A stretch of DNA of 64,000 nt from Chamaelirium japonicum. Taxonomy: Eukaryota; Streptophyta; Magnoliopsida; Liliales; Melanthiaceae. The stretch covers positions 868,001-932,000 of the forward strand of contig CANTAL010000104.1 in the NCBI GenBank assembly GCA_947650365.1, given 5' to 3'. The stretch's first letter is position 1, and every line of letters begins with the position of its first letter. Shown here piece by piece: positions 1 through 64,000 of this stretch. Below the pieces are notes generated by a model. It had not been told where the DNA came from, made no database searches, and saw only the letters and a list, made by a program, of their open reading frames with translations. The translations under genes were made by a program, and so were the position numbers.

Positions 1-1224
1 ATTGTCAACATCACCAAGATGTGATTCAACAATTCTGAGACAAATTGATTTAGTGATTTGAGCTATCAAATATCTCTTATGCCTAGTAATTTTCTCAAAG
101 ACTCTCTTATTTCTTTCCTCCCAAAGGTAATAGATCACACAAGCTGTAGCAATACGAGCAATAGAAGCAATCATACCTTTGCCTTTGAATTTAGATTGAA
201 GTCTAGCAATTTCTTCATTTAAAGTACCAACTCTAGTAGCTTTAATATTAAATCTGGATAAAACTGATCTCCATATCCAATTTGAGTAGGAGCATTTGAA
301 GAAAAGATGCTCATGATCCTCTCTATCAGACCAACAAAGAGAGCACAAAGAGTGAACAACTATTCCTCTCTTATGAAGTTTATCACAGGTTAGTAGCTTC
401 TTCTGGACTGCTCTCCAAAGACAGAAAGCATGCTTTTCAATTCTCTGATTATGCCAAATCCATTTATATTCAGGAAAAGAATTACCTTTAACCCGAATTG
501 CTTCCCATGCTGATTTGAGTGTATATTCACCATTTGTAGAAGGTTTCCAAACAATGAGGTCTTGAAAATCAGAGAAACTACTGTCAACTTGCTTTGCCAT
601 CTCAAAAATATCACACAAATCTGCTGAATTAGGATGAGGAAAATCCCAATTATTATCATGCAAGAAATTGCTCACTAGGACATCTTTGCCAAAACCCATA
701 TCATAGACAGCTCTATCATTGAATAAATCAATGAATCTACCATTTGGATGCCATAAGTCACACCAGAACTTCGTGTTTTCACCATTGCCCACCACATGAC
801 AGATTAAAGGTTTCACAATATGCCTAATGTTGAGTATCCCCCTCCAAATACCTGATACATTACCACAGATTTTGCAGTCCCAGATGTCATTGTGCTTTAA
901 GTATTTTTGTCTAATCCAACGGGGCCACAAAGCATTATCATTAGAACAAATTCTCCAGATATGCTTGGATAGAGATGCAATATTCCATTCTACAAAATTC
1001 CGAAGACCAAGACCACCCTCTTTCTTAGGATAACAAAGTTTCTTCCAAGCTATAGGGATCAGCTTCTTTGATAAAGAAGGCCCTCCCCACAAAAATCTGC
1101 AGAAGATACTCTCAATTGCATTTATAATAGACTTAGGAATCCTAAAGATACCCGACCAGTAGATGTGCAGAGAATTAAGAACTGATTTAATAAGTTCTAC
1201 TCGGCCAGCTAGTGAAAGAAAATT
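1..1224 (-). CDS. Partial LINE ORF2: RT C-terminal part plus zf-RVT domain
   Basis: This is the C-terminal part of a non-LTR retrotransposon ORF2, which copies element RNA into DNA at a nicked target. Reading from 1224 to 1 there are about 408 codons with no stop and no frameshift, and the frame leaves the window. Counting from 1224, residues 2-20 (FLSLAGRVELIKSVL) match the conserved post-catalytic part of plant LINE reverse transcriptases. Residues 42-76 hold FLWGG...IAWKKLCYPKKEGGLG. Residues 229-320 form the reverse-transcriptase zinc-binding domain: YTLKSAWEAI, then FCLWRAVQKKLLTCDKL, then C294-x2-C297-x8-H306-x4-C311. The catalytic YADD region would lie upstream and is absent, so the copy is 5'-truncated, which is common for LINEs. 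No start codon belongs to it. Intact coding suggests a young insertion. Family assignment is confident; activity is excluded for this copy. Confidence 0.93.
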
Positions 1225-1236
1225 CCATTCTAATTC
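1224..1236. other. LINE/satellite junction with 13-bp shared sequence
   Basis: The minus-strand string GAATTAGAATGGA belongs equally to the satellite unit and to the LINE reading frame (codons for E-L-E-W). The breakpoint therefore cannot be placed more exactly. Right of it the satellite is regular; left of it the LINE frame is unbroken. The overlap is what microhomology-assisted 5' truncation during target-primed reverse transcription would leave. The LINE 3' end and its target duplication lie outside the window. Confidence 0.75.
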
Positions 1237-4200
1237 ATTTGCACGAATATATCCATTCTAATTCATTCGTACGATCCATTCTAATTCCTTCGTACGATCC
1301 ATTCTAATTCATTCGTACGATCTATTCTAATTCATTCGTACGATCTATTCTAATTCATTCGTACGATCCATTCTAATTCATTCGTACGATCTATTCTAAT
1401 TCATTCGTACGATCCATTCAATTTCATTCGTATGATCCATTCTAATTCCTTCGTACGATCCATTCTAATTCCTTTGTATCCATTCTAATTCACTCATACG
1501 ATCCATTCTAATTCATTCATACGATCTATTCTAATTCATTCATACAATCCATTCTAATTCTTTCACACGATCCATTCTAATTCATTCGTACGATCCATTC
1601 TAATTCATTCGTACGATCCATTCTAATTTATTCGCACGAATGTATCCATTCTAATTCATTCATACATACGATCCATTCTAATTCATTCGCACGAATGTAT
1701 CCATTCTAATTCATTTGTATAATCCATTCTATTTCATTCGTACGATCCATTCTTACTCATTCGTATGATCCATTCTAATTCATTCGCACGAATGTATCCA
1801 TTCTATTTCATTCGTACGATCCATTCTAATTCATTCGCACTATCCATTCTAATTCATTCGTACGATCCATTCTAATTCATTCGTATGATCCATTCTAATT
1901 TATTCGTTCAAATATATCCAGTCTAATTCATTCGTACGATCCATTCTAATTCATTCGCACGATCCATTCTAATTCATTCGCACGAATGTATCCATTCTAA
2001 TTCATTTGCACGATCCATTCTAATTCATTCCTATGATCTATTCTAATTCATTCGTACGATCCATTCTAATTCATTCGCTCGATCGATTCTAATTCATTCG
2101 CACTATCCATTCTAATTCATTCGTACGATCCATTCTAATTCATTCGTATGATCCATTCATTCATACGATCCATTCTAATTCATTCGTACGATCTATTCTA
2201 ATTCATTCATACAATCCATTCTAATTCATTCGTACGATCCATTCTAATTCACTCATACGATCCATTCTAATACATTCATACGATCCATTCTAATTCATTT
2301 GCACGAATATATCCATTCTAATTCATTCGTACGATCCATTCTAATTCCTTCGTACGATCCATTCTAATTCCTTCGTACGATCCATTCTAATTCATTCGTA
2401 CGATCTATTCTAATTCATTCGTACGATCCATTCTAATTCACTCATACGATCCATTCTAATACATTCATACGATCCATTCTAATTCATTTGCATGAATATA
2501 TCCATTCTAATTCATTCGTACGATCCATTCTAATTCCTTCGTACGATCCATTCTAATTCATTCGTACGATCTATTCTAATTCATTCATACGATCCATTCT
2601 AATTCATTCGTACGATCCATTCTAATTCCTTCGTACGATCCATTCTAATTCATTCGTACGATCCATTCTAATTCATTCATATAATCCATTCTAATTCTTT
2701 CACACGATCCATTCTAATTCATTCGTACGATCCATTCTAAATCATTCGTGCAATCCATTCTATTTCATTCGTACGATCAATTCTAATTCATTAGAATGGA
2801 TCGTACGAATGAATTAGAATGGATCATATTAATGAATTAGAATGGATCGTACGAATGAATTAGAATGGATCGTACGAATGAATTAGAATGGATCTTACGA
2901 ATGAATTAGAATAGATCGTGTGAAAGAATTAGAATGGATTGTATGAATGAATTAGAATGGATCGTACGAATGAATTAGAATGGATCGTACGAAGGAATTA
3001 GAATGGATCGTACGAATGAATTAGAATGGATCGTACGAATGAATTAGAATAGATTGTATGAATGAATTAGAATGGATCGTACGAATGAATTAGAATGGAT
3101 CATACGAATTAATTAGAATGGATCATACGAATGAATTAGAATGGATCGTATGAATGAATTAGAATGGATCGTATGAATGAATTAGAATGGATACATTCGT
3201 GCGAATGAATTAGAATGGATTGTGCGAATTAATTAGAATAGATCGTACGAATGAATTAGAATGGATCATATTAATGAATTAGAATGGATCGTACGAATGA
3301 ATTAGAATGGATACATTCGTGCGAATGAATTAGAATGGATCGTGCACGAATGTATCCATTCTAATTCATTCGTACGATCCATTCTAATTCATTAATATGA
3401 TCCATTCTAATTCATTCGTATGATCCATTCTAATTCATATGCACAAAGGTATCCATTCTAATCCATTTGTAGGATCCATTCTAATCCATTCGTACGATCC
3501 ATTCGTACGATCCATTCTAATTCATTCGCTCGAATGTATCCATTCTAATCCATTCGTACGATCCATTCTAATCCATTCGTACGATCCATTCTAATTCATT
3601 CGCATGAATGTAACCATTCTAATTCATTCATTTGATCCATTCTAATTCATTCGTACGATCCATTCTAATTCATTCGTCCGATCCATTCTAATTCATTCGC
3701 ACGAATGTATCCATTCTAATTCATTCGTACGATCCATTCTTATTTATTCGTACGATCCATTCTAATTCATTCGTAAGATCCATTCTAATTAATTCGTATG
3801 ATCCATTCTAATTCATTCGTACGATCCATTCTTACTCATTCGTATGATCCATTCTAATTCATTCGTACGATCCATTCTAATTCATTCGCACGAATGTATC
3901 CATTCCATTCGTACGATCCATTCATACGATCCATTCTAATTCATTCATACAATCCATTCTAATTCTTTCACACGATCCATTCTATTTCATTCGTACGATC
4001 CATTCTAATTCATTCGTACGATCCATTCTAATTCATTCGTACGATCCATTCTACGATCCATTCTAATTCATTCGTATATTCCATTCTAATTCATTAGCAC
4101 GATCCATGCTAATGAATTAGAATGGATCGTACGAATGAATTAGAATGGATCGTGTGAAAGAATTAGAATGGATTGTATGAATGAATTAGAATGGATCGTA

Positions 4201-4372
4201 CGAATGGAATGGATATATTTGTACGAATGAATTAGAATGGATCGTACGAATGAATTAGAATGGATCATACGAATGAGTAAGAATGGATCGTACGAATGAA
4301 TTAGAATGGATCGTACGAATAAATTAGAATGGATACATTCGTCCGAATGAATTAGAATGGATCATACGAATG
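1224..4372. repeat. Satellite sub-region 1: four orientation blocks
   Basis: Blocks are + 1224-2795, - 2796-3344, + 3345-4110 and - 4111-4372. The switches are ATTCTAATTCATTAGAAT near 2790 (a short inverted repeat), CGTGCACG at 3341 and CCATGCTAATGAATTAG near 4110. The first block near 1500 carries a shortened unit (CCTTTGTATCC). The first GCACAAAGGTATCC marker is at 3440. Confidence 0.9.
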
Positions 4373-5070
4373 CATTCTAATTCCTTCGTACGATCCATTC
4401 TAATTCCTTCGTACGATCCATTCTATTTCATTCGTATGATCCATTCTAATTCCTTCGTACGATCCATTCTAATTCCTTCGTATCTATTCTAATTCACTCA
4501 TACGATCCATTCTAATCCATTCGTACGATCCATTCTAATTCATTCGCATGAATGTAACCATTCTAATTCATTCATTTGATCAATTCTAATTCATTCGTAC
4601 GATCCATTCTAATTCATTCGTACGATCCATTGTAATTCATTCATACATTCCATTTAGATTCATTCGCACAAATGTATCCATTCAAATTCATTCGTACGAT
4701 CCAGTCTAATTCATTCGTACGATCCATTCTAATTCATTCGCACGAATATATCCATTCTAATTCTTTCGTACGATGCATTCTAATTCATTCGTACGATCCA
4801 TTCTAATTCATTCGTACGATCCATTCTAATTCATTCGCACGAATGTATCCATTCTAATTCATTCGTACAATCCATTCTATTTCATTCGTACGATCCATTC
4901 TTACTTATTCGTATGATCCATTCTAATTCATTCGTATGATCCATTCTAATTCATTCATACGATCCATTCTAATTCATTCGTAAGATCCATTCTAATTCAT
5001 TCGCGCGATCCATTCTAATTCATTCATACGATCCATTCTAATTCATTCATACGATCCATTCTAATTCATT

Positions 5071-5163
5071 CCTACAATCCATTCTAATTCATTCGCCCGA
5101 TCCATTTTAATTCATTCATACGACCCATTCTATTCGAATGGATCATGCGATCCATTCGAATTC
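5071..5163 (+). repeat. 93-bp block with tiny inverted island, copy 1
   Basis: The block runs from CCTACAATCC to GAATTC and contains the double flip CTATTCGAATGGATCATGCG. Two more plus copies (23303, 46074) and one minus copy (10617) are exactly 93 bp long. Similarity extends about 200 bp upstream and 100 bp downstream. Confidence 0.85.
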
Positions 5164-5280
5164 ATTCGCACGATCCATTCTAATTCATTCATACGATCCA
5201 TTCTAATTCATTCATACAATGCATTCTAATTCTTTCACACGATCCATTCTAATTCATTCGTACGATCCATTCTAATTCAT

Positions 5281-7140
5281 TAATATGATCCATTCTAATT
5301 CATTCGTACGATCCATTCTAATTCATATGCACAAAGGTATCCATTCTAATCCATTCGTAGGATCCATTCTAATCCATTCGTACGATCCATTCTAATTCAT
5401 TCGTACGATCCATTCTAATTCATTCGCTCGAATGTATCCATTCTAATCCATTCGTACGATCAATTCTAATCCATTCGTACGATCCATTCTAATTCATTTG
5501 CATGAATGTAACCATTCTAATTCATTCATTTGATCCATTCTAATTCATTCGTACGATCCATTCTAATTCATTCGCACGATCCATTCTAATTCATTCATAG
5601 GATCCATTCTAATTCATTCGTACAATCCATTCTAATTCTTTCACACGATCCATTCTAATTCATTCGTACGATCCATTCTAATTCATTCATACAATCCATT
5701 CTAATTCATTCGTACGATCCATTCTAATTCACTCATACGATCCATTCTAATACATTCATACGATCCATTCTAATTCATTTGCACGAATATATCCATTCTA
5801 ATTCATCCGTACGATCCATTCTAATTCCTTCGTATGATCCATTTTAATTCATTCGTACGATCTATTCTAATTCATTCGTACGATCCATTCTAATTCATTC
5901 GTACGATCCATTCTAATTCCTTCGTACGATCCATTCTAATTCATTCGTACGATCCATTCTAATTCATTCGTACGAATGGATACATTCGTGTGAATGAATT
6001 AGAATGGATCGTACGAATGAGTAAGAATGGATCGTACGAATGAAATAGAATGGATTGCACGAATGAATTAGAATGGATCATACGAATGAATTACAATGGA
6101 TCGTGTGAAAGAATTAGAATGGATTGTATGAATGAATTAGAATGGATCGTACGAAGGAATTAGAATGGATCGTACGAATGAATTAGAATGGATCGTACGA
6201 ATGAATTAGAATGGATCGTACGAATGAATTAGAATGGATCGTGTAAAAGAATTAGAATGGATCGTACGAATCAATTAGAATGGATCGTGCGAATGAATTA
6301 GAATGGATCGTACGAATGAATTAGAATGGATCGTGCTAATGAATTAGAATTGATCGAACGAATTTATTCTAATTATTTCATACAATCCATTCTAATTCTT
6401 TCACACGATCCATTATAATTCATTCGTACGTTCCATTCTAATTCATTAGCACGATCCATGCTAATTCATTCTAATCCATTCTAATTCATTTGTATCCATT
6501 CTAATCCATTCGCACGATCCATTCTAATTTATCCGTACGATCCATTCTAATTCATTAATATGATCCATTCTAATTCATTCGTACGATCCATTCTAATTCA
6601 TATGCACAAAGGTATCCATTCTAATCCATTCGTAGGATCCATTCTAATCCATTCGTACGATCCATTCTAATTCATTCGTACGATCCATTCTAATTCATTC
6701 GCTCGAATGTATCCATTCTAATCCATTCGTACGATCCATTCTAATCCATTCGTACGATCCATTCTAATTCATTCGCATGAATGTAACCATTCTAATTCAT
6801 TCATTTGATCCATTCTAATTCATTCGTACGATCCATTCTAATTCATTCGTCTGATCCATTCTAATTCATTCGCACGAATGTATCCATTCTAATTCATTCG
6901 TACGATCCATTCTTATTCATTCTTACGATCCATTCTAATTCATTCGTAAGATCAATTCTAATTAATTCGTATGATCCATTCAAATTCATTCGCACGATCC
7001 ATTCTTACTCATTCGTATGATCCATTCTAATTCATTCGTACGATCCATTCTAATTCATTCGTACGAATGTATCCATTCCATTCGTACGATCCATTCATAC
7101 GATCCATTCTAATTCATTCATACAATGCATTCTAATTCTT
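5281..7140 (+). repeat. Higher-order segment, copy 1 (1,860 bp)
   Basis: This segment aligns with the one starting at 7141 at an offset of exactly 1,860 bp for most of its first kilobase. 5701-5820 equals 7561-7680, and 6001-6120 equals 7861-7980, base for base. Shared private variants such as ATTCATCCGT and TTACAATGGA prove common descent. It includes a plus-to-minus-to-plus switch, so the orientation change was copied with it. Confidence 0.88.
5726..6065 (+). repeat. Junction block J363, copy 1 (340 bp)
   Basis: The block runs from AATTCACTCATACG to GGATTGCACGAATG and spans the CATTCGTACGAATG switch. It is 340 bp, exactly one 23-bp unit shorter than the 363-bp copies at 8871, 19037, 50172 and 62121. 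Confidence 0.85.
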
Positions 7141-8709
7141 TCACACGATCCATTCTAATTCATTCGTACGATCCATTCTAATTCATATGCACAAAGGTAT
7201 CCATTCTAATCCATTCGTAGGATCCATTCTAATCCATTCGTATGATCCATTCTAATTCATTCGTACGATCCATTCTAATTCATTCGCTCGAATGTATCCA
7301 TTCTAATCCATTCGTACGATCCATTCTAATCCATTCGTACGATCCATTCTAATTCATTCACATGAATGTAACCATTCTAATTCATTCATTTGATCCATTC
7401 TAATTCATTCGTACGATCCATTCTAATTCATTCGCACGATCCATTCTAATTCATTCATAGGATCCATTCTAATTCTTTCGTACAATCCATTCTAATTCTT
7501 TCACACGATCCATTCTAATTCATTCGTACGATCCATTCTAATTCATTCATACAATCCATTCTAATTCATTCGTACGATCCATTCTAATTCACTCATACGA
7601 TCCATTCTAATACATTCATACGATCCATTCTAATTCATTTGCACGAATATATCCATTCTAATTCATCCGTACGATCCATTCTAATTCCTTCGTATGATCC
7701 ATTCTAATTCATTCGTACGATCCATTCTAATTCATTCGTACGATCCATTCTAATTCCTTCGTACGATCCATTCTAATTCATTCGTACGATCCATTCTAAT
7801 TCATTCTAACAATCTATTCTAATTCATTCGTACGAATGGATACATTCGTGTGAATGAATTAGAATGGATCGTACGAATGAGTAAGAATGGATCGTACGAA
7901 TGAAATAGAATGGATTGCACGAATGAATTAGAATGGATCATACGAATGAATTACAATGGATCGTGTGAAAGAATTAGAATGGATTGTATGAATGAATTAG
8001 AATGGATCGTACGAAGGAATTAGAATGGATCGTACGAATAAATTAGAATGGATCGTACGAATGAATTAGAATATATCGTACGAATGAATTAGAATGGATC
8101 GTACGAATGAATTAGAATGGATCGTGTGAAAGAATTAGAATGGATCGTACGAATGAATTAGAATGGATCGTGCGAATGAATTAGAATGGATCGTACGAAT
8201 GAATTAGAATGGATCGTGCTAATGAATTAGAATTGATCGAACGAATTCATTCTAATTATTTCATACAATCCATTCTAATTCTTTCACACGATCCATTATA
8301 ATTCATTCGTACGTTCCATTCTAATTCATTAGCACGATCCATGCTAATTCATTCTAATCCATTCTAATTCATTTGTATCCCGCACGATCCATTCTAATTC
8401 ATTCGTACGATCCATTCTAATTCATTAATATGATCCTTTCTAATTCATTCGTACGATCCATTCTAATTCATATGCACAAAGGTATCCATTCTAATCCATT
8501 CGTAGGATCCATTCTAATCCATTCGTACGATCAATTATAATTCATTCGTACGATCCATTCTAATTCATTCGCTCGAATGTATCCATTCTAATCCATTCGT
8601 ACGATCCATTCTAATCCATTCGTATGATCCATTCTAATTCATTCGCATGAATGTAACCATTCTAATTCATTCATTTGATCCATTCTAATTCATTCGTATG
8701 ATCCATTCT
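7141..8709 (+). repeat. Higher-order segment, copy 2
   Basis: This is the second copy of the segment at 5281. One-unit (23-bp) differences occur near 5890/7750 and 6241/8101. A short deletion near 8380 sets the later offset to about 1,870 bp. It ends near 8709 where the alignment moves to a third, partial copy. Confidence 0.85.
7586..7925 (+). repeat. Junction block J363, copy 2 (340 bp)
   Basis: Same order of variant units and same switch as the copy at 5726, also 340 bp, as expected because it lies in the 1.86-kb duplicate of that copy. Confidence 0.85.
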
Positions 8710-9310
8710 AATTCATTCGCACGATCCATTCTAATTCATTCGTAGGATCCATTCTAATTCATTCGTACAATCCATTCTAGTTCTTTCACACGATCCATTC
8801 TAATTCATTCGTACGATCCATTCTAATTCATTCATACAATCCATTCTAATTCATTCGTACGATCCATTCTAATTCACTCATACGATCCATTCTAATACAT
8901 TCATACGATCCATTCTAATTCATTTGCACGAATATATCCATTCTAATTCATTCGTACGATCCATTCTAATTCCTTCGTATGATCCATTCTAATTCATTCG
9001 TACGATCTATTCTAATTCATTCGTACGATCCATTCTAATTCATTCGTACGATCCATTCTAATTCCTTCGTACGATCCATTCTAATTCATTCGTACGATCC
9101 ATTCTAATTCATTCGTACAATCTATTCTAATTCATTCGTACGAATGGATACATTCGTGTGAATGAATTAGAATGGATCGTACGAATGAGTAAGAATGGAT
9201 CGTACGAATGAAATAGAATGGATTGCACGAATGAATTAGAATGGATCGTACGAATGAATTAGAATGGATCGTGTGAAAGAATTAGAATGGATTGTATGAA
9301 AGAATTAGAA
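8710..9310 (+). repeat. Higher-order segment, partial copy 3
   Basis: This stretch matches 7430-8030 (offset near 1,285 bp) and 5570-6150, including the palindromic orientation switch at 9140. It lacks the intervening stretch seen at 6840-7140, so copy 3 was joined after loss of that part. Confidence 0.75.
8871..9233 (+). repeat. Junction block J363, copy 3 (363 bp)
   Basis: Full-length 363-bp form with the plus-to-minus switch at 9140 inside it. The unit order matches the distant copies at 19037, 50172 and 62121. Confidence 0.85.
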
Positions 9311-10253
9311 TGGATCGTACGAAGGAATTAGAATGGATCGTATGTGAGTAAGAATGGATCGTACGAATGAAATAGAATGGATTGTGCGAACAAATTAGAA
9401 TGGATCGTACGAATGAATTAGAATGGATCGTGTGAAAGAATTAGAATGGATTGTATGAATGAATTAGAATAGATTGTATGAATGAATTAGAATGGATCGT
9501 ACGAATGAATTAGAATGGATCGTACGAATGAATTAGAATGGATACATTCGTGCGAATGAATTAGAATGGATACATTCGTGCGAAAGAATTAGAATAGATC
9601 GTATGAATGAATTAGAATGGATCCTATGAATGAATTAGAATGGATCATGCGAATGAATTAGAATGGATCGTACGAATGAATTAGAATGGATCGTACGAAT
9701 GAATTAGAATGGATCGTGCTAATGAATTAGAATTGATCGAACGAATGAATTAGCATGGATCGTGCTAATGAATTAGAATGGAACGTACGAATGAATTAGA
9801 ATGGATCGTGTGAAAGAATTAGAATGGATTGTATGAATGAATTAGAATGAATTCGTACGATCCATTTGAATTCATTCGCATGATCCATTCTAATTCATTC
9901 ATACGATCCATTCTAATTCATTCATACAATCCATTCTAATTCTTTCACACGATCCATTCTTATTCATTCGTAGGATCCATTCTAATTCATTCATACAATC
10001 TATTCTATTTCATTCGTACGATCCATTCTTACTTATTTGTATGATCCATTCTAATTCATTCGGACGAATGTATCCATTCTAATTTATTCGTACGATCCAT
10101 TCTAATTCATTCGTACGATCCATTCTAATTCATTCGTACGATCCATTCTTACTCATTCGTATGATCCATTCTAATTCATTCGTACGATCCATTCTAATTC
10201 ATTCGCACAATCTATTCTAATTCATTCGTACGATCCATTCTAATTCATTCATA

Positions 10254-10287
10254 CGATCGTACGAATGAATTAGAATGGATCGTACGG
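10254..10287 (+). repeat. 34-bp CGATCG switch, copy 1
   Basis: A plus-to-minus switch centred on CGATCG is followed one unit later by CGTACGG, a 24-bp unit with one extra G. The same 34-bp arrangement recurs at 25302, 46496 and 48108, and in reverse at 23749. Confidence 0.85.
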
Positions 10288-10616
10288 AATGAATTAGAAT
10301 GGATACATTCGTGCGAATGAATTAGAATGGATCATACGACTGAGTAAGAATGGATCGTACGAATGAAATAGAATGGATTGTACGAATGAATTAGAATGGA
10401 TCGTACAAATGAATTAGAATGGATCGTACGAATGAATTAGAATGGATCATACGAATGAGTAAGAATGGATCGTACAAATGAAATAGAATGGATTGTACGA
10501 ATGAATTAGAATGGATCGTACGAATGAATTAGAATGGATCGTGTGAAAGAATTAGAATCATTGTATGAATGAATTAGAATGGATCGTATGAATGAATTAG
10601 AATGGATCGTGCGAAA

Positions 10617-10709
10617 GAATTCGAATGGATCGCATGATCCATTCGAATAGAATGTATCGTATGAATGAATTAGAATGGATCGGGCGAATGAATTAGAATG
10701 GATTGTAGG
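10617..10709 (-). repeat. 93-bp block with inverted island, reversed copy
   Basis: This is the reverse complement of the block at 5071, 93 bp, running from GAATTC to GGATTGTAGG with the island GATCGCATGATCC. It lies in a minus block, so a segment that already held the island was inverted as a whole. Confidence 0.85.
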
Positions 10710-13700
10710 AATGAATTAGAATGGATCGTATGAATGAATTAGAATGGATCGTATGAATGAATTAGAATGGATCGTGCGAATGAATTAGAATGGATCGTAT
10801 GAATGAATTAGAATGGATCGTACGAATGAATTAGAATGGATCATACGAATGAATTAGAATGGATCATACGAATGAGTAAGAATGGATCGTACGAATGAAA
10901 TAGAATGGATTCTACGAATGAATTAGAATGGATACATTCTTGCGAATGAATTAGAATGGATCGAACGATTGAATTAGAATGGATCGTACGATTCATTCTA
11001 ATTCATTCGTACGATCCATTCTAATACATTCGTACGATTCATGCTAATTCATTCGCACGATCCATTCTAATTCATTCGTACGATCCATTCTTCTTCATTC
11101 ATACGATCCATTCTAATTCATTCGCACAATCCATTCTAATTTATTCGTACAATCCATTCTAATTCATTCGTATGATCCATTCTAACTCATTCGGTGGATC
11201 CATTCTAATTTATTCGTATGATCCATTCTAATTCATTCCCACGATCCATTCAAATTTATTCGTACGATCCATTCTAATTCATTCGTACGATCTATTCTAA
11301 TTCATTCGCACGAATGTAACCATTCTAATTCATTCATACGATTCATTCTAATTCATTCGTATGAGCTATTCTAATTCATTCGTACGATCCATTCTAATTC
11401 ATTCACACGAATGTATCCATTCTAATTCATTCATACGATCCATTCTAATTCATTCGTACGATCCATTCTAATTCACTCATACGATCCATTTTAATACATT
11501 CATACGATCCATTCTAATTCATTTGCACGAATATATCCATTCTAATTCATTCGTACGATCCATTCTAATTCCTTCGTATGATCCATTCTAATTCATTCGT
11601 ACGATCTATTCTATTTCATTCGTACGATCCATTCTTACTCATTCGTACGATCCATTCTAATTCATTCGTCCGAGCCATTCTAATTCATTCGCACGAATGT
11701 ATCCATTCTAATTCATTCGTTCGATCAATTCTAATTCATTAGCACGATCCATTCTAATTCATTCGTACGATCTATTCTAATTCATTCGCACGATCCATTC
11801 TAATTCATTCAAAGGATCCATTCTAATTCATTCATACGATCTATTCTAATTCTTTCACACGAATGTATCCATTCTAATTCATTCGCACGAATGTATCCAT
11901 TCTAATTCATTCGTACGATCCATTCTAATTCATTCGTACGATCCATTCTTATTCATTAATATGATCCATTCTAATTCATTCGTACGATCCATTCTAATTC
12001 ATATGCACAAAGGTATCCATTCTAATCCATTCGTTGGATCCATTCTAATCCATTCGTACGATCCATTCTAATTCATTCGTACGATCCATTCTAATTCATT
12101 CGCTCGAATGTATCCATTCTAATCCATTCGTACGATCCATTCTAATCCATTCGTACGATCCATTCTAATTCATTCGCATGAATGTAACCATTCTAATTCA
12201 TTCATTTGATCCATTCTAATTCATTCGTACGATCCATTCTAATTCATTCATCCGATCCATTCTAATTCATTCGTACGATCCATTCTAATTCATTCATACG
12301 ATCCATTCTAATTCATTCGTAGGTTCCTTTCTAATTCATTCGTACGATCCATTCTAATTCATTCGTACGATCCATTCTAATTCATTCGCACGAATGTATC
12401 CATTCTAGTTCATTCGTATGATCCATTCTAATTCATTCGTACGATCCATTCTAATTCATTCGCACGATCCATTCTTATTCATTCGTACGATCAATTCTAA
12501 TTCATTCGTGCAATCCATTCTATTTCATTCGTACGATCCATTCTTACTCATTCGTACGATCCATTCTAATTCATTCACACGAATGTATCCATTCGTACGA
12601 ATGAATTAGAATAGATTGTACGAATGAATTAGAATGGATCGTACGAATGAATTAGAATGGATCGTACGAATGAATTAGAATGGATCGTACGAAGGAATTA
12701 GAATGGATCGTACGAATGAATTAGAATGGATCGTACGATTGAATTAGAATGGATCATACGAATGAATTAGAATGGATCGTACGAATGAATTAGAATTGAT
12801 CAGAGGAATGAATTAGAATGGATCGTGCAAATGAATTAGAATGGATATATTCATGCGAATGAATTAGAATGGATCGTGCGAATGAATTAGAATGGATCGT
12901 ACGAATGAATTAGAATAGATATATTTGAACGAATAAATTAGAATGGATCATACGAATGAATTAGAATGGATCGTACGAATGAATTAGAATGGATAGTGCG
13001 AATGAATTAGAATCGATCGTACGAATGAATTAGAATGGATCGTACGAATGAATTAGAATGGATCATACGAATGAGTAAGAATGGATCGTACGAATGAATT
13101 AGAAAGGATCGTACGAATGAATTAGAATGGATCGTACGAATAAATTAGAATGGATACATTCGTCCGAATGAATTAGAATGGATCATACGAATGAGTAAGA
13201 ATGGATCGTACGAATGAAATAGAATAGATTGTACGAATGAATTAGAATGGATCCTACGAATGAATTAGAATGGATCATGTGAAAGAATTAGAATGGATTG
13301 TATGAATGAATTAGAATGGATCGTGCGAATGAATTCGAATGGATCGTACGAATTCATTCTAATTCATTCATACAATCCATTCTAATTCTTTCACTCGATC
13401 CATTCTAATTCATTCGTACGTTCCATTCTAATTCATTAGCACGATCCATGCTAATTCATTCGTTTGATCAATTCTAATTCATTAGCACGATCCATTTTAA
13501 TTTATTCATACGATCCATTCTAATTCATTCGCACGATCTATTCTAATTCATTCATAGGATCCATTCTAATTCATTCATACAATCTATTCTAATTCTTTCG
13601 CACGAATGTATCCATTCTAATTCATTCGCACGAATGTATCCATTCTAATTCATTCGTACGATCCATTCTAATTCATTCGTACGATCCATTCGAATTCATT

Positions 13701-14997
13701 CGTACGATCCAATCTAATTCATTCATACGATCTATTCTAATTCATTCATACAATCCATTCTAATTCTTTCTCACGATCCATTCTAATTCATTCGTACGAT
13801 CCATTCTAATTCATTCGCACAATCCATTCAATTTCATTCGTACGATCCATTCTTACTCATTCGTATGATCCATTCTAATTCATTCGCACGAATATATCCA
13901 TTCAATTTCATTCGTACGATCCTTTTTTACTCATTCGTATGATCCATTCTAATTCATTTGTATCCATTCTATTTCATTCGCACGATCCATTCTAATTCAT
14001 TCGTGTAATCTATTCTAATTCATTCGTACGATCCATTCTAATTCATTCGTACGATCCATTCTAATTCATTCATACAATCCATTCTAATTTATTTGCACGA
14101 ATGTATCCATTCTAATTCTTTCGTACGATCCATTCTAATTCATTCGCACAATCTATTCTAATTCATTCATACGATCCATTCTAATTCATTCGCATGAATG
14201 TATCCATTCTAATTTATTCATACGATCCATTCTACTTCATTCGTACTATCCGTTCTAATTCACTCATACGATCCATTCTAATTCATTCATATAATCCATT
14301 CTAATTCATTCGCACGAATATATCCATTCTAATTCTTTCGTACGATGCATTCTAATTTATTCGTACGATCCATTCTAATTCATTCATTTGATCCATTCTA
14401 ATTCATTCGTACGATCCATTCTAATTCATTCGTCCGATCCATTCTAATTCATTCGCACGAATGTATCCATTATAATTCATTCGTACGATCCATTCTAATT
14501 CATTCGCACAATCCATTCTAATTCATTCGTACTATCCATTCTAATTCATTCATACGATCTATTCTAATTCATTCATACAATCCATTATAATTCTTTCACA
14601 CGATCCATTCTAATTCATTCGTACGATCCATTCTAATTCATTCGCACAATCCATTCTATTTCATTCGTACGATCAATTCTTACTCATTGGTACGATCCAT
14701 TCTAATTCATTCACACGAATGTATCCATTCTAATTCATTCGTATGAATCCATTCTAATTCATTCGTACAATATATTCTATTTCATTCGTACGATCCATTC
14801 TAATCCATTCTAATTCATTCGTACGATCCATTCGTACTCATTCGTATGATCCATTCTAATTCATTCGTACGATCTATTCTAATTCATTTGTAAGATCCAT
14901 TCTAATTCATTCGTACGATCCATTCTAATTCATTCGTACGATCCATTCTAATTCATTAATATGATCCATTCTAATTCATTCGTACGATCCATTCTAA

Positions 14998-17900
14998 TGA
15001 ATTAGAATTGATCGTACGAATGAAATAGAATGGATTGCACGAATGATTTAGAATGGATCTTACGAATGAATTAGAATGGATCGTGTGAAAGAATTAGAAT
15101 GGATTGTATGAATGAATTAGAATGGATTGTACGAATGAATTAGAATGGATCGTACGAAGGAATTAGAATGGATCGTACGAATGAATTAGAATGGATCGTA
15201 CGAATGAATTAGAATAGATCGTACGAATGAATTAGAATGGATCGTACGAAGGAATTAGAATGGATCGTACGAATGAATTAGAATGGATATATTCGTGCAA
15301 ATGAATTAGAATGGATCGTATGAATGTACTTGAATGGATCATATGAGTGAATTAGAATGGATCGTACGAATAAATTAGAATGGATCGTACGAATGAATTA
15401 GAATGGATCGTACGAATGAATTAGAATGGATTGTACGAAGGAATTAGAATGGATCGTACGAATCAATTAGAATGGATCGTACGAATGAATTAGAATAGAT
15501 CGTACGGATGAATTAGAATGGATCGTACGAAGGAATTAGAATGGATCATACGAATGAATTAGAATGGATATATTCGTGCAAATGAATTAGAATGGTTCGT
15601 ATGAATATATTAGAATGGATTGTTTGAGTGAATTAGAATGGATCGTACGAATGAATTAGAATGGATTGTACGAATGAATTAGAATGGATTGTATGAATGA
15701 ATTAGAATGGATCGTGCGAATGAATTAGAATGGATCGTACGAATGAATTAGAATGGATCCTATGAATGAATTAGAATGGATCGTGCGAATGAATTAGAAT
15801 GGATCGTACGAATGAATTAGAATGGATCGTGCTAATGAATTAGAATGGAATAGAATAGATTGTACGAATGAATTAGATTGGATTCGTACGAATGAATTAG
15901 AATGGATACATTCGTGCGAATGAATTAGAATGGATCGTACCAATGAGTAAGAATGGATCGTACGAATGAAATAGAATGGATTGTGCGAATGAATTAGAAT
16001 GGATCGTACGAATGAATTAGAATGGATCGTGTGAAAGAATTAGAATGGATTGTATGAATGAATTAGAATAGATCGTATGAATGAATTAGAATGGATCGTA
16101 TGAGTGAATTAGAATGGATACGAAGGAATTAGAATGGATCGTACGAAGGAATTAAAATGGATCATACGAATGAAATAGAATGGATCGTATGAAGGAATTA
16201 GAATCGATCGTACGAAGGAATTAGAATGGATCGTACGAATGAATTAGAATGGATCGTATGAATGAATTAGAATGGTTCGTATGAGTGAATTAGAACGGAT
16301 CGTACGAATGAAATAGAATGAATTAGAATTGATCGCACGAATTAAATAGAATGGATTGTACGATTGATTTAGAATGGATCGTACGAATGAATTAGAATGG
16401 ATCGTACGAATGATTTAGAATGGATACATTCGTGCGAATGAATTAGAATGGATCATACGAATGAGTAAGAATGGATCGTATGAATGAAATAGAATGGATT
16501 GTAAGAATGAATTAGAATGGATTCGTACGAATGAATTAGAATGGATACATTCGTGCGAATGAATTAGAATGGATCGTACCAATGAGTAAGAATGGATCGT
16601 ACGAATGAAATAGAATGGATCGTGCGAATGAATTAGAATGGATCGTACGAATGAATTAGAATGGATCGTACGAATGAATTAGAATGGATCATACGAATTA
16701 ATTAGAATGGATCGTACGAATGAATTAGAATGGATCGTACGAATGAATTAGAATGGATCGTACGAATGAATTAGAATGGATCATACGAATTAATTAGAAT
16801 GGATCATACGAATGAATTAGAATGGATCGTATGAATGAATTAGAATGGATCGTATGAATGAATTAGAATGGATCGTACGAATGAATTAGAATGGATACAT
16901 TTGTGCGAATGAATTAGAATGGATCGTACTAATGGATTAGAATGGATCGTACGAATGGATTAGAATGGATACATTCGTGCGAATGAATTAGAATGGATTA
17001 TATGAATGAATTAGAATGGATCGTACGATCCATTCGAATTCATTCGCACGATCCATTCTAATTCATTCGTACGATCCATTCTAATTCATTCATACGATCC
17101 ATTCTAATTCATTCGTACGATCCATTCTAATTCATTCGTATATTCCATTCTAATTCATTCGTACGATCTATTCTATTTCATTTGTACGATCCATTCTTAC
17201 TCATTCGTATGATCCATTCTAATTCATTCGGACGAATGTATCCATTCTAATTTATTCGTACGATCCATTCTAATTCATTCGTACGATCCATTCTAATTCA
17301 TTCGTACGATCCATTCTTACTCATTCGTATGATCCATTCTAATTCATTCGTACGATCCATTCTAATTCATTCGCTCGAATGTATCCATTCTAATCCATTC
17401 GTACGATCTATTCTAATTCATTAGCACGATCCATTCTAATTCTTTCACACGATCCATTCTAATTCATTCATACGATCCATTCTAATTCATTCGCACAATG
17501 CATTCTATTTCATTCGTACGATCCATTCTTACTCATTCGTATGATCCATTCTAATTCATTCGCACGAATGTATCCATAATGGATCATACGAATGAGTAAG
17601 AATGGATCGTACAAATGAAATAGAATGGATTGTGCGAATGAATTAGAATGGACCGTACGAATGAATTAGAATGGATCGTACGAATGAATTAGAATGGATA
17701 TATTTGAACGAATAAATTAGAATGGATCATACGAATGAATTAGAATGGATTGTACGAATGAATTAGAATGGATAGTGCGAATGAATTAGAATCGATCGTA
17801 CGAATGAATTAGAATGGATCGTACGAATGAATTAGAATGGATCATACGAATGAGTAAGAATGGATCGTACGAATGAATTAGAATGGATCGTACGAATGAA

Positions 17901-19305
17901 TTAGAATGGATCGTACGATTAAATTAGAATGGATACATTCGTCCGAATGAATTAGAATGGATCATACGAATGAGTAAGAATGGATCGTACGAATGAAATA
18001 GAATAGATTGTACAAATGAATTAGAATGGATCCTACGAATGAATTAGAATGTATCGTACGAATGAATTAGAATGGATCATATTAATGAATTAGAATGGAT
18101 CGTATGAATGAATTAGAATGGATACATTCGTGCGAATAAATTAGAATGGATTGTATGAATGAATTAGAATGGATCGTATGAAGGAATTAGAATGGATCGT
18201 ACGAATGAATTAGAATGGATCGTACGAATGAATTAGAATGGATCGTACGAAGGAATTAGAATGGATCGTACGAATGAATTAGAATGGATCGTAAGATTGA
18301 ATTAGAATGGATCATACGAATGAGTAAGAATGGATCGTATGAATGAATTAGATTGGGTCGTACGATCCATTCTAATTCATTAGCATGGATCGTGCTAATG
18401 AATTAGAATGGAATATATGAATGAATTAGAATGGATCGTAGAATGGATCGTACGAATGAATTAGAATGAATTAGAATGGATCGTACGAATGAATTAGAAT
18501 AGATCATAGGAATGAATTAGAATGGATCGTGCAAATGAATTAGAATGGATACATTCGTGCGAATAAATTAGAATGGATTGTATGAATGAATTAGAATGGA
18601 TCGTACGAATGAATTAGAATAGATCGTACAAATGAATTAGAATAGATTGCGCGAATGAATTAGAATGGATCGTGCGAATGAAATAGAATGGATACAAATG
18701 AATTAGAATGGATCATACGAATGAATTAGAATGACGATCCATTCTTACTCATTCGTATGATCCATTCTACTACATTCGCACGAATGTATCCATTCTAATT
18801 CATTCGTACGATCCATTCTAATTCATTCATAGGATCCATTCTAATTCATTCATACAATCCATTCTAATTCATTCGCACGAATGTATCCATTCTAATTCAT
18901 TCGTACGATCAGTTCTAATTCATTCACAAAATCTATTCTAATTCCTTCATACGATCCATTCTAATTCATTCACACGAATGTATCCATTCTAATTCATTCA
19001 TATGATCCATTCTAATTCATTCGTATGATCCATTCTAATTCACTCATACGATCCATTCTAATACATTCATACGATCCATTCTAATTCATTTGCACGAATA
19101 TATCCATTCTAATTCATTCGTACGATCCATTCTAATTCCTTCGTACGATCCATTCTAATTCATTCGTACGATCTATTCTAATTTATTCGTACGATCCATT
19201 CTAATTCATTCGTACGATCCATTCTAATTCCTTCGTACAATCCATTCTAATTCATTCGTACGATCCATTCTAATTCATTCGTACAATCTATTCTAATTCA
19301 TTCGT
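14998..19305. repeat. Satellite sub-region 4: four blocks and an island
   Basis: Blocks are - 14998-17027, + 17028-17577, - 17578-18733 and + 18734-19305. A 21-bp plus island at 18362-18382 sits inside the third block and is followed by ATTAGCATGGATCGTGCTAAT; the same island is at 56732-56752 and 60531-60551. The 17027 switch is the palindrome GGATCGTACGATCC. Confidence 0.9.
17477..17651 (+). repeat. Fold-back repeat, copy 1 (74-27-74 bp)
   Basis: The left arm 17477-17550 and right arm 17578-17651 are near-perfect inverted copies around a 27-bp loop (17551-17577) that holds a 28-bp-type unit. The arms carry the recognisable order CTATTTC, CTTACTC, CGTATG. A private GGACCG marks the outer right edge. 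A single strand could form a 74-bp hairpin. Confidence 0.85.
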
Positions 19306-19399
19306 ACGAATGGATACATTTGTGTGAATGAATTAGAATGGATCGTACGAATGAGTAAGAATGGATCTTACGAATGAAATAGAATGGATTGCACGAATG
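19037..19399 (+). repeat. Junction block J363, copy 4 (363 bp)
   Basis: Same start, end and palindromic switch (at 19305) as the copy at 8871 and the same 363-bp length, although 10 kb away. Confidence 0.85.
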
Positions 19400-22300
19400 A
19401 ATTAGAATGGATCGTACGAATGAATTAGAATGGATCGTGTGAAAATATTAGAATGGATCGTACGAATGAATTAGAATGGATCGTACGAAGGAATTAGAAT
19501 GTATCGTACGAATGAATTAGAATGGATCGTACGAATGAATTAGAATAGATCGTACGAATGAATTAGAATGGATCGTACAAAGGAATTTGAATGGATCGTA
19601 CGAATGAATTAGAATGGATCGTATGAATGAATTAGAATGGATACATTCGTGTGAATGAATTAGAATGGATTATATGAATGAATTAGAATAGATTTTGTGA
19701 ATGAATTAGAACTGATCGTACGAATGAATTAGAATGGATACATTCGTGCGAATGAATTAGAATGGATACATTCGTGCGAATGAATTAGAATGGATTGTAT
19801 GAATGAATTAGAATGGATCCTATGAATGAATTAGAATGGATCGTACGAATGAATTAGAATGGATCGTACGAATGAATTAGAATGGATATATTCGTGCAAA
19901 TGAATTAGAATGGATCGTATGAATGTATTAGAATGGATCGTATGAGTGAATTAGAATGGATCGTGCAAATGTATTAGAATGGATTGTATGAATGAATTAG
20001 AATGGATCGTACGAATGAATTAGAATGGATCATACGAATTAATTAGAATGGATCATACGAATGAATTAGAATGGATCCTACGAATGAATTAGAATTAGAA
20101 TGCATATATTCGTGTGAATGAATTAGAATGGATACATTCGTGCGAAAGAATTAGAATAGATCGTATGAATGAATTAGAATGGATCCTATGAATGAATTAG
20201 AATGGATCGTGCGAATGAATTAGAATGGATCGTACGAATGAATTAGAATGGATACATTCGTGCGAATGAATTAGAATGGATCGGACGAATGAATTAGAAT
20301 GGATCGTACGAATGAATTAGAATGGATCAAATAAATGAATTAGAATGGTTACATTCATGCGAATGAATTAGAATGGATCGTATGAATGAATTAGAATGGA
20401 TCGTACGAATGAATTAGAATGTATCGTACAAATGAACTAGAATGGATACATTCGTGCGAATAAATTAGAATGGATCGTACGAATGAATTAGAATGGATCG
20501 TACGAATTAATTAGAATAGCTCATATGAATGAATTAGAATGAATCGTATGAATGAATTAGAATAGTTACATTCGTGCGAATGAATTAGAATAGATCGTAC
20601 GAATAAATTAGAATGGATCGTACGAATAAATTAGAATGGATCATGGGAATGAATTAGAATGGATCGTACGAATGAATTAGAATGGATCCACCGAATGAGT
20701 TAGAATGGATCATACGAATGAATTAGAATGGATTATACGAATGAATTAGAATGGATTGTGCGAATGAATTAGAATGGATCCTACGAATGAATTAGAATGG
20801 ATCGTGTGAAAGAATTAGAATGGATTGTATGAATAAATTAGAATGGATATATTCATGCAAATGAATTAGAATGGATCGTATGAATGTATTAGAATGGATC
20901 GTATGAGTGAATTAGAATGGATCGTACGAATGAATTAGAATGGATTGTATGAATGAATTAGAATGGATCGTACGAATGAATTAGAATAGATCGTATGAAT
21001 GAATTAGAATGGATCGTACGAATAAATTAGAATGGATCAAATAAATGAATTAGAATGGTTACATTTATGCGAATGAATTGGAATGGATCGTACGAATGGA
21101 TTAGAATGGATACATTCGAGCATACGATCCATTCTAATTCATTCGTCCGATCCATTCTAATTCATTCGCACGAATGTATCCATTCTAATTCATTCGTACG
21201 TACGATCCATTCTAATTCATTCATTTGATCCATTCTAATTCATTTGTACGATCCATTCTAATTCATTCGTCCGATCCATTCTAATTCATTCGCACGAATG
21301 TATGCATTCTAATTCATTCGTACGATCCATTCTAATTCATTCGCACGATCCATTCTAATTCATTCGTACGATCCATTCTAATTCATTCATACGATCTATT
21401 CTAATTCATTCATACAATCCATTCTAATTCTTTCACACGATCTATTCTAATTCATTCGTACGATCCATTCTAATTCATTCGTACGATCCATTCTATTCTA
21501 GTTCATTCGTACGATCCATTCTAATTCATTCGTACGATCCATTCTTATTCATTCTTACTCATTCGTATGATCCATTCTAATTCATTCGGACGAATGTATC
21601 CATTCTAATTTATTCGTACGATCCATTCTAATTCATTCATACGATCCATTCTAATTCATTCGTAAGATCCATTCTAATTCATTCGTACGATCCATTCTAA
21701 TTCATTCGTACGATCCATTCTAATTCATTCGTACGATCCATTCAAATTCATTCGTATGAACCATTCTAATTCATTCATACATCTATTCTAATTCATTCAT
21801 TCGTACGATCCATTCTAATACATTCGTACGATTCATGCTAATTCATTCGCACGATCCAGGCTAATTCATTCGCACGATCCTCTAATTCTTTCACACGATC
21901 CATTCTAATTCATTCGTACGATCCATTCTAATTCATTCGTACGATCTATTCTAATTCATTCGTACGATCCATTCTAATTCATTCGTACGATCCATTCTAA
22001 TTCCTTTGTACGATCCATTCTAATTCATTCATACAATCCATTCTAATTCTTTCACACGATCCATTCTAATTCATTCGTATGTTCCATTCTAATTCATTAG
22101 CACGATCCATGCTAATTCATTCGTTCGATCAATTCTAATTCATTAGCACGATCCATTCTAATTCATTCGCACGATCCATTCTAATTCATTCATATGATCC
22201 ATTCTAATTCATTCATATGATCTATTCTAATTCTTTCGCACGAATATATCTATTCTAATTCATTCGTACAATCCATTCTAATTCCTTCGTACGATCCATT

Positions 22301-23302
22301 CTAATTCATTCGTACGATCTATTCTATTTCATTCGTACGATCCATTCTTACTCATTCGTACGATCCATTTTAATTCATTCGTCCGATCCATTCTAATTCA
22401 TTCGCACGAATGTATCCATTCTAATTCATTCATTCGATCAATTCTAATTCATTAGCACGATCCATTCTAATTCATTCGTACGATCCATTCTAATTCATTC
22501 GCACGATCCATTCTAATTCATTCATAGGATCCATTCTAATTCATTCGTACGATCCATTCTAATTCATTCGTACGATCCATTCTAATTCATTCGCACAATC
22601 CATTCAATTTCATTCGTACGATCCATTCTTACTCATTGGTACGATCCATTCTAATTCATTCGCACGAATGTATCCATTCTAATTCATTCGTACGAATCCA
22701 TTCTAATTCATTCGTACAATCTATCCTATTTCATTCGTACGATCCATTCTTACTCATTCGTATGATCCATTCTAATTCTTTCGGACGAATGTATCCATTC
22801 TAATTTATTCGTACGATCTATTCTAATTCATTCGTACGATCCATTCTAATTCATTCGTACGATCCATTCTAATTCATTCGTCCGATCCATTCTAATTCAT
22901 TCGCATGAATGTATCCATTCTAATTCATTCGTACGATCCATTCTAATTCATTCGTACGATCCATTCTAATTCATTCGTAAGATCCATTTTAATTCATTCG
23001 TACGATCCATTCTAATTCATTCGTACGATCCATTCTAATTCATTCGTACGATCCATTCTAATTCATTCGCACGAATGTATCCATTCTGATTCATTCGTAC
23101 AATCCATTCTATTTCATTCGTACGATCCATTCTTACTCATTCGTATGATCCATTCTAATTCATTCGTATGATCCATTCTAATTCATTCGAACGATCCATT
23201 CTAGTTCATTCGTACGATCCATTCTAATTCATTCGCACGATCCATTCTAATTCATTCATACGATCCATTCTAATTCATTCATACGATCCATTCTTATTCA
23301 TT

Positions 23303-23395
23303 CCTACAATCCATTCTAATTCATTCGCCCGATCCATTCTAATTCATTCATACGATCCATTCTATTCGAATGGATCATGCGATCCATTCGAATTC
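23303..23395 (+). repeat. 93-bp block with inverted island, copy 2
   Basis: Same order as at 5071, 93 bp, with the ATTCGCCCGATCC unit upstream of the island and the ACAATGCATTC unit downstream. Confidence 0.85.
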
Positions 23396-23748
23396 ATTCG
23401 CACGATCCATTCTAATTCATTCATACGATCCATTCTAATTCATTCATACAATGCATTCTAATTCTTTCACATGATCCATTCTAATTCATTCGTACGATCC
23501 ATTCTAATTGATTCGTACAATCCATTCTATTTCATTTGTACGATCCATTCTTACTCATTCGTATGATCCATTCTAATTCATTCGTACGATCCATTCTAAT
23601 TCATTTGTACGATCCATTCTAATTCATTCGTACAATCCATTCTATTTCATTCGTACGATCCATTCTTACTCATTCGTATGATCCATTCTAATTCATTCGC
23701 ACGAATGTATCCATTCTAATTCATTCATATAATCCATTCTAATTCATT

Positions 23749-23782
23749 CCGTACGATCTATTCTAATTCATTCGTACGATCG
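23749..23782 (-). repeat. 34-bp CGATCG switch, reversed copy
   Basis: Read on the minus strand, this gives CGATCGTACGAATG and then CGTACGG at the same 34-bp spacing as the four plus copies. The extra-G unit (CCGTACG on the plus strand) lies to the left of the switch here. Confidence 0.83.
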
Positions 23783-24133
23783 TACGAATGAATTAGAATG
23801 GATCGTACGAATGAATTAGAATAGATTGTGCGAATGAATTAGAATGGATCGTACGAATGAATTAGAATGGATCATACGAATGAATTAGAATGGATCATAC
23901 GAATGAGTAAGAATGGATCGTACGAATGAATTAGAATGGACCATACGAATGAGTAAGAATGGATCGTACGAATGAAATAGAATAGATTGTACGAATGAAT
24001 TAGAATGGATCCTACGAATGAATTAGAATAGATCGTGTGAAAGATTTAGAATGGATTGTATGAATGAATTAGAATGGATCGTATGAATGAATTAGAATGT
24101 ATCGTGCGAATGAATTCGAATGGATCATACGAA

Positions 24134-27100
24134 TTCATTATAATTCATTCATACAATCCATTCTAATTCTTTCACACGATCCATTCTAATTCATTCGTAC
24201 GTTCCATTCTAATTCATTAGCACGATCCATGCTAATTCATTCGTTCGATCAATTCTAATTCATTAGCACGATCCATTCTAATTCATTCATACGATCTATT
24301 CTAATTCATTCGCACGATCCATTCTAATTCATTCATAGGATCCATTCTAATTCATTCATACGATCTATTCTAATTCTTTCGCACGAATGTATCCATTCTA
24401 ATTCATTCGCACGAATGTATCCATTCTAATTCATTCGTACGATCCATTATAATTCATTCGTACGATCCATTCGAATTCATTCGCACGATCCATTCTAATT
24501 CATTCATATGATCCATTCTAATTCATTCATACAATCCATTCTTATTCTTTCACATGATCCATTCTAATTCATTCGTACGATCCATTCTAATTCATTCGTA
24601 CAATCCATTCTATTTCATTCGTACGATCCATTCTTACTCATTCGTATGATCCATTCTAATTCATTCGTATGATCCATTCTAATTCATTCGTATGATCCAT
24701 TTTAATTCATTCGTACGATCCATTCTAATTCATTCGTACGATCCATTCTAATTCATTCGTACGAATATATCCATTCTAATTCATTTGCACGATCCATTCT
24801 AATTCATTCCTAGGATCTATTCTAATTCATTCGTACGATCCATTCTAATTCATTCTAATTCATTCGTACGATCCATTCTACGATCCATTCTAATTCATTC
24901 ATACGATCCATTCTAATTCATATGCACAAAGGTATCCATTCTAATCCATTCATAGGATCCATTCTAATCCATTCGTACGATCCATTCTAATCCATTCGTA
25001 CGATCCATTCTAATTCATTCGCTCGAATGTATCCATTCTAATCCATTCGTACGATCCATTCTAATTCATTCGCATGAATATAACCATTCTAATGAATTCA
25101 TATGATCCATTCTAATTCATTCGTATGATCCATTCTAATTCATTCGTCCGATCCATTCTAATTCATTCGCCCGAATGTATCCATTCTAATTCATTCGTAC
25201 GATCCATTCTAATTTATTCGTACGATCTATTCTAATTCATTCGTAAGATCCATTCTAATTCATTCGTACGATCCATTCTAATTCATTCTAATTCATTCGT
25301 ACGATCGTACGAATAAATTAGAATGGATCGTACGGAATGAATTAGAATGGATCGTACGAATGAATTAGAATGGATCGTACGAATGAACTAGAATGGATAC
25401 ATTCGTGCGAATGAATTAGAATGGATCGTACGAATGAATTAGAATGGATCGTACGAATGAATTAGAATGGATCTTACGAATGAATTAGAATGGATCGTAC
25501 GAATGAATTAGAATGGATACATTCGTGCGAATGAATTAGAATGGATCGTACGAATGAATTAGAATGGATCGTACGAATGAATTAGAATGGATCAAATGAA
25601 TGAATTAGAATGGATCATACGAATGAATTAGAATGCATCGTACGAAAGAATTAGAATGGATATATTCGTGCGAATGAATTAGAATGGATCGTACGAATGA
25701 ATTAGACTGGATCGTACGAATGAATTTGAATGGATACATTTGTGCGAATGAATCTAAATGGATTGTATGAATGAATTACAATGGATCGTACGAATGAATT
25801 AGAATGGATCGTACGAATGAATTAGAATAGCTCATACGAATGAATTAGAATGAATCGTATGAATGAATTAGAATGGTTATATTTGTGTGAATGAATTAGA
25901 ATAGATCGTACGAATGAATTAGAATGGATCGTAAGAATAAATTAGAATGGATCGTGGGAATGAATTAGAATGGATCGTACGAATGAATTAGAATGGATCC
26001 ACCGAATGAGTTAGAATGGATCATACGAATGAATTAGAATGGATTGTACGAATGAATTAGAATAGATTGTGCGAATGAATTAGAATGGATCGTATGAATG
26101 AATAAGAATGGATCGTACGAATGAATTAGAATGGATCGTGCGAATGAATTAGCATGAATCGTACGAATGTATTAGAATGGATCGTACAAATGAATTAGAA
26201 TGAGTCGTACGATCCATTCTAATTCATTCGTACGATCCATTCTAATTCATTCGCACGAATGTATCCATTCTAGTTCATTCGTACGATCCATTCTAATTCA
26301 TTCGTACGATCCATTCTAATTCGTTCGTACGATCCATTCTAATTCATTCATTTGATCCATTCTAATTCATTCGTACGATCCATTCTAATTCATTCGTACG
26401 ATCCATTCTAATTCATTCGTACGATCCATTCTAATTCATTCGTAAGATCCATTCTAATTCATTCGTACGATCCATTCTAATTCATTCGTACGATCCATTC
26501 TAATTCATTCGCACGAATGTATCCATTCTAGAATGAATTAGAATGGATCGTATGAATGAATTAGAATGGATCGTACGAATGAATTAGAATGGATCGTGTG
26601 AATGAATTAGAATGGATCGTACGAATGAATTAGAATGGATCGTACGAATGAACTAGAATGGATACATTCGTGCGAATGAATTAGAATGGATCGTACGAAT
26701 GAATTAGAATTGATCGTACGAATGAATTAGAATGGATCGTACGAATGGATTAGAATGGATCATACGAATGAATTAGAATGGATCGTGCGAATGAATTAGA
26801 ATGGATCGAATGAATGAATTAGAATAGATATATTCGAGCGAATGAATTAGAATAGATCGTAGCAATGAATTAGAATGGATCATACGAATGAATTACAATG
26901 GATCGTACGAATGAATTAGAATGGATCGTACGAATGAATTAGAACGGATCGTGTGAAAGAATTAGAATGGATTGTATGAATGAATTAGAATACATCGTAT
27001 GAATGAATTAGAATGGATATATTCGTGCGAATGAATTAGAATGGATCGAACGAATAAATTAGAATGGATCGTACGATTCATTCTAATTCATTCGTACGAT

Positions 27101-30079
27101 CCATTCTAATATATTCGTACGATTCATGCTAATTCATTCGCACGATCCATTCTAATTGATTCGTACGATCCATTCTTATTCATTCATACGATCCATTCTA
27201 ATTCATTCGCACAATCCATTCTAATTCATTCGCACGAATATATCCATTCTAATTCTTTCGTATGATGCATTCTAATTCATTCGTACGATCCATTCTAATT
27301 CATTCGTACGATCCTTTCTAATTCATTCGTACGATCCATTCTAATTCATTCGCACGAATGTATCCATTCTAATTCATTCGTATAATCCATTCTATTTCAT
27401 TCGTACGATCCATTCTTACTCATTCGTATGATCCATTCTAATTCATTCGTATGATCCATTCTAATTCATTCGTACGATCCATTCTAATTCATTCGTACGA
27501 TCCATTCTAATTCATTCGCACAATCTATTCTAATTCATTCATATGATCCATTCTAATTCATTCATACAATCCATTCTAATTCTTTCACACGATCCATTCT
27601 AATTCATTCGTACGATCCATTCTAATTCATTCATACAATCCATTCAATTTCATTCGTACGATCCATTCTTACTCATTCGTATGATCCATTCTAATTCATT
27701 CGTATGATCCATTCTAATTCATTCGTACGATCCATTCTAATTCATTCGTAATATCCATTCTAATTCATTCATACGATCCATTCTAGTTCATTCGTACGAT
27801 CCATTCTAATTCATTCACACGATCCATTCTAATTCATTCATAGGATCCATTCTAATTCATTCATATGATCTATTCTAATTCTTTCGCACGAATGTATCCA
27901 TTCTAATTCATTCGTACGATCCATTCTAATTCATTTGTACGATCCATTCTAATTCATTCGTACGATCCATTCTAATTCATTCGTACGATCCATTCAAATT
28001 TATTCGCACGATCCATTCTAATTCATTCGTACAATCCATTCTATTTCATTCGTACGATCCATTCTTACTCATTCGTATGATCCATTCTAATTCATTCGCA
28101 CGAATGTATCTATTCTAATCCATTCGTACGATCCATTCTAATCCATTCGTACGATCCATTCTAATTCATTCGCATGAATGTAACCATTCTAATTCATTCA
28201 TTTGATCCATTCTAATTCATTCGTACGATCCATTCTAATTCATTCGTCCGATCCATTCTAATTCATTCGCACGAATGTATCCATTCTAAACCATTCATAC
28301 GATCCATTCTAATTCATTCGTAAGATCCATTCTAATTCATTCGTACGATCCATTCTAATTCATTCGTATGATCCATTCTAATTCATTCTCACGAATGTAT
28401 CCATTCAAGTTCATTCCATACGAATTAATTAGAATAGATCATACGAATGAATTAGAATGGATCGTACGAATGAATTAGAATGGATCGTACGAATGAATTA
28501 GAATGGATACATTTGTGCGAATGAATTAGAATGGATCGTACGAATGGATTAGAATGGATACATTCGTGCAAATGAATTAGAATGGATTGTATGAATGAAT
28601 TAGAATGGATCGTACGATCCATTCGAATTCATTCGCACGATCCATTCTAATTCATTCGTACGATCCATTCTAATTCTTTCACACGATCCATTCTAATTCA
28701 TTCGTACGATCCATTCTAATTCATTCGCACGATCCATTCTAATTCATTCATAGGATCCATTCTAATTCATTCATACGATCTATTCTAATTCTTTCGAACG
28801 AATGTATCCATTCTAATTCATTCGCACGAATGTATCCATTCTAATTCATTCGTACGATCCATTCCAATTCATTCGTACGATCCATTCTAATTCATTCGTA
28901 CGATCCATTCTAATTCATTCATACGATCTATTCGAATTCATTCATACAATCGATTCTAATTCTTTCACACGATCAATTCTAATTCATTCGTACGATCCAT
29001 TCTAATTCATTCGTATGGTCCATTCTAATTCATTCGTATGATCCATTCTAATTCATTCGCTCGAATGTATCCATTCTAATCCATTCGTACGATCCATTAT
29101 AATCCATTCGTACGATCCATTCTAATTCATTCGCATGAATGTAACCATTCTACTTCATTCATTTGATCCATTCTAATTCATTCGTACGATCCATTCTAAT
29201 TCATTCGTCCGATCCATTCTAATTCATTCGCATGAATGTATCCATTCTAATTCATTCGTACGATCCATTCTAACTCATTCGCACGATCCATTCTAATTCA
29301 TTCATAGGATCCATTCTAATTCATTCGCACGAATATATCCATTCTAATTCTAATTCATTCGTACGATCCATTCTAATTCATTCGTATGATCCATTCTAAT
29401 TAATTTGTATGATCCATTCTAATTCATTCGTACGATCCATTCTAATTCATTCATACAATCCATTCTAATTCATTCGCACGATCCATTCTAATTCACTTAT
29501 ACGATCCATTCTAATACATTCATACGATCCATTCTAATTCATTTTCACGAATATATCCATTCTAATTCATTCGTACGATCCATTCTAATTCCTTCGTACG
29601 ATCCATTCTAATTCATTCGTACGATCTATTCTAATTCATTCATACAATCCATTCTAATTCATTCGTACGATCCATTCTAATTCATTCGCACAAATGTATC
29701 CATTCTAATTCATTCGTACGATCCATTCTAATTCATTTGTACGATCCATTCTAATTCATTCGTAAGATCCATTCTAATTCATTCGTACGATCCATTCTAA
29801 TTCATTCGCGAATGTACCCATTCTAATTCATTCGTACGATCCATTCTAATTCATTCGTACGATCCATTCTAATTCATTCGTACGATCCATTCTAATTCAT
29901 TCATACGATCTATTCTAATTTATTCATACAATCCATTCTAATTCTTTCACACGATCCATTCTAATTCATTCGTACGATCTATTCTAATTCATTCGCACAA
30001 TCCATTCTATTTCATTCGTACGATCCATTCTTACTCATTCGTATGATCCATTCTAATTCATTCGCACGAATGTATCCAT
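24134..30079. repeat. Satellite sub-region 6: seven orientation blocks
   Basis: Blocks are + 24134-25304, - 25305-26208, + 26209-26530, - 26531-27073, + 27074-28416, - 28417-28614 and + 28615-30079. The switches include TCGTACGATCC at 26208, CATTCTAGAATG at 26530 (a palindrome seen once), GTACGATTCATTC at 27073 and GGATCGTACGATCC at 28614. Confidence 0.88.
25302..25335 (+). repeat. 34-bp CGATCG switch, copy 2
   Basis: CGATCG at 25302-25307 and CGTACGG ending at 25335. The single difference from the copy at 10254 is a GAATAAATTAG unit. Confidence 0.85.
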
Positions 30080-30153
30080 AATGGATCATACGAATGAGTA
30101 AGAATGGATCGTACGAATGAAATAGAATGGATTGTGTGAATGAATTAGAATGG
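29979..30153 (+). repeat. Fold-back repeat, copy 2 (74-27-74 bp)
   Basis: The arms 29979-30052 and 30080-30153 flank a 27-bp loop with the same sequence and orientation as copy 1 at 17477. The GGACCG marker again follows the right arm. Confidence 0.85.
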
Positions 30154-30360
30154 ACCGTACAAATGAATTAGACGTACGAATGAATTAGAATGGATACATT
30201 CATGCGAATAAATTAGAATGGATCATACGAATGAGTAAGAATGGATCGTCATTCTAATTCATTCGTATGATCCATTCTAATTCATTTGTATCCATTCTAT
30301 TTCATTCGCATGATCCATTCTAATTCATTCGCGCAATCTATTCTAATTCATTCGTACAAT
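30045..30360. repeat. Duplicated segment with GATCGTCATTC switch, copy 1
   Basis: The segment holds the order fold-back loop, GGACCG, GAATTAGACGTACG, GGATCGTCATTC and CATTTGTATCC. It recurs 723 bp on (30770-31080), and most of it recurs at 54805-55035. Confidence 0.78.
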
Positions 30361-30748
30361 CCATTCTTACTCATTCGTACGATCCATTCTAATTCATTCA
30401 TAGGATCCATTCTAATTCATTTATACAATCCATTCTAATTCATTCGCACGAATGTATCCATTCTAATTCATTCGTACGATCAGTTCTAATTCATTCACAA
30501 AATCTATTCTAATTCATTCATACGATCCATTCTAATTCATTCGCACGAATGTATCCATTCTAATTCATTCGTACGATCCATTCTAATTCATTAATATGAT
30601 CCATTCTAATTCATTCGTACGATCCATTCTAATTCATTCTAATTCATTCGTACGATCCATTATACGATCCATTCTAATTCATTCATACAATCCATTCTAA
30701 TTCTTTCACACGATCCATTCTAATTCATTCGTAGGATCCATTCTAATT

Positions 30749-30829
30749 CATTCTTACTCATTCGTATGATCCATTCTTATTTATTCGCACGAATGTATCC
30801 ATAATGGATCATACGAATAAGTAAGAATG
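30749..30829 (+). repeat. Fold-back repeat, copy 3 (short left arm)
   Basis: The same 27-bp loop lies at 30776-30802, but the arms match for only about 27 bp because the left side continues differently. The right side still carries GGACCG near 30885. It is 723 bp from copy 2, inside a local duplication. Confidence 0.75.
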
Positions 30830-31080
30830 GATCGTACGAATGAAATAGAATGGATTGTGCGAATGAATTAGAATGGACCGTACGAATGAATTAGACGTAC
30901 GAATGAATTATAATGGATAGATTCGTGCGAATAAATTATAATGGATCATACGAATGAGCAAGAGTGGATCGTCATTCGAATTCATTCGTATGATCCATTC
31001 TAATTCATTTGTATCCATTCTATTTCATTCGCACGATCCATTCTAATTCATTCGCGCAATTTATTCTAATTCATTCGTAC
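30770..31080. repeat. Duplicated segment with GATCGTCATTC switch, copy 2
   Basis: Same order as 30045-30360. It differs by substitutions such as GGATAGATTC and GAGCAAGAG, so it is an older or faster-diverging copy. Confidence 0.75.
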
Positions 31081-34000
31081 GATCCATTCTAATTCATTCG
31101 TATGATCCATTCTAATTCATTCATACAATCCATTCTAATTTATTCGCACGAATGTATCCATCTTAATTCATTCGTACGATCCATTCTAATTCATTCGCAC
31201 AATCAATTCTAATTAATTCATACGATCCATTCTAATTCATTCGCACGAATGTATCCATTCTAATTCATTCATACGATCCATTCTACTTCATTCGTACTAT
31301 CCGTTCTAATTCACTCATACGATCCATTCTATTTCATTCTTACGATCCATTCTAATTCATTTGCACGAATTTATCCATTCTAATTCATTCGTACGATCCT
31401 GAATTAGAATGGATCGTACGAATGAATTAGAATGGATACCTTTGTGCTCGCACGAATGTATCCATTCTAATTAATTCGTACGATCCATTCTAATTCATAG
31501 GATCTATTCTAATTCATTCGTACGATCCATTCTAATTCATTCACAAAATATATTCTAATTCATTCATACGATCCATTCTAATTCATTCGCACGAATGTAT
31601 CCATTCTAATTCATTCATACGATCCATTCTAATTCATTCGTACGATTCATTCTAATTCATTCGTATGAGCTATTCTAATTCATTCGTACGATCCATTCTA
31701 ATTCATTCGTAAGATCCATTCTAATTCATTCGTACGATCCATTCTAATTCATTCATACAATCCATTCTAATTCATTCGTACGATCCATTCTAATTCATTC
31801 GCACGATCCATTCTAATCAATTCTAATTCATTTGTACGATCCATTCTAATTCTTTCACATGATCCATTCTAATTCATTCTAATCCATTCAAATTCTTTCG
31901 TGCAATCTATTCTATTTCATTCGTACAAATGAACTAGAATGGATACATTCGTACGAATGAATTAGAATGGATCATACGAATTAATTAGAATGGATCATAC
32001 GAATGAATTAGAATGGATCGTACGAATGAATTAGAATGGATCGTACGAAGGAATTAGAATGGATCGTACGAATGAATTAGAATGGATCGTACGAATGAAT
32101 TAGAATAGATCGTACGAATGAATTAGAATGGATCGTACGAAGGAATTAGAATGGATCATACGAATGAATTAGAATGGATCGTGTTAATGAATTAGAATTG
32201 ATCGAACGAATGAATTAGTATGGATCATGCTAATGAATTAGAATGGAACGTATGAATGAATTTGAATGGATCGTGTGAAAGAATTAGAATGGATTGTATG
32301 AATGAATTAGAATGAATTCGTACGATCCATTTGAATTCATTCGCACGATCCATTCTAATTCATTCATACGATTCATTCTAATTCATTCATACAATCCATT
32401 CTAATTCTTTCACACGATCCATTCTAATTCATTCCTAGGATCCATTCTAATTCATTCGTACAATCTATTCTATTTCATTCGTACGATCCATTCTTACTCA
32501 TTCGTATGATCCATTCTAATTCTTTCGGACGAATGTATCCATTCTAATTTATTCGTACGATCCATTCTAATTCATTCGTACGATCCATTCTAATTCATTC
32601 GTACGATCTATTCTAATTCATTCGTACGATCCATTCTAATTTCATTCGTACGATCCATTCTAATTCATTCGCTCGAATGTATCAATTCTAATCCATTCGT
32701 ACGATCCATTCTAATCCATTCGTACGATCCATTCTAATTCATTCGCATGAATGTAACCATTCTAATTCATTCATTTGATCCATTCTAATTCATTCGTATG
32801 ATCCATTCTAATTCATTCGTCCGATCCATTCTAATTCATTCGCACGAATGTATCCATTCTAATTCATTCGTACGATCAGTTCTAATTCATTCGTACGATC
32901 CATTCTAATTCATTCGTAAGATCCATTCTAATTCATTCGTATGATCCATTCTAATTCATTCATACGATCCATTCTAATTCATTCGCACGAATGTATCCAT
33001 TCTAGTTCATACGTACGATCCATTCTAATACATTCGTACGATCCATTCTAATTCATTCGCACGATCCATTCTAATACATTCGTACGAATGAATTAGAATG
33101 GATACCTTTGTGCATATGAATTAGAATGGATCGTACGAATGAATTAGAATGGATCATATTAATGAATTAGAATGGATCGTACGAATGAATTAGAATGGAT
33201 CGTATGAATGAATTAGAATGGATCTTACGAATGGATTAGAATGGATACATTCGTGCGAATGAATTAGAATGGATCGGACGAATGAATTAGAATGGATCGT
33301 ACGAATGAATTAGAATGGATCAAATGAATGAATTAGAATGGTTACATTCATGCGAATGAATTAGAATGGATCGTACGAATGGATTAGAATGGATCGTACG
33401 AATGGATTAGAATGGATACATTCGAGCGAATGAATTAGAATGGATTGTACGAATGAAATTAGAATGGATCGTACGAATGAATTAGAATAGATCGTACGAA
33501 TGAATTAGTATGGATCGTACGAATGAATTAGATTGGATCGTGTGAAAGAATTAGAATGGATCGTACGAATGAATTAGAATGGATCGTGCGAATGAATTAG
33601 AATGGATCGTATGAATGAATTAGAATGGATCGTGCTAATGAATTAGAATTGATCGAACGAATGAATTAGCATGGATCGTGCATTCGTACGATCCATTCTA
33701 ATTCATTCGTAAGATCCATTCTAATTCATTCGTACGATCCATTCTAATTCATTCGTACGATCCAATCTAATTCATTCGCACGAATGTATCCATTCTAGTT
33801 CATTCGTATGATCCATTCTAATTCATTCGTACGATCCATTCTAATTCATTCATACGATCTATTCTAATTCATTCATACAATCCATTCTAATTCTTTCACA
33901 CGATCCATTCTAATTCTTTCGTACGATCCATTCTAATTCATTCGCACAATCCATTCTATTTCATTCATACGATCCATTCTTACTCATTCGTATGATCCAT

Positions 34001-34450
34001 TCTAATTCATTCGCATGAATGTATCCATTCTAATTCATTCGCACGAATGTATCCATTCTAATTCATTCATTCGATCAATTCTAATTCATTCGTACGATCC
34101 ATTCTAATTCATTCGTACGATCCATTCTAATTCATTCATACGATCTATTCTAATTCATTCATACAATCCATTCTAATTCTTTCACACGATCCATTCTAAT
34201 TCATTCGTACGATCCATTCTAATTCATTCGCACAATCCATTCTATTTCATTCGTACGATCCATTCTTACTCATTGGTACGATCCATTCTAATTCATTCGC
34301 ACGAATGTATCCATTCTAATTCATTCGTACGAATCCATTCTAATTTATTCGTTCAATCCATTCTATTTCATTCGTACGATCCATTCTTACTCATTCGTAT
34401 GATCCATTCTAATTCATTCGCAAGAATGTATCCATTCTAATTCATTCATA

Positions 34451-34455
34451 CGATC
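34451..34455 (+). repeat. Left 5-bp target-site duplication CGATC
   Basis: CGATC directly precedes the LTR start TGTGACGACC. With its partner at 41044-41048 it restores one perfectly phased satellite unit when the insertion is removed. Confidence 0.82.
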
Positions 34456-34608
34456 TGTGACGACCAAGATCCAATAGGCCAATAGCCAAGAGCCAAGACT
34501 CCTGAGGCGGGAATGCCAAGATGGATGAAGTGAGGTGAGGTGCGGTAAGGTGTACAAGGCCACGAGTTAGCCCCACATCGCCTGGAGAGAAGGAGATCCT
34601 GAGCTACT

Positions 34609-34615
34609 TATATAA
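34609..34615 (+). promoter_or_regulatory. TATATAA box in Cassandra LTR
   Basis: TATATAA lies about 40 bp upstream of the 5S-like domain and is kept in every LTR copy of this insertion that includes the region (in reverse at 40354 and 40891). Conservation suggests a role in transcription, which is untested here. Confidence 0.5.
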
Positions 34616-34651
34616 TTTCCCCTCCCAAACATAGAAGACGCGTTTTAAAAC

Positions 34652-34753
34652 CGTGCGCCGCTACGGAATTCGTAAGAACTCCGTAGTTAAGCGTGCTCGG
34701 GCGAGAGTAGTACCAGGATGGGTGACCTCCTTGGGAAGTTCTCGTGCGGGCAC
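34652..34753 (+). ncRNA. 5S rRNA-like domain in LTR (group alpha)
   Basis: From AGAACTCCGTAGTTAAGCG onward this follows plant 5S rRNA: an A-box-like AGTTAAGCGTGCTCGG, an intermediate element GGCGAGAG and a C-box-like AGGATGGGTGACCTCC, here with one extra T before GGG. The first third of 5S RNA is degenerate. It is an LTR component, the hallmark of Cassandra, and not a ribosomal gene. It shares AAGCG, GGGCGAGAG and TACCAGG with the outer right LTR. Confidence 0.88.
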
Positions 34754-34797
34754 AGGCAAAGCGGACAATATCTTGTGTGTTTGGGGCGGATGTTACA

Positions 34798-34878
34798 AAA
34801 TGGTATTAGAGCCGGCTTTCCTCACAATGGGGGGGTCCTAACCCTACACGAGGACGTGTAGCCCTAAGGGGAGTGGAT
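34798..34878 (+). mobile_element. Cassandra internal domain (81 bp), PBS and PPT
   Basis: AAA is followed by a primer-binding site TGGTATTAGAGC (34801-34812), which matches the tRNA-iMet primer site TGGTATCAGAGC except for one C-to-T change. After a G-rich run the domain ends in a polypurine tract AAGGGGAGTGGAT before the next LTR. It has no coding capacity. The reversed copy at 40502-40582 is also exactly 81 bp. Confidence 0.88.
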
Positions 34879-35055
34879 TGTGACGACCAAGATCCAATAG
34901 GCCAAGCGCCAAGACTCCTGAGGCTGGGATGCCAAGATGGATAAGGTGAGGTGAGGTGAGGTGTACAAGGCCATGAGTTAGCCCCACATCGCCTGGAGAG
35001 AAGGAGATCATGAGCTACTTATATAATTTCCCCTCCCAAACATAGAAGACGCGTT

Positions 35056-35116
35056 CTAGGTGGTTCGATGGTAACCATGCTAGTGCAAAACCTTGAGGTT
35101 GAGGGTTCGAGTACCC
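35056..35116 (+). promoter_or_regulatory. tRNA/SINE-head-like Pol III module in LTR
   Basis: A-box-like TGGTTCGATGG (35061-35071) and B-box-like GGTTCGAGTAC (35104-35114) stand about 32 bp apart, as in tRNA genes and tRNA-derived SINE heads. A CCTTGAGGTTGAGG stretch precedes the B box, as in several plant SINE families. It does not fold as a complete tRNA that I can recognise. Copies are at 40079-40139 (+) and 40801-40861 (-). Confidence 0.65.
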
Positions 35117-35181
35117 AAGCGACCAATAGAGGACAATATCTTGTGTTTGGGGGCTCACCACCTTTCCTGCCAAGACGCGTT
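35117..35181 (+). other. Tail segment after the tRNA-like module
   Basis: GGACAATATCTTGTGTTTGG here repeats the tail that follows the 5S-like domain in every LTR. It continues GGGGCTCACCACC...CCAAGACGCGTT and closes the insert with the second copy of AGACGCGTT. Confidence 0.7.
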
Positions 35182-35188
35182 TTAAAGC

Positions 35189-35290
35189 CGTGCGCCGCTA
35201 CGGAATTCGTAAGAACTCCGTAGTTAATCGTGCTCGGACGAAAGTAGTACTAGGATGGGTGACCACCCTGGGAAGTCTTCGTGCGGGCAC
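35189..35290 (+). ncRNA. 5S rRNA-like domain in LTR (group beta)
   Basis: Same domain as at 34652, with shared changes AGTTAATCG, GGACGA, TACTAGG, CCACCC and GTCTTC. These are also present in the partial LTR at 40213, which makes those two copies a separate group. The A-box change AAGC to AATC may weaken Pol III recognition (inference). Confidence 0.85.
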
Positions 35291-35338
35291 GGGCAAAGCG
35301 GACAATATCTTGTGTGTTTGGGGCGGATGTTAGAAAAT

Positions 35339-35390
35339 AATCCACCCCCCTCAGGGCTACACGTCCTCGTGTAGGGTTAGACCCCCCCAT
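35339..35390 (-). mobile_element. Reversed, truncated Cassandra internal domain
   Basis: AATCCACCCCCCTCAGGGC onward is the reverse complement of the internal domain's 3' half, joined directly to the end of the plus long LTR. It stops at CCCCCCCAT, before the primer site, where the gypsy-type leader begins. It is the remnant of a further Cassandra copy in minus orientation. Confidence 0.8.
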
Positions 35391-35988
35391 AACACTTCAT
35401 GAGAGAATTCTTCTTTTATTGCATCCAGCACATACACTCATACATTCAATATATATCCTAAACTAGCAATGATTTGCTAGTCGGAATATTTATATATCCA
35501 TTAGACTTACTTACGTCCTGGTCAGACATACTTCACCTATAGGATTGTAACGTATGGGCTATTGGCAAGAGGAATTCCCTCATGAGGAATCCCATACTAC
35601 TTCATGAGAGAACTTATTGCCAAGAAAGATTCCCTCATGAGGCATCCCATACTACTTCATGAGAGAATTGATCCACTATTACATTCATATGCAGCAAAGT
35701 ATGAACATCCTAGGACGGCTATACAATAGAGGTAGTCACGTTTCTCACCAGGTTAAGATGTGTCTTTCTTAACCATTTCTACTGAAAGGCACCCCTTTCA
35801 GTAGGGTAGAAGCATAACTAGCTAACTATTACGCAAACATTGTCGGGTAAACCCTAAGTCAGTCCTAACTCAAGGATTAACTTGAGTCACTCTAGTAGGT
35901 CTTCTAGTTCACATTGCTCTACTCGTAATCTTTCCTATCTTGGATCGGGACATTCTACCCTAACTTTCCCTTAGGGTTATGTCCTTAA
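35391..35988 (-). other. Untranslated leader of the gypsy-type element
   Basis: This region lies downstream of the primer site on the minus strand, with scattered stops in the frames I checked and no gag motif. It contains a 55-bp tandem pair (35561-35615, 35616-35670) with TCCCTCATGAGG and ACTTCATGAGAGAA, and a further partial copy of the latter at the cut end (35394). Confidence 0.65.
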
Positions 35989-36000
35989 GCTCTGATACCA
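35989..36000 (-). other. Primer-binding site for tRNA-iMet (gypsy-type)
   Basis: On the minus strand TGGTATCAGAGC follows the LTR end TGACA by two bases (GC). This fixes the LTR boundary at 36003 and the element's orientation. Confidence 0.85.
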
Positions 36001-36002
36001 GC

Positions 36003-37420
36003 TGTCACGCCCCGGATTTTCCTGCGCATAGAAAACCCGAGGTGTGATAATTTTGATGATTTTTTTTTTTTTTTTGAAAATATTTTTATTTATTCTCCCT
36101 TGCTCGGATGGTCCCATCCTCGCAAGGAAGAACCAAAAGATTAAAATAGAAGGAGAATCACTCGACCATCAAGAGTATCACCTTTGGTGATCAGGAAACT
36201 ATCTCCCCAACCAAACAAGGATAGGAGACAATTCTTGATCACGTAAGAGTGTTACTCTTATGGGAGCACATAGCTCAGCCTGCAGGGCGAACTGGACATC
36301 ACATCTACTCAACTGGCCTAGAGGCCCCACGCTCAGTGTAAGGTTATTAATATTAGAGAGCAGCCGGTATTCAAACGCTTCAGTCCAATTCCACTAAACG
36401 ATTACAACTTACATGGACAATCGGTTAAAACAAATACAGGACTTTCATATGCAACACTTTATAACTATTTACAACTCTTGACCTCTATACGACTGACGAT
36501 TGCTCCACTTTCGCTCCTACTCTGGCATGCCAGCTCCGATCACTCCAGTCTTCAGGGTACACTGCTGCTCCAGCTACAACTAGCCCTCCTTTCGCTCTTA
36601 CTCCATGCTCACGAACCTCGATACCTGAATTTGGTACATGATAATTCCCAAACCCTGAGTCACTTCGAAAAGGAACGAAGTGACGCAGCGATCACCCCTA
36701 AAATATCTTGCATTCTTGTATGAATACTCTTGGTGATCGTAAAATGCGCTCCCCAACCAAACAAGGACAGGAGACACACTTCTTGGTCACGCAAGAGTAT
36801 TACTAAAAATGCAAAGTAAGACGGCTAATGAAAGCACTTAAACTATAAATCAAGTGTATGTGATCATTATATCCCAGCAAAGCCATAATGTCTATGTATA
36901 TCTATCATTATTCTTTTGCATCATTTGATTTCATCTAATGGTCATTAACTAGTACTGCTGATCTCTTATTTAAAATACACAATCTCAATTTATCAACCCT
37001 CCAATATCCTTTGCGATATCAACCCTTTATCATCATTACTAAATTCTCTACAAATACGACTCAAGGTTATCCACATGCCACTAAATCACTATGTATTACT
37101 TCCACTCATAAACACATAACCATGATTGGATCAATCACTGTTAACCTTACAATATTTGTGGCAAAACCTCAATCTATGTAACACAGTTTAAACTCAATGA
37201 TATAATCCATGATCATCAGCCCACGACCGATATCACCTATGTCTCGTCTTTGAGTCAACAATTCATAACCACAATCCATCGTGGTCGATACTACCACAAC
37301 TTACCATGCGAACGCACTTAGGATAAGGATCTTGCCGAAGCCACACTTGTCCTTAACCTAAACGAATTATCTACTATTTCGATTCATGCTTTTTTCATGC
37401 TTATCAACTTAATCCAATCA
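36003..37420 (-). other. 3' part of the long gypsy-type LTR
   Basis: On the minus strand this is the LTR end, finishing in CGGGGCGTGACA. It includes a T-run at 36060-36075 and an imperfect direct repeat of about 72-75 bp (36184-36255 and 36730-36804) sharing CTCCCCAACCAAACAAGGA. Short open frames here have no recognisable domain. I see no gene. Confidence 0.6.
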
Positions 37421-38470
37421 TTAGGGTCATGGACCCTTAAAATTTGTGTAGGGCCATTTGCCCTTAATTCTAACATAGGGTCATAGACCCTCAAGTAATC
37501 ATAGGGTTATTAGCCTTTAAACAAATATAGGGGGTAAGCCCTCAACAATCATAGGTCCCTTGACCTTATCATATTCATGGCATTTACAAACATTCATATA
37601 TCATTTATCCTAAACATGGCATCATCATATTCAGGTGTTATTAATTATTGTATCATTAAACCAATACATATCATCTATTTTCCTATACATGTTATTAATC
37701 CCTAATAATGATGTTATTTAGACTTTAATTACACATGAGTTATCGAACCCTTATTGCACATGGTTCGTCGGACCCTAATTGTTGTATGGATAAATGTACC
37801 CTAATTTCACTTAAGTTAAAATCCTATTTTCATACAGACCCTCTGACCCAAACTATGCAAGTGTCTTCAAACCTTGATGTAATTGGTTTGTCGGATCCTA
37901 ATCACACTTGGGTCAATCCGATCGTGGATATATATATGGGCGAAACCCTAATTCCCGCATGATTCCTACAACCCCAATTTCGTATGGGTCATCAGACCCT
38001 GACCATCTATGGATTATCAGGACCTAATTATATATGGGTCATCAGACCCTAATTATACAAAGGTCAACAGACCCTAGTAGTATGAATGGTTCATCAGACC
38101 TAGGTTACTTATGGGTCATCAGATCCTGGTTATCTATGGTCTTCAGACCTTGATCGTATATGGGTCATCAGACCCTGATTACCTACGGGTCATCAGACCC
38201 TAGTTATCTATGTGTCATCATACCTTGATCGTATATGGGTCATCAGACCCTGGTCACATATCGATCCTCCGACCATGGTTGCTCATGGGTCATCAGACCC
38301 TCGTTGCACATGAGTCAACAAACCTTAGCTACATATGGTTCATTTTACCTAGTCATGGGTCAGCAGACCCGTGTCAGGTATATGTCATCCGACTTTAGTT
38401 AAGTATGAGTCATTGGACCCAATCGCATTTGAGTCAATTATACATGGATTGTCAGACCCCAATTGCACAT
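37421..38470. repeat. Degenerate minisatellite of about 28 bp inside the LTR
   Basis: Some 30 decayed copies of a unit with the core GGGTCATCAGACCCT, itself an inverted repeat (GGGTC...GACCC), are separated by AT-rich spacers such as AATTATATAT. Early copies read GGGTCATGGACCC or GGGTCATAGACCC. Each core could form a small hairpin. The short open frames across it are by-products of the repeat. Confidence 0.75.
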
Positions 38471-39120
38471 TGATCACCTATAATTCACATTTGCTTTCAC
38501 AAACATTTTAAGTACGGTTAGGTTTGACTAGTAGGGAATCGTCCCCGAAAGGTACGTGGATCCGACTTTTGGACGGTTGCGACTCAATGGGCAAGTGGGG
38601 CCCCTAAGTCTTCGAGGGTCCCCCACTGGATTTCAATGGTATGAATAGATGGGTCTCTGGATTCGGGATCCGGTGTCGTCAGTTTCACGGCAATCGGAAT
38701 TCGGACCATAAAGTTACGATCAAACCGCGATCGGTTGAACTGGGTCCCACGTAAGTGCATTTTGGTAATTAATTATTTTTTTAAATAAACCTATCGTAAA
38801 CAGGTAGGTCTCTTCGAAATGGTTCCGTTGCCGCCAGTTTCGCTGAATTCCGACTCCGGACACCGAAATGGCGGCCCAACCAAGGTCAGCGGGTTCAACG
38901 GTCTGGTTCAAGTGAAGCGGACTGGGTTCACTATACAGTCTGAACCAGACCGGATTAACTATATAGTTGGGTCAGATTTCAGAGGATAAATGGGTCGGGT
39001 CGGGTCTGTCACTTAAGTGGGCCATTCATAGCATATACATATATATTTTTCAAACTTAATTTACTAATAAGCTCTTAAAAGTCATATCATTTCCTAATGG
39101 TGCCCCCCTCCCTCTCACTG
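38471..39120 (-). other. Middle part of the gypsy-type LTR
   Basis: This stretch has repeated motifs such as GTCAGTTTCACGGCAATCGG and GCCAGTTTCGCTGAATTCCG near 38676 and 38835, and an AT-rich TATATATTT run at 39040-39050 that could be a TATA box on the minus strand. The imperfect hairpin CACTGTAACAGTG is at 39116-39128. No gene is seen. Confidence 0.45.
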
Positions 39121-40068
39121 TAACAGTGGACGTTGGGGGAGGGGTTGCTCTACCCCGGTGCCGTTTCGTTGGCGGCAATCCGAAGGGAGCATAGAGGAGA
39201 CCCACATAGTTGTAACGGTCCGATTTACAGCGGCCCGGACTCTAGCCGGCGAGCTTCGTGGTCCAAGACCACCACAAGGATGGCTCGGGTTGGATTACGG
39301 CCGCCTCGTCGTCGGCCGGGGAGGTTTACATACAAAGGAGGGCCGTACGGATAAAAAGGGATCACGGGGTGCGGAGTACCCGGCCGGGGTGGCCGGTCGT
39401 GGTGCACGGAAGAAAACAAAAAGGAGGAGGTGTAGGGGCTTGCCTCGGTTGTAGGGGAGGAGTTGGGGCTGTCGGTGCGTCACGCCGAGGAGGAGGTGGT
39501 GGCGGGGTTGTGCCGTCGCCGGGGAGGAGGAGCCGCCACTGCAGCCACCGTGTGACTCCCTCTCCTCTCCTTCTTCTTCTTCCTTTCTCCTCTGATTTCT
39601 CTCTTTCTCTTTTCTCTTCTCTCTTTTCCTCTCTTTCTCTCTTTCTTCTCTCTTTTCCTCTCTCTCTCTCTCTTTTCGGCTGACCTGAAATGGGGGGAGG
39701 GGCTTGCCGGGGTCGCCGACACCACTGCGACGGAGGAAGAGGCCGGATTCTCTACCGGTGCCGTCGCCGGCGTTGTCACCACCGCCGTCACCGCCGCCGC
39801 TTGCTGCTGCTCCGCCTCCCCCTTTCTTCTCCTCTCTCTCTTTCTTCTGGTTTCCCGAAGTGGGGGTGGGGTTCGGTTTAAAGGGTGAGGGTGAGAGGGC
39901 TTGGTTTTCAATGGTTTGGGGAGATAGGTGACGGGCTGATGGGAGGGGGCCGGGTTTGGTGGATCTGGTCCCCTCTCCTCTATCTCTCCCTCCATTTATC
40001 TCCATTCCATCTCGCTCTCTCCATTTAGCATCTCAAGGTGGGATCAGCTAGCCAAGTGGAATAGGCTC
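39121..40068. other. GC-rich and CT-rich low-complexity stretch
   Basis: GC-rich triplet-like sequence (GCCGCC, GGAGGA) surrounds a CT-rich tract at about 39550-39680. This composition keeps several frames open on both strands at once, and none has a recognisable domain. It may be the 5' part of the LTR or captured plant sequence. 40028-40068 links it to the Cassandra fragment without a visible duplication. Confidence 0.4.
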
Positions 40069-40346
40069 AAGACGCATTCTAGGTGGTTCGATGGTAACCA
40101 TGCTAGTGCAAAACCTTGAGGTTGAGGGTTCAAGTACCCAAGAGACCAATAGAGGACAATATCTTGTGTTTGGGGGCTCACCACCTTTCCTGCCAAGACG
40201 CGTTTTAAAGCCGTGCGCCGCTACGGAATTCGTAAGAACTCCGTAGTTAATCGTGCTCGGACGAGAGTAGTACTAGGATGGGTGACCACCCTAGGAAGTC
40301 TTCGTGCGGGCACGAGCAAAGCGGACAATATCTTGTGTGTTTGGGA
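40069..40346 (+). mobile_element. Partial Cassandra LTR, Pol III modules only, plus strand
   Basis: The fragment starts at AAGACGCATTCTAGG and holds the tRNA-like module (40079-40139, B box GGTTCAAGTAC), the linking tail and the group-beta 5S-like domain (40213-40313). It runs into TGTTTGGG at 40338-40345, where the sequence turns over into the reversed LTR 5' part. It lacks both LTR ends. Confidence 0.82.
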
Positions 40347-40501
40347 GGGGAAATTATATAAGTAGCTCATGATCTCCTTCTCTCCAGGCGATGTGGGGCT
40401 AACTCATGGCCTTGTACACCTCACCTCACCTCACCTCATCCATCTTGGCATCCCAGCCTCAGGAGTCTTGGCTCTTGGCCTATTGGATCTTGGTCGTCAC
40501 A
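40341..40501 (-). mobile_element. Reversed 5' part of a Cassandra LTR
   Basis: On the minus strand it starts TGTGACGACC at 40501 and continues through the TATA region (40354-40360) to CCCAAACA. It then joins the Pol III modules in the wrong orientation. It is the 3' LTR of the minus element whose internal domain follows. Confidence 0.82.
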
Positions 40502-40582
40502 ATCCACCCCCTTTAGGGCTACACGTCCTCATGTAGGGTTAGACCCCCCCCATTGCGAGGAGAGCCGGCTCTGATACCATTT
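40502..40582 (-). mobile_element. Cassandra internal domain (81 bp), minus
   Basis: The intact primer site TGGTATCAGAGC lies at 40568-40579 on the minus strand. The polypurine tract AAAGGGGGTGGATT is at 40502-40515. Unlike the left copy, the primer site has no mismatch. Confidence 0.88.
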
Positions 40583-41043
40583 TGTAACATCCGCCCCAAA
40601 CACACAAGATATTGTCCGCTTTGCCCGTGCCCGCACGAGAACTTCGCAGGGAGGTCACCCATCCTGGTACTACTCTCGCCCGAGCACGCTTAACTACGGA
40701 GTTCTTACGAATTCCGTAGCGGCGCACGGCTTTAAAACGCGTCTTGGCAGGAAAGGTGGTGAGCCCCCAAACACAAGATATTGTCCTCTATTGGTCTTTT
40801 GGGTACTCGAACCCTCAACCTCAAGGTTTTGCACTAGCATGGTTACCATCGAACCACCTAGAACGCGTCTTCTATGTTTGGGAGGGCAAATTATATAAGT
40901 AGCTCATGATCTCCTTCTCTCCAGGCGATGTGGGACTAACTCATGGCCTTGTACACCTCACCTCACCTCACCTCACCTCATCCATCTTGGCATCCCAGCC
41001 TCAGGAGTCTAGGCTCTTGGCCTATTGGATCTTGGTCGTCACA
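40583..41043 (-). mobile_element. Complete long-form Cassandra LTR (461 bp), minus
   Basis: On the minus strand it runs from TGTGACGACC (41043) to TGTTACA (40583), both ends intact. It carries the tRNA-like module (40801-40861), its tail, and a 5S-like domain at 40627-40727 of group alpha (AGTTAAGCG, GGGCGAGAG, TACCAGG), as in the outer left LTR. Five GGTGA-type repeats occur near 40960-40980, against three or four in the other copies. Confidence 0.88.
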
Positions 41044-41048
41044 CGATC
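41044..41048 (+). repeat. Right 5-bp target-site duplication CGATC
   Basis: CGATC follows the right LTR end and continues CATTCTACTTCATTCG. The same continuation is found at the four empty sites. Confidence 0.82.
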
Positions 41049-44000
41049 CATTCTACTTCATTCGTACTATCTGTTCTAATTCACTCATACGATCCATTCT
41101 AATTCATTCATACAATCCATTCTAATTCATTTGCACGAATATATCCATTCTAATTCCTTCGTACGATCCATTCTAATTCCTTCGTACGATCCATTCTAAT
41201 TCCTTCGTACGATCTATTCTATTTCATTCGTATGATCCATTCTAATTCCTTCATACGATCCATTCTAATTCCTTCGTATCCATTCTAATTCACTCATACG
41301 ATCCATTCTAATTCATTCGTACGATCCATTCTAATTCATTCATATAATCCATTCTAATTCATTCGCACGAATGTATCCATTCTAATCCATTCGTACGATC
41401 CATTCTAATTCATTCGCATGAATGTAACCATTCTAATTCATTCATTTGATCCATTCTAATTTATTCGTACGATCCATTCTAATTCATTCGTACGATCCAT
41501 TCTAATTCATTCGCACGAATGTATCCATTCTAGTTCATTCGTACGATCCATTCTAATTCATTCGTACGATCCATTCTAATTCATTCGCACGATCCATTCT
41601 AATTCATTCGTACGATCCATTCTAATTCATTCGCACAAATGTATCCATTCTAATTCATTCGTACGATCCATTCTAATTCATTCGCACGATCCATTCTAAT
41701 TCATTCGTACGATCCATTCTAATTCATTCGCACGATCTGTTCTTATTCATTCGCACAATCCATTCTAATTCATTCGCACGAATGTATCCATTCTAATTCA
41801 TTCGTACGATCTATTCTAATTCATTCGTACGATCCATTCTAATTCATTCGTATGATCCATTCTAATTAATTCGTATGATCCATTCTAATTCATTCGTACG
41901 ATCCATTCTAATTCATTCATACAATCCATTCTAATTCATTCGCACGAATGTATCCATTCTAATTAATTCGTACGATCCATTCTAATTCATTCGTATGATC
42001 TATTCTTATTCATTCGCACGATCCAGTCTAATTGATTCGCACGATCCATTCTAATTCATTCGCACGAATGTATCCATTCTAATTCATTCGTACGATCCAT
42101 TCTAATTCATTAATATGATTCATTCTAATTCATTCGTACGATCCATTCTAATTCATATGCACAATGGTATCCATTCTAATCCATTCGTAGTGTGAAAGAA
42201 TTAGAATGAATTAGAATAGATCGTACGAATGAATTAGAATGGATTGTGCGAATAAATTAGAATGGACCGTACGAATGAATTAGAATGGATCGTATGAATG
42301 AATTAGAATGGATACATTCGTGCGAATGAATTAGAATGGATCGGACGAATGAATTAGAGTGGATCGTACGAATGAATTAGAATGGATCAAATGAATGAAT
42401 TAGAATGGTTACATTCATGCGAATGAATTAGAATGGATCGTACGAATAGATTAGAATGGATCGTACGAATGAATTAGAATGGATCATACGAATGAGTAAG
42501 AATGAATCGTACGAATGAATTAGAATGGATACATTTGTGCGAATGAATTAGAATGGATCGTACGAATGAATTAGAATGGATCGTATGAATTAATTAGAAT
42601 GGATCGTAGGAATGAATTAGAATGGATCATACGAATGAGTAAGAATGAATCGTACGAATGAATTAGAATGGATACATTTGTGCGAATGAATTAGAATGGA
42701 TCGTACGAATGAATTAGAATGGATCGTATGAATGAATTAGAATGGATCGTGTGAATAAATTCGAATGGATCGTACGAATTCATTCTAATTCATTCATACA
42801 ATCCATTCTAATTCTTTCACACGATCCATTCCAATTCATTCGTACGTTCCATTCTAATTCATTAGGACGATCTATGCTAATTCATTCGTTCGATCAATTC
42901 TAATTCATTAGCACGACCCATTCTAATTCATTCGTACGATCCATTCTAATTCATTCTAACGATCCATTCCAATTCATTCATAGGATCCATTCTAATTCAT
43001 TCATACGATCTATTCTAATTCTTTCGCACGAATGTATTCATTCTAATTCATTCATACGATCCATTCTAATTCATTCGTACGATCCATTCTACTTCATGCG
43101 AATGAATTAGAATGGATCGTACGAATGGATTAGAATGGATCGTACGAATGGATTAGAATGGATACATTCGAGCGAATGAATTAGAATGGATCGTACGAAT
43201 GAATTAGAATGGATCGTACGAATGGATTAGAAAGGATCCAACGAATGGATTAGAATGGATACCTTTGTGCATATGAATTAGAATGGATCGTACGAATGAA
43301 TTAGAATGGATCATATTAATGAATTAGAATGGATCGTACGAATGAATTAGAATGGATACATTCGTGCGAATGAATTTGAATGGATCATGCGAATCAATTA
43401 GACTGGATCGTACGAATGAATTAGAATGGATCATACGAATGAATTAGAATAGATCGTACGAATGAACTAGAATGGATACATTCGTGCGAATGAATTAGAA
43501 TGGATCGTACGAATGAATTAGAATGGATCGTACGAATGAATTAGAATGGATCTTACGAATGAATTAGAATTGATCGTACGAATGCACGATCCATGCTAAT
43601 TCATTCGTTCGATCAATTCTAATTCATTAGCACGATCCATTCTAATTCATTCGTACGATCCATTCTAATTCATTCGCACGATCCATTCTAATTCTTTCGT
43701 ACGATCCATTCTAATTCTTTCACACGATCCATTCTAATTCATTCGTACAATCCATTCTAATTCATTCGCAATCTATTCTAATTCATTCGTACGAATGGAT
43801 ACATTCGTGTGAATGAATTAGAATGGATCGTGTGAAAGAATTAGAATGGATCGTACGAATGAATTAGAATGGATCGTACGAATGAATTAGAATGGTTACA
43901 TTCATGCGAATGAATTAGAATAGATCGTGCGAATGAATTAGAATGGATTCGTACGAATGAATTAGAATGGATACATTCGTGCGAATGAATTAGAATGGAT

Positions 44001-46073
44001 CGTACCAATGAGTAAGAATGGATCGTACGAATGAAATAGAATGGATTGTGCGAATGAATTAGAATGGATCGCACGAATGTATCCATTCTAATTCATTCGT
44101 ACGATCCATTCTAATTCATTCGTACGATCCATTCTAATTCATTCGTACGATCCATTCTAATTCATACGATCCATTCTAATTAATTCGTATGATCCATTCT
44201 AATTCATTCGTACGATCCATTCTAATTCATTCATATAATCCATTCTAATTCATCCGTACGATCCATTCTAATTCACTCATGCGATCTATTCTAATACATT
44301 CATACGATCCATTCTAATTCATTTGCACGAATATATCCATTCTAATTCATTCGTACGATCCATTCTAATTCCTTCGTACGATCCATTCTAATTCATTCGT
44401 ACGATCTATTCTAATTCATTCGTACGATCCATTCTAATTCATTCGTACGAATGAATTAGAATGGATACATTCGTGCGAATGAATTAGAATGGATACATTC
44501 GTGCGAAAGAATTAGAATAGATCGTATGAATGAATTAGAATGGATCCTATGAATGAATTAGAATGGATCGTGCGAATGAATTAGAATGGATCGTACGAAA
44601 GAATTAGAATGGATCGTGCTAATGAATTAGAATTGATCGAACGAATGAATTAGCATGGATCGTGCTAATGAATTAGAATGGATCGTACGAATTAATTAGA
44701 ATGGATCAAATGAATGAATTAGAATGCTTACATTCATGCGAATGAATTAGAATGGATCGTACGAAAGGATTAGAATGGATCGTACGAATGGATTAGAATG
44801 GATACATTCGAGCGAATGAATTAGAATGGATCGTACGAATGAATTAGAATGGATCGTACGAATAAATTAGAATGGATACATTCGTCCGAATGAATTAGAA
44901 TGGATCATACGAATGAGTAAGAATGGATCGTACGAATGAAATAGAATAGATTGTACGAATGAATTAGAATGGATTCGTACGAATGAATTAGAATGGATCG
45001 TACGAATGAATTAGAATGGATCATACGAATTAATTAGAATGGATCGTACGAATGAATTAGAATGGATCGTACGAATGAATTAGAATGGATACATTCGTGC
45101 GAATGAATTAGAATGGATCGGACGAATGAATTAGAATAGATCGTACGAATGAATTAGAATGGATTGTATGAATGAACTAGAATGGATCGTACGAATGAAT
45201 TAGAATGGATCGTATGAATGAATTAGAATGGATCGTACGAATGGATTAGAATGGATTGTACGAATGAATTAGAAAGGATCCTACGAATGAATTAGAATGG
45301 ATCGTGTGAAAGAATTAGAGTGGATTGTATGAATGAATTAGAATGGATCGTATGAATGAATTAGAATGGATCGTGCGAATGAATTAGAATTGATCGAACG
45401 AATGAATTAGCATTGATCGTGCTAATAAATTAGAATGGAACGTACGAATGAATTAGAATGGATCGTGTGAAAGAATTAGAATGGATTGTATGAATGAATT
45501 AGAATGAATTCGTACGATCCATTCGAATTCATTCGCACGATCCATTCTAATTCATTCATACGATCCATTCTAATTCATTCATACAATCCATTCTAATTCT
45601 TTCACACGATCCATTCTAATTCATTCGTAGGATCCATTCTAATTCATTCGTACAATCCATTCTAATCCATTCGTACGATCCATTCTAATTCATTCGTACG
45701 ATCCATTCTAATTCATTCATACAATCCATTCTAATTCATTCGCACGAATGTATCCATTCTAATCCATTCGTACGATCCATTCTAATTCATTCGTAAGATC
45801 AAATTCTAATTCATTCGTACGATCCATTCTAATTCATTCGTACAATCCATTCTAATTCATTCGCACGAATGTATCCATTCTAATTCATTTGTACAATCCA
45901 TTCTATTTCATTCGTACGATCCATTCTTACTCATTTGTATGATCCATTCTAATTCATTCGTACGATCCATTCTAATTCATTCGTACGATCCATTCTAATT
46001 CATTCGCACGATCCATTCTAATTCATTCATACGATCCATTCTAATTCATTCATACGATCCATTCAAATTCATT

Positions 46074-46166
46074 CCTACAATCCATTCTATTTCATTCGCC
46101 CGATCCATTCTAATTCATTCATACGATCCATTCTATTCGAATGGATCATGCGATCCATTCGAATTC
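46074..46166 (+). repeat. 93-bp block with inverted island, copy 3
   Basis: Same order as at 5071, 93 bp. It differs by single bases, for example GAATTCGTTCG just after the island. Confidence 0.85.
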
Positions 46167-46495
46167 GTTCGCACGATCCATTCTAATTCATTCATACGAT
46201 CCATTCTAATTCATTCATACAATGCATTCTAATTCTTTCACACGATCCATTCTAATTCATTCGTACGATCCATTCTAATTCATTCGTACAATCCATTCTA
46301 TTTCATTTGTACGATCCATTCTTACTCATTCGTTTGATCCATTCTAATTCATTCGTACGATCCATTCTAATTAATTTGTACGATCCATTCTAATTCTTTC
46401 ACACGATCCATTCTAATTTATTCGTAGGATCCATTCTAATTCATTCGTACAATCTATTCTAATTCATTCGTACGATCCATTCTAATTCATTCGTA

Positions 46496-46529
46496 CGATC
46501 GTACGAATGAATTAGAATGGATCGTACGG
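46496..46529 (+). repeat. 34-bp CGATCG switch, copy 3
   Basis: CGATCG at 46496-46501 and CGTACGG ending at 46529. The following units (GGATTGTATGAATG, then a 28-bp unit) are shared with the copy at 48108. Confidence 0.85.
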
Positions 46530-49500
46530 AATGAATTAGAATGGATTGTATGAATGAATTAGAATGGATACATTCGTGCGAATGAATTAGAATGGATCAT
46601 ACGAATGAGTAAGAATGGATCGTACGAATGAAATAGAATGGATTGTTCAAATGAATTAGAATGGATCGTACAAATGAATTAGAATGGATCGTACGAATGA
46701 ATTAGAATAGATCATACGAATGAATTAGAATGGATCGTGTGAAAGAATTAGAATGGATTGTATGAATGAATTTGAATAGATCGTATGAATGAATTAGAAT
46801 GGATCATACGAATGAATTAGAATGGATCGTACGAATGAACTAGAATGGATACATTCGTGCGAATGAATTAGAATGGATCGTACGAATGAATTAGAATGGA
46901 TCTTACGAATGAATCAGAATGGATCGTACGAATGCACGATCCATGCTAATTAATTCGTTCGATCAATTCTAATTCATTAGCACGATCCATTCTAATTCAT
47001 TCGCACGATCCATTCTAATTCATTCGTATGATCCATTCTAATTCTTTCACACGATCCATTCTAATTCATTCGTACGATCCATTCTAATTCATTCGTACGA
47101 TCTATTCTAATTCATTCGTACGGTCCATTCTAATTCATTCGTACGATCCATTCTAATTCCTTCGTACGATCCATTCTAATTCATTCATACAATCTATTCT
47201 AATTCATTCATACAATCCATTCTAATTATTTCACACGATCCATTCTAATTCATTCGTACGATCCATTCTAATTCATTCATACAATCCATTCTAATTCTTT
47301 CACACGATCCATTCTAATTCATTCGTACGTTCCATTCTAATTCATTAGCACGATCCATGCTAATTCATTCGTTCGATCAATTCTAATTCATTAGCACGAT
47401 CCATTCTAATTCATTCGTACGATCTATTCTAATTCTTTTGCACGAATGTATCCATTCTAATTCATTCGCACGAATGTATCCATTCTAATTCATTCGTATG
47501 ATCCATTCTAATTCATTCGTACGATCCATTCTAATTCATTCGTACGATCCATTCTAATTCATTCATACGATCTATTCTAATTTATTCATACAATCCATTC
47601 TAATTCTTTCACACGATCCATTCTAATTCATTCGTACGATGCATTCTAATTCATTCGCACAATCCATTCTATTTCATTCGTACGATCCATTCTTACTCAT
47701 TGGTACGATCCATTCTAATTCATTCGCACGAATGTATCCATTCTAATTCATTCGTACGAATCCATTCTAATTCATTCGTACAATCCATTCTATTTCATTC
47801 GTACGATCCATTCTTACTCATTCGTATGATCCATTCTAATTCATTTGCACGAATGTATCCATTCTAAATCATTCGTACGATCCATTCTAATTCATTCGTA
47901 CGATCCATTCTAAATCATTCGTACAATCCATTCTATTTCATTCGTACGATCAATTCTAATTCATTAGCACGATCCATTCTAATTCATTCATACGATCCAT
48001 TCAAATTCATTCGCACGATCCATTCTAATTCATTCGTGCAATCCATTCTATTTCATTCGTACGATCCATTCTTACTCATTCGTAAGATCCATTCTAATTC
48101 ATTCGTACGATCGTACGAATGAATTAGAATGGATCATACGGAATGAATTAGAATGGATTGTATGAATGAATTAGAATGGATACATTCGTGCGAATAAATT
48201 AGAATGGATCATACGAATGAGTAAGAATGGATCGTACGAATGAGTAAGAATGGATCGTACGAATGAATTAGAATAGATCGTACGAATGAATTAGAATGGA
48301 TCGTACGAATGAATTAAAATGGATACATTCCTGCGAATGAATTAGAATGCATCGGACGAATGAATTAGAATGGATCGTACGAATGAACTAGAATGGATAC
48401 ATTCGTGCGAATGAATTAGAATGGATCGTACGAATGAATTAGAATGGATCGTACGAATGAATTTGAATGGATCTTACGAATGAATTAGAATGGATCGTAC
48501 GAATGAATTAGAATGGATCGTACGAATGAATTAGAATGGATACATTCGTGCGAATGAATTAGAATGGATCAGACGAATGAATTAGAATGGATCGTACGAA
48601 TGAATTAGAATGGATCAAATGAATGAATTAGAATGGTTACATTCATGCGAATGAATTAGAATGGATCGTACGAATGGACTAGAATGGATCATACGAATGG
48701 ATTAGAATGGATACATTCGAGCGAATGAATAAGAATGGATCGTACGAATGAATTAGAATGGATCGTACGAATGCATTAGAATGGATCCTACGAATGGATT
48801 AGAATGGATACCTTTGTGCATATGAATTAGAATGGATCGTACGAATGAATTAGAATGGATCATATTAATGAATTAGAATGGATCGTACGAATGAATTAGA
48901 ATGGATACAATCGTGCGAATGAATTAGAATGGATCGTGCGAATCCATTAGACTGGATCGTGCGAATGAATAAGAGTGGATCATACGAATGAATTAGAATG
49001 GATCATACGAATTAGAATGAATTAGAATGAATCGTATGAATTAGAATGGATCGTACGAATGAATTAGAATGGATCGTACGAATGAATTAGAATGGATCGT
49101 ACAAATGAATTAGAATGGATCGTGCGAATGAATTAGAATGGATCGTACCAATGAGTAAGAATAGATCGTACGAATGAATAGAATGAATCGTATGAATGAA
49201 TTAGAATGGATACATTCGTGTGAATGAATTAGAATGGATCGTATGAATGAATTAGAATAGATTTTGTGAAAGAATTAGAATGGATTAGAATGGATCGTAC
49301 GAATGAATTAGAATGGATACATTCGTGCGAATAAATTAGAAAGGATCGGACGAATGAATTAGAATGGATCGTACGAATGAATTAGAATGGATCGTACGAA
49401 TGAATTAGAATAGATTGTACGAATGAATTAGAATGGATCAAATGAATGAATTAGAATGGTTACATTCATGCGAATGAATTAGAATGGATCGTACGAATGG

Positions 49501-50442
49501 ATTAGAATGGATCGTACGAATGGATTAGAATGGATATATTCGTGCGAATGAATTAGAATGGATCGTACGAATGAATTAGAATGGATCGTACGAATGAATT
49601 AGAACAGATCTTACGAATGAATTAGAATGGATCGTACGAATGAATTAGAATGGATCGTACGATTGAATTAGAATGGATACATTCGTGCGAATGAATTAGA
49701 ATGGATCGGGCGAATGAATTAGAATGGATCGTACGAATGAATTAAAATGGATCAAATGAAAGAATTAGAATGGTTACATTCATGCGAATGAATTAGAATG
49801 GATCGTACGGAATGAATTTGAATGGATTGTATGAATGAATTAGAATGGATACATTCGTGCTAATTCATTCTAATTCATTCTAATTCATTCGTACGATCCA
49901 TTCTAATTCATTCCCACGATCCATTCTAATTTATTCATTCGTACGATCCATTCTAATTCGTTCGTACGATCCATTCTAATTCATTCGCACGAATGTATCC
50001 ATTCTAGTTCATTCGTACGATCCATTCTAATTCATTCGTACGATCCATTCTAATTCATTCGCACGATCCATTCTAATTCATTCGTACGATCAATTCTAAT
50101 TCATTCGCACGAATGTATCGATTCTAATTCATTCATACGATCCATTCTAATTTATTCGTATGATCCATTCTAATTCACTCATACGATCCATTCTAATACA
50201 TTCATACGATCCATTCTAATTCATTTGCACGAATATATCCATTCTAATTCATTCGTACGATCCATTCTAATTCCTTCGTACGTTCCATTCTAATTCATTC
50301 GTACGATCTATTCTAATTCATTCGTACGATCCATTCTAATTCATTCGTACGATCCATTCTAATTCCTTCGTACGATCCATTCTAATTCATTTGTACTATC
50401 CATTCTAATTCATTCGTACAATCTATTCTAATTCATTCGTAC
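46500..50442. repeat. Satellite sub-region 9: four blocks
   Basis: Blocks are - 46500-46933, + 46934-48111, - 48112-49860 and + 49861-50442. The switch GTACGAATGCACGATCCATGC at 46934 repeats the one at 43584. 49857-49885 has three shortened ATTCATTCTA units. Confidence 0.88.
48108..48141 (+). repeat. 34-bp CGATCG switch, copy 4
   Basis: CGATCG at 48108-48113. The extra-G unit reads CATACGG, a CpG transition relative to the other copies. Confidence 0.85.
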
Positions 50443-50534
50443 GAATGGATACATTCGTGTGAATGAATTAGAATGGATCGTACGAATGAGTAAGAATGGA
50501 TCGTACGAATGAAATAGAATGGATTGCACGAATG
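50172..50534 (+). repeat. Junction block J363, copy 5 (363 bp)
   Basis: Same unit order as at 8871 and 19037, with the palindromic switch at 50442. Private changes include CGTACGTTCC and TTTGTACTATCC. Confidence 0.85.
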
Positions 50535-53500
50535 AATTAGAATGGATCGTACGAATGAATTAGAATGGATCGTGTGAAAGAATTAGAATGGATTGTATGA
50601 ATGAATTAGAATGGATCGTACGAATGAATTAAAATGGATCGTACGAAGGAATTAGAATGGATCGTACGCATTCGTACGATCCATTATAATTCCTTCGTAC
50701 GATCCATTCTAATTCATTCGTACGATCCATTCTAATTCATTCGCGCAATCTATTCTAATTCATTCGTACGATCCATTCTAATTCATTCATACGATCCATT
50801 CTAATTCATTCATACAATCCATTCTAATTTATTCGCACGAATGTATCTATTCTAATTCATTCGTACGATCCATTCTAATTCATTCGCACAATCTATTCTA
50901 ATTCATTCATACGATCCATTCTAATTCATTCGCACGAATGTATCCATTCTAATTCATTCATACGATCCATTCTACTTCATTCGTACTATCCGTTCTTATT
51001 CACTCATACGATCCATTCTAATTCATTCATACGATCCATTCTAATTCATTTGCACGAATATATCCATTCTAATTCATTCGTACGATCCATTCTAATTCCT
51101 TCTTACGATCCATTCTAATTCCTTCGTACGATCCATTCTAATTCCTTCGTACGATCCATTCTATTTCATTCATATGATCCATTCTAATTCCTTCGTACGA
51201 TCCATTCTAATTCATTCGTATGATCTATTCTTATTCATTCGCACGATCCAGTCTAATTGATTCGCATGATCCATTCTAATTCATTCGCACGAATGTATCC
51301 ATTCTAATTCATTCGTACGATCAATTCTAATTCATTAATATGATCCATTCTAATTCATTCGTACGATCCATTCAAATTCATATGCACAAAGGTATCCATT
51401 CTAATCCATTCGTAGGATCCATTCTAATCCATTCTAATTCATTCGTACGATCCATTCTAATTCATTCGCTCGAATGTATCCATTCTATTCCATTCGTACG
51501 ATCCATTCTAATACATTCGTACGATCCATTCTAATTCATTCGCATGAAGTAGAATGGATCGTACAAATGAATTAGAATGGATCGTATGAATGAATTAGAA
51601 TGGATACATTCGTGCGAATGAATTAGAATTGATCGTACGAATGAATTAGAATGGATCATGCGAATGAATTAGAATGGATCGTACGAATGAATTAGAATGG
51701 ATCGTACGAATGAACTAGAATGTATACATTCGTGCGAATGAATTAGAATGGATCGTACGAATGAATTAGAATGGATCGTACGAATGAATTAGAATGGATC
51801 TTACGAATGAATTAGAATGGATCGTAAGAATGAATTAGAATGGATCGTACGAATGAATTAGAATGGAGACATTCGTGCGAATGAATTAGAATTGATCGGA
51901 CGAATAAATTAGAATAGATCGTACGAATGAATTAGAATGGATCAAATAAATGAATTAGAATGGTTACATTCATGCGAATGAATTAGAATGGATCGTACGA
52001 ATGAATTAGAATGGATCGTACAAATGAATTAGAATGGATACATTCGTGCGAATGAATTAGAATGGATACATTCGTGCGAAAGAATTAGAATAGATCGTAT
52101 GAATGAATTAGAATGGATCCTATGAATGAATTAGAATGGATCGTGCGAATGAATTAGAATGGATCGTACGAATGAATTAGAATGGATCGTACGAATGAAT
52201 TAGAATGGATCGTGCTAATGAATTAGAATTGATCGAACGAATGAATTAGCATGGATCGTGCTAATGAATTAGAATGGAACGTACGAATGAATTAGAATGG
52301 ATCGTGTGAAAGAATTAGAATGGATTAGAATGGATCGTGTGAAAGAATTAGAATGAATTAGAATGGATCGTACGAATGAATTAGAATGGATTGTGCGAAT
52401 GAATTAGAATGGATCGTACGAATGAATTAGAATGGATCGTATGAATGAATTAGAATGGATACATTCGTGCGAATGAATTAGAATGGATCGGACGAATGAA
52501 TTAGAATGGATCATACGAAAGAATTAGAATGGATCAAATGAATAAATTAGAATGGTTACATTCATGCGAATGACTTAGAATGGATCGTACGAATGGATTA
52601 GAATGGATCGTACGAATGAATTAGAAAGGATCATACGAATGAGTAAGAATGAATCGTACGAATGAATTAGAATGGATACATTTGTGCGAATGAATTAGAA
52701 TGGATCGTACGAATGAATTAGAATGGATCTTACGAATGAATTGTAATGGATCGTGTGAAAGAATTAGAATGGATTGTATAAATGAATTAGAATAGATCGT
52801 ATGAATGAATTAGAATGGATCGTACGAATGAATTAGAATGGATCGTACGAATAAACTAGATTGGATACATTCGTGCGAATGAATTAGAATGGATCGTTTG
52901 AATGAATTAAAATAGATTGTGCGAATGAATTAGAATGGATCGTACGAATGAATTAGAATGGATACATTCGTGCGAATAAATTAGAATGAGTTGTATGAAT
53001 GAATTAGAATGGATCGTACGAATGAATTAGAATGGATCGTAGGAATGAATTAGAATAGATTGCGCGAATGAATTAGAATGGATCGTACGAATGAATTAGA
53101 ATGGATCGTACGAAGGAATTAGAATGGATCGTACGAATGCGTACGATCCATTCTAATTCCTTCGTACGATCCATTCTAATTCATTCGTACGATCCATTCT
53201 AATTCATTCATACAATCCATTCTAATTCTTTCACCCGATCCATTCTAATTCATTCGTACGATCCATTCTAATTCATTCATGCAATCGATGCTATTTTATT
53301 CGTACGATCCATTCTTACTCATTCGTACGATCCATTCTAATTCATTCACACGAATGTATCCATTCGTACGAATGAATTAGAATAGATTGTACGAATGAAT
53401 TAGAATGGATCGTACGAATGAATTAGAATAGATCGTACGAAGGAATTAGAATGGATCGTACGAATGAATTAGAATGGATCGTACGAATGAATTAGAATAG

Positions 53501-55646
53501 ATCGTATGAATGAATTAGAATGGATCGTACGAAGGAATTAGAATGGATCGTACGAATGAATTAGAATGGATATATTCGTGCAAATGAATTAGAATGGATC
53601 GTCTAAATGTATTAGAATGGATCGTATGAGTGAATTAATATGGATCGTACGAATGAATTAGAATGGATTGTATGAATGTATTAGAATGGATCGTACGAAT
53701 GAATTAGAATGGATCGTATGAATGAATTAGAATGAATCGTACGAATGAATTAGAATGGATCGTACGAATGAATTAGAATGGATAGTGCGAATGAATTAGA
53801 ATGGATCGTACGAATGAATTAGAATGGATCGTACGAATGAACTAGAATGGATACATTCGTGCGAATGAATTAGAATGGATCGTACGAATGAATTAGAATG
53901 GATCGTACGAATGAATTAGAGTGGATCGTACGAATGGATTAGAATGGATCACACGAATGAATTAGAATGGATCGTGCGAATGAATTAGAATGGATCGAAC
54001 GAATGAATTAGAATGGATATATTCGAGCGAATGAATTAGAATAGATCGTAGGAATGAATTAGAATGGATCATACGAACGAATTAGAATGGATCGTACGAA
54101 CGAATTAGAATTGATCGTACGAACGAATTAGAATGGATCATATAAACGAATTAGAATGGATCGTACGAATGAATTAGAATGGATACATTCGAGCGAATGA
54201 ATTAGAATGGATTGTACGAATGAATTAGAATAGATCATAGGAATGAATTAGAATGGATCGTGCAAATGAATTAGAATGGATACATTCGTGCGAATGAATT
54301 AGAATGGATCGTGCGAATGAATTAGAATGGATCGTACGAATAAATTAGAATTGATATATTTGAACGAATAAATTAGAATGGATCATACGAATGAATTAGA
54401 ATGGATCGTACGAATGAATTAGAATGGATAGTGCGAATGAATTAGAATGGATCATACGAATGAATTAGAATGGATACATTCGTGCGAATGAATTAGAATG
54501 GATCATACGAATGAGTAAGAATGGATCGTACGAATGAAATAGAATGGATTATACAAATGAATTAGAATGGATACATTCGTGCGAATGAATTAGAATGGAT
54601 CGTATGTACGAATGAATTAGAATGGATACATTCGTGCGAATGAATTAGAATGGATCGTACGAATGAATTAGAATGGATCGTGCGAATGAATTAGAATGGA
54701 TCGTACGAATAAATTAGAATGGATCGTACGAATGAACTAGAATGGATACATTCATGCGAATGAATTAGAATGGATCGTACGAATGAATTAGAATGGATCG
54801 TACGAATGAAATAGAATGGATTGTGTGAATGTATTAGAATGGACCGTACGAATGAATTAGACGTATGAATGAATTAGAATGGATACATTCGTGCGAATAA
54901 ATTAGAATGGATCATACGAATGAGTAAGAATGGATCGTCATTCTAATTCATTCGTATGATCCATTCTAATTCATTTGTATCCATTCTATTTCATTCGCAC
55001 GATCCATTCTAATTCATTCGTGCAATCTATTCTAATTCATTCATACGATCCATTCTAATTCATTCATACGATCCATTCTAATTCATTCGTACGATCCATT
55101 CTAATTCATTCGCACGAATGTATCCATTCTAGTTCATTCGTACGATCCATTCTAATTCATTCATACAATCCATTCTAATTCATTCGCACGAATGTATCCA
55201 TTCTAATTCATTCATACGATCCATTCAAATTCATTCACAAAATCTATTCTAATTCATTCATATGATCCATTCTAATTCATTCGCACGAATGTATCCATTC
55301 TAATTCATTCATACGATCCATTCTACTTCATTCGTACTATCCGTTCTAATTCACTCATACAATCCATTCTAATTCATTCATACGATCCATTCTAATTCAT
55401 TTGCACGAATATATCCATTCTAATTCATTCGTACGATCCATTATAATTCCTTCGTACAATGCATTCTAATTCCTTCGTACGATCTATTATAATTCCTTCG
55501 TACGATCCATTCTATTTCATTCGTATGATCCATTCTAATTCCTTCGTACGATCCATTCTAATTCCTTCGTATCCATTCTAATTCACTCATACGATCCATT
55601 CTAATTCATTCGTACGATCCATTCTAATTCATTCTAATCCATTCGT
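50443..55646. repeat. Satellite sub-region 10: six blocks
   Basis: Blocks are - 50443-50669, + 50670-51546, - 51547-53140, + 53141-53366, - 53367-54938 and + 54939-55646. It contains two of the four empty insertion sites (50963, 55314). A run of GAACGAATTAG units at 54070-54150 is local to this block. Confidence 0.88.
54805..55035. repeat. Duplicated segment with GATCGTCATTC switch, copy 3
   Basis: This segment has the order GGACCG, GAATTAGACGTATG, GGATCGTCATTC and CATTTGTATCC seen at 30045 and 30770, without the fold-back loop. Confidence 0.75.
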
Positions 55647-58600
55647 ACGAATGAATTAGAATGGATCGTACGAATGAATTAGAATGGATCGTACGAAGGA
55701 ATTAGAATGGATCGTACGAATGAATTAGAATGGATATATTCGTGCAAACGAATTAGAATGGATCGTATGAATGTATTAGAATGGATCGTATGAGTGAATT
55801 AGAATGGATCGTACGAATGAATTAGAATGGATCATATGAATGAATTAGAATGGATACATTCGTCTGAATGAATTAGAATGGATCGTATGAATGAATTAGA
55901 ATAGATTTTGTAAATGAATTAGAACTGATCGTACGAATGAATTAGAATGGATACATTCGTGCGAATGAATTAGAATGGATTGTATGAATGAATTAGAATG
56001 GATCGTATGAGTGAATTAGAATGGATACGAAGGAATTAGAATGGATCGTACGAAGGAATAAGAATGGATCATACGAATGAAATAGAATGGATCGTACGAA
56101 GGAATTAGAATGGATCGTACGAAGGAATTAGAATGGATCGTACGAAGGAATTAGAATGGATCGTACGAATGAATTAGAATGGATATATTCGTGCAAATAA
56201 ATTAGAATGGATCGTATGAATGAATTAGAATGGATCGTATGAGTGAATTAGAACGGATAGTACGAATGAAGTAGAATGGATCGTATGAATGAATTAGAAT
56301 GGATACATTCGTGCGAATGAATTAGAATGGATCGTATGAATGAATTAGAATAGATTGTGCGAATGAATTAGAATGGATCGTACGAATGAATTAGAATGGA
56401 TACATTCGTGCGAATAAATTAGAATGGATTGTATGAATGAATTAGAATGGATCGTACGAATGAATTAGAATGGATCGTACGAATGAATTAGAATAGATTG
56501 CGCGAATGAATTAGAATGGATCGTACGAATGAATTAGAATGGATCGTACGAAGGAATTAGAATGGATCGTACGAAGGAATTAGAATGGATCGTACGAATG
56601 AATTAGAATGGATCGTACGAAGGAATTAGAATGGATCGTACGAATGAATTAGAATGGATCGTACGATTGAATTAGAATGGATTATACGAATGAGTAAGAA
56701 TGGATTGTATGAATGACTTAGATTGGATCGTACGATCCATTCTAATTCATTAGCATGGATCGTGCTAATGAATTAGAATGGAATATACGAATGAATTAGA
56801 ATGGATCGTAGAATGGATCGTACGAATGAATTAGAATGGATCGTATGAATGTATTAGAATGGATCGTATGAGTGAATTAGAATGGATCGTACGAATGAAT
56901 TAGAATGGATTGTATGAATGAATTAGAATGGATCGTACGAATGAATTAGAATGGATCATACAAATTAATTAGAATGGATCATACGAATGAATTAGAATAG
57001 ATCGTACGAATGAATTAGAATGGATACATTCGTGCGAATGAATTAGAATGGATTGTGCGAATGAATAAGAACAGATCGTGCGAATGAATTAGAATGGATC
57101 GTACGAATGAATTACAATGGATCGTGCGAATGAATTAGAATGGATCGTACGAATGAATTAGAATCGATACATTTGTGCGAATGAATTAGAATGGATCGTA
57201 CGAATGAATTAGAATGGATCGTATGAATGAATTAGAATGGATCGTACGAATGAATTAGAATGGATCGTACGAATGAATTAGAATGGATCGTACGAATGAA
57301 TTAGAATGGATCGTGTGAAAGAATTAGAATGGATCGTACGAATGAATTAGAATGGATCGTGCGAATGAATTAGAATGGATCGTACGAATGAATTAGAATG
57401 GATACATTTGTGTGAATGAATTAGAATGGATCGTACGAATGAATTAGAATGGATCGTATGAATGAATTAGAATGGATCGTACGAATGAATTAGAATGGAT
57501 CATGCGAATGAATTAGAATGGATCGTACGAATGAATTAGAATGGATCGTACGAATGAACTAGAATGGATACATTCGTGCGAATGAATTAGAATGGATCGT
57601 ACGAATGAATTAGAATGGATCGTACGAATGAATTAGAATGGATCTTACGAATGAATTAGAATGGATCGTACGAATGAATTAGAATGGATCATACAAATGA
57701 ATTAGAATGGATCTTACGAATGAATTAGAATGGATCGTACGAATGAATTAGAATGGATCAAATGAATGAATTAGAATGGTTACATTCATGCGAATGAATT
57801 AGAATGGATCGTACGAATGGATTAGAATGGATCGTATGAATGGATTAGAATGGATACATTCGTGCGAATGAATTAGAATGGATCATACGAATGAGTAAGA
57901 ATGGATCGTACGAATGAAATAGAATGGATTATACGAATGAATTAGAATGGATCGTGCGAATGAATTTGAATGGATAATACGAATGAATTAGAATGGATCG
58001 TGCTAATGAATTAGAATTGATCGTACGAATGAAATAGAATGGATTGTACGAATGATTTAGAATGGATCGAACGAATGAATTAGAATGGATCGTACGAATG
58101 ATTTAGAATGGATATATTTGTGCGAATGAATTAGAATGGATCATACGAATGAGTAAGAATGGATCGTACGAATGAAATAGAATGGATTGTACGAATGAAT
58201 TAGAATGGATTCGTACGAATGAATTAGAATGGATACATTCGTGCGAATGAATTAGAATGGATCGTACCAATGAGTAAGAATGGATCGTACGAATGAATTA
58301 GAATGGATCGTACGAATGAATAAGAATGGATCGTGTGAAAGAATTAGAATGGATTGTATGAATGAATTAGAATAGATCGTATAAATGAATTAGAATGGAT
58401 CGTACGAATGAATTAGAATGGATCGCACGAATGAAATAGAATGGGTTGTACGAATGATTTAGAATGGATCGTACGAATGAATTAGAATGGATCGTACGAA
58501 TGATTTAGAATGGATACATTCGTGCGAATGAATTAGAATGGATCATACGAATGAGTAAGAATGGATCGTACGAATGAAATAGAATGGATTGTACGACTGA

Positions 58601-61600
58601 ATTAGAATGGATCGTACGAATGAATTAGAATGGATCGTACGAATGAATTAGAATGGATACATTCGTGCGAATGAATTAGAATGGATACATTTGTGCGAAA
58701 GCATTAGAATGGATTGTATGAATGAATTAGAATGGATCGTATGAATGAATTAGAATGGATCGTGTGAATGAATTCGAATGGATCGTACGAATGAACTAGA
58801 ATGGATACATTTGTGCGAATGAATTAGAATGGATCGTATGAATGAATTAGAATGGATCGTATGAATGAATTAGAATGGATCGTGCAAATGAATTCGAATG
58901 GATCGTACGAATTGATTCTAATTCATTCATACAATCTATTCTAATTCTTTCACACGATCCATTCTAATTCATTCGTACATTCCATTCTAATTCATTAGCA
59001 TGATCCATGCTAATTCATTCGTTCGATCAATTCTAATTCATTAGCACGATCCATTCTAATTCATTCGTACGATCCATTCTAATTCATTCGCACGATCCAT
59101 TCTAATTCATTCATAGGATCCATTCTAATTCATTCATACGATCTATTCTAATTCTTTCGCACGAATGTATCCATTCTAATTCATTCGCACGAATGTATCC
59201 ATTCTAATTCATTCGTACGATCCATTCTAATTCATTCGTACGATCCATTCTAATTCATTCATACGATCTATTCTAATTTATTCATACAATCCATTCTAAT
59301 TCTTTCACACGATCCATTCTAATTCATTCGTACGATCCATTCTAATTCATTCGCACAATCCATTCTATTTCATTCGTACGATCCATTCTTACTCATTTGT
59401 ACGATCCATTCTAATTCATTCGCACGAATGTATCCATTCTAATTCATTCGTACGAATCCATTCTAATTCATTCGTACAATCTATTCTATTTCGTTCGTAC
59501 GATCCATTCTTACTCATTCGCATGATCCATTCTAATTCATTCGGACGAATGTATCCATTCTAATTTATTCGTACGATCCAATCTAATTCATTCGTACGAT
59601 CCATTCTAATTCATTCGTACGATCCATTCTAATTCATTTGCACGAATGTATCCATTCTAATTCATTCGTACGGTCCATTCTAATTCATTCGCACAATCCA
59701 TTCTATTTCATTCGTACGATCCATTCTTACTCATTCGTATGATCCATTATGGATATATTCGTGCGAATGAATTAGAATGGATCATACGAATGAGTAAGAA
59801 TGGATCGTACGAATGAAATAGAATGGATTGTGCGAATGAATTAGAATGGATCGTTTGAATGAATTAGAATAGATCGTTTGAAGGAATTAGAATGGATTGT
59901 ATGAATGAATAAGAATGGATCGTACGAATGAATTAGAATGGATCGTATGAGTGAATTAGAATAGATACGAAGGAATTAGAATGGATCGTACGAAGGAATT
60001 AGCATGGATCATACGAATGAAATAGAATGGATCGTACGAAGGAATTAGAATGGATCGTACGAAGGAATTAGAATGGATCGTACGAAGGAATTAGAATGGA
60101 TCGTACGAAGGAATTAGAATGGATAAATTCGTGCAAATGAATTAGAATGGATCGTATGAATGAATTAGAATGGATCGTATGAGTGAATTAGAACGGATAG
60201 TACGAATGAAGTAGAATGGATCGTATGAATGAATTAGAATGGATATGTTCGTGCGAATGAATTAGAATGGATCGTATGAATGAATTAGAATAGATTGTGC
60301 GAATGAATTAGAATTGATCGTACGAATGAATTAGAATGGATCGTACGAAGAAATTAGAATGGATCGTACAAATGAATTAGAATGGATCGTACGAATGAAT
60401 TAGAATGGATCGTACGAAGGAATTAGAATGGATCGTACGAATGAATTAGAATGGATCGTACGATTGAATTAGAATGGATCATACGAATGAGTAAGAATGG
60501 ATCGTATGAATGAATTAGATTGGATCGTACGATCCATTCTAATTCATTAGCATGGATCGTGCTAATGAATTAGAATGGAATATACGAATGAATTAGAATG
60601 GATCGTAGAATGGATCGTACGAATGAATTAGAATGAATTAGAATGGATCGTACGAATGAATTAGAATAGATCATAGGAATGAATTAGAATGGATCGTGCA
60701 AATGAATTAGAATGGATACATTCCTGCGAATGAATTAGAATGGATCGTGCGAATGAATTAGAATGGATCGTACGAATGAATTAGAATGGATATATTTGAA
60801 CGAATAAATTAGAATGGATCATACGAATGAATTAGAATGGATCGTACGAATGAATTAGAATGGATAGTGCGAATGAATTAGAATCGATCGTACGAATGAA
60901 TTAGAATGGATCGTACGAATGAATTAGATCGTACGAATGAATTAGAATGGATCGTACGAATGAATTAAAATGGATACATTCGAGCGAATGAATTAGAATA
61001 GATCGTAGGAATGAATTAGAATAGATCGTACGAAAGAATTAGAATGGATACATTTGTGAGAATGAATTAGAATGGATCGTACGAATGAATTAGAATGCAT
61101 CGTATGAAAGGATTAGAATGGATATATTCATGTGAATGAATTAGAATGGATCGTACGAATGAATTAGACTGGATCGTACGAATGAATTTGAATGGATACA
61201 TTTGTGTGAATGAATCTAAATGGATTGTATGAATGAATTACAATGGATCGTACGAATGAATTAGAATGGATTGTACGAATGAATTAGAATAGCTCATACG
61301 AATGAATTAGAATGAATCGTATGAATGAATTAGAATGGTTACATTCGTGCGAATGAATTGGAATAGATCGTACGAATGAATTAGAATGGATCGTACGAAT
61401 AAATTAGAATGGATCGTGGGAATGAATTAGAATGGATCTTACGAATGAATTAGAATGGATCGTATGAATGAATTAGAATGGATCGTACGAATGAATTAGA
61501 ATGGATACATTCGTGCGAATGAATTAAAATAGATCGGACGAATGAATTAGAATGGATCGTACGAATGAATTAGAATGGATCAAATGAATGAATTAGAATG

Positions 61601-61731
61601 GTTACATTCATGCGAATGAACTAGAATGGATCGTACGAATGGATTAGAATGGATCGTACAAATGGATTAGAATGGATACATTCGTGCGAATGAATTAGAA
61701 TGGATTGTATGAATGAATTAGAATGGATCGT
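55647..61731. repeat. Satellite sub-region 11: three long blocks
   Basis: Blocks are - 55647-58911 (island 56732-56752), + 58912-59749 and - 59750-61731 (island 60531-60551). The stretches 56020-56830 and 59950-60620 share clusters of GAAGGAATTAG units and the island with its ATTAGCATGGATCGTGC flank, so they are paralogous. A related copy of the island lies at 18362. Confidence 0.88.
59675..59849 (-). repeat. Fold-back repeat, copy 4, reversed (74-27-74 bp)
   Basis: The arms 59675-59748 and 59776-59849 flank a 27-bp loop that is the reverse complement of the loop in copies 1 and 2, with one mismatch. The flank marker appears as CGGTCC on the left instead of GGACCG on the right. The whole block is therefore reversed, not only its loop. 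Confidence 0.83.
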
Positions 61732-64000
61732 ACGATCCATTCGAATTCATTCGCACAATCCATTCTAATTCATTCATACGATCCATTCTAATTCAATCAT
61801 ACAATCCATTCTAATTCTTTCACACGATCCATTCTAATTCATTCGTAGGATCCATTCTAATTCATTCGTACAATCTATTTTATTTCATTCGTACGATCCA
61901 TTCTTACTCATTCGTATGATCCATTCTAATTCATTCGGACGAATGTATCCATTCTAATTTATTCGTACGATCCATTCTAATTCATTCGCACGATCTATCC
62001 ATTCTAATTGATTCGTACGATCCATTCTAATTCATTCGCACGATCCATTCTAATTCATTCGTACGATCCATTCTAATTCATTCATACAATCCATTCTAAT
62101 TCATTCGTACGATCCATTCTAATTCACTCATACGATCCATTCTAATACATTCATACGATCCATTCTAATTCATTTGCACGAATATATCCATTCTAATTCA
62201 TTCGTACGATCCATTCTAATTCCTTCGTACGATCCATTCTAATTTATTCGTACGATCTATTCTAATTCATTCGTACGATCCATTCTAATTCATTCGTACG
62301 ATCCATTCTAATTCCTTCGTACGATCCATTCTAATTCATTCGTATGATCCATTCTAATTCATTAGTACAATCTATTCTAATTCATTCGTACGAATGGATA
62401 CATTCGTGTGAATGAATTAGAATGGATCGTACGAATGAGTAAGAATGGATCGTACGAATGAAACAGAATGGATTGCACGAATGAATTTGAATGGATCGTA
62501 CGAATGAATTAGAATGGATCGTGTGAAATAATTAGAATGGATTGTATGAATGAATTAGAATGGATCGTACAAATGAATTAGAATGGATCGTACGAATGAA
62601 TTAGAATAGATCGTACGAATGAATTAGAATGGATCGTACGAATGAATTAGAATGGATCGTGTGAAAGAATTAGAATGGATCGTACGAATGAATTAGAATG
62701 GATCGTGCGAATGAATTAAAATGGATCGTACGAATTAATTAGAATGGATCGTGCTAATGAATTAGAATTGATCGAACGAATGAATTAGCATGGATCGTGC
62801 ATTCGTACGATCCATTCTAATTCATTCGTAATATCCATTCTAATTTATTCGTACGATCCATTCTAATTCATTCGTACGATCCATTCTAATTGATTCGCAC
62901 GAATGTATCCATTCTAGTTCATTCGTACGATCCATTCTAATTCATTCGTATGATCCATTCTAATTCATTCATACGATCTATTCTAATTCATTCATACAAT
63001 CCATTCTAATTCTTTCACACGATCCATTCTAATTCATTCGTACGATCCATTCTAATTCATTCGCACAATCCATTCTATTTCATTCGTACGATCCATTCTT
63101 ACTCATTCGTACGATCCATTCTAATTCATTCGCACGAATGTATCCATTCTAATCCATTCGTACGATCCATTCTAATCCACTCGTACGATCCATTCTAATT
63201 CATTCGCATGAATGTAACCATTCTAATTCATTCATTTGATCCATTCTAATTCATTCGTACGATCCATTCTAATTCATTCGTCCGATCCATTCTAATTCAT
63301 TCGCACGAATGTATCCATTCTAAACCATTCATACGATCCATTCTAATTTATTCGTACGATCCATTCTAATTCATTCGTAAGATCCATTCTAATTCATTCG
63401 TACGATCCATTCTAATTCATTCGTACGATCCATTCTAATTCATTCGTAAGATCCATTCTAATTCATTCGTACGATCCATTCTAATTCATTCGTACGATCC
63501 ATTCTAATTCATTCGCACGAATGTGTCCATTCTAGTTCATTCGTACGATCCATTCTAATTCATTCGTACGATCCATTCTAATTCATTCGCACGATCCATT
63601 CTAATTCATTCGTACGATCCATTCTAATTCATTCGCACGAATGTATCCATTCTAATTCATTCGTACGAACCTGAATGAGAATGGATCGTGCGAATGAATT
63701 AGAATGGATAACTTTGTGCATATGAATTAGAATGGATCGTACGAATGAATTAGAATGGATCATATTAATGGAATAGAATGGATCGTACGAATGAATTAGA
63801 ATGGATACATTCGTCCGAATGAATTAGAATGGATCATACGAATGAGTAAGAATGGATCGTACGAATGAAATATAATAGATTGTACGAATGAATTAGAATG
63901 GATCCTACGAATGAATTAGAATGGATCGTGTGAAAGAATTAGAATGGATTGTATGAATGAATTAGAATGGATCGTATGAATGAATTAGAATGGATCGTGC
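61732..64000. repeat. Satellite sub-region 12: four blocks to the edge
   Basis: Blocks are + 61732-62389, - 62390-62800, + 62801-63669 and - 63670 to the window end. The switch GATCGTGCATTCGTACG at 62800 repeats the one at 33680. The array does not end here. Confidence 0.88.
62121..62483 (+). repeat. Junction block J363, copy 6 (363 bp)
   Basis: This is the sixth copy, 363 bp, with the palindromic switch at 62389. Private changes include ATTAGTACAATC and GAAACAGAATGG. Confidence 0.85.

Follow-up and report, generated by a model that had tools for sequence, protein, structure and literature searches.

Cassandra-type LTRs that carry a putative tRNA-derived module together with a 5S-like module

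How Cassandra elements gained, keep or lose their 5S promoter is an open question, and it is raised by a locus in the stretch of Chamaelirium japonicum DNA analysed here (64,000 nucleotides, hereafter the window), where three Cassandra-type LTR copies hold a 126-bp insert 5' of the 5S-like domain (35046-35171 and 40069-40194 on the plus strand, 40871-40746 on the minus strand). The insert has AAGACGCGTT on both sides, with AAGACGCATT instead in the 40069 copy. A sequence-only reading had reported these repeat-bounded inserts, which are as it described, and had proposed that a 5S-type and a tRNA-like module share one LTR. What the insert is, and what it does to the promoter, are the questions taken up here.

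The locus begins with a 342-bp LTR of 5S-only type and without the insert (34456..34797, plus strand; U3-R-5S-U5), followed by a Cassandra internal region (34798..34878, plus) with a primer binding site (PBS), TGGTATTAGAGC (34801-34812), just 3' of the LTR and a purine tract (PPT) ahead of 34879; the PBS contains TGGTATCAGAGC, which we take to be of the initiator tRNA-Met type. The element is short and non-coding, with two LTRs and an internal region of about 80 bp, as in Cassandra. Its second LTR (34879..35334, plus, 456 bp) is a hybrid, organized as U3-R1-tRNA-like-U5 copy-R2-5S-U5. In order along the plus strand, it includes TATATAA (35020..35026, 28 nt 5' of the first GACGCGTT), R1 (AAGACGCGTT, 35046..35055, the putative RNA start region), the candidate tRNA-derived module (35056..35123) with box-A-like TGGTTCGATGG (35061-35071) and box-B-like GGTTCGAGTAC (35104-35114), a copy of the start of the LTR's own U5 (35124..35154; none of 2000 shuffles reached its score), the 3' end of the insert (35155..35171), for which a source was looked for and none found, R2 (AAGACGCGTT, 35172..35181, followed by TT to give TTTT), the 5S-like module (35184..35293) and U5 (35294..35334).

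Beyond the hybrid LTR lie an inverted piece of Cassandra internal region (35335..35388, minus) and foreign DNA that resembles a portion of a different LTR element, one having a Met-type PBS (35389..40068, minus). This adjoins a hybrid LTR copy that has no U3 and starts at R1 (40069..40338, plus), fused to an inverted Cassandra U3 (40339..40501, minus), and then come an internal region with PBS and PPT (40502..40582, minus) and a 461-bp LTR (40583..41043, minus), which the earlier reading had picked out and which is itself a hybrid. In the composite insertion, Cassandra cDNA adjoins what looks like a second LTR element, whose PBS type is that of Cassandra. The 5S-like domains at 34638-34752 (plus, 42.1 bits) and 40742-40624 (minus, 38.7 bits) exceed 38, the gathering score of the Rfam 5S model, and the one 3' of the insert (35175-35293, 36.3 bits) falls just below it.

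Evidence for tRNA ancestry of the module comes from a stretch of 28-29 nt that aligns to nuclear tRNA-Lys genes of the same genome with a score of 36, in a comparison confined to five genes of Lys type that were picked after the likeness had been noticed. For the window copy no shuffle in 1000 reaches this score (best 35), nor does any of 4580 window tiles (best 25), and for the module variant of LTR L089 one shuffle in 1000 reaches its score. The first half of the module has no tRNA signal of its own, since 317 of 1000 shuffles do as well. The proposed pair of A- and B-box-like motifs is present, with a fair box B, but its box A scores poorly (3 of 15 bits), and 38 of 1000 shuffles, along with 2 of 3364 window tiles, do at least as well as the pair alone. 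A 22-mer spanning box B has three window matches at no more than three mismatches (0 expected), the exact box B GGTTCGANNCC occurs in 10 of 90 modules, and in the most frequent form of the module box B is one base longer. The module is not itself a tRNA gene, an identity rejected because ARAGORN found no tRNA in the window, an Rfam tRNA (RF00005) search of module sequences gave no match at E<=10, and the L089 module showed no cloverleaf fold (z -0.87). A vault RNA match in L089 (11.3 bits, E 4.7) is taken as chance, and an RF00005 search of the genome was uninformative, returning 63 matches of equal top score, those inspected being tRNA-Lys(TTT) and taken as plastid. The module resembles tRNA-Lys rather than initiator tRNA-Met, and on that ground we presume that it did not come from the primer tRNA. 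Judged from the 28-29-nt alignment, the module is probably tRNA-derived, with tRNA-Lys as a candidate isotype. The proposal of a 5S-type and a tRNA-like module in one LTR is supported.

The U5 copy makes up 31 of the insert's 126 bp, about a quarter, and the flanking AAGACGCGTT look like two copies of R, the start region found 28 nt after the TATA box, and not like a SINE target duplication. Short repeats, R on one side and GGACAATATCTTGTGT on the other, enclose the module and also the 5S. From its letters, the insert reads as a second cassette, in which a tRNA-derived module stands between R and a copy of the LTR's own U5, and not as a plain SINE.

Copies were sought throughout one plant genome (1.52 Gb). 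An 18-base insert pattern with one base free has 555 matches (control 1), so the module is not unique to this locus; with its tRNA similarity, it escapes both objections that the sequence-only reading had raised against itself. The junction AAACATAGAAGACGCGTTYTA has 4132 matches (control 0); among 100 of these places that were listed, every one of them on contig C1, nine have the hybrid C. Hundreds of copies are spread over many contigs, and an assembly artefact is rejected for this reason. Viral contigs were also compared and gave no match. Among 101 complete LTRs that were read, 34 are 5S-only, 56 hybrid, 6 double and 5 tRNA-like-only, counts from which no form frequencies can be derived because the loci were chosen mainly for carrying the module. 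The cassette orders found are 5S only, tRNA-like then 5S, tRNA-like twice then 5S, 5S then tRNA-like, and tRNA-like only.

For the hybrid, and likewise for every one of the three derived forms, at least one insertion has that form in its two LTRs and an exact 5-bp target-site duplication (TSD) around it. Of 14 simple elements that have hybrid LTRs at both ends, eight show an exact TSD (two of these being homopolymers, CCCCC and AAAAA), one a TSD with a single mismatch, and five none. Exact duplications also flank the double-module element L010, the reversed-order L102/L104 (GATAA) and the tRNA-like-only L101 (CTTAA), which has a PBS and a PPT and no 5S in either LTR; L017, also tRNA-like-only, likewise has no 5S module. 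Divergence K in 18 hybrid LTR pairs is 0-0.051 (median 0.014). The module joins U5 without an intervening 5S at 26 places (control 0), of which three are by eye ordinary 5S ends and two belong to the reversed-order L102. A tRNA-like-only copy with two such LTRs could arise from a hybrid RNA by a one-step deletion. Module-bearing LTRs do not form a single clade in U3 or 5S trees of low resolution, requiring 23 changes on the U3 tree (mean of shuffles 26.2, with 55 of 500 at or below the observed value) and 20 on the 5S tree (mean of shuffles 27.2, with 0 of 500 at or below it). Most forks in these trees are open; they show some clustering on 5S and support no conclusion on a single origin.

TATATAA stands 28 nt ahead of the first GACGCGTT in 28 of 34 5S-only, 41 of 56 hybrid, all six double and four of five tRNA-like-only LTRs. 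In six hybrids the first exact motif is that of R2, 154 nt away, and in one hybrid the distance is 42; the remaining LTRs without the 28-nt spacing have no exact GACGCGTT motif or a distance outside the tabulated values. Two independent truncated copies start at R1 beside foreign DNA, one in the window near 40070 (with a near-identical copy, L009) and the other L097, which has no target duplication; several other irregular left ends lie away from R1. The spacing and these two copies suggest that the hybrid RNA may start at the first R, placing the tRNA-like module near its 5' end. A Pol III transcript begun at R1 could end at the TTTT after R2, about 135 nt on. L101 and L017, both tRNA-like-only, contain no TTTT, and it is hard to see where Pol III would end their RNA; use of Pol III by the hybrid LTR is itself something we infer from the letters.

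We consider it somewhat more probable than not that these copies form a Cassandra-type TRIM subfamily with LTRs assembled from exchangeable R-module-U5 cassettes, with the second cassette gained by template switching and with a Pol III start at R1. The usual LTR is U3-[R-5S-U5] and the hybrid that has amplified beside it U3-[R-tRNA-like-U5 copy]-[R-5S-U5]. The additional cassette would have been acquired during reverse transcription by a switch between two co-packaged RNAs that shared R; later shuffling of cassettes would have proceeded through the short R and U5 repeats. TATATAA would fix initiation at the first R; the tRNA-like module of a hybrid would then lie just 3' of the initiation point, an arrangement like that of a tRNA gene, with the 5S displaced by 126 bp. 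That Pol III starts there through the TATA box and the tRNA-like boxes is the least certain step; if it does, the 5S would become dispensable and some copies could lose it. Points that speak against this reading are the weak box A, the altered box B of most modules, the lack of a cloverleaf fold in L089 and of any Rfam tRNA match, the 5S of hybrids showing no release from constraint, the TTTT after R2 and its absence from L101 and L017. With an internal region of only about 80 bp, enzymes for reverse transcription and integration must come from another LTR retrotransposon.

More tentatively, the lineage may be changing promoter class, from a hybrid of type 1 and type 2 Pol III modules, with its start set at R1 by a shared TATA box, to copies for whose transposition the tRNA-like promoter suffices, and the foreign element in the composite insertion may point to the helper that packages Cassandra. 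The coexistence of forms with both modules kept, with their order swapped and with the 5S dropped hints at a route of promoter exchange. Cassandra-like elements without 5S are discussed in Maiwald 2024 (PMC10853983) as precursors or as having lost the 5S. Since 5S-only, hybrid, reordered and 5S-less forms are found here in one genome, several with near-identical LTRs, the exchange is directly testable.

A start at R could also be the work of Pol II, driven in all forms by the TATA box of U3, in which case both modules would be transcribed passengers, and hence swapped, doubled and lost. TATATAA and the 28-nt spacing are indeed common to all forms measured, 5S-less copies without TTTT have still inserted, and Cassandra-like elements with TATA boxes and no 5S are reported in Maiwald 2024 (PMC10853983). 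We nevertheless find this explanation doubtful, in that the inserted module appears to be tRNA-derived and not random, the 5S promoter is conserved across the 81 Cassandras of that paper, and Cassandra is said in Kojima 2024 (PMC10886601) to make Pol III transcripts.

It is unlikely that the 5S alone functions, with RNA starting at R2 and the tRNA-like insert hitch-hiking in U3. The TTTT after R2 is where the end of an ordinary Cassandra RNA is expected, box B is altered in the commonest module form, and 62 of 67 module-bearing complete LTRs keep the 5S, which, measured against U3, is no more diverse in hybrids (5S/U3 0.0576/0.0479) than in 5S-only LTRs (0.0425/0.0331), giving no sign that it has been freed from constraint. 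Against these, the TATA box lies 28 nt from R1 and 154 nt from R2, the two truncated copies start at R1 and not R2, and L101 was inserted with an exact duplication and with no 5S.

Insertion into a Cassandra LTR of a tRNA-type SINE or fragment, with a 10-bp target duplication, would follow the general model for the origin of Helenus in Kojima (PMC10886601), and the tRNA-like head and flanking AAGACGCGTT would fit it. The earlier suggestion of a captured SINE head is not supported in that form, given the copy of the LTR's own U5 within the insert and the lack of any SINE body, poly(A) or 3' tail, or solo copy among the features seen. The U5-like stretch is present even in the oldest hybrid read, L015. 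Five matches to the insert head with other left flanks look, by their letters, like altered Cassandra, and of four matches to its 3' end three have small junction changes, the fourth being C10:3257000. One sequence outside Cassandra (L105; no tRNA by ARAGORN or Rfam) matches the box-B half at 26 of 29 nt, indicating relatives of that half in the genome and leaving room for a tRNA- or SINE-derived donor of it, but shares nothing else with the insert within its 161 bases. A SINE insertion is improbable, and template switching stays the best origin for the second cassette. That a tRNA-like-only LTR is older and the hybrid its fusion with a 5S LTR, a plant Helenus meeting Cassandra, is quite improbable, for although the shared repeats around module and 5S would suit it, tRNA-like-only copies are rare and have at least two module variants, those read fit deletion between the hybrid's two U5 repeats, and the short 5' LTR of L016 shares the GGACAAAATC variant with the U5 of its hybrid partner.

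Cassandra TRIMs with a 5S-like module in the LTR were reportedly described by Kalendar in 2008. The elements here resemble them in that module, the Met-type PBS, the PPT, the non-coding internal region of about 80 bp, the 5-bp duplications and the tandem or mixed arrays, and differ in having a second, putatively tRNA-derived R-U5 cassette, in the variable order and number of cassettes, and in the absence of 5S from some copies. The hybrids are also longer, at about 1.0 kb, where the 81 Cassandras surveyed in Maiwald 2024 (PMC10853983) measure 563-968 bp; Kalendar 2020 is among the reference descriptions for the group. With Helenus, TRIMs with a tRNA-like LTR whose sole plant case listed in Kojima 2024 (PMC10886601) is Selaginella, they share LTRs with a tRNA-like sequence, a box-B-like motif, PBS, PPT and 5-bp duplications, whereas here that sequence lies inside Cassandra, is mostly joined with 5S, has a weak box A and is not recognized by tRNA models; Helenus LTRs are without 5S, which of the elements here places only L101 with them and excludes the hybrids. 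The Asteraceae Cassandra-like TRIMs of Maiwald 2024 (PMC10853983) are likewise Cassandra relatives that lack 5S and have a TATA box. In contrast to those, here a tRNA-like module has taken the place of the 5S, and the same genome also holds the hybrid. The dicistronic tRNA-5S rRNA genes of Yarrowia, reportedly described by Acker in 2008, also have a tRNA module directly 5' of 5S, but they are cellular genes with functional products and not LTRs. A literature search found no report of 5S and tRNA-type modules in one LTR; Cassandra with its 5S and Helenus with its tRNA-like sequence are each already known, and the hybrid LTR combines both, linking within one genome two groups that have been described separately.

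LTRs carrying both a 5S and a tRNA-like module are a family and not a single locus. In these hybrid LTRs the order is U3, R1, tRNA-like module, U5 copy, R2, 5S module and U5, R being the short repeat at the inferred RNA start. An 18-base pattern from the tRNA-like module has 555 matches in the 1.52 Gb of genome searched (control, 1), which rules out that the module is unique to this locus. The U3-R junction, allowing either T or C at its key position, has 4132 genome matches, with the hybrid-type C in 9 of the 100 matches listed, all on contig C1. The 101 complete LTRs in the fetched loci, counted without the window and without L002, L003, L005, L006 and L008, which repeat others, comprise 56 hybrid, 34 5S-only, 6 double-module and 5 tRNA-like-only LTRs, proportions that carry no meaning because the loci were selected mainly for holding the module. 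Among 14 simple elements whose LTRs are both hybrid (excluding two runs of array L019), eight have exact 5-bp target-site duplications (two are homopolymers), one has a duplication with one mismatch, and five have none; the outer flanks of the L019 array match. Hybrid LTR pairs, arrays included, have K values of 0 to 0.051 (median 0.014, n = 18 pairs), and 5S-only pairs 0.003 to 0.059 (n = 8). The old, diverged copies at L015 (80–92% to pieces of the window) already have the U5 copy in their insert, so the hybrid form is not brand new.

In the first hybrid LTR of the window, the insert runs from R1 at 35046 to 35171 and consists of R1 (10 bp), the module (68 bp), 31 bp copied from the U5 of the LTR itself (score 42; the best of 2000 shuffles reached 22), and 17 bp for which no source was found. 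The tRNA likeness noticed in the sequence-only reading holds for the second half of the module, where 28–29 nt align to tRNA-Lys genes of the same genome with a score of 36, reached by none of 1000 dinucleotide shuffles (best 35) and none of 4580 window tiles (best 25), but not for the first half, which alone is at shuffle level (317 of 1000). For the module variant at L089, the tRNA-Lys score is equalled by 1 of 1000 shuffles. The starts of box A and box B are 43 apart in the module, compared with 44 in tRNA-Lys, and the motif pair is equalled by 38 of 1000 shuffles for the window copy and 3 of 1000 for the L089 variant, in which box B is exact. From the second-half alignment, the box spacing, and the motif-pair shuffles, we infer that the module is tRNA-derived, with a degraded box A.

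All of the dual-module finding in the window lies within one 6,588-bp block (34456–41043), ordered as a 5S-only LTR, internal region, hybrid LTR, inverted fragment, 4.7 kb of foreign DNA, a U3-less hybrid LTR piece, and an inverted U3-internal-hybrid LTR; its borders are U3 ends in opposite orientation. The composite looks like one insertion into an array of 23-bp satellite, with CGATC at each side, although the satellite unit itself contains CGATC, which is thus weaker evidence than usual as a target-site duplication. The long satellite at 30000–34455 and 41043–49992 (unit ATTCGTACGATCCATTCTAATTC) switches orientation several times. A near-identical block on contig C146 (99.4% over the foreign part) is probably the other haplotype; the two were taken as one locus, though each adds three LTRs to the LTR counts.

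The foreign segment (35389–40068, minus strand) includes a possible 4-kb LTR (TGAGCC...CGTGACA) followed by a PBS of the Met type, as in Cassandra, and about 600 bp beyond the PBS in which each of the three minus-strand frames contains stops; 25-bp repeats like TATGGGTCATCAGACCCTGATTATA are present at 37946–38406. It joins Cassandra at ATGGGGGG, common to both, and the junction resembles a template switch between co-packaged RNAs. The segment is a candidate for the helper of Cassandra or a relative of that helper.

The tRNA-like and 5S modules are bounded by the same short repeats, and thus each resembles an R-module-U5 cassette. Template switching fits both this layout and later shuffling: reverse transcriptase switching at R between two packaged RNAs would generate the second cassette, and switching at R and at GGACAATATCTTGTGT would shuffle cassettes subsequently. 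The module is present twice in each LTR of L010 (duplication CGGCC, LTRs with 1 difference in 594), the 5S module is missing from both LTRs of L101 (CTTAA, 9 differences in 287 aligned bases) and of L017 (duplication matching at 4 of 5), and both LTRs of L102 have the 5S followed by the tRNA-like module (GATAA, 3 differences in 302 aligned bases, about 135 bp of the 5' U3 lying outside the sequence read). Mixed elements include L087, with a 5S-only 5' LTR and a hybrid 3' LTR within one exact duplication, and L016, with a tRNA-like-only 5' LTR and a hybrid 3' LTR. The module-U5 junction is found at 26 places in the genome (control, 0), three of which are by eye ordinary 5S ends; of the remaining 23, ten were read, eight being in tRNA-like-only LTRs and two in L102. 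At least two module variants occur at these places, pointing to multiple origins or to copies exchanging sequence. At L013 (20–299) a 5S-U5 unit occurs twice in tandem, and 5S cassettes thus seem to duplicate too.

Sought in other surroundings, the insert head gave five matches with letters like altered Cassandra flanks, and the 3' end four, three of them like small junction changes. The box-B half of the module has 121 genome matches; among the approximately 100 listed, most are one module variant by letters, and seven are in loci already read as Cassandra (L084, L089, L095, L100 and L101). A non-Cassandra locus, L105 (G000:C5:89082690-89082850), carries AAAACCTTGAGGTGGAGGGTTCGATTTCC, with 26 of 29 nt like the box-B half, and across the 161 bases covered shows neither further likeness to the insert nor Cassandra sequence; L105 may be what remains of a tRNA or SINE akin to the module's donor.

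The distance from the start of TATATAA to the first GACGCGTT is 28 nt in 28 of 34 5S-only, 41 of 56 hybrid, 6 of 6 double-module and 4 of 5 tRNA-like-only LTRs; it is 42 in one hybrid and 154 in six, where R1 is altered and R2 is the first exact match. In Kojima's scheme (PMC10886601, available text), Cassandra RNA begins in the 5S of the 5' LTR, stops in the 5S of the 3' LTR, and has short end repeats, to which R would correspond. Judged by the TATATAA spacing, the RNA start of 5S-only LTRs would be followed directly by the 5S module, TTTT lying six bases into GACGCGTTTT. In hybrids, the tRNA-like module comes after the first R, its box A some 10–15 nt from the expected start. If RNA begins at R1, its cDNA would terminate there, and two independent copies beside foreign DNA begin at that place (one is L097); copies starting at AGACGCGTTCTAGG right after foreign DNA account for 3 of 206 R sites, two being the same locus in two copies. 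As the scan detects truncations close to R only, L097 has no target duplication, and other irregular left ends are present among the LTR copies read, these copies are a hint of an RNA start at R1.

Plant tRNA genes, in the available text of PMC11700998, have upstream TATA and CAA motifs and downstream T-runs at a part of them (22–32%, 78–82% and 67–72%). We found no report of an element combining 5S and tRNA-like modules in one LTR, in a literature coverage outside which most subscription journals fall, so that absence is not proven; the available text of PMC10886601 does not use the word 'hybrid', nor does that of the main text of Maiwald 2024 (PMC10853983) use 'tRNA', and earlier Cassandra work is that of Kalendar 2020 (PMC7215508, available text). 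Helenus and Cassandra, the TRIMs with tRNA-like and 5S-like LTRs, respectively, are both described in PMC10886601, where Selaginella is the sole plant given with Helenus in the available text.
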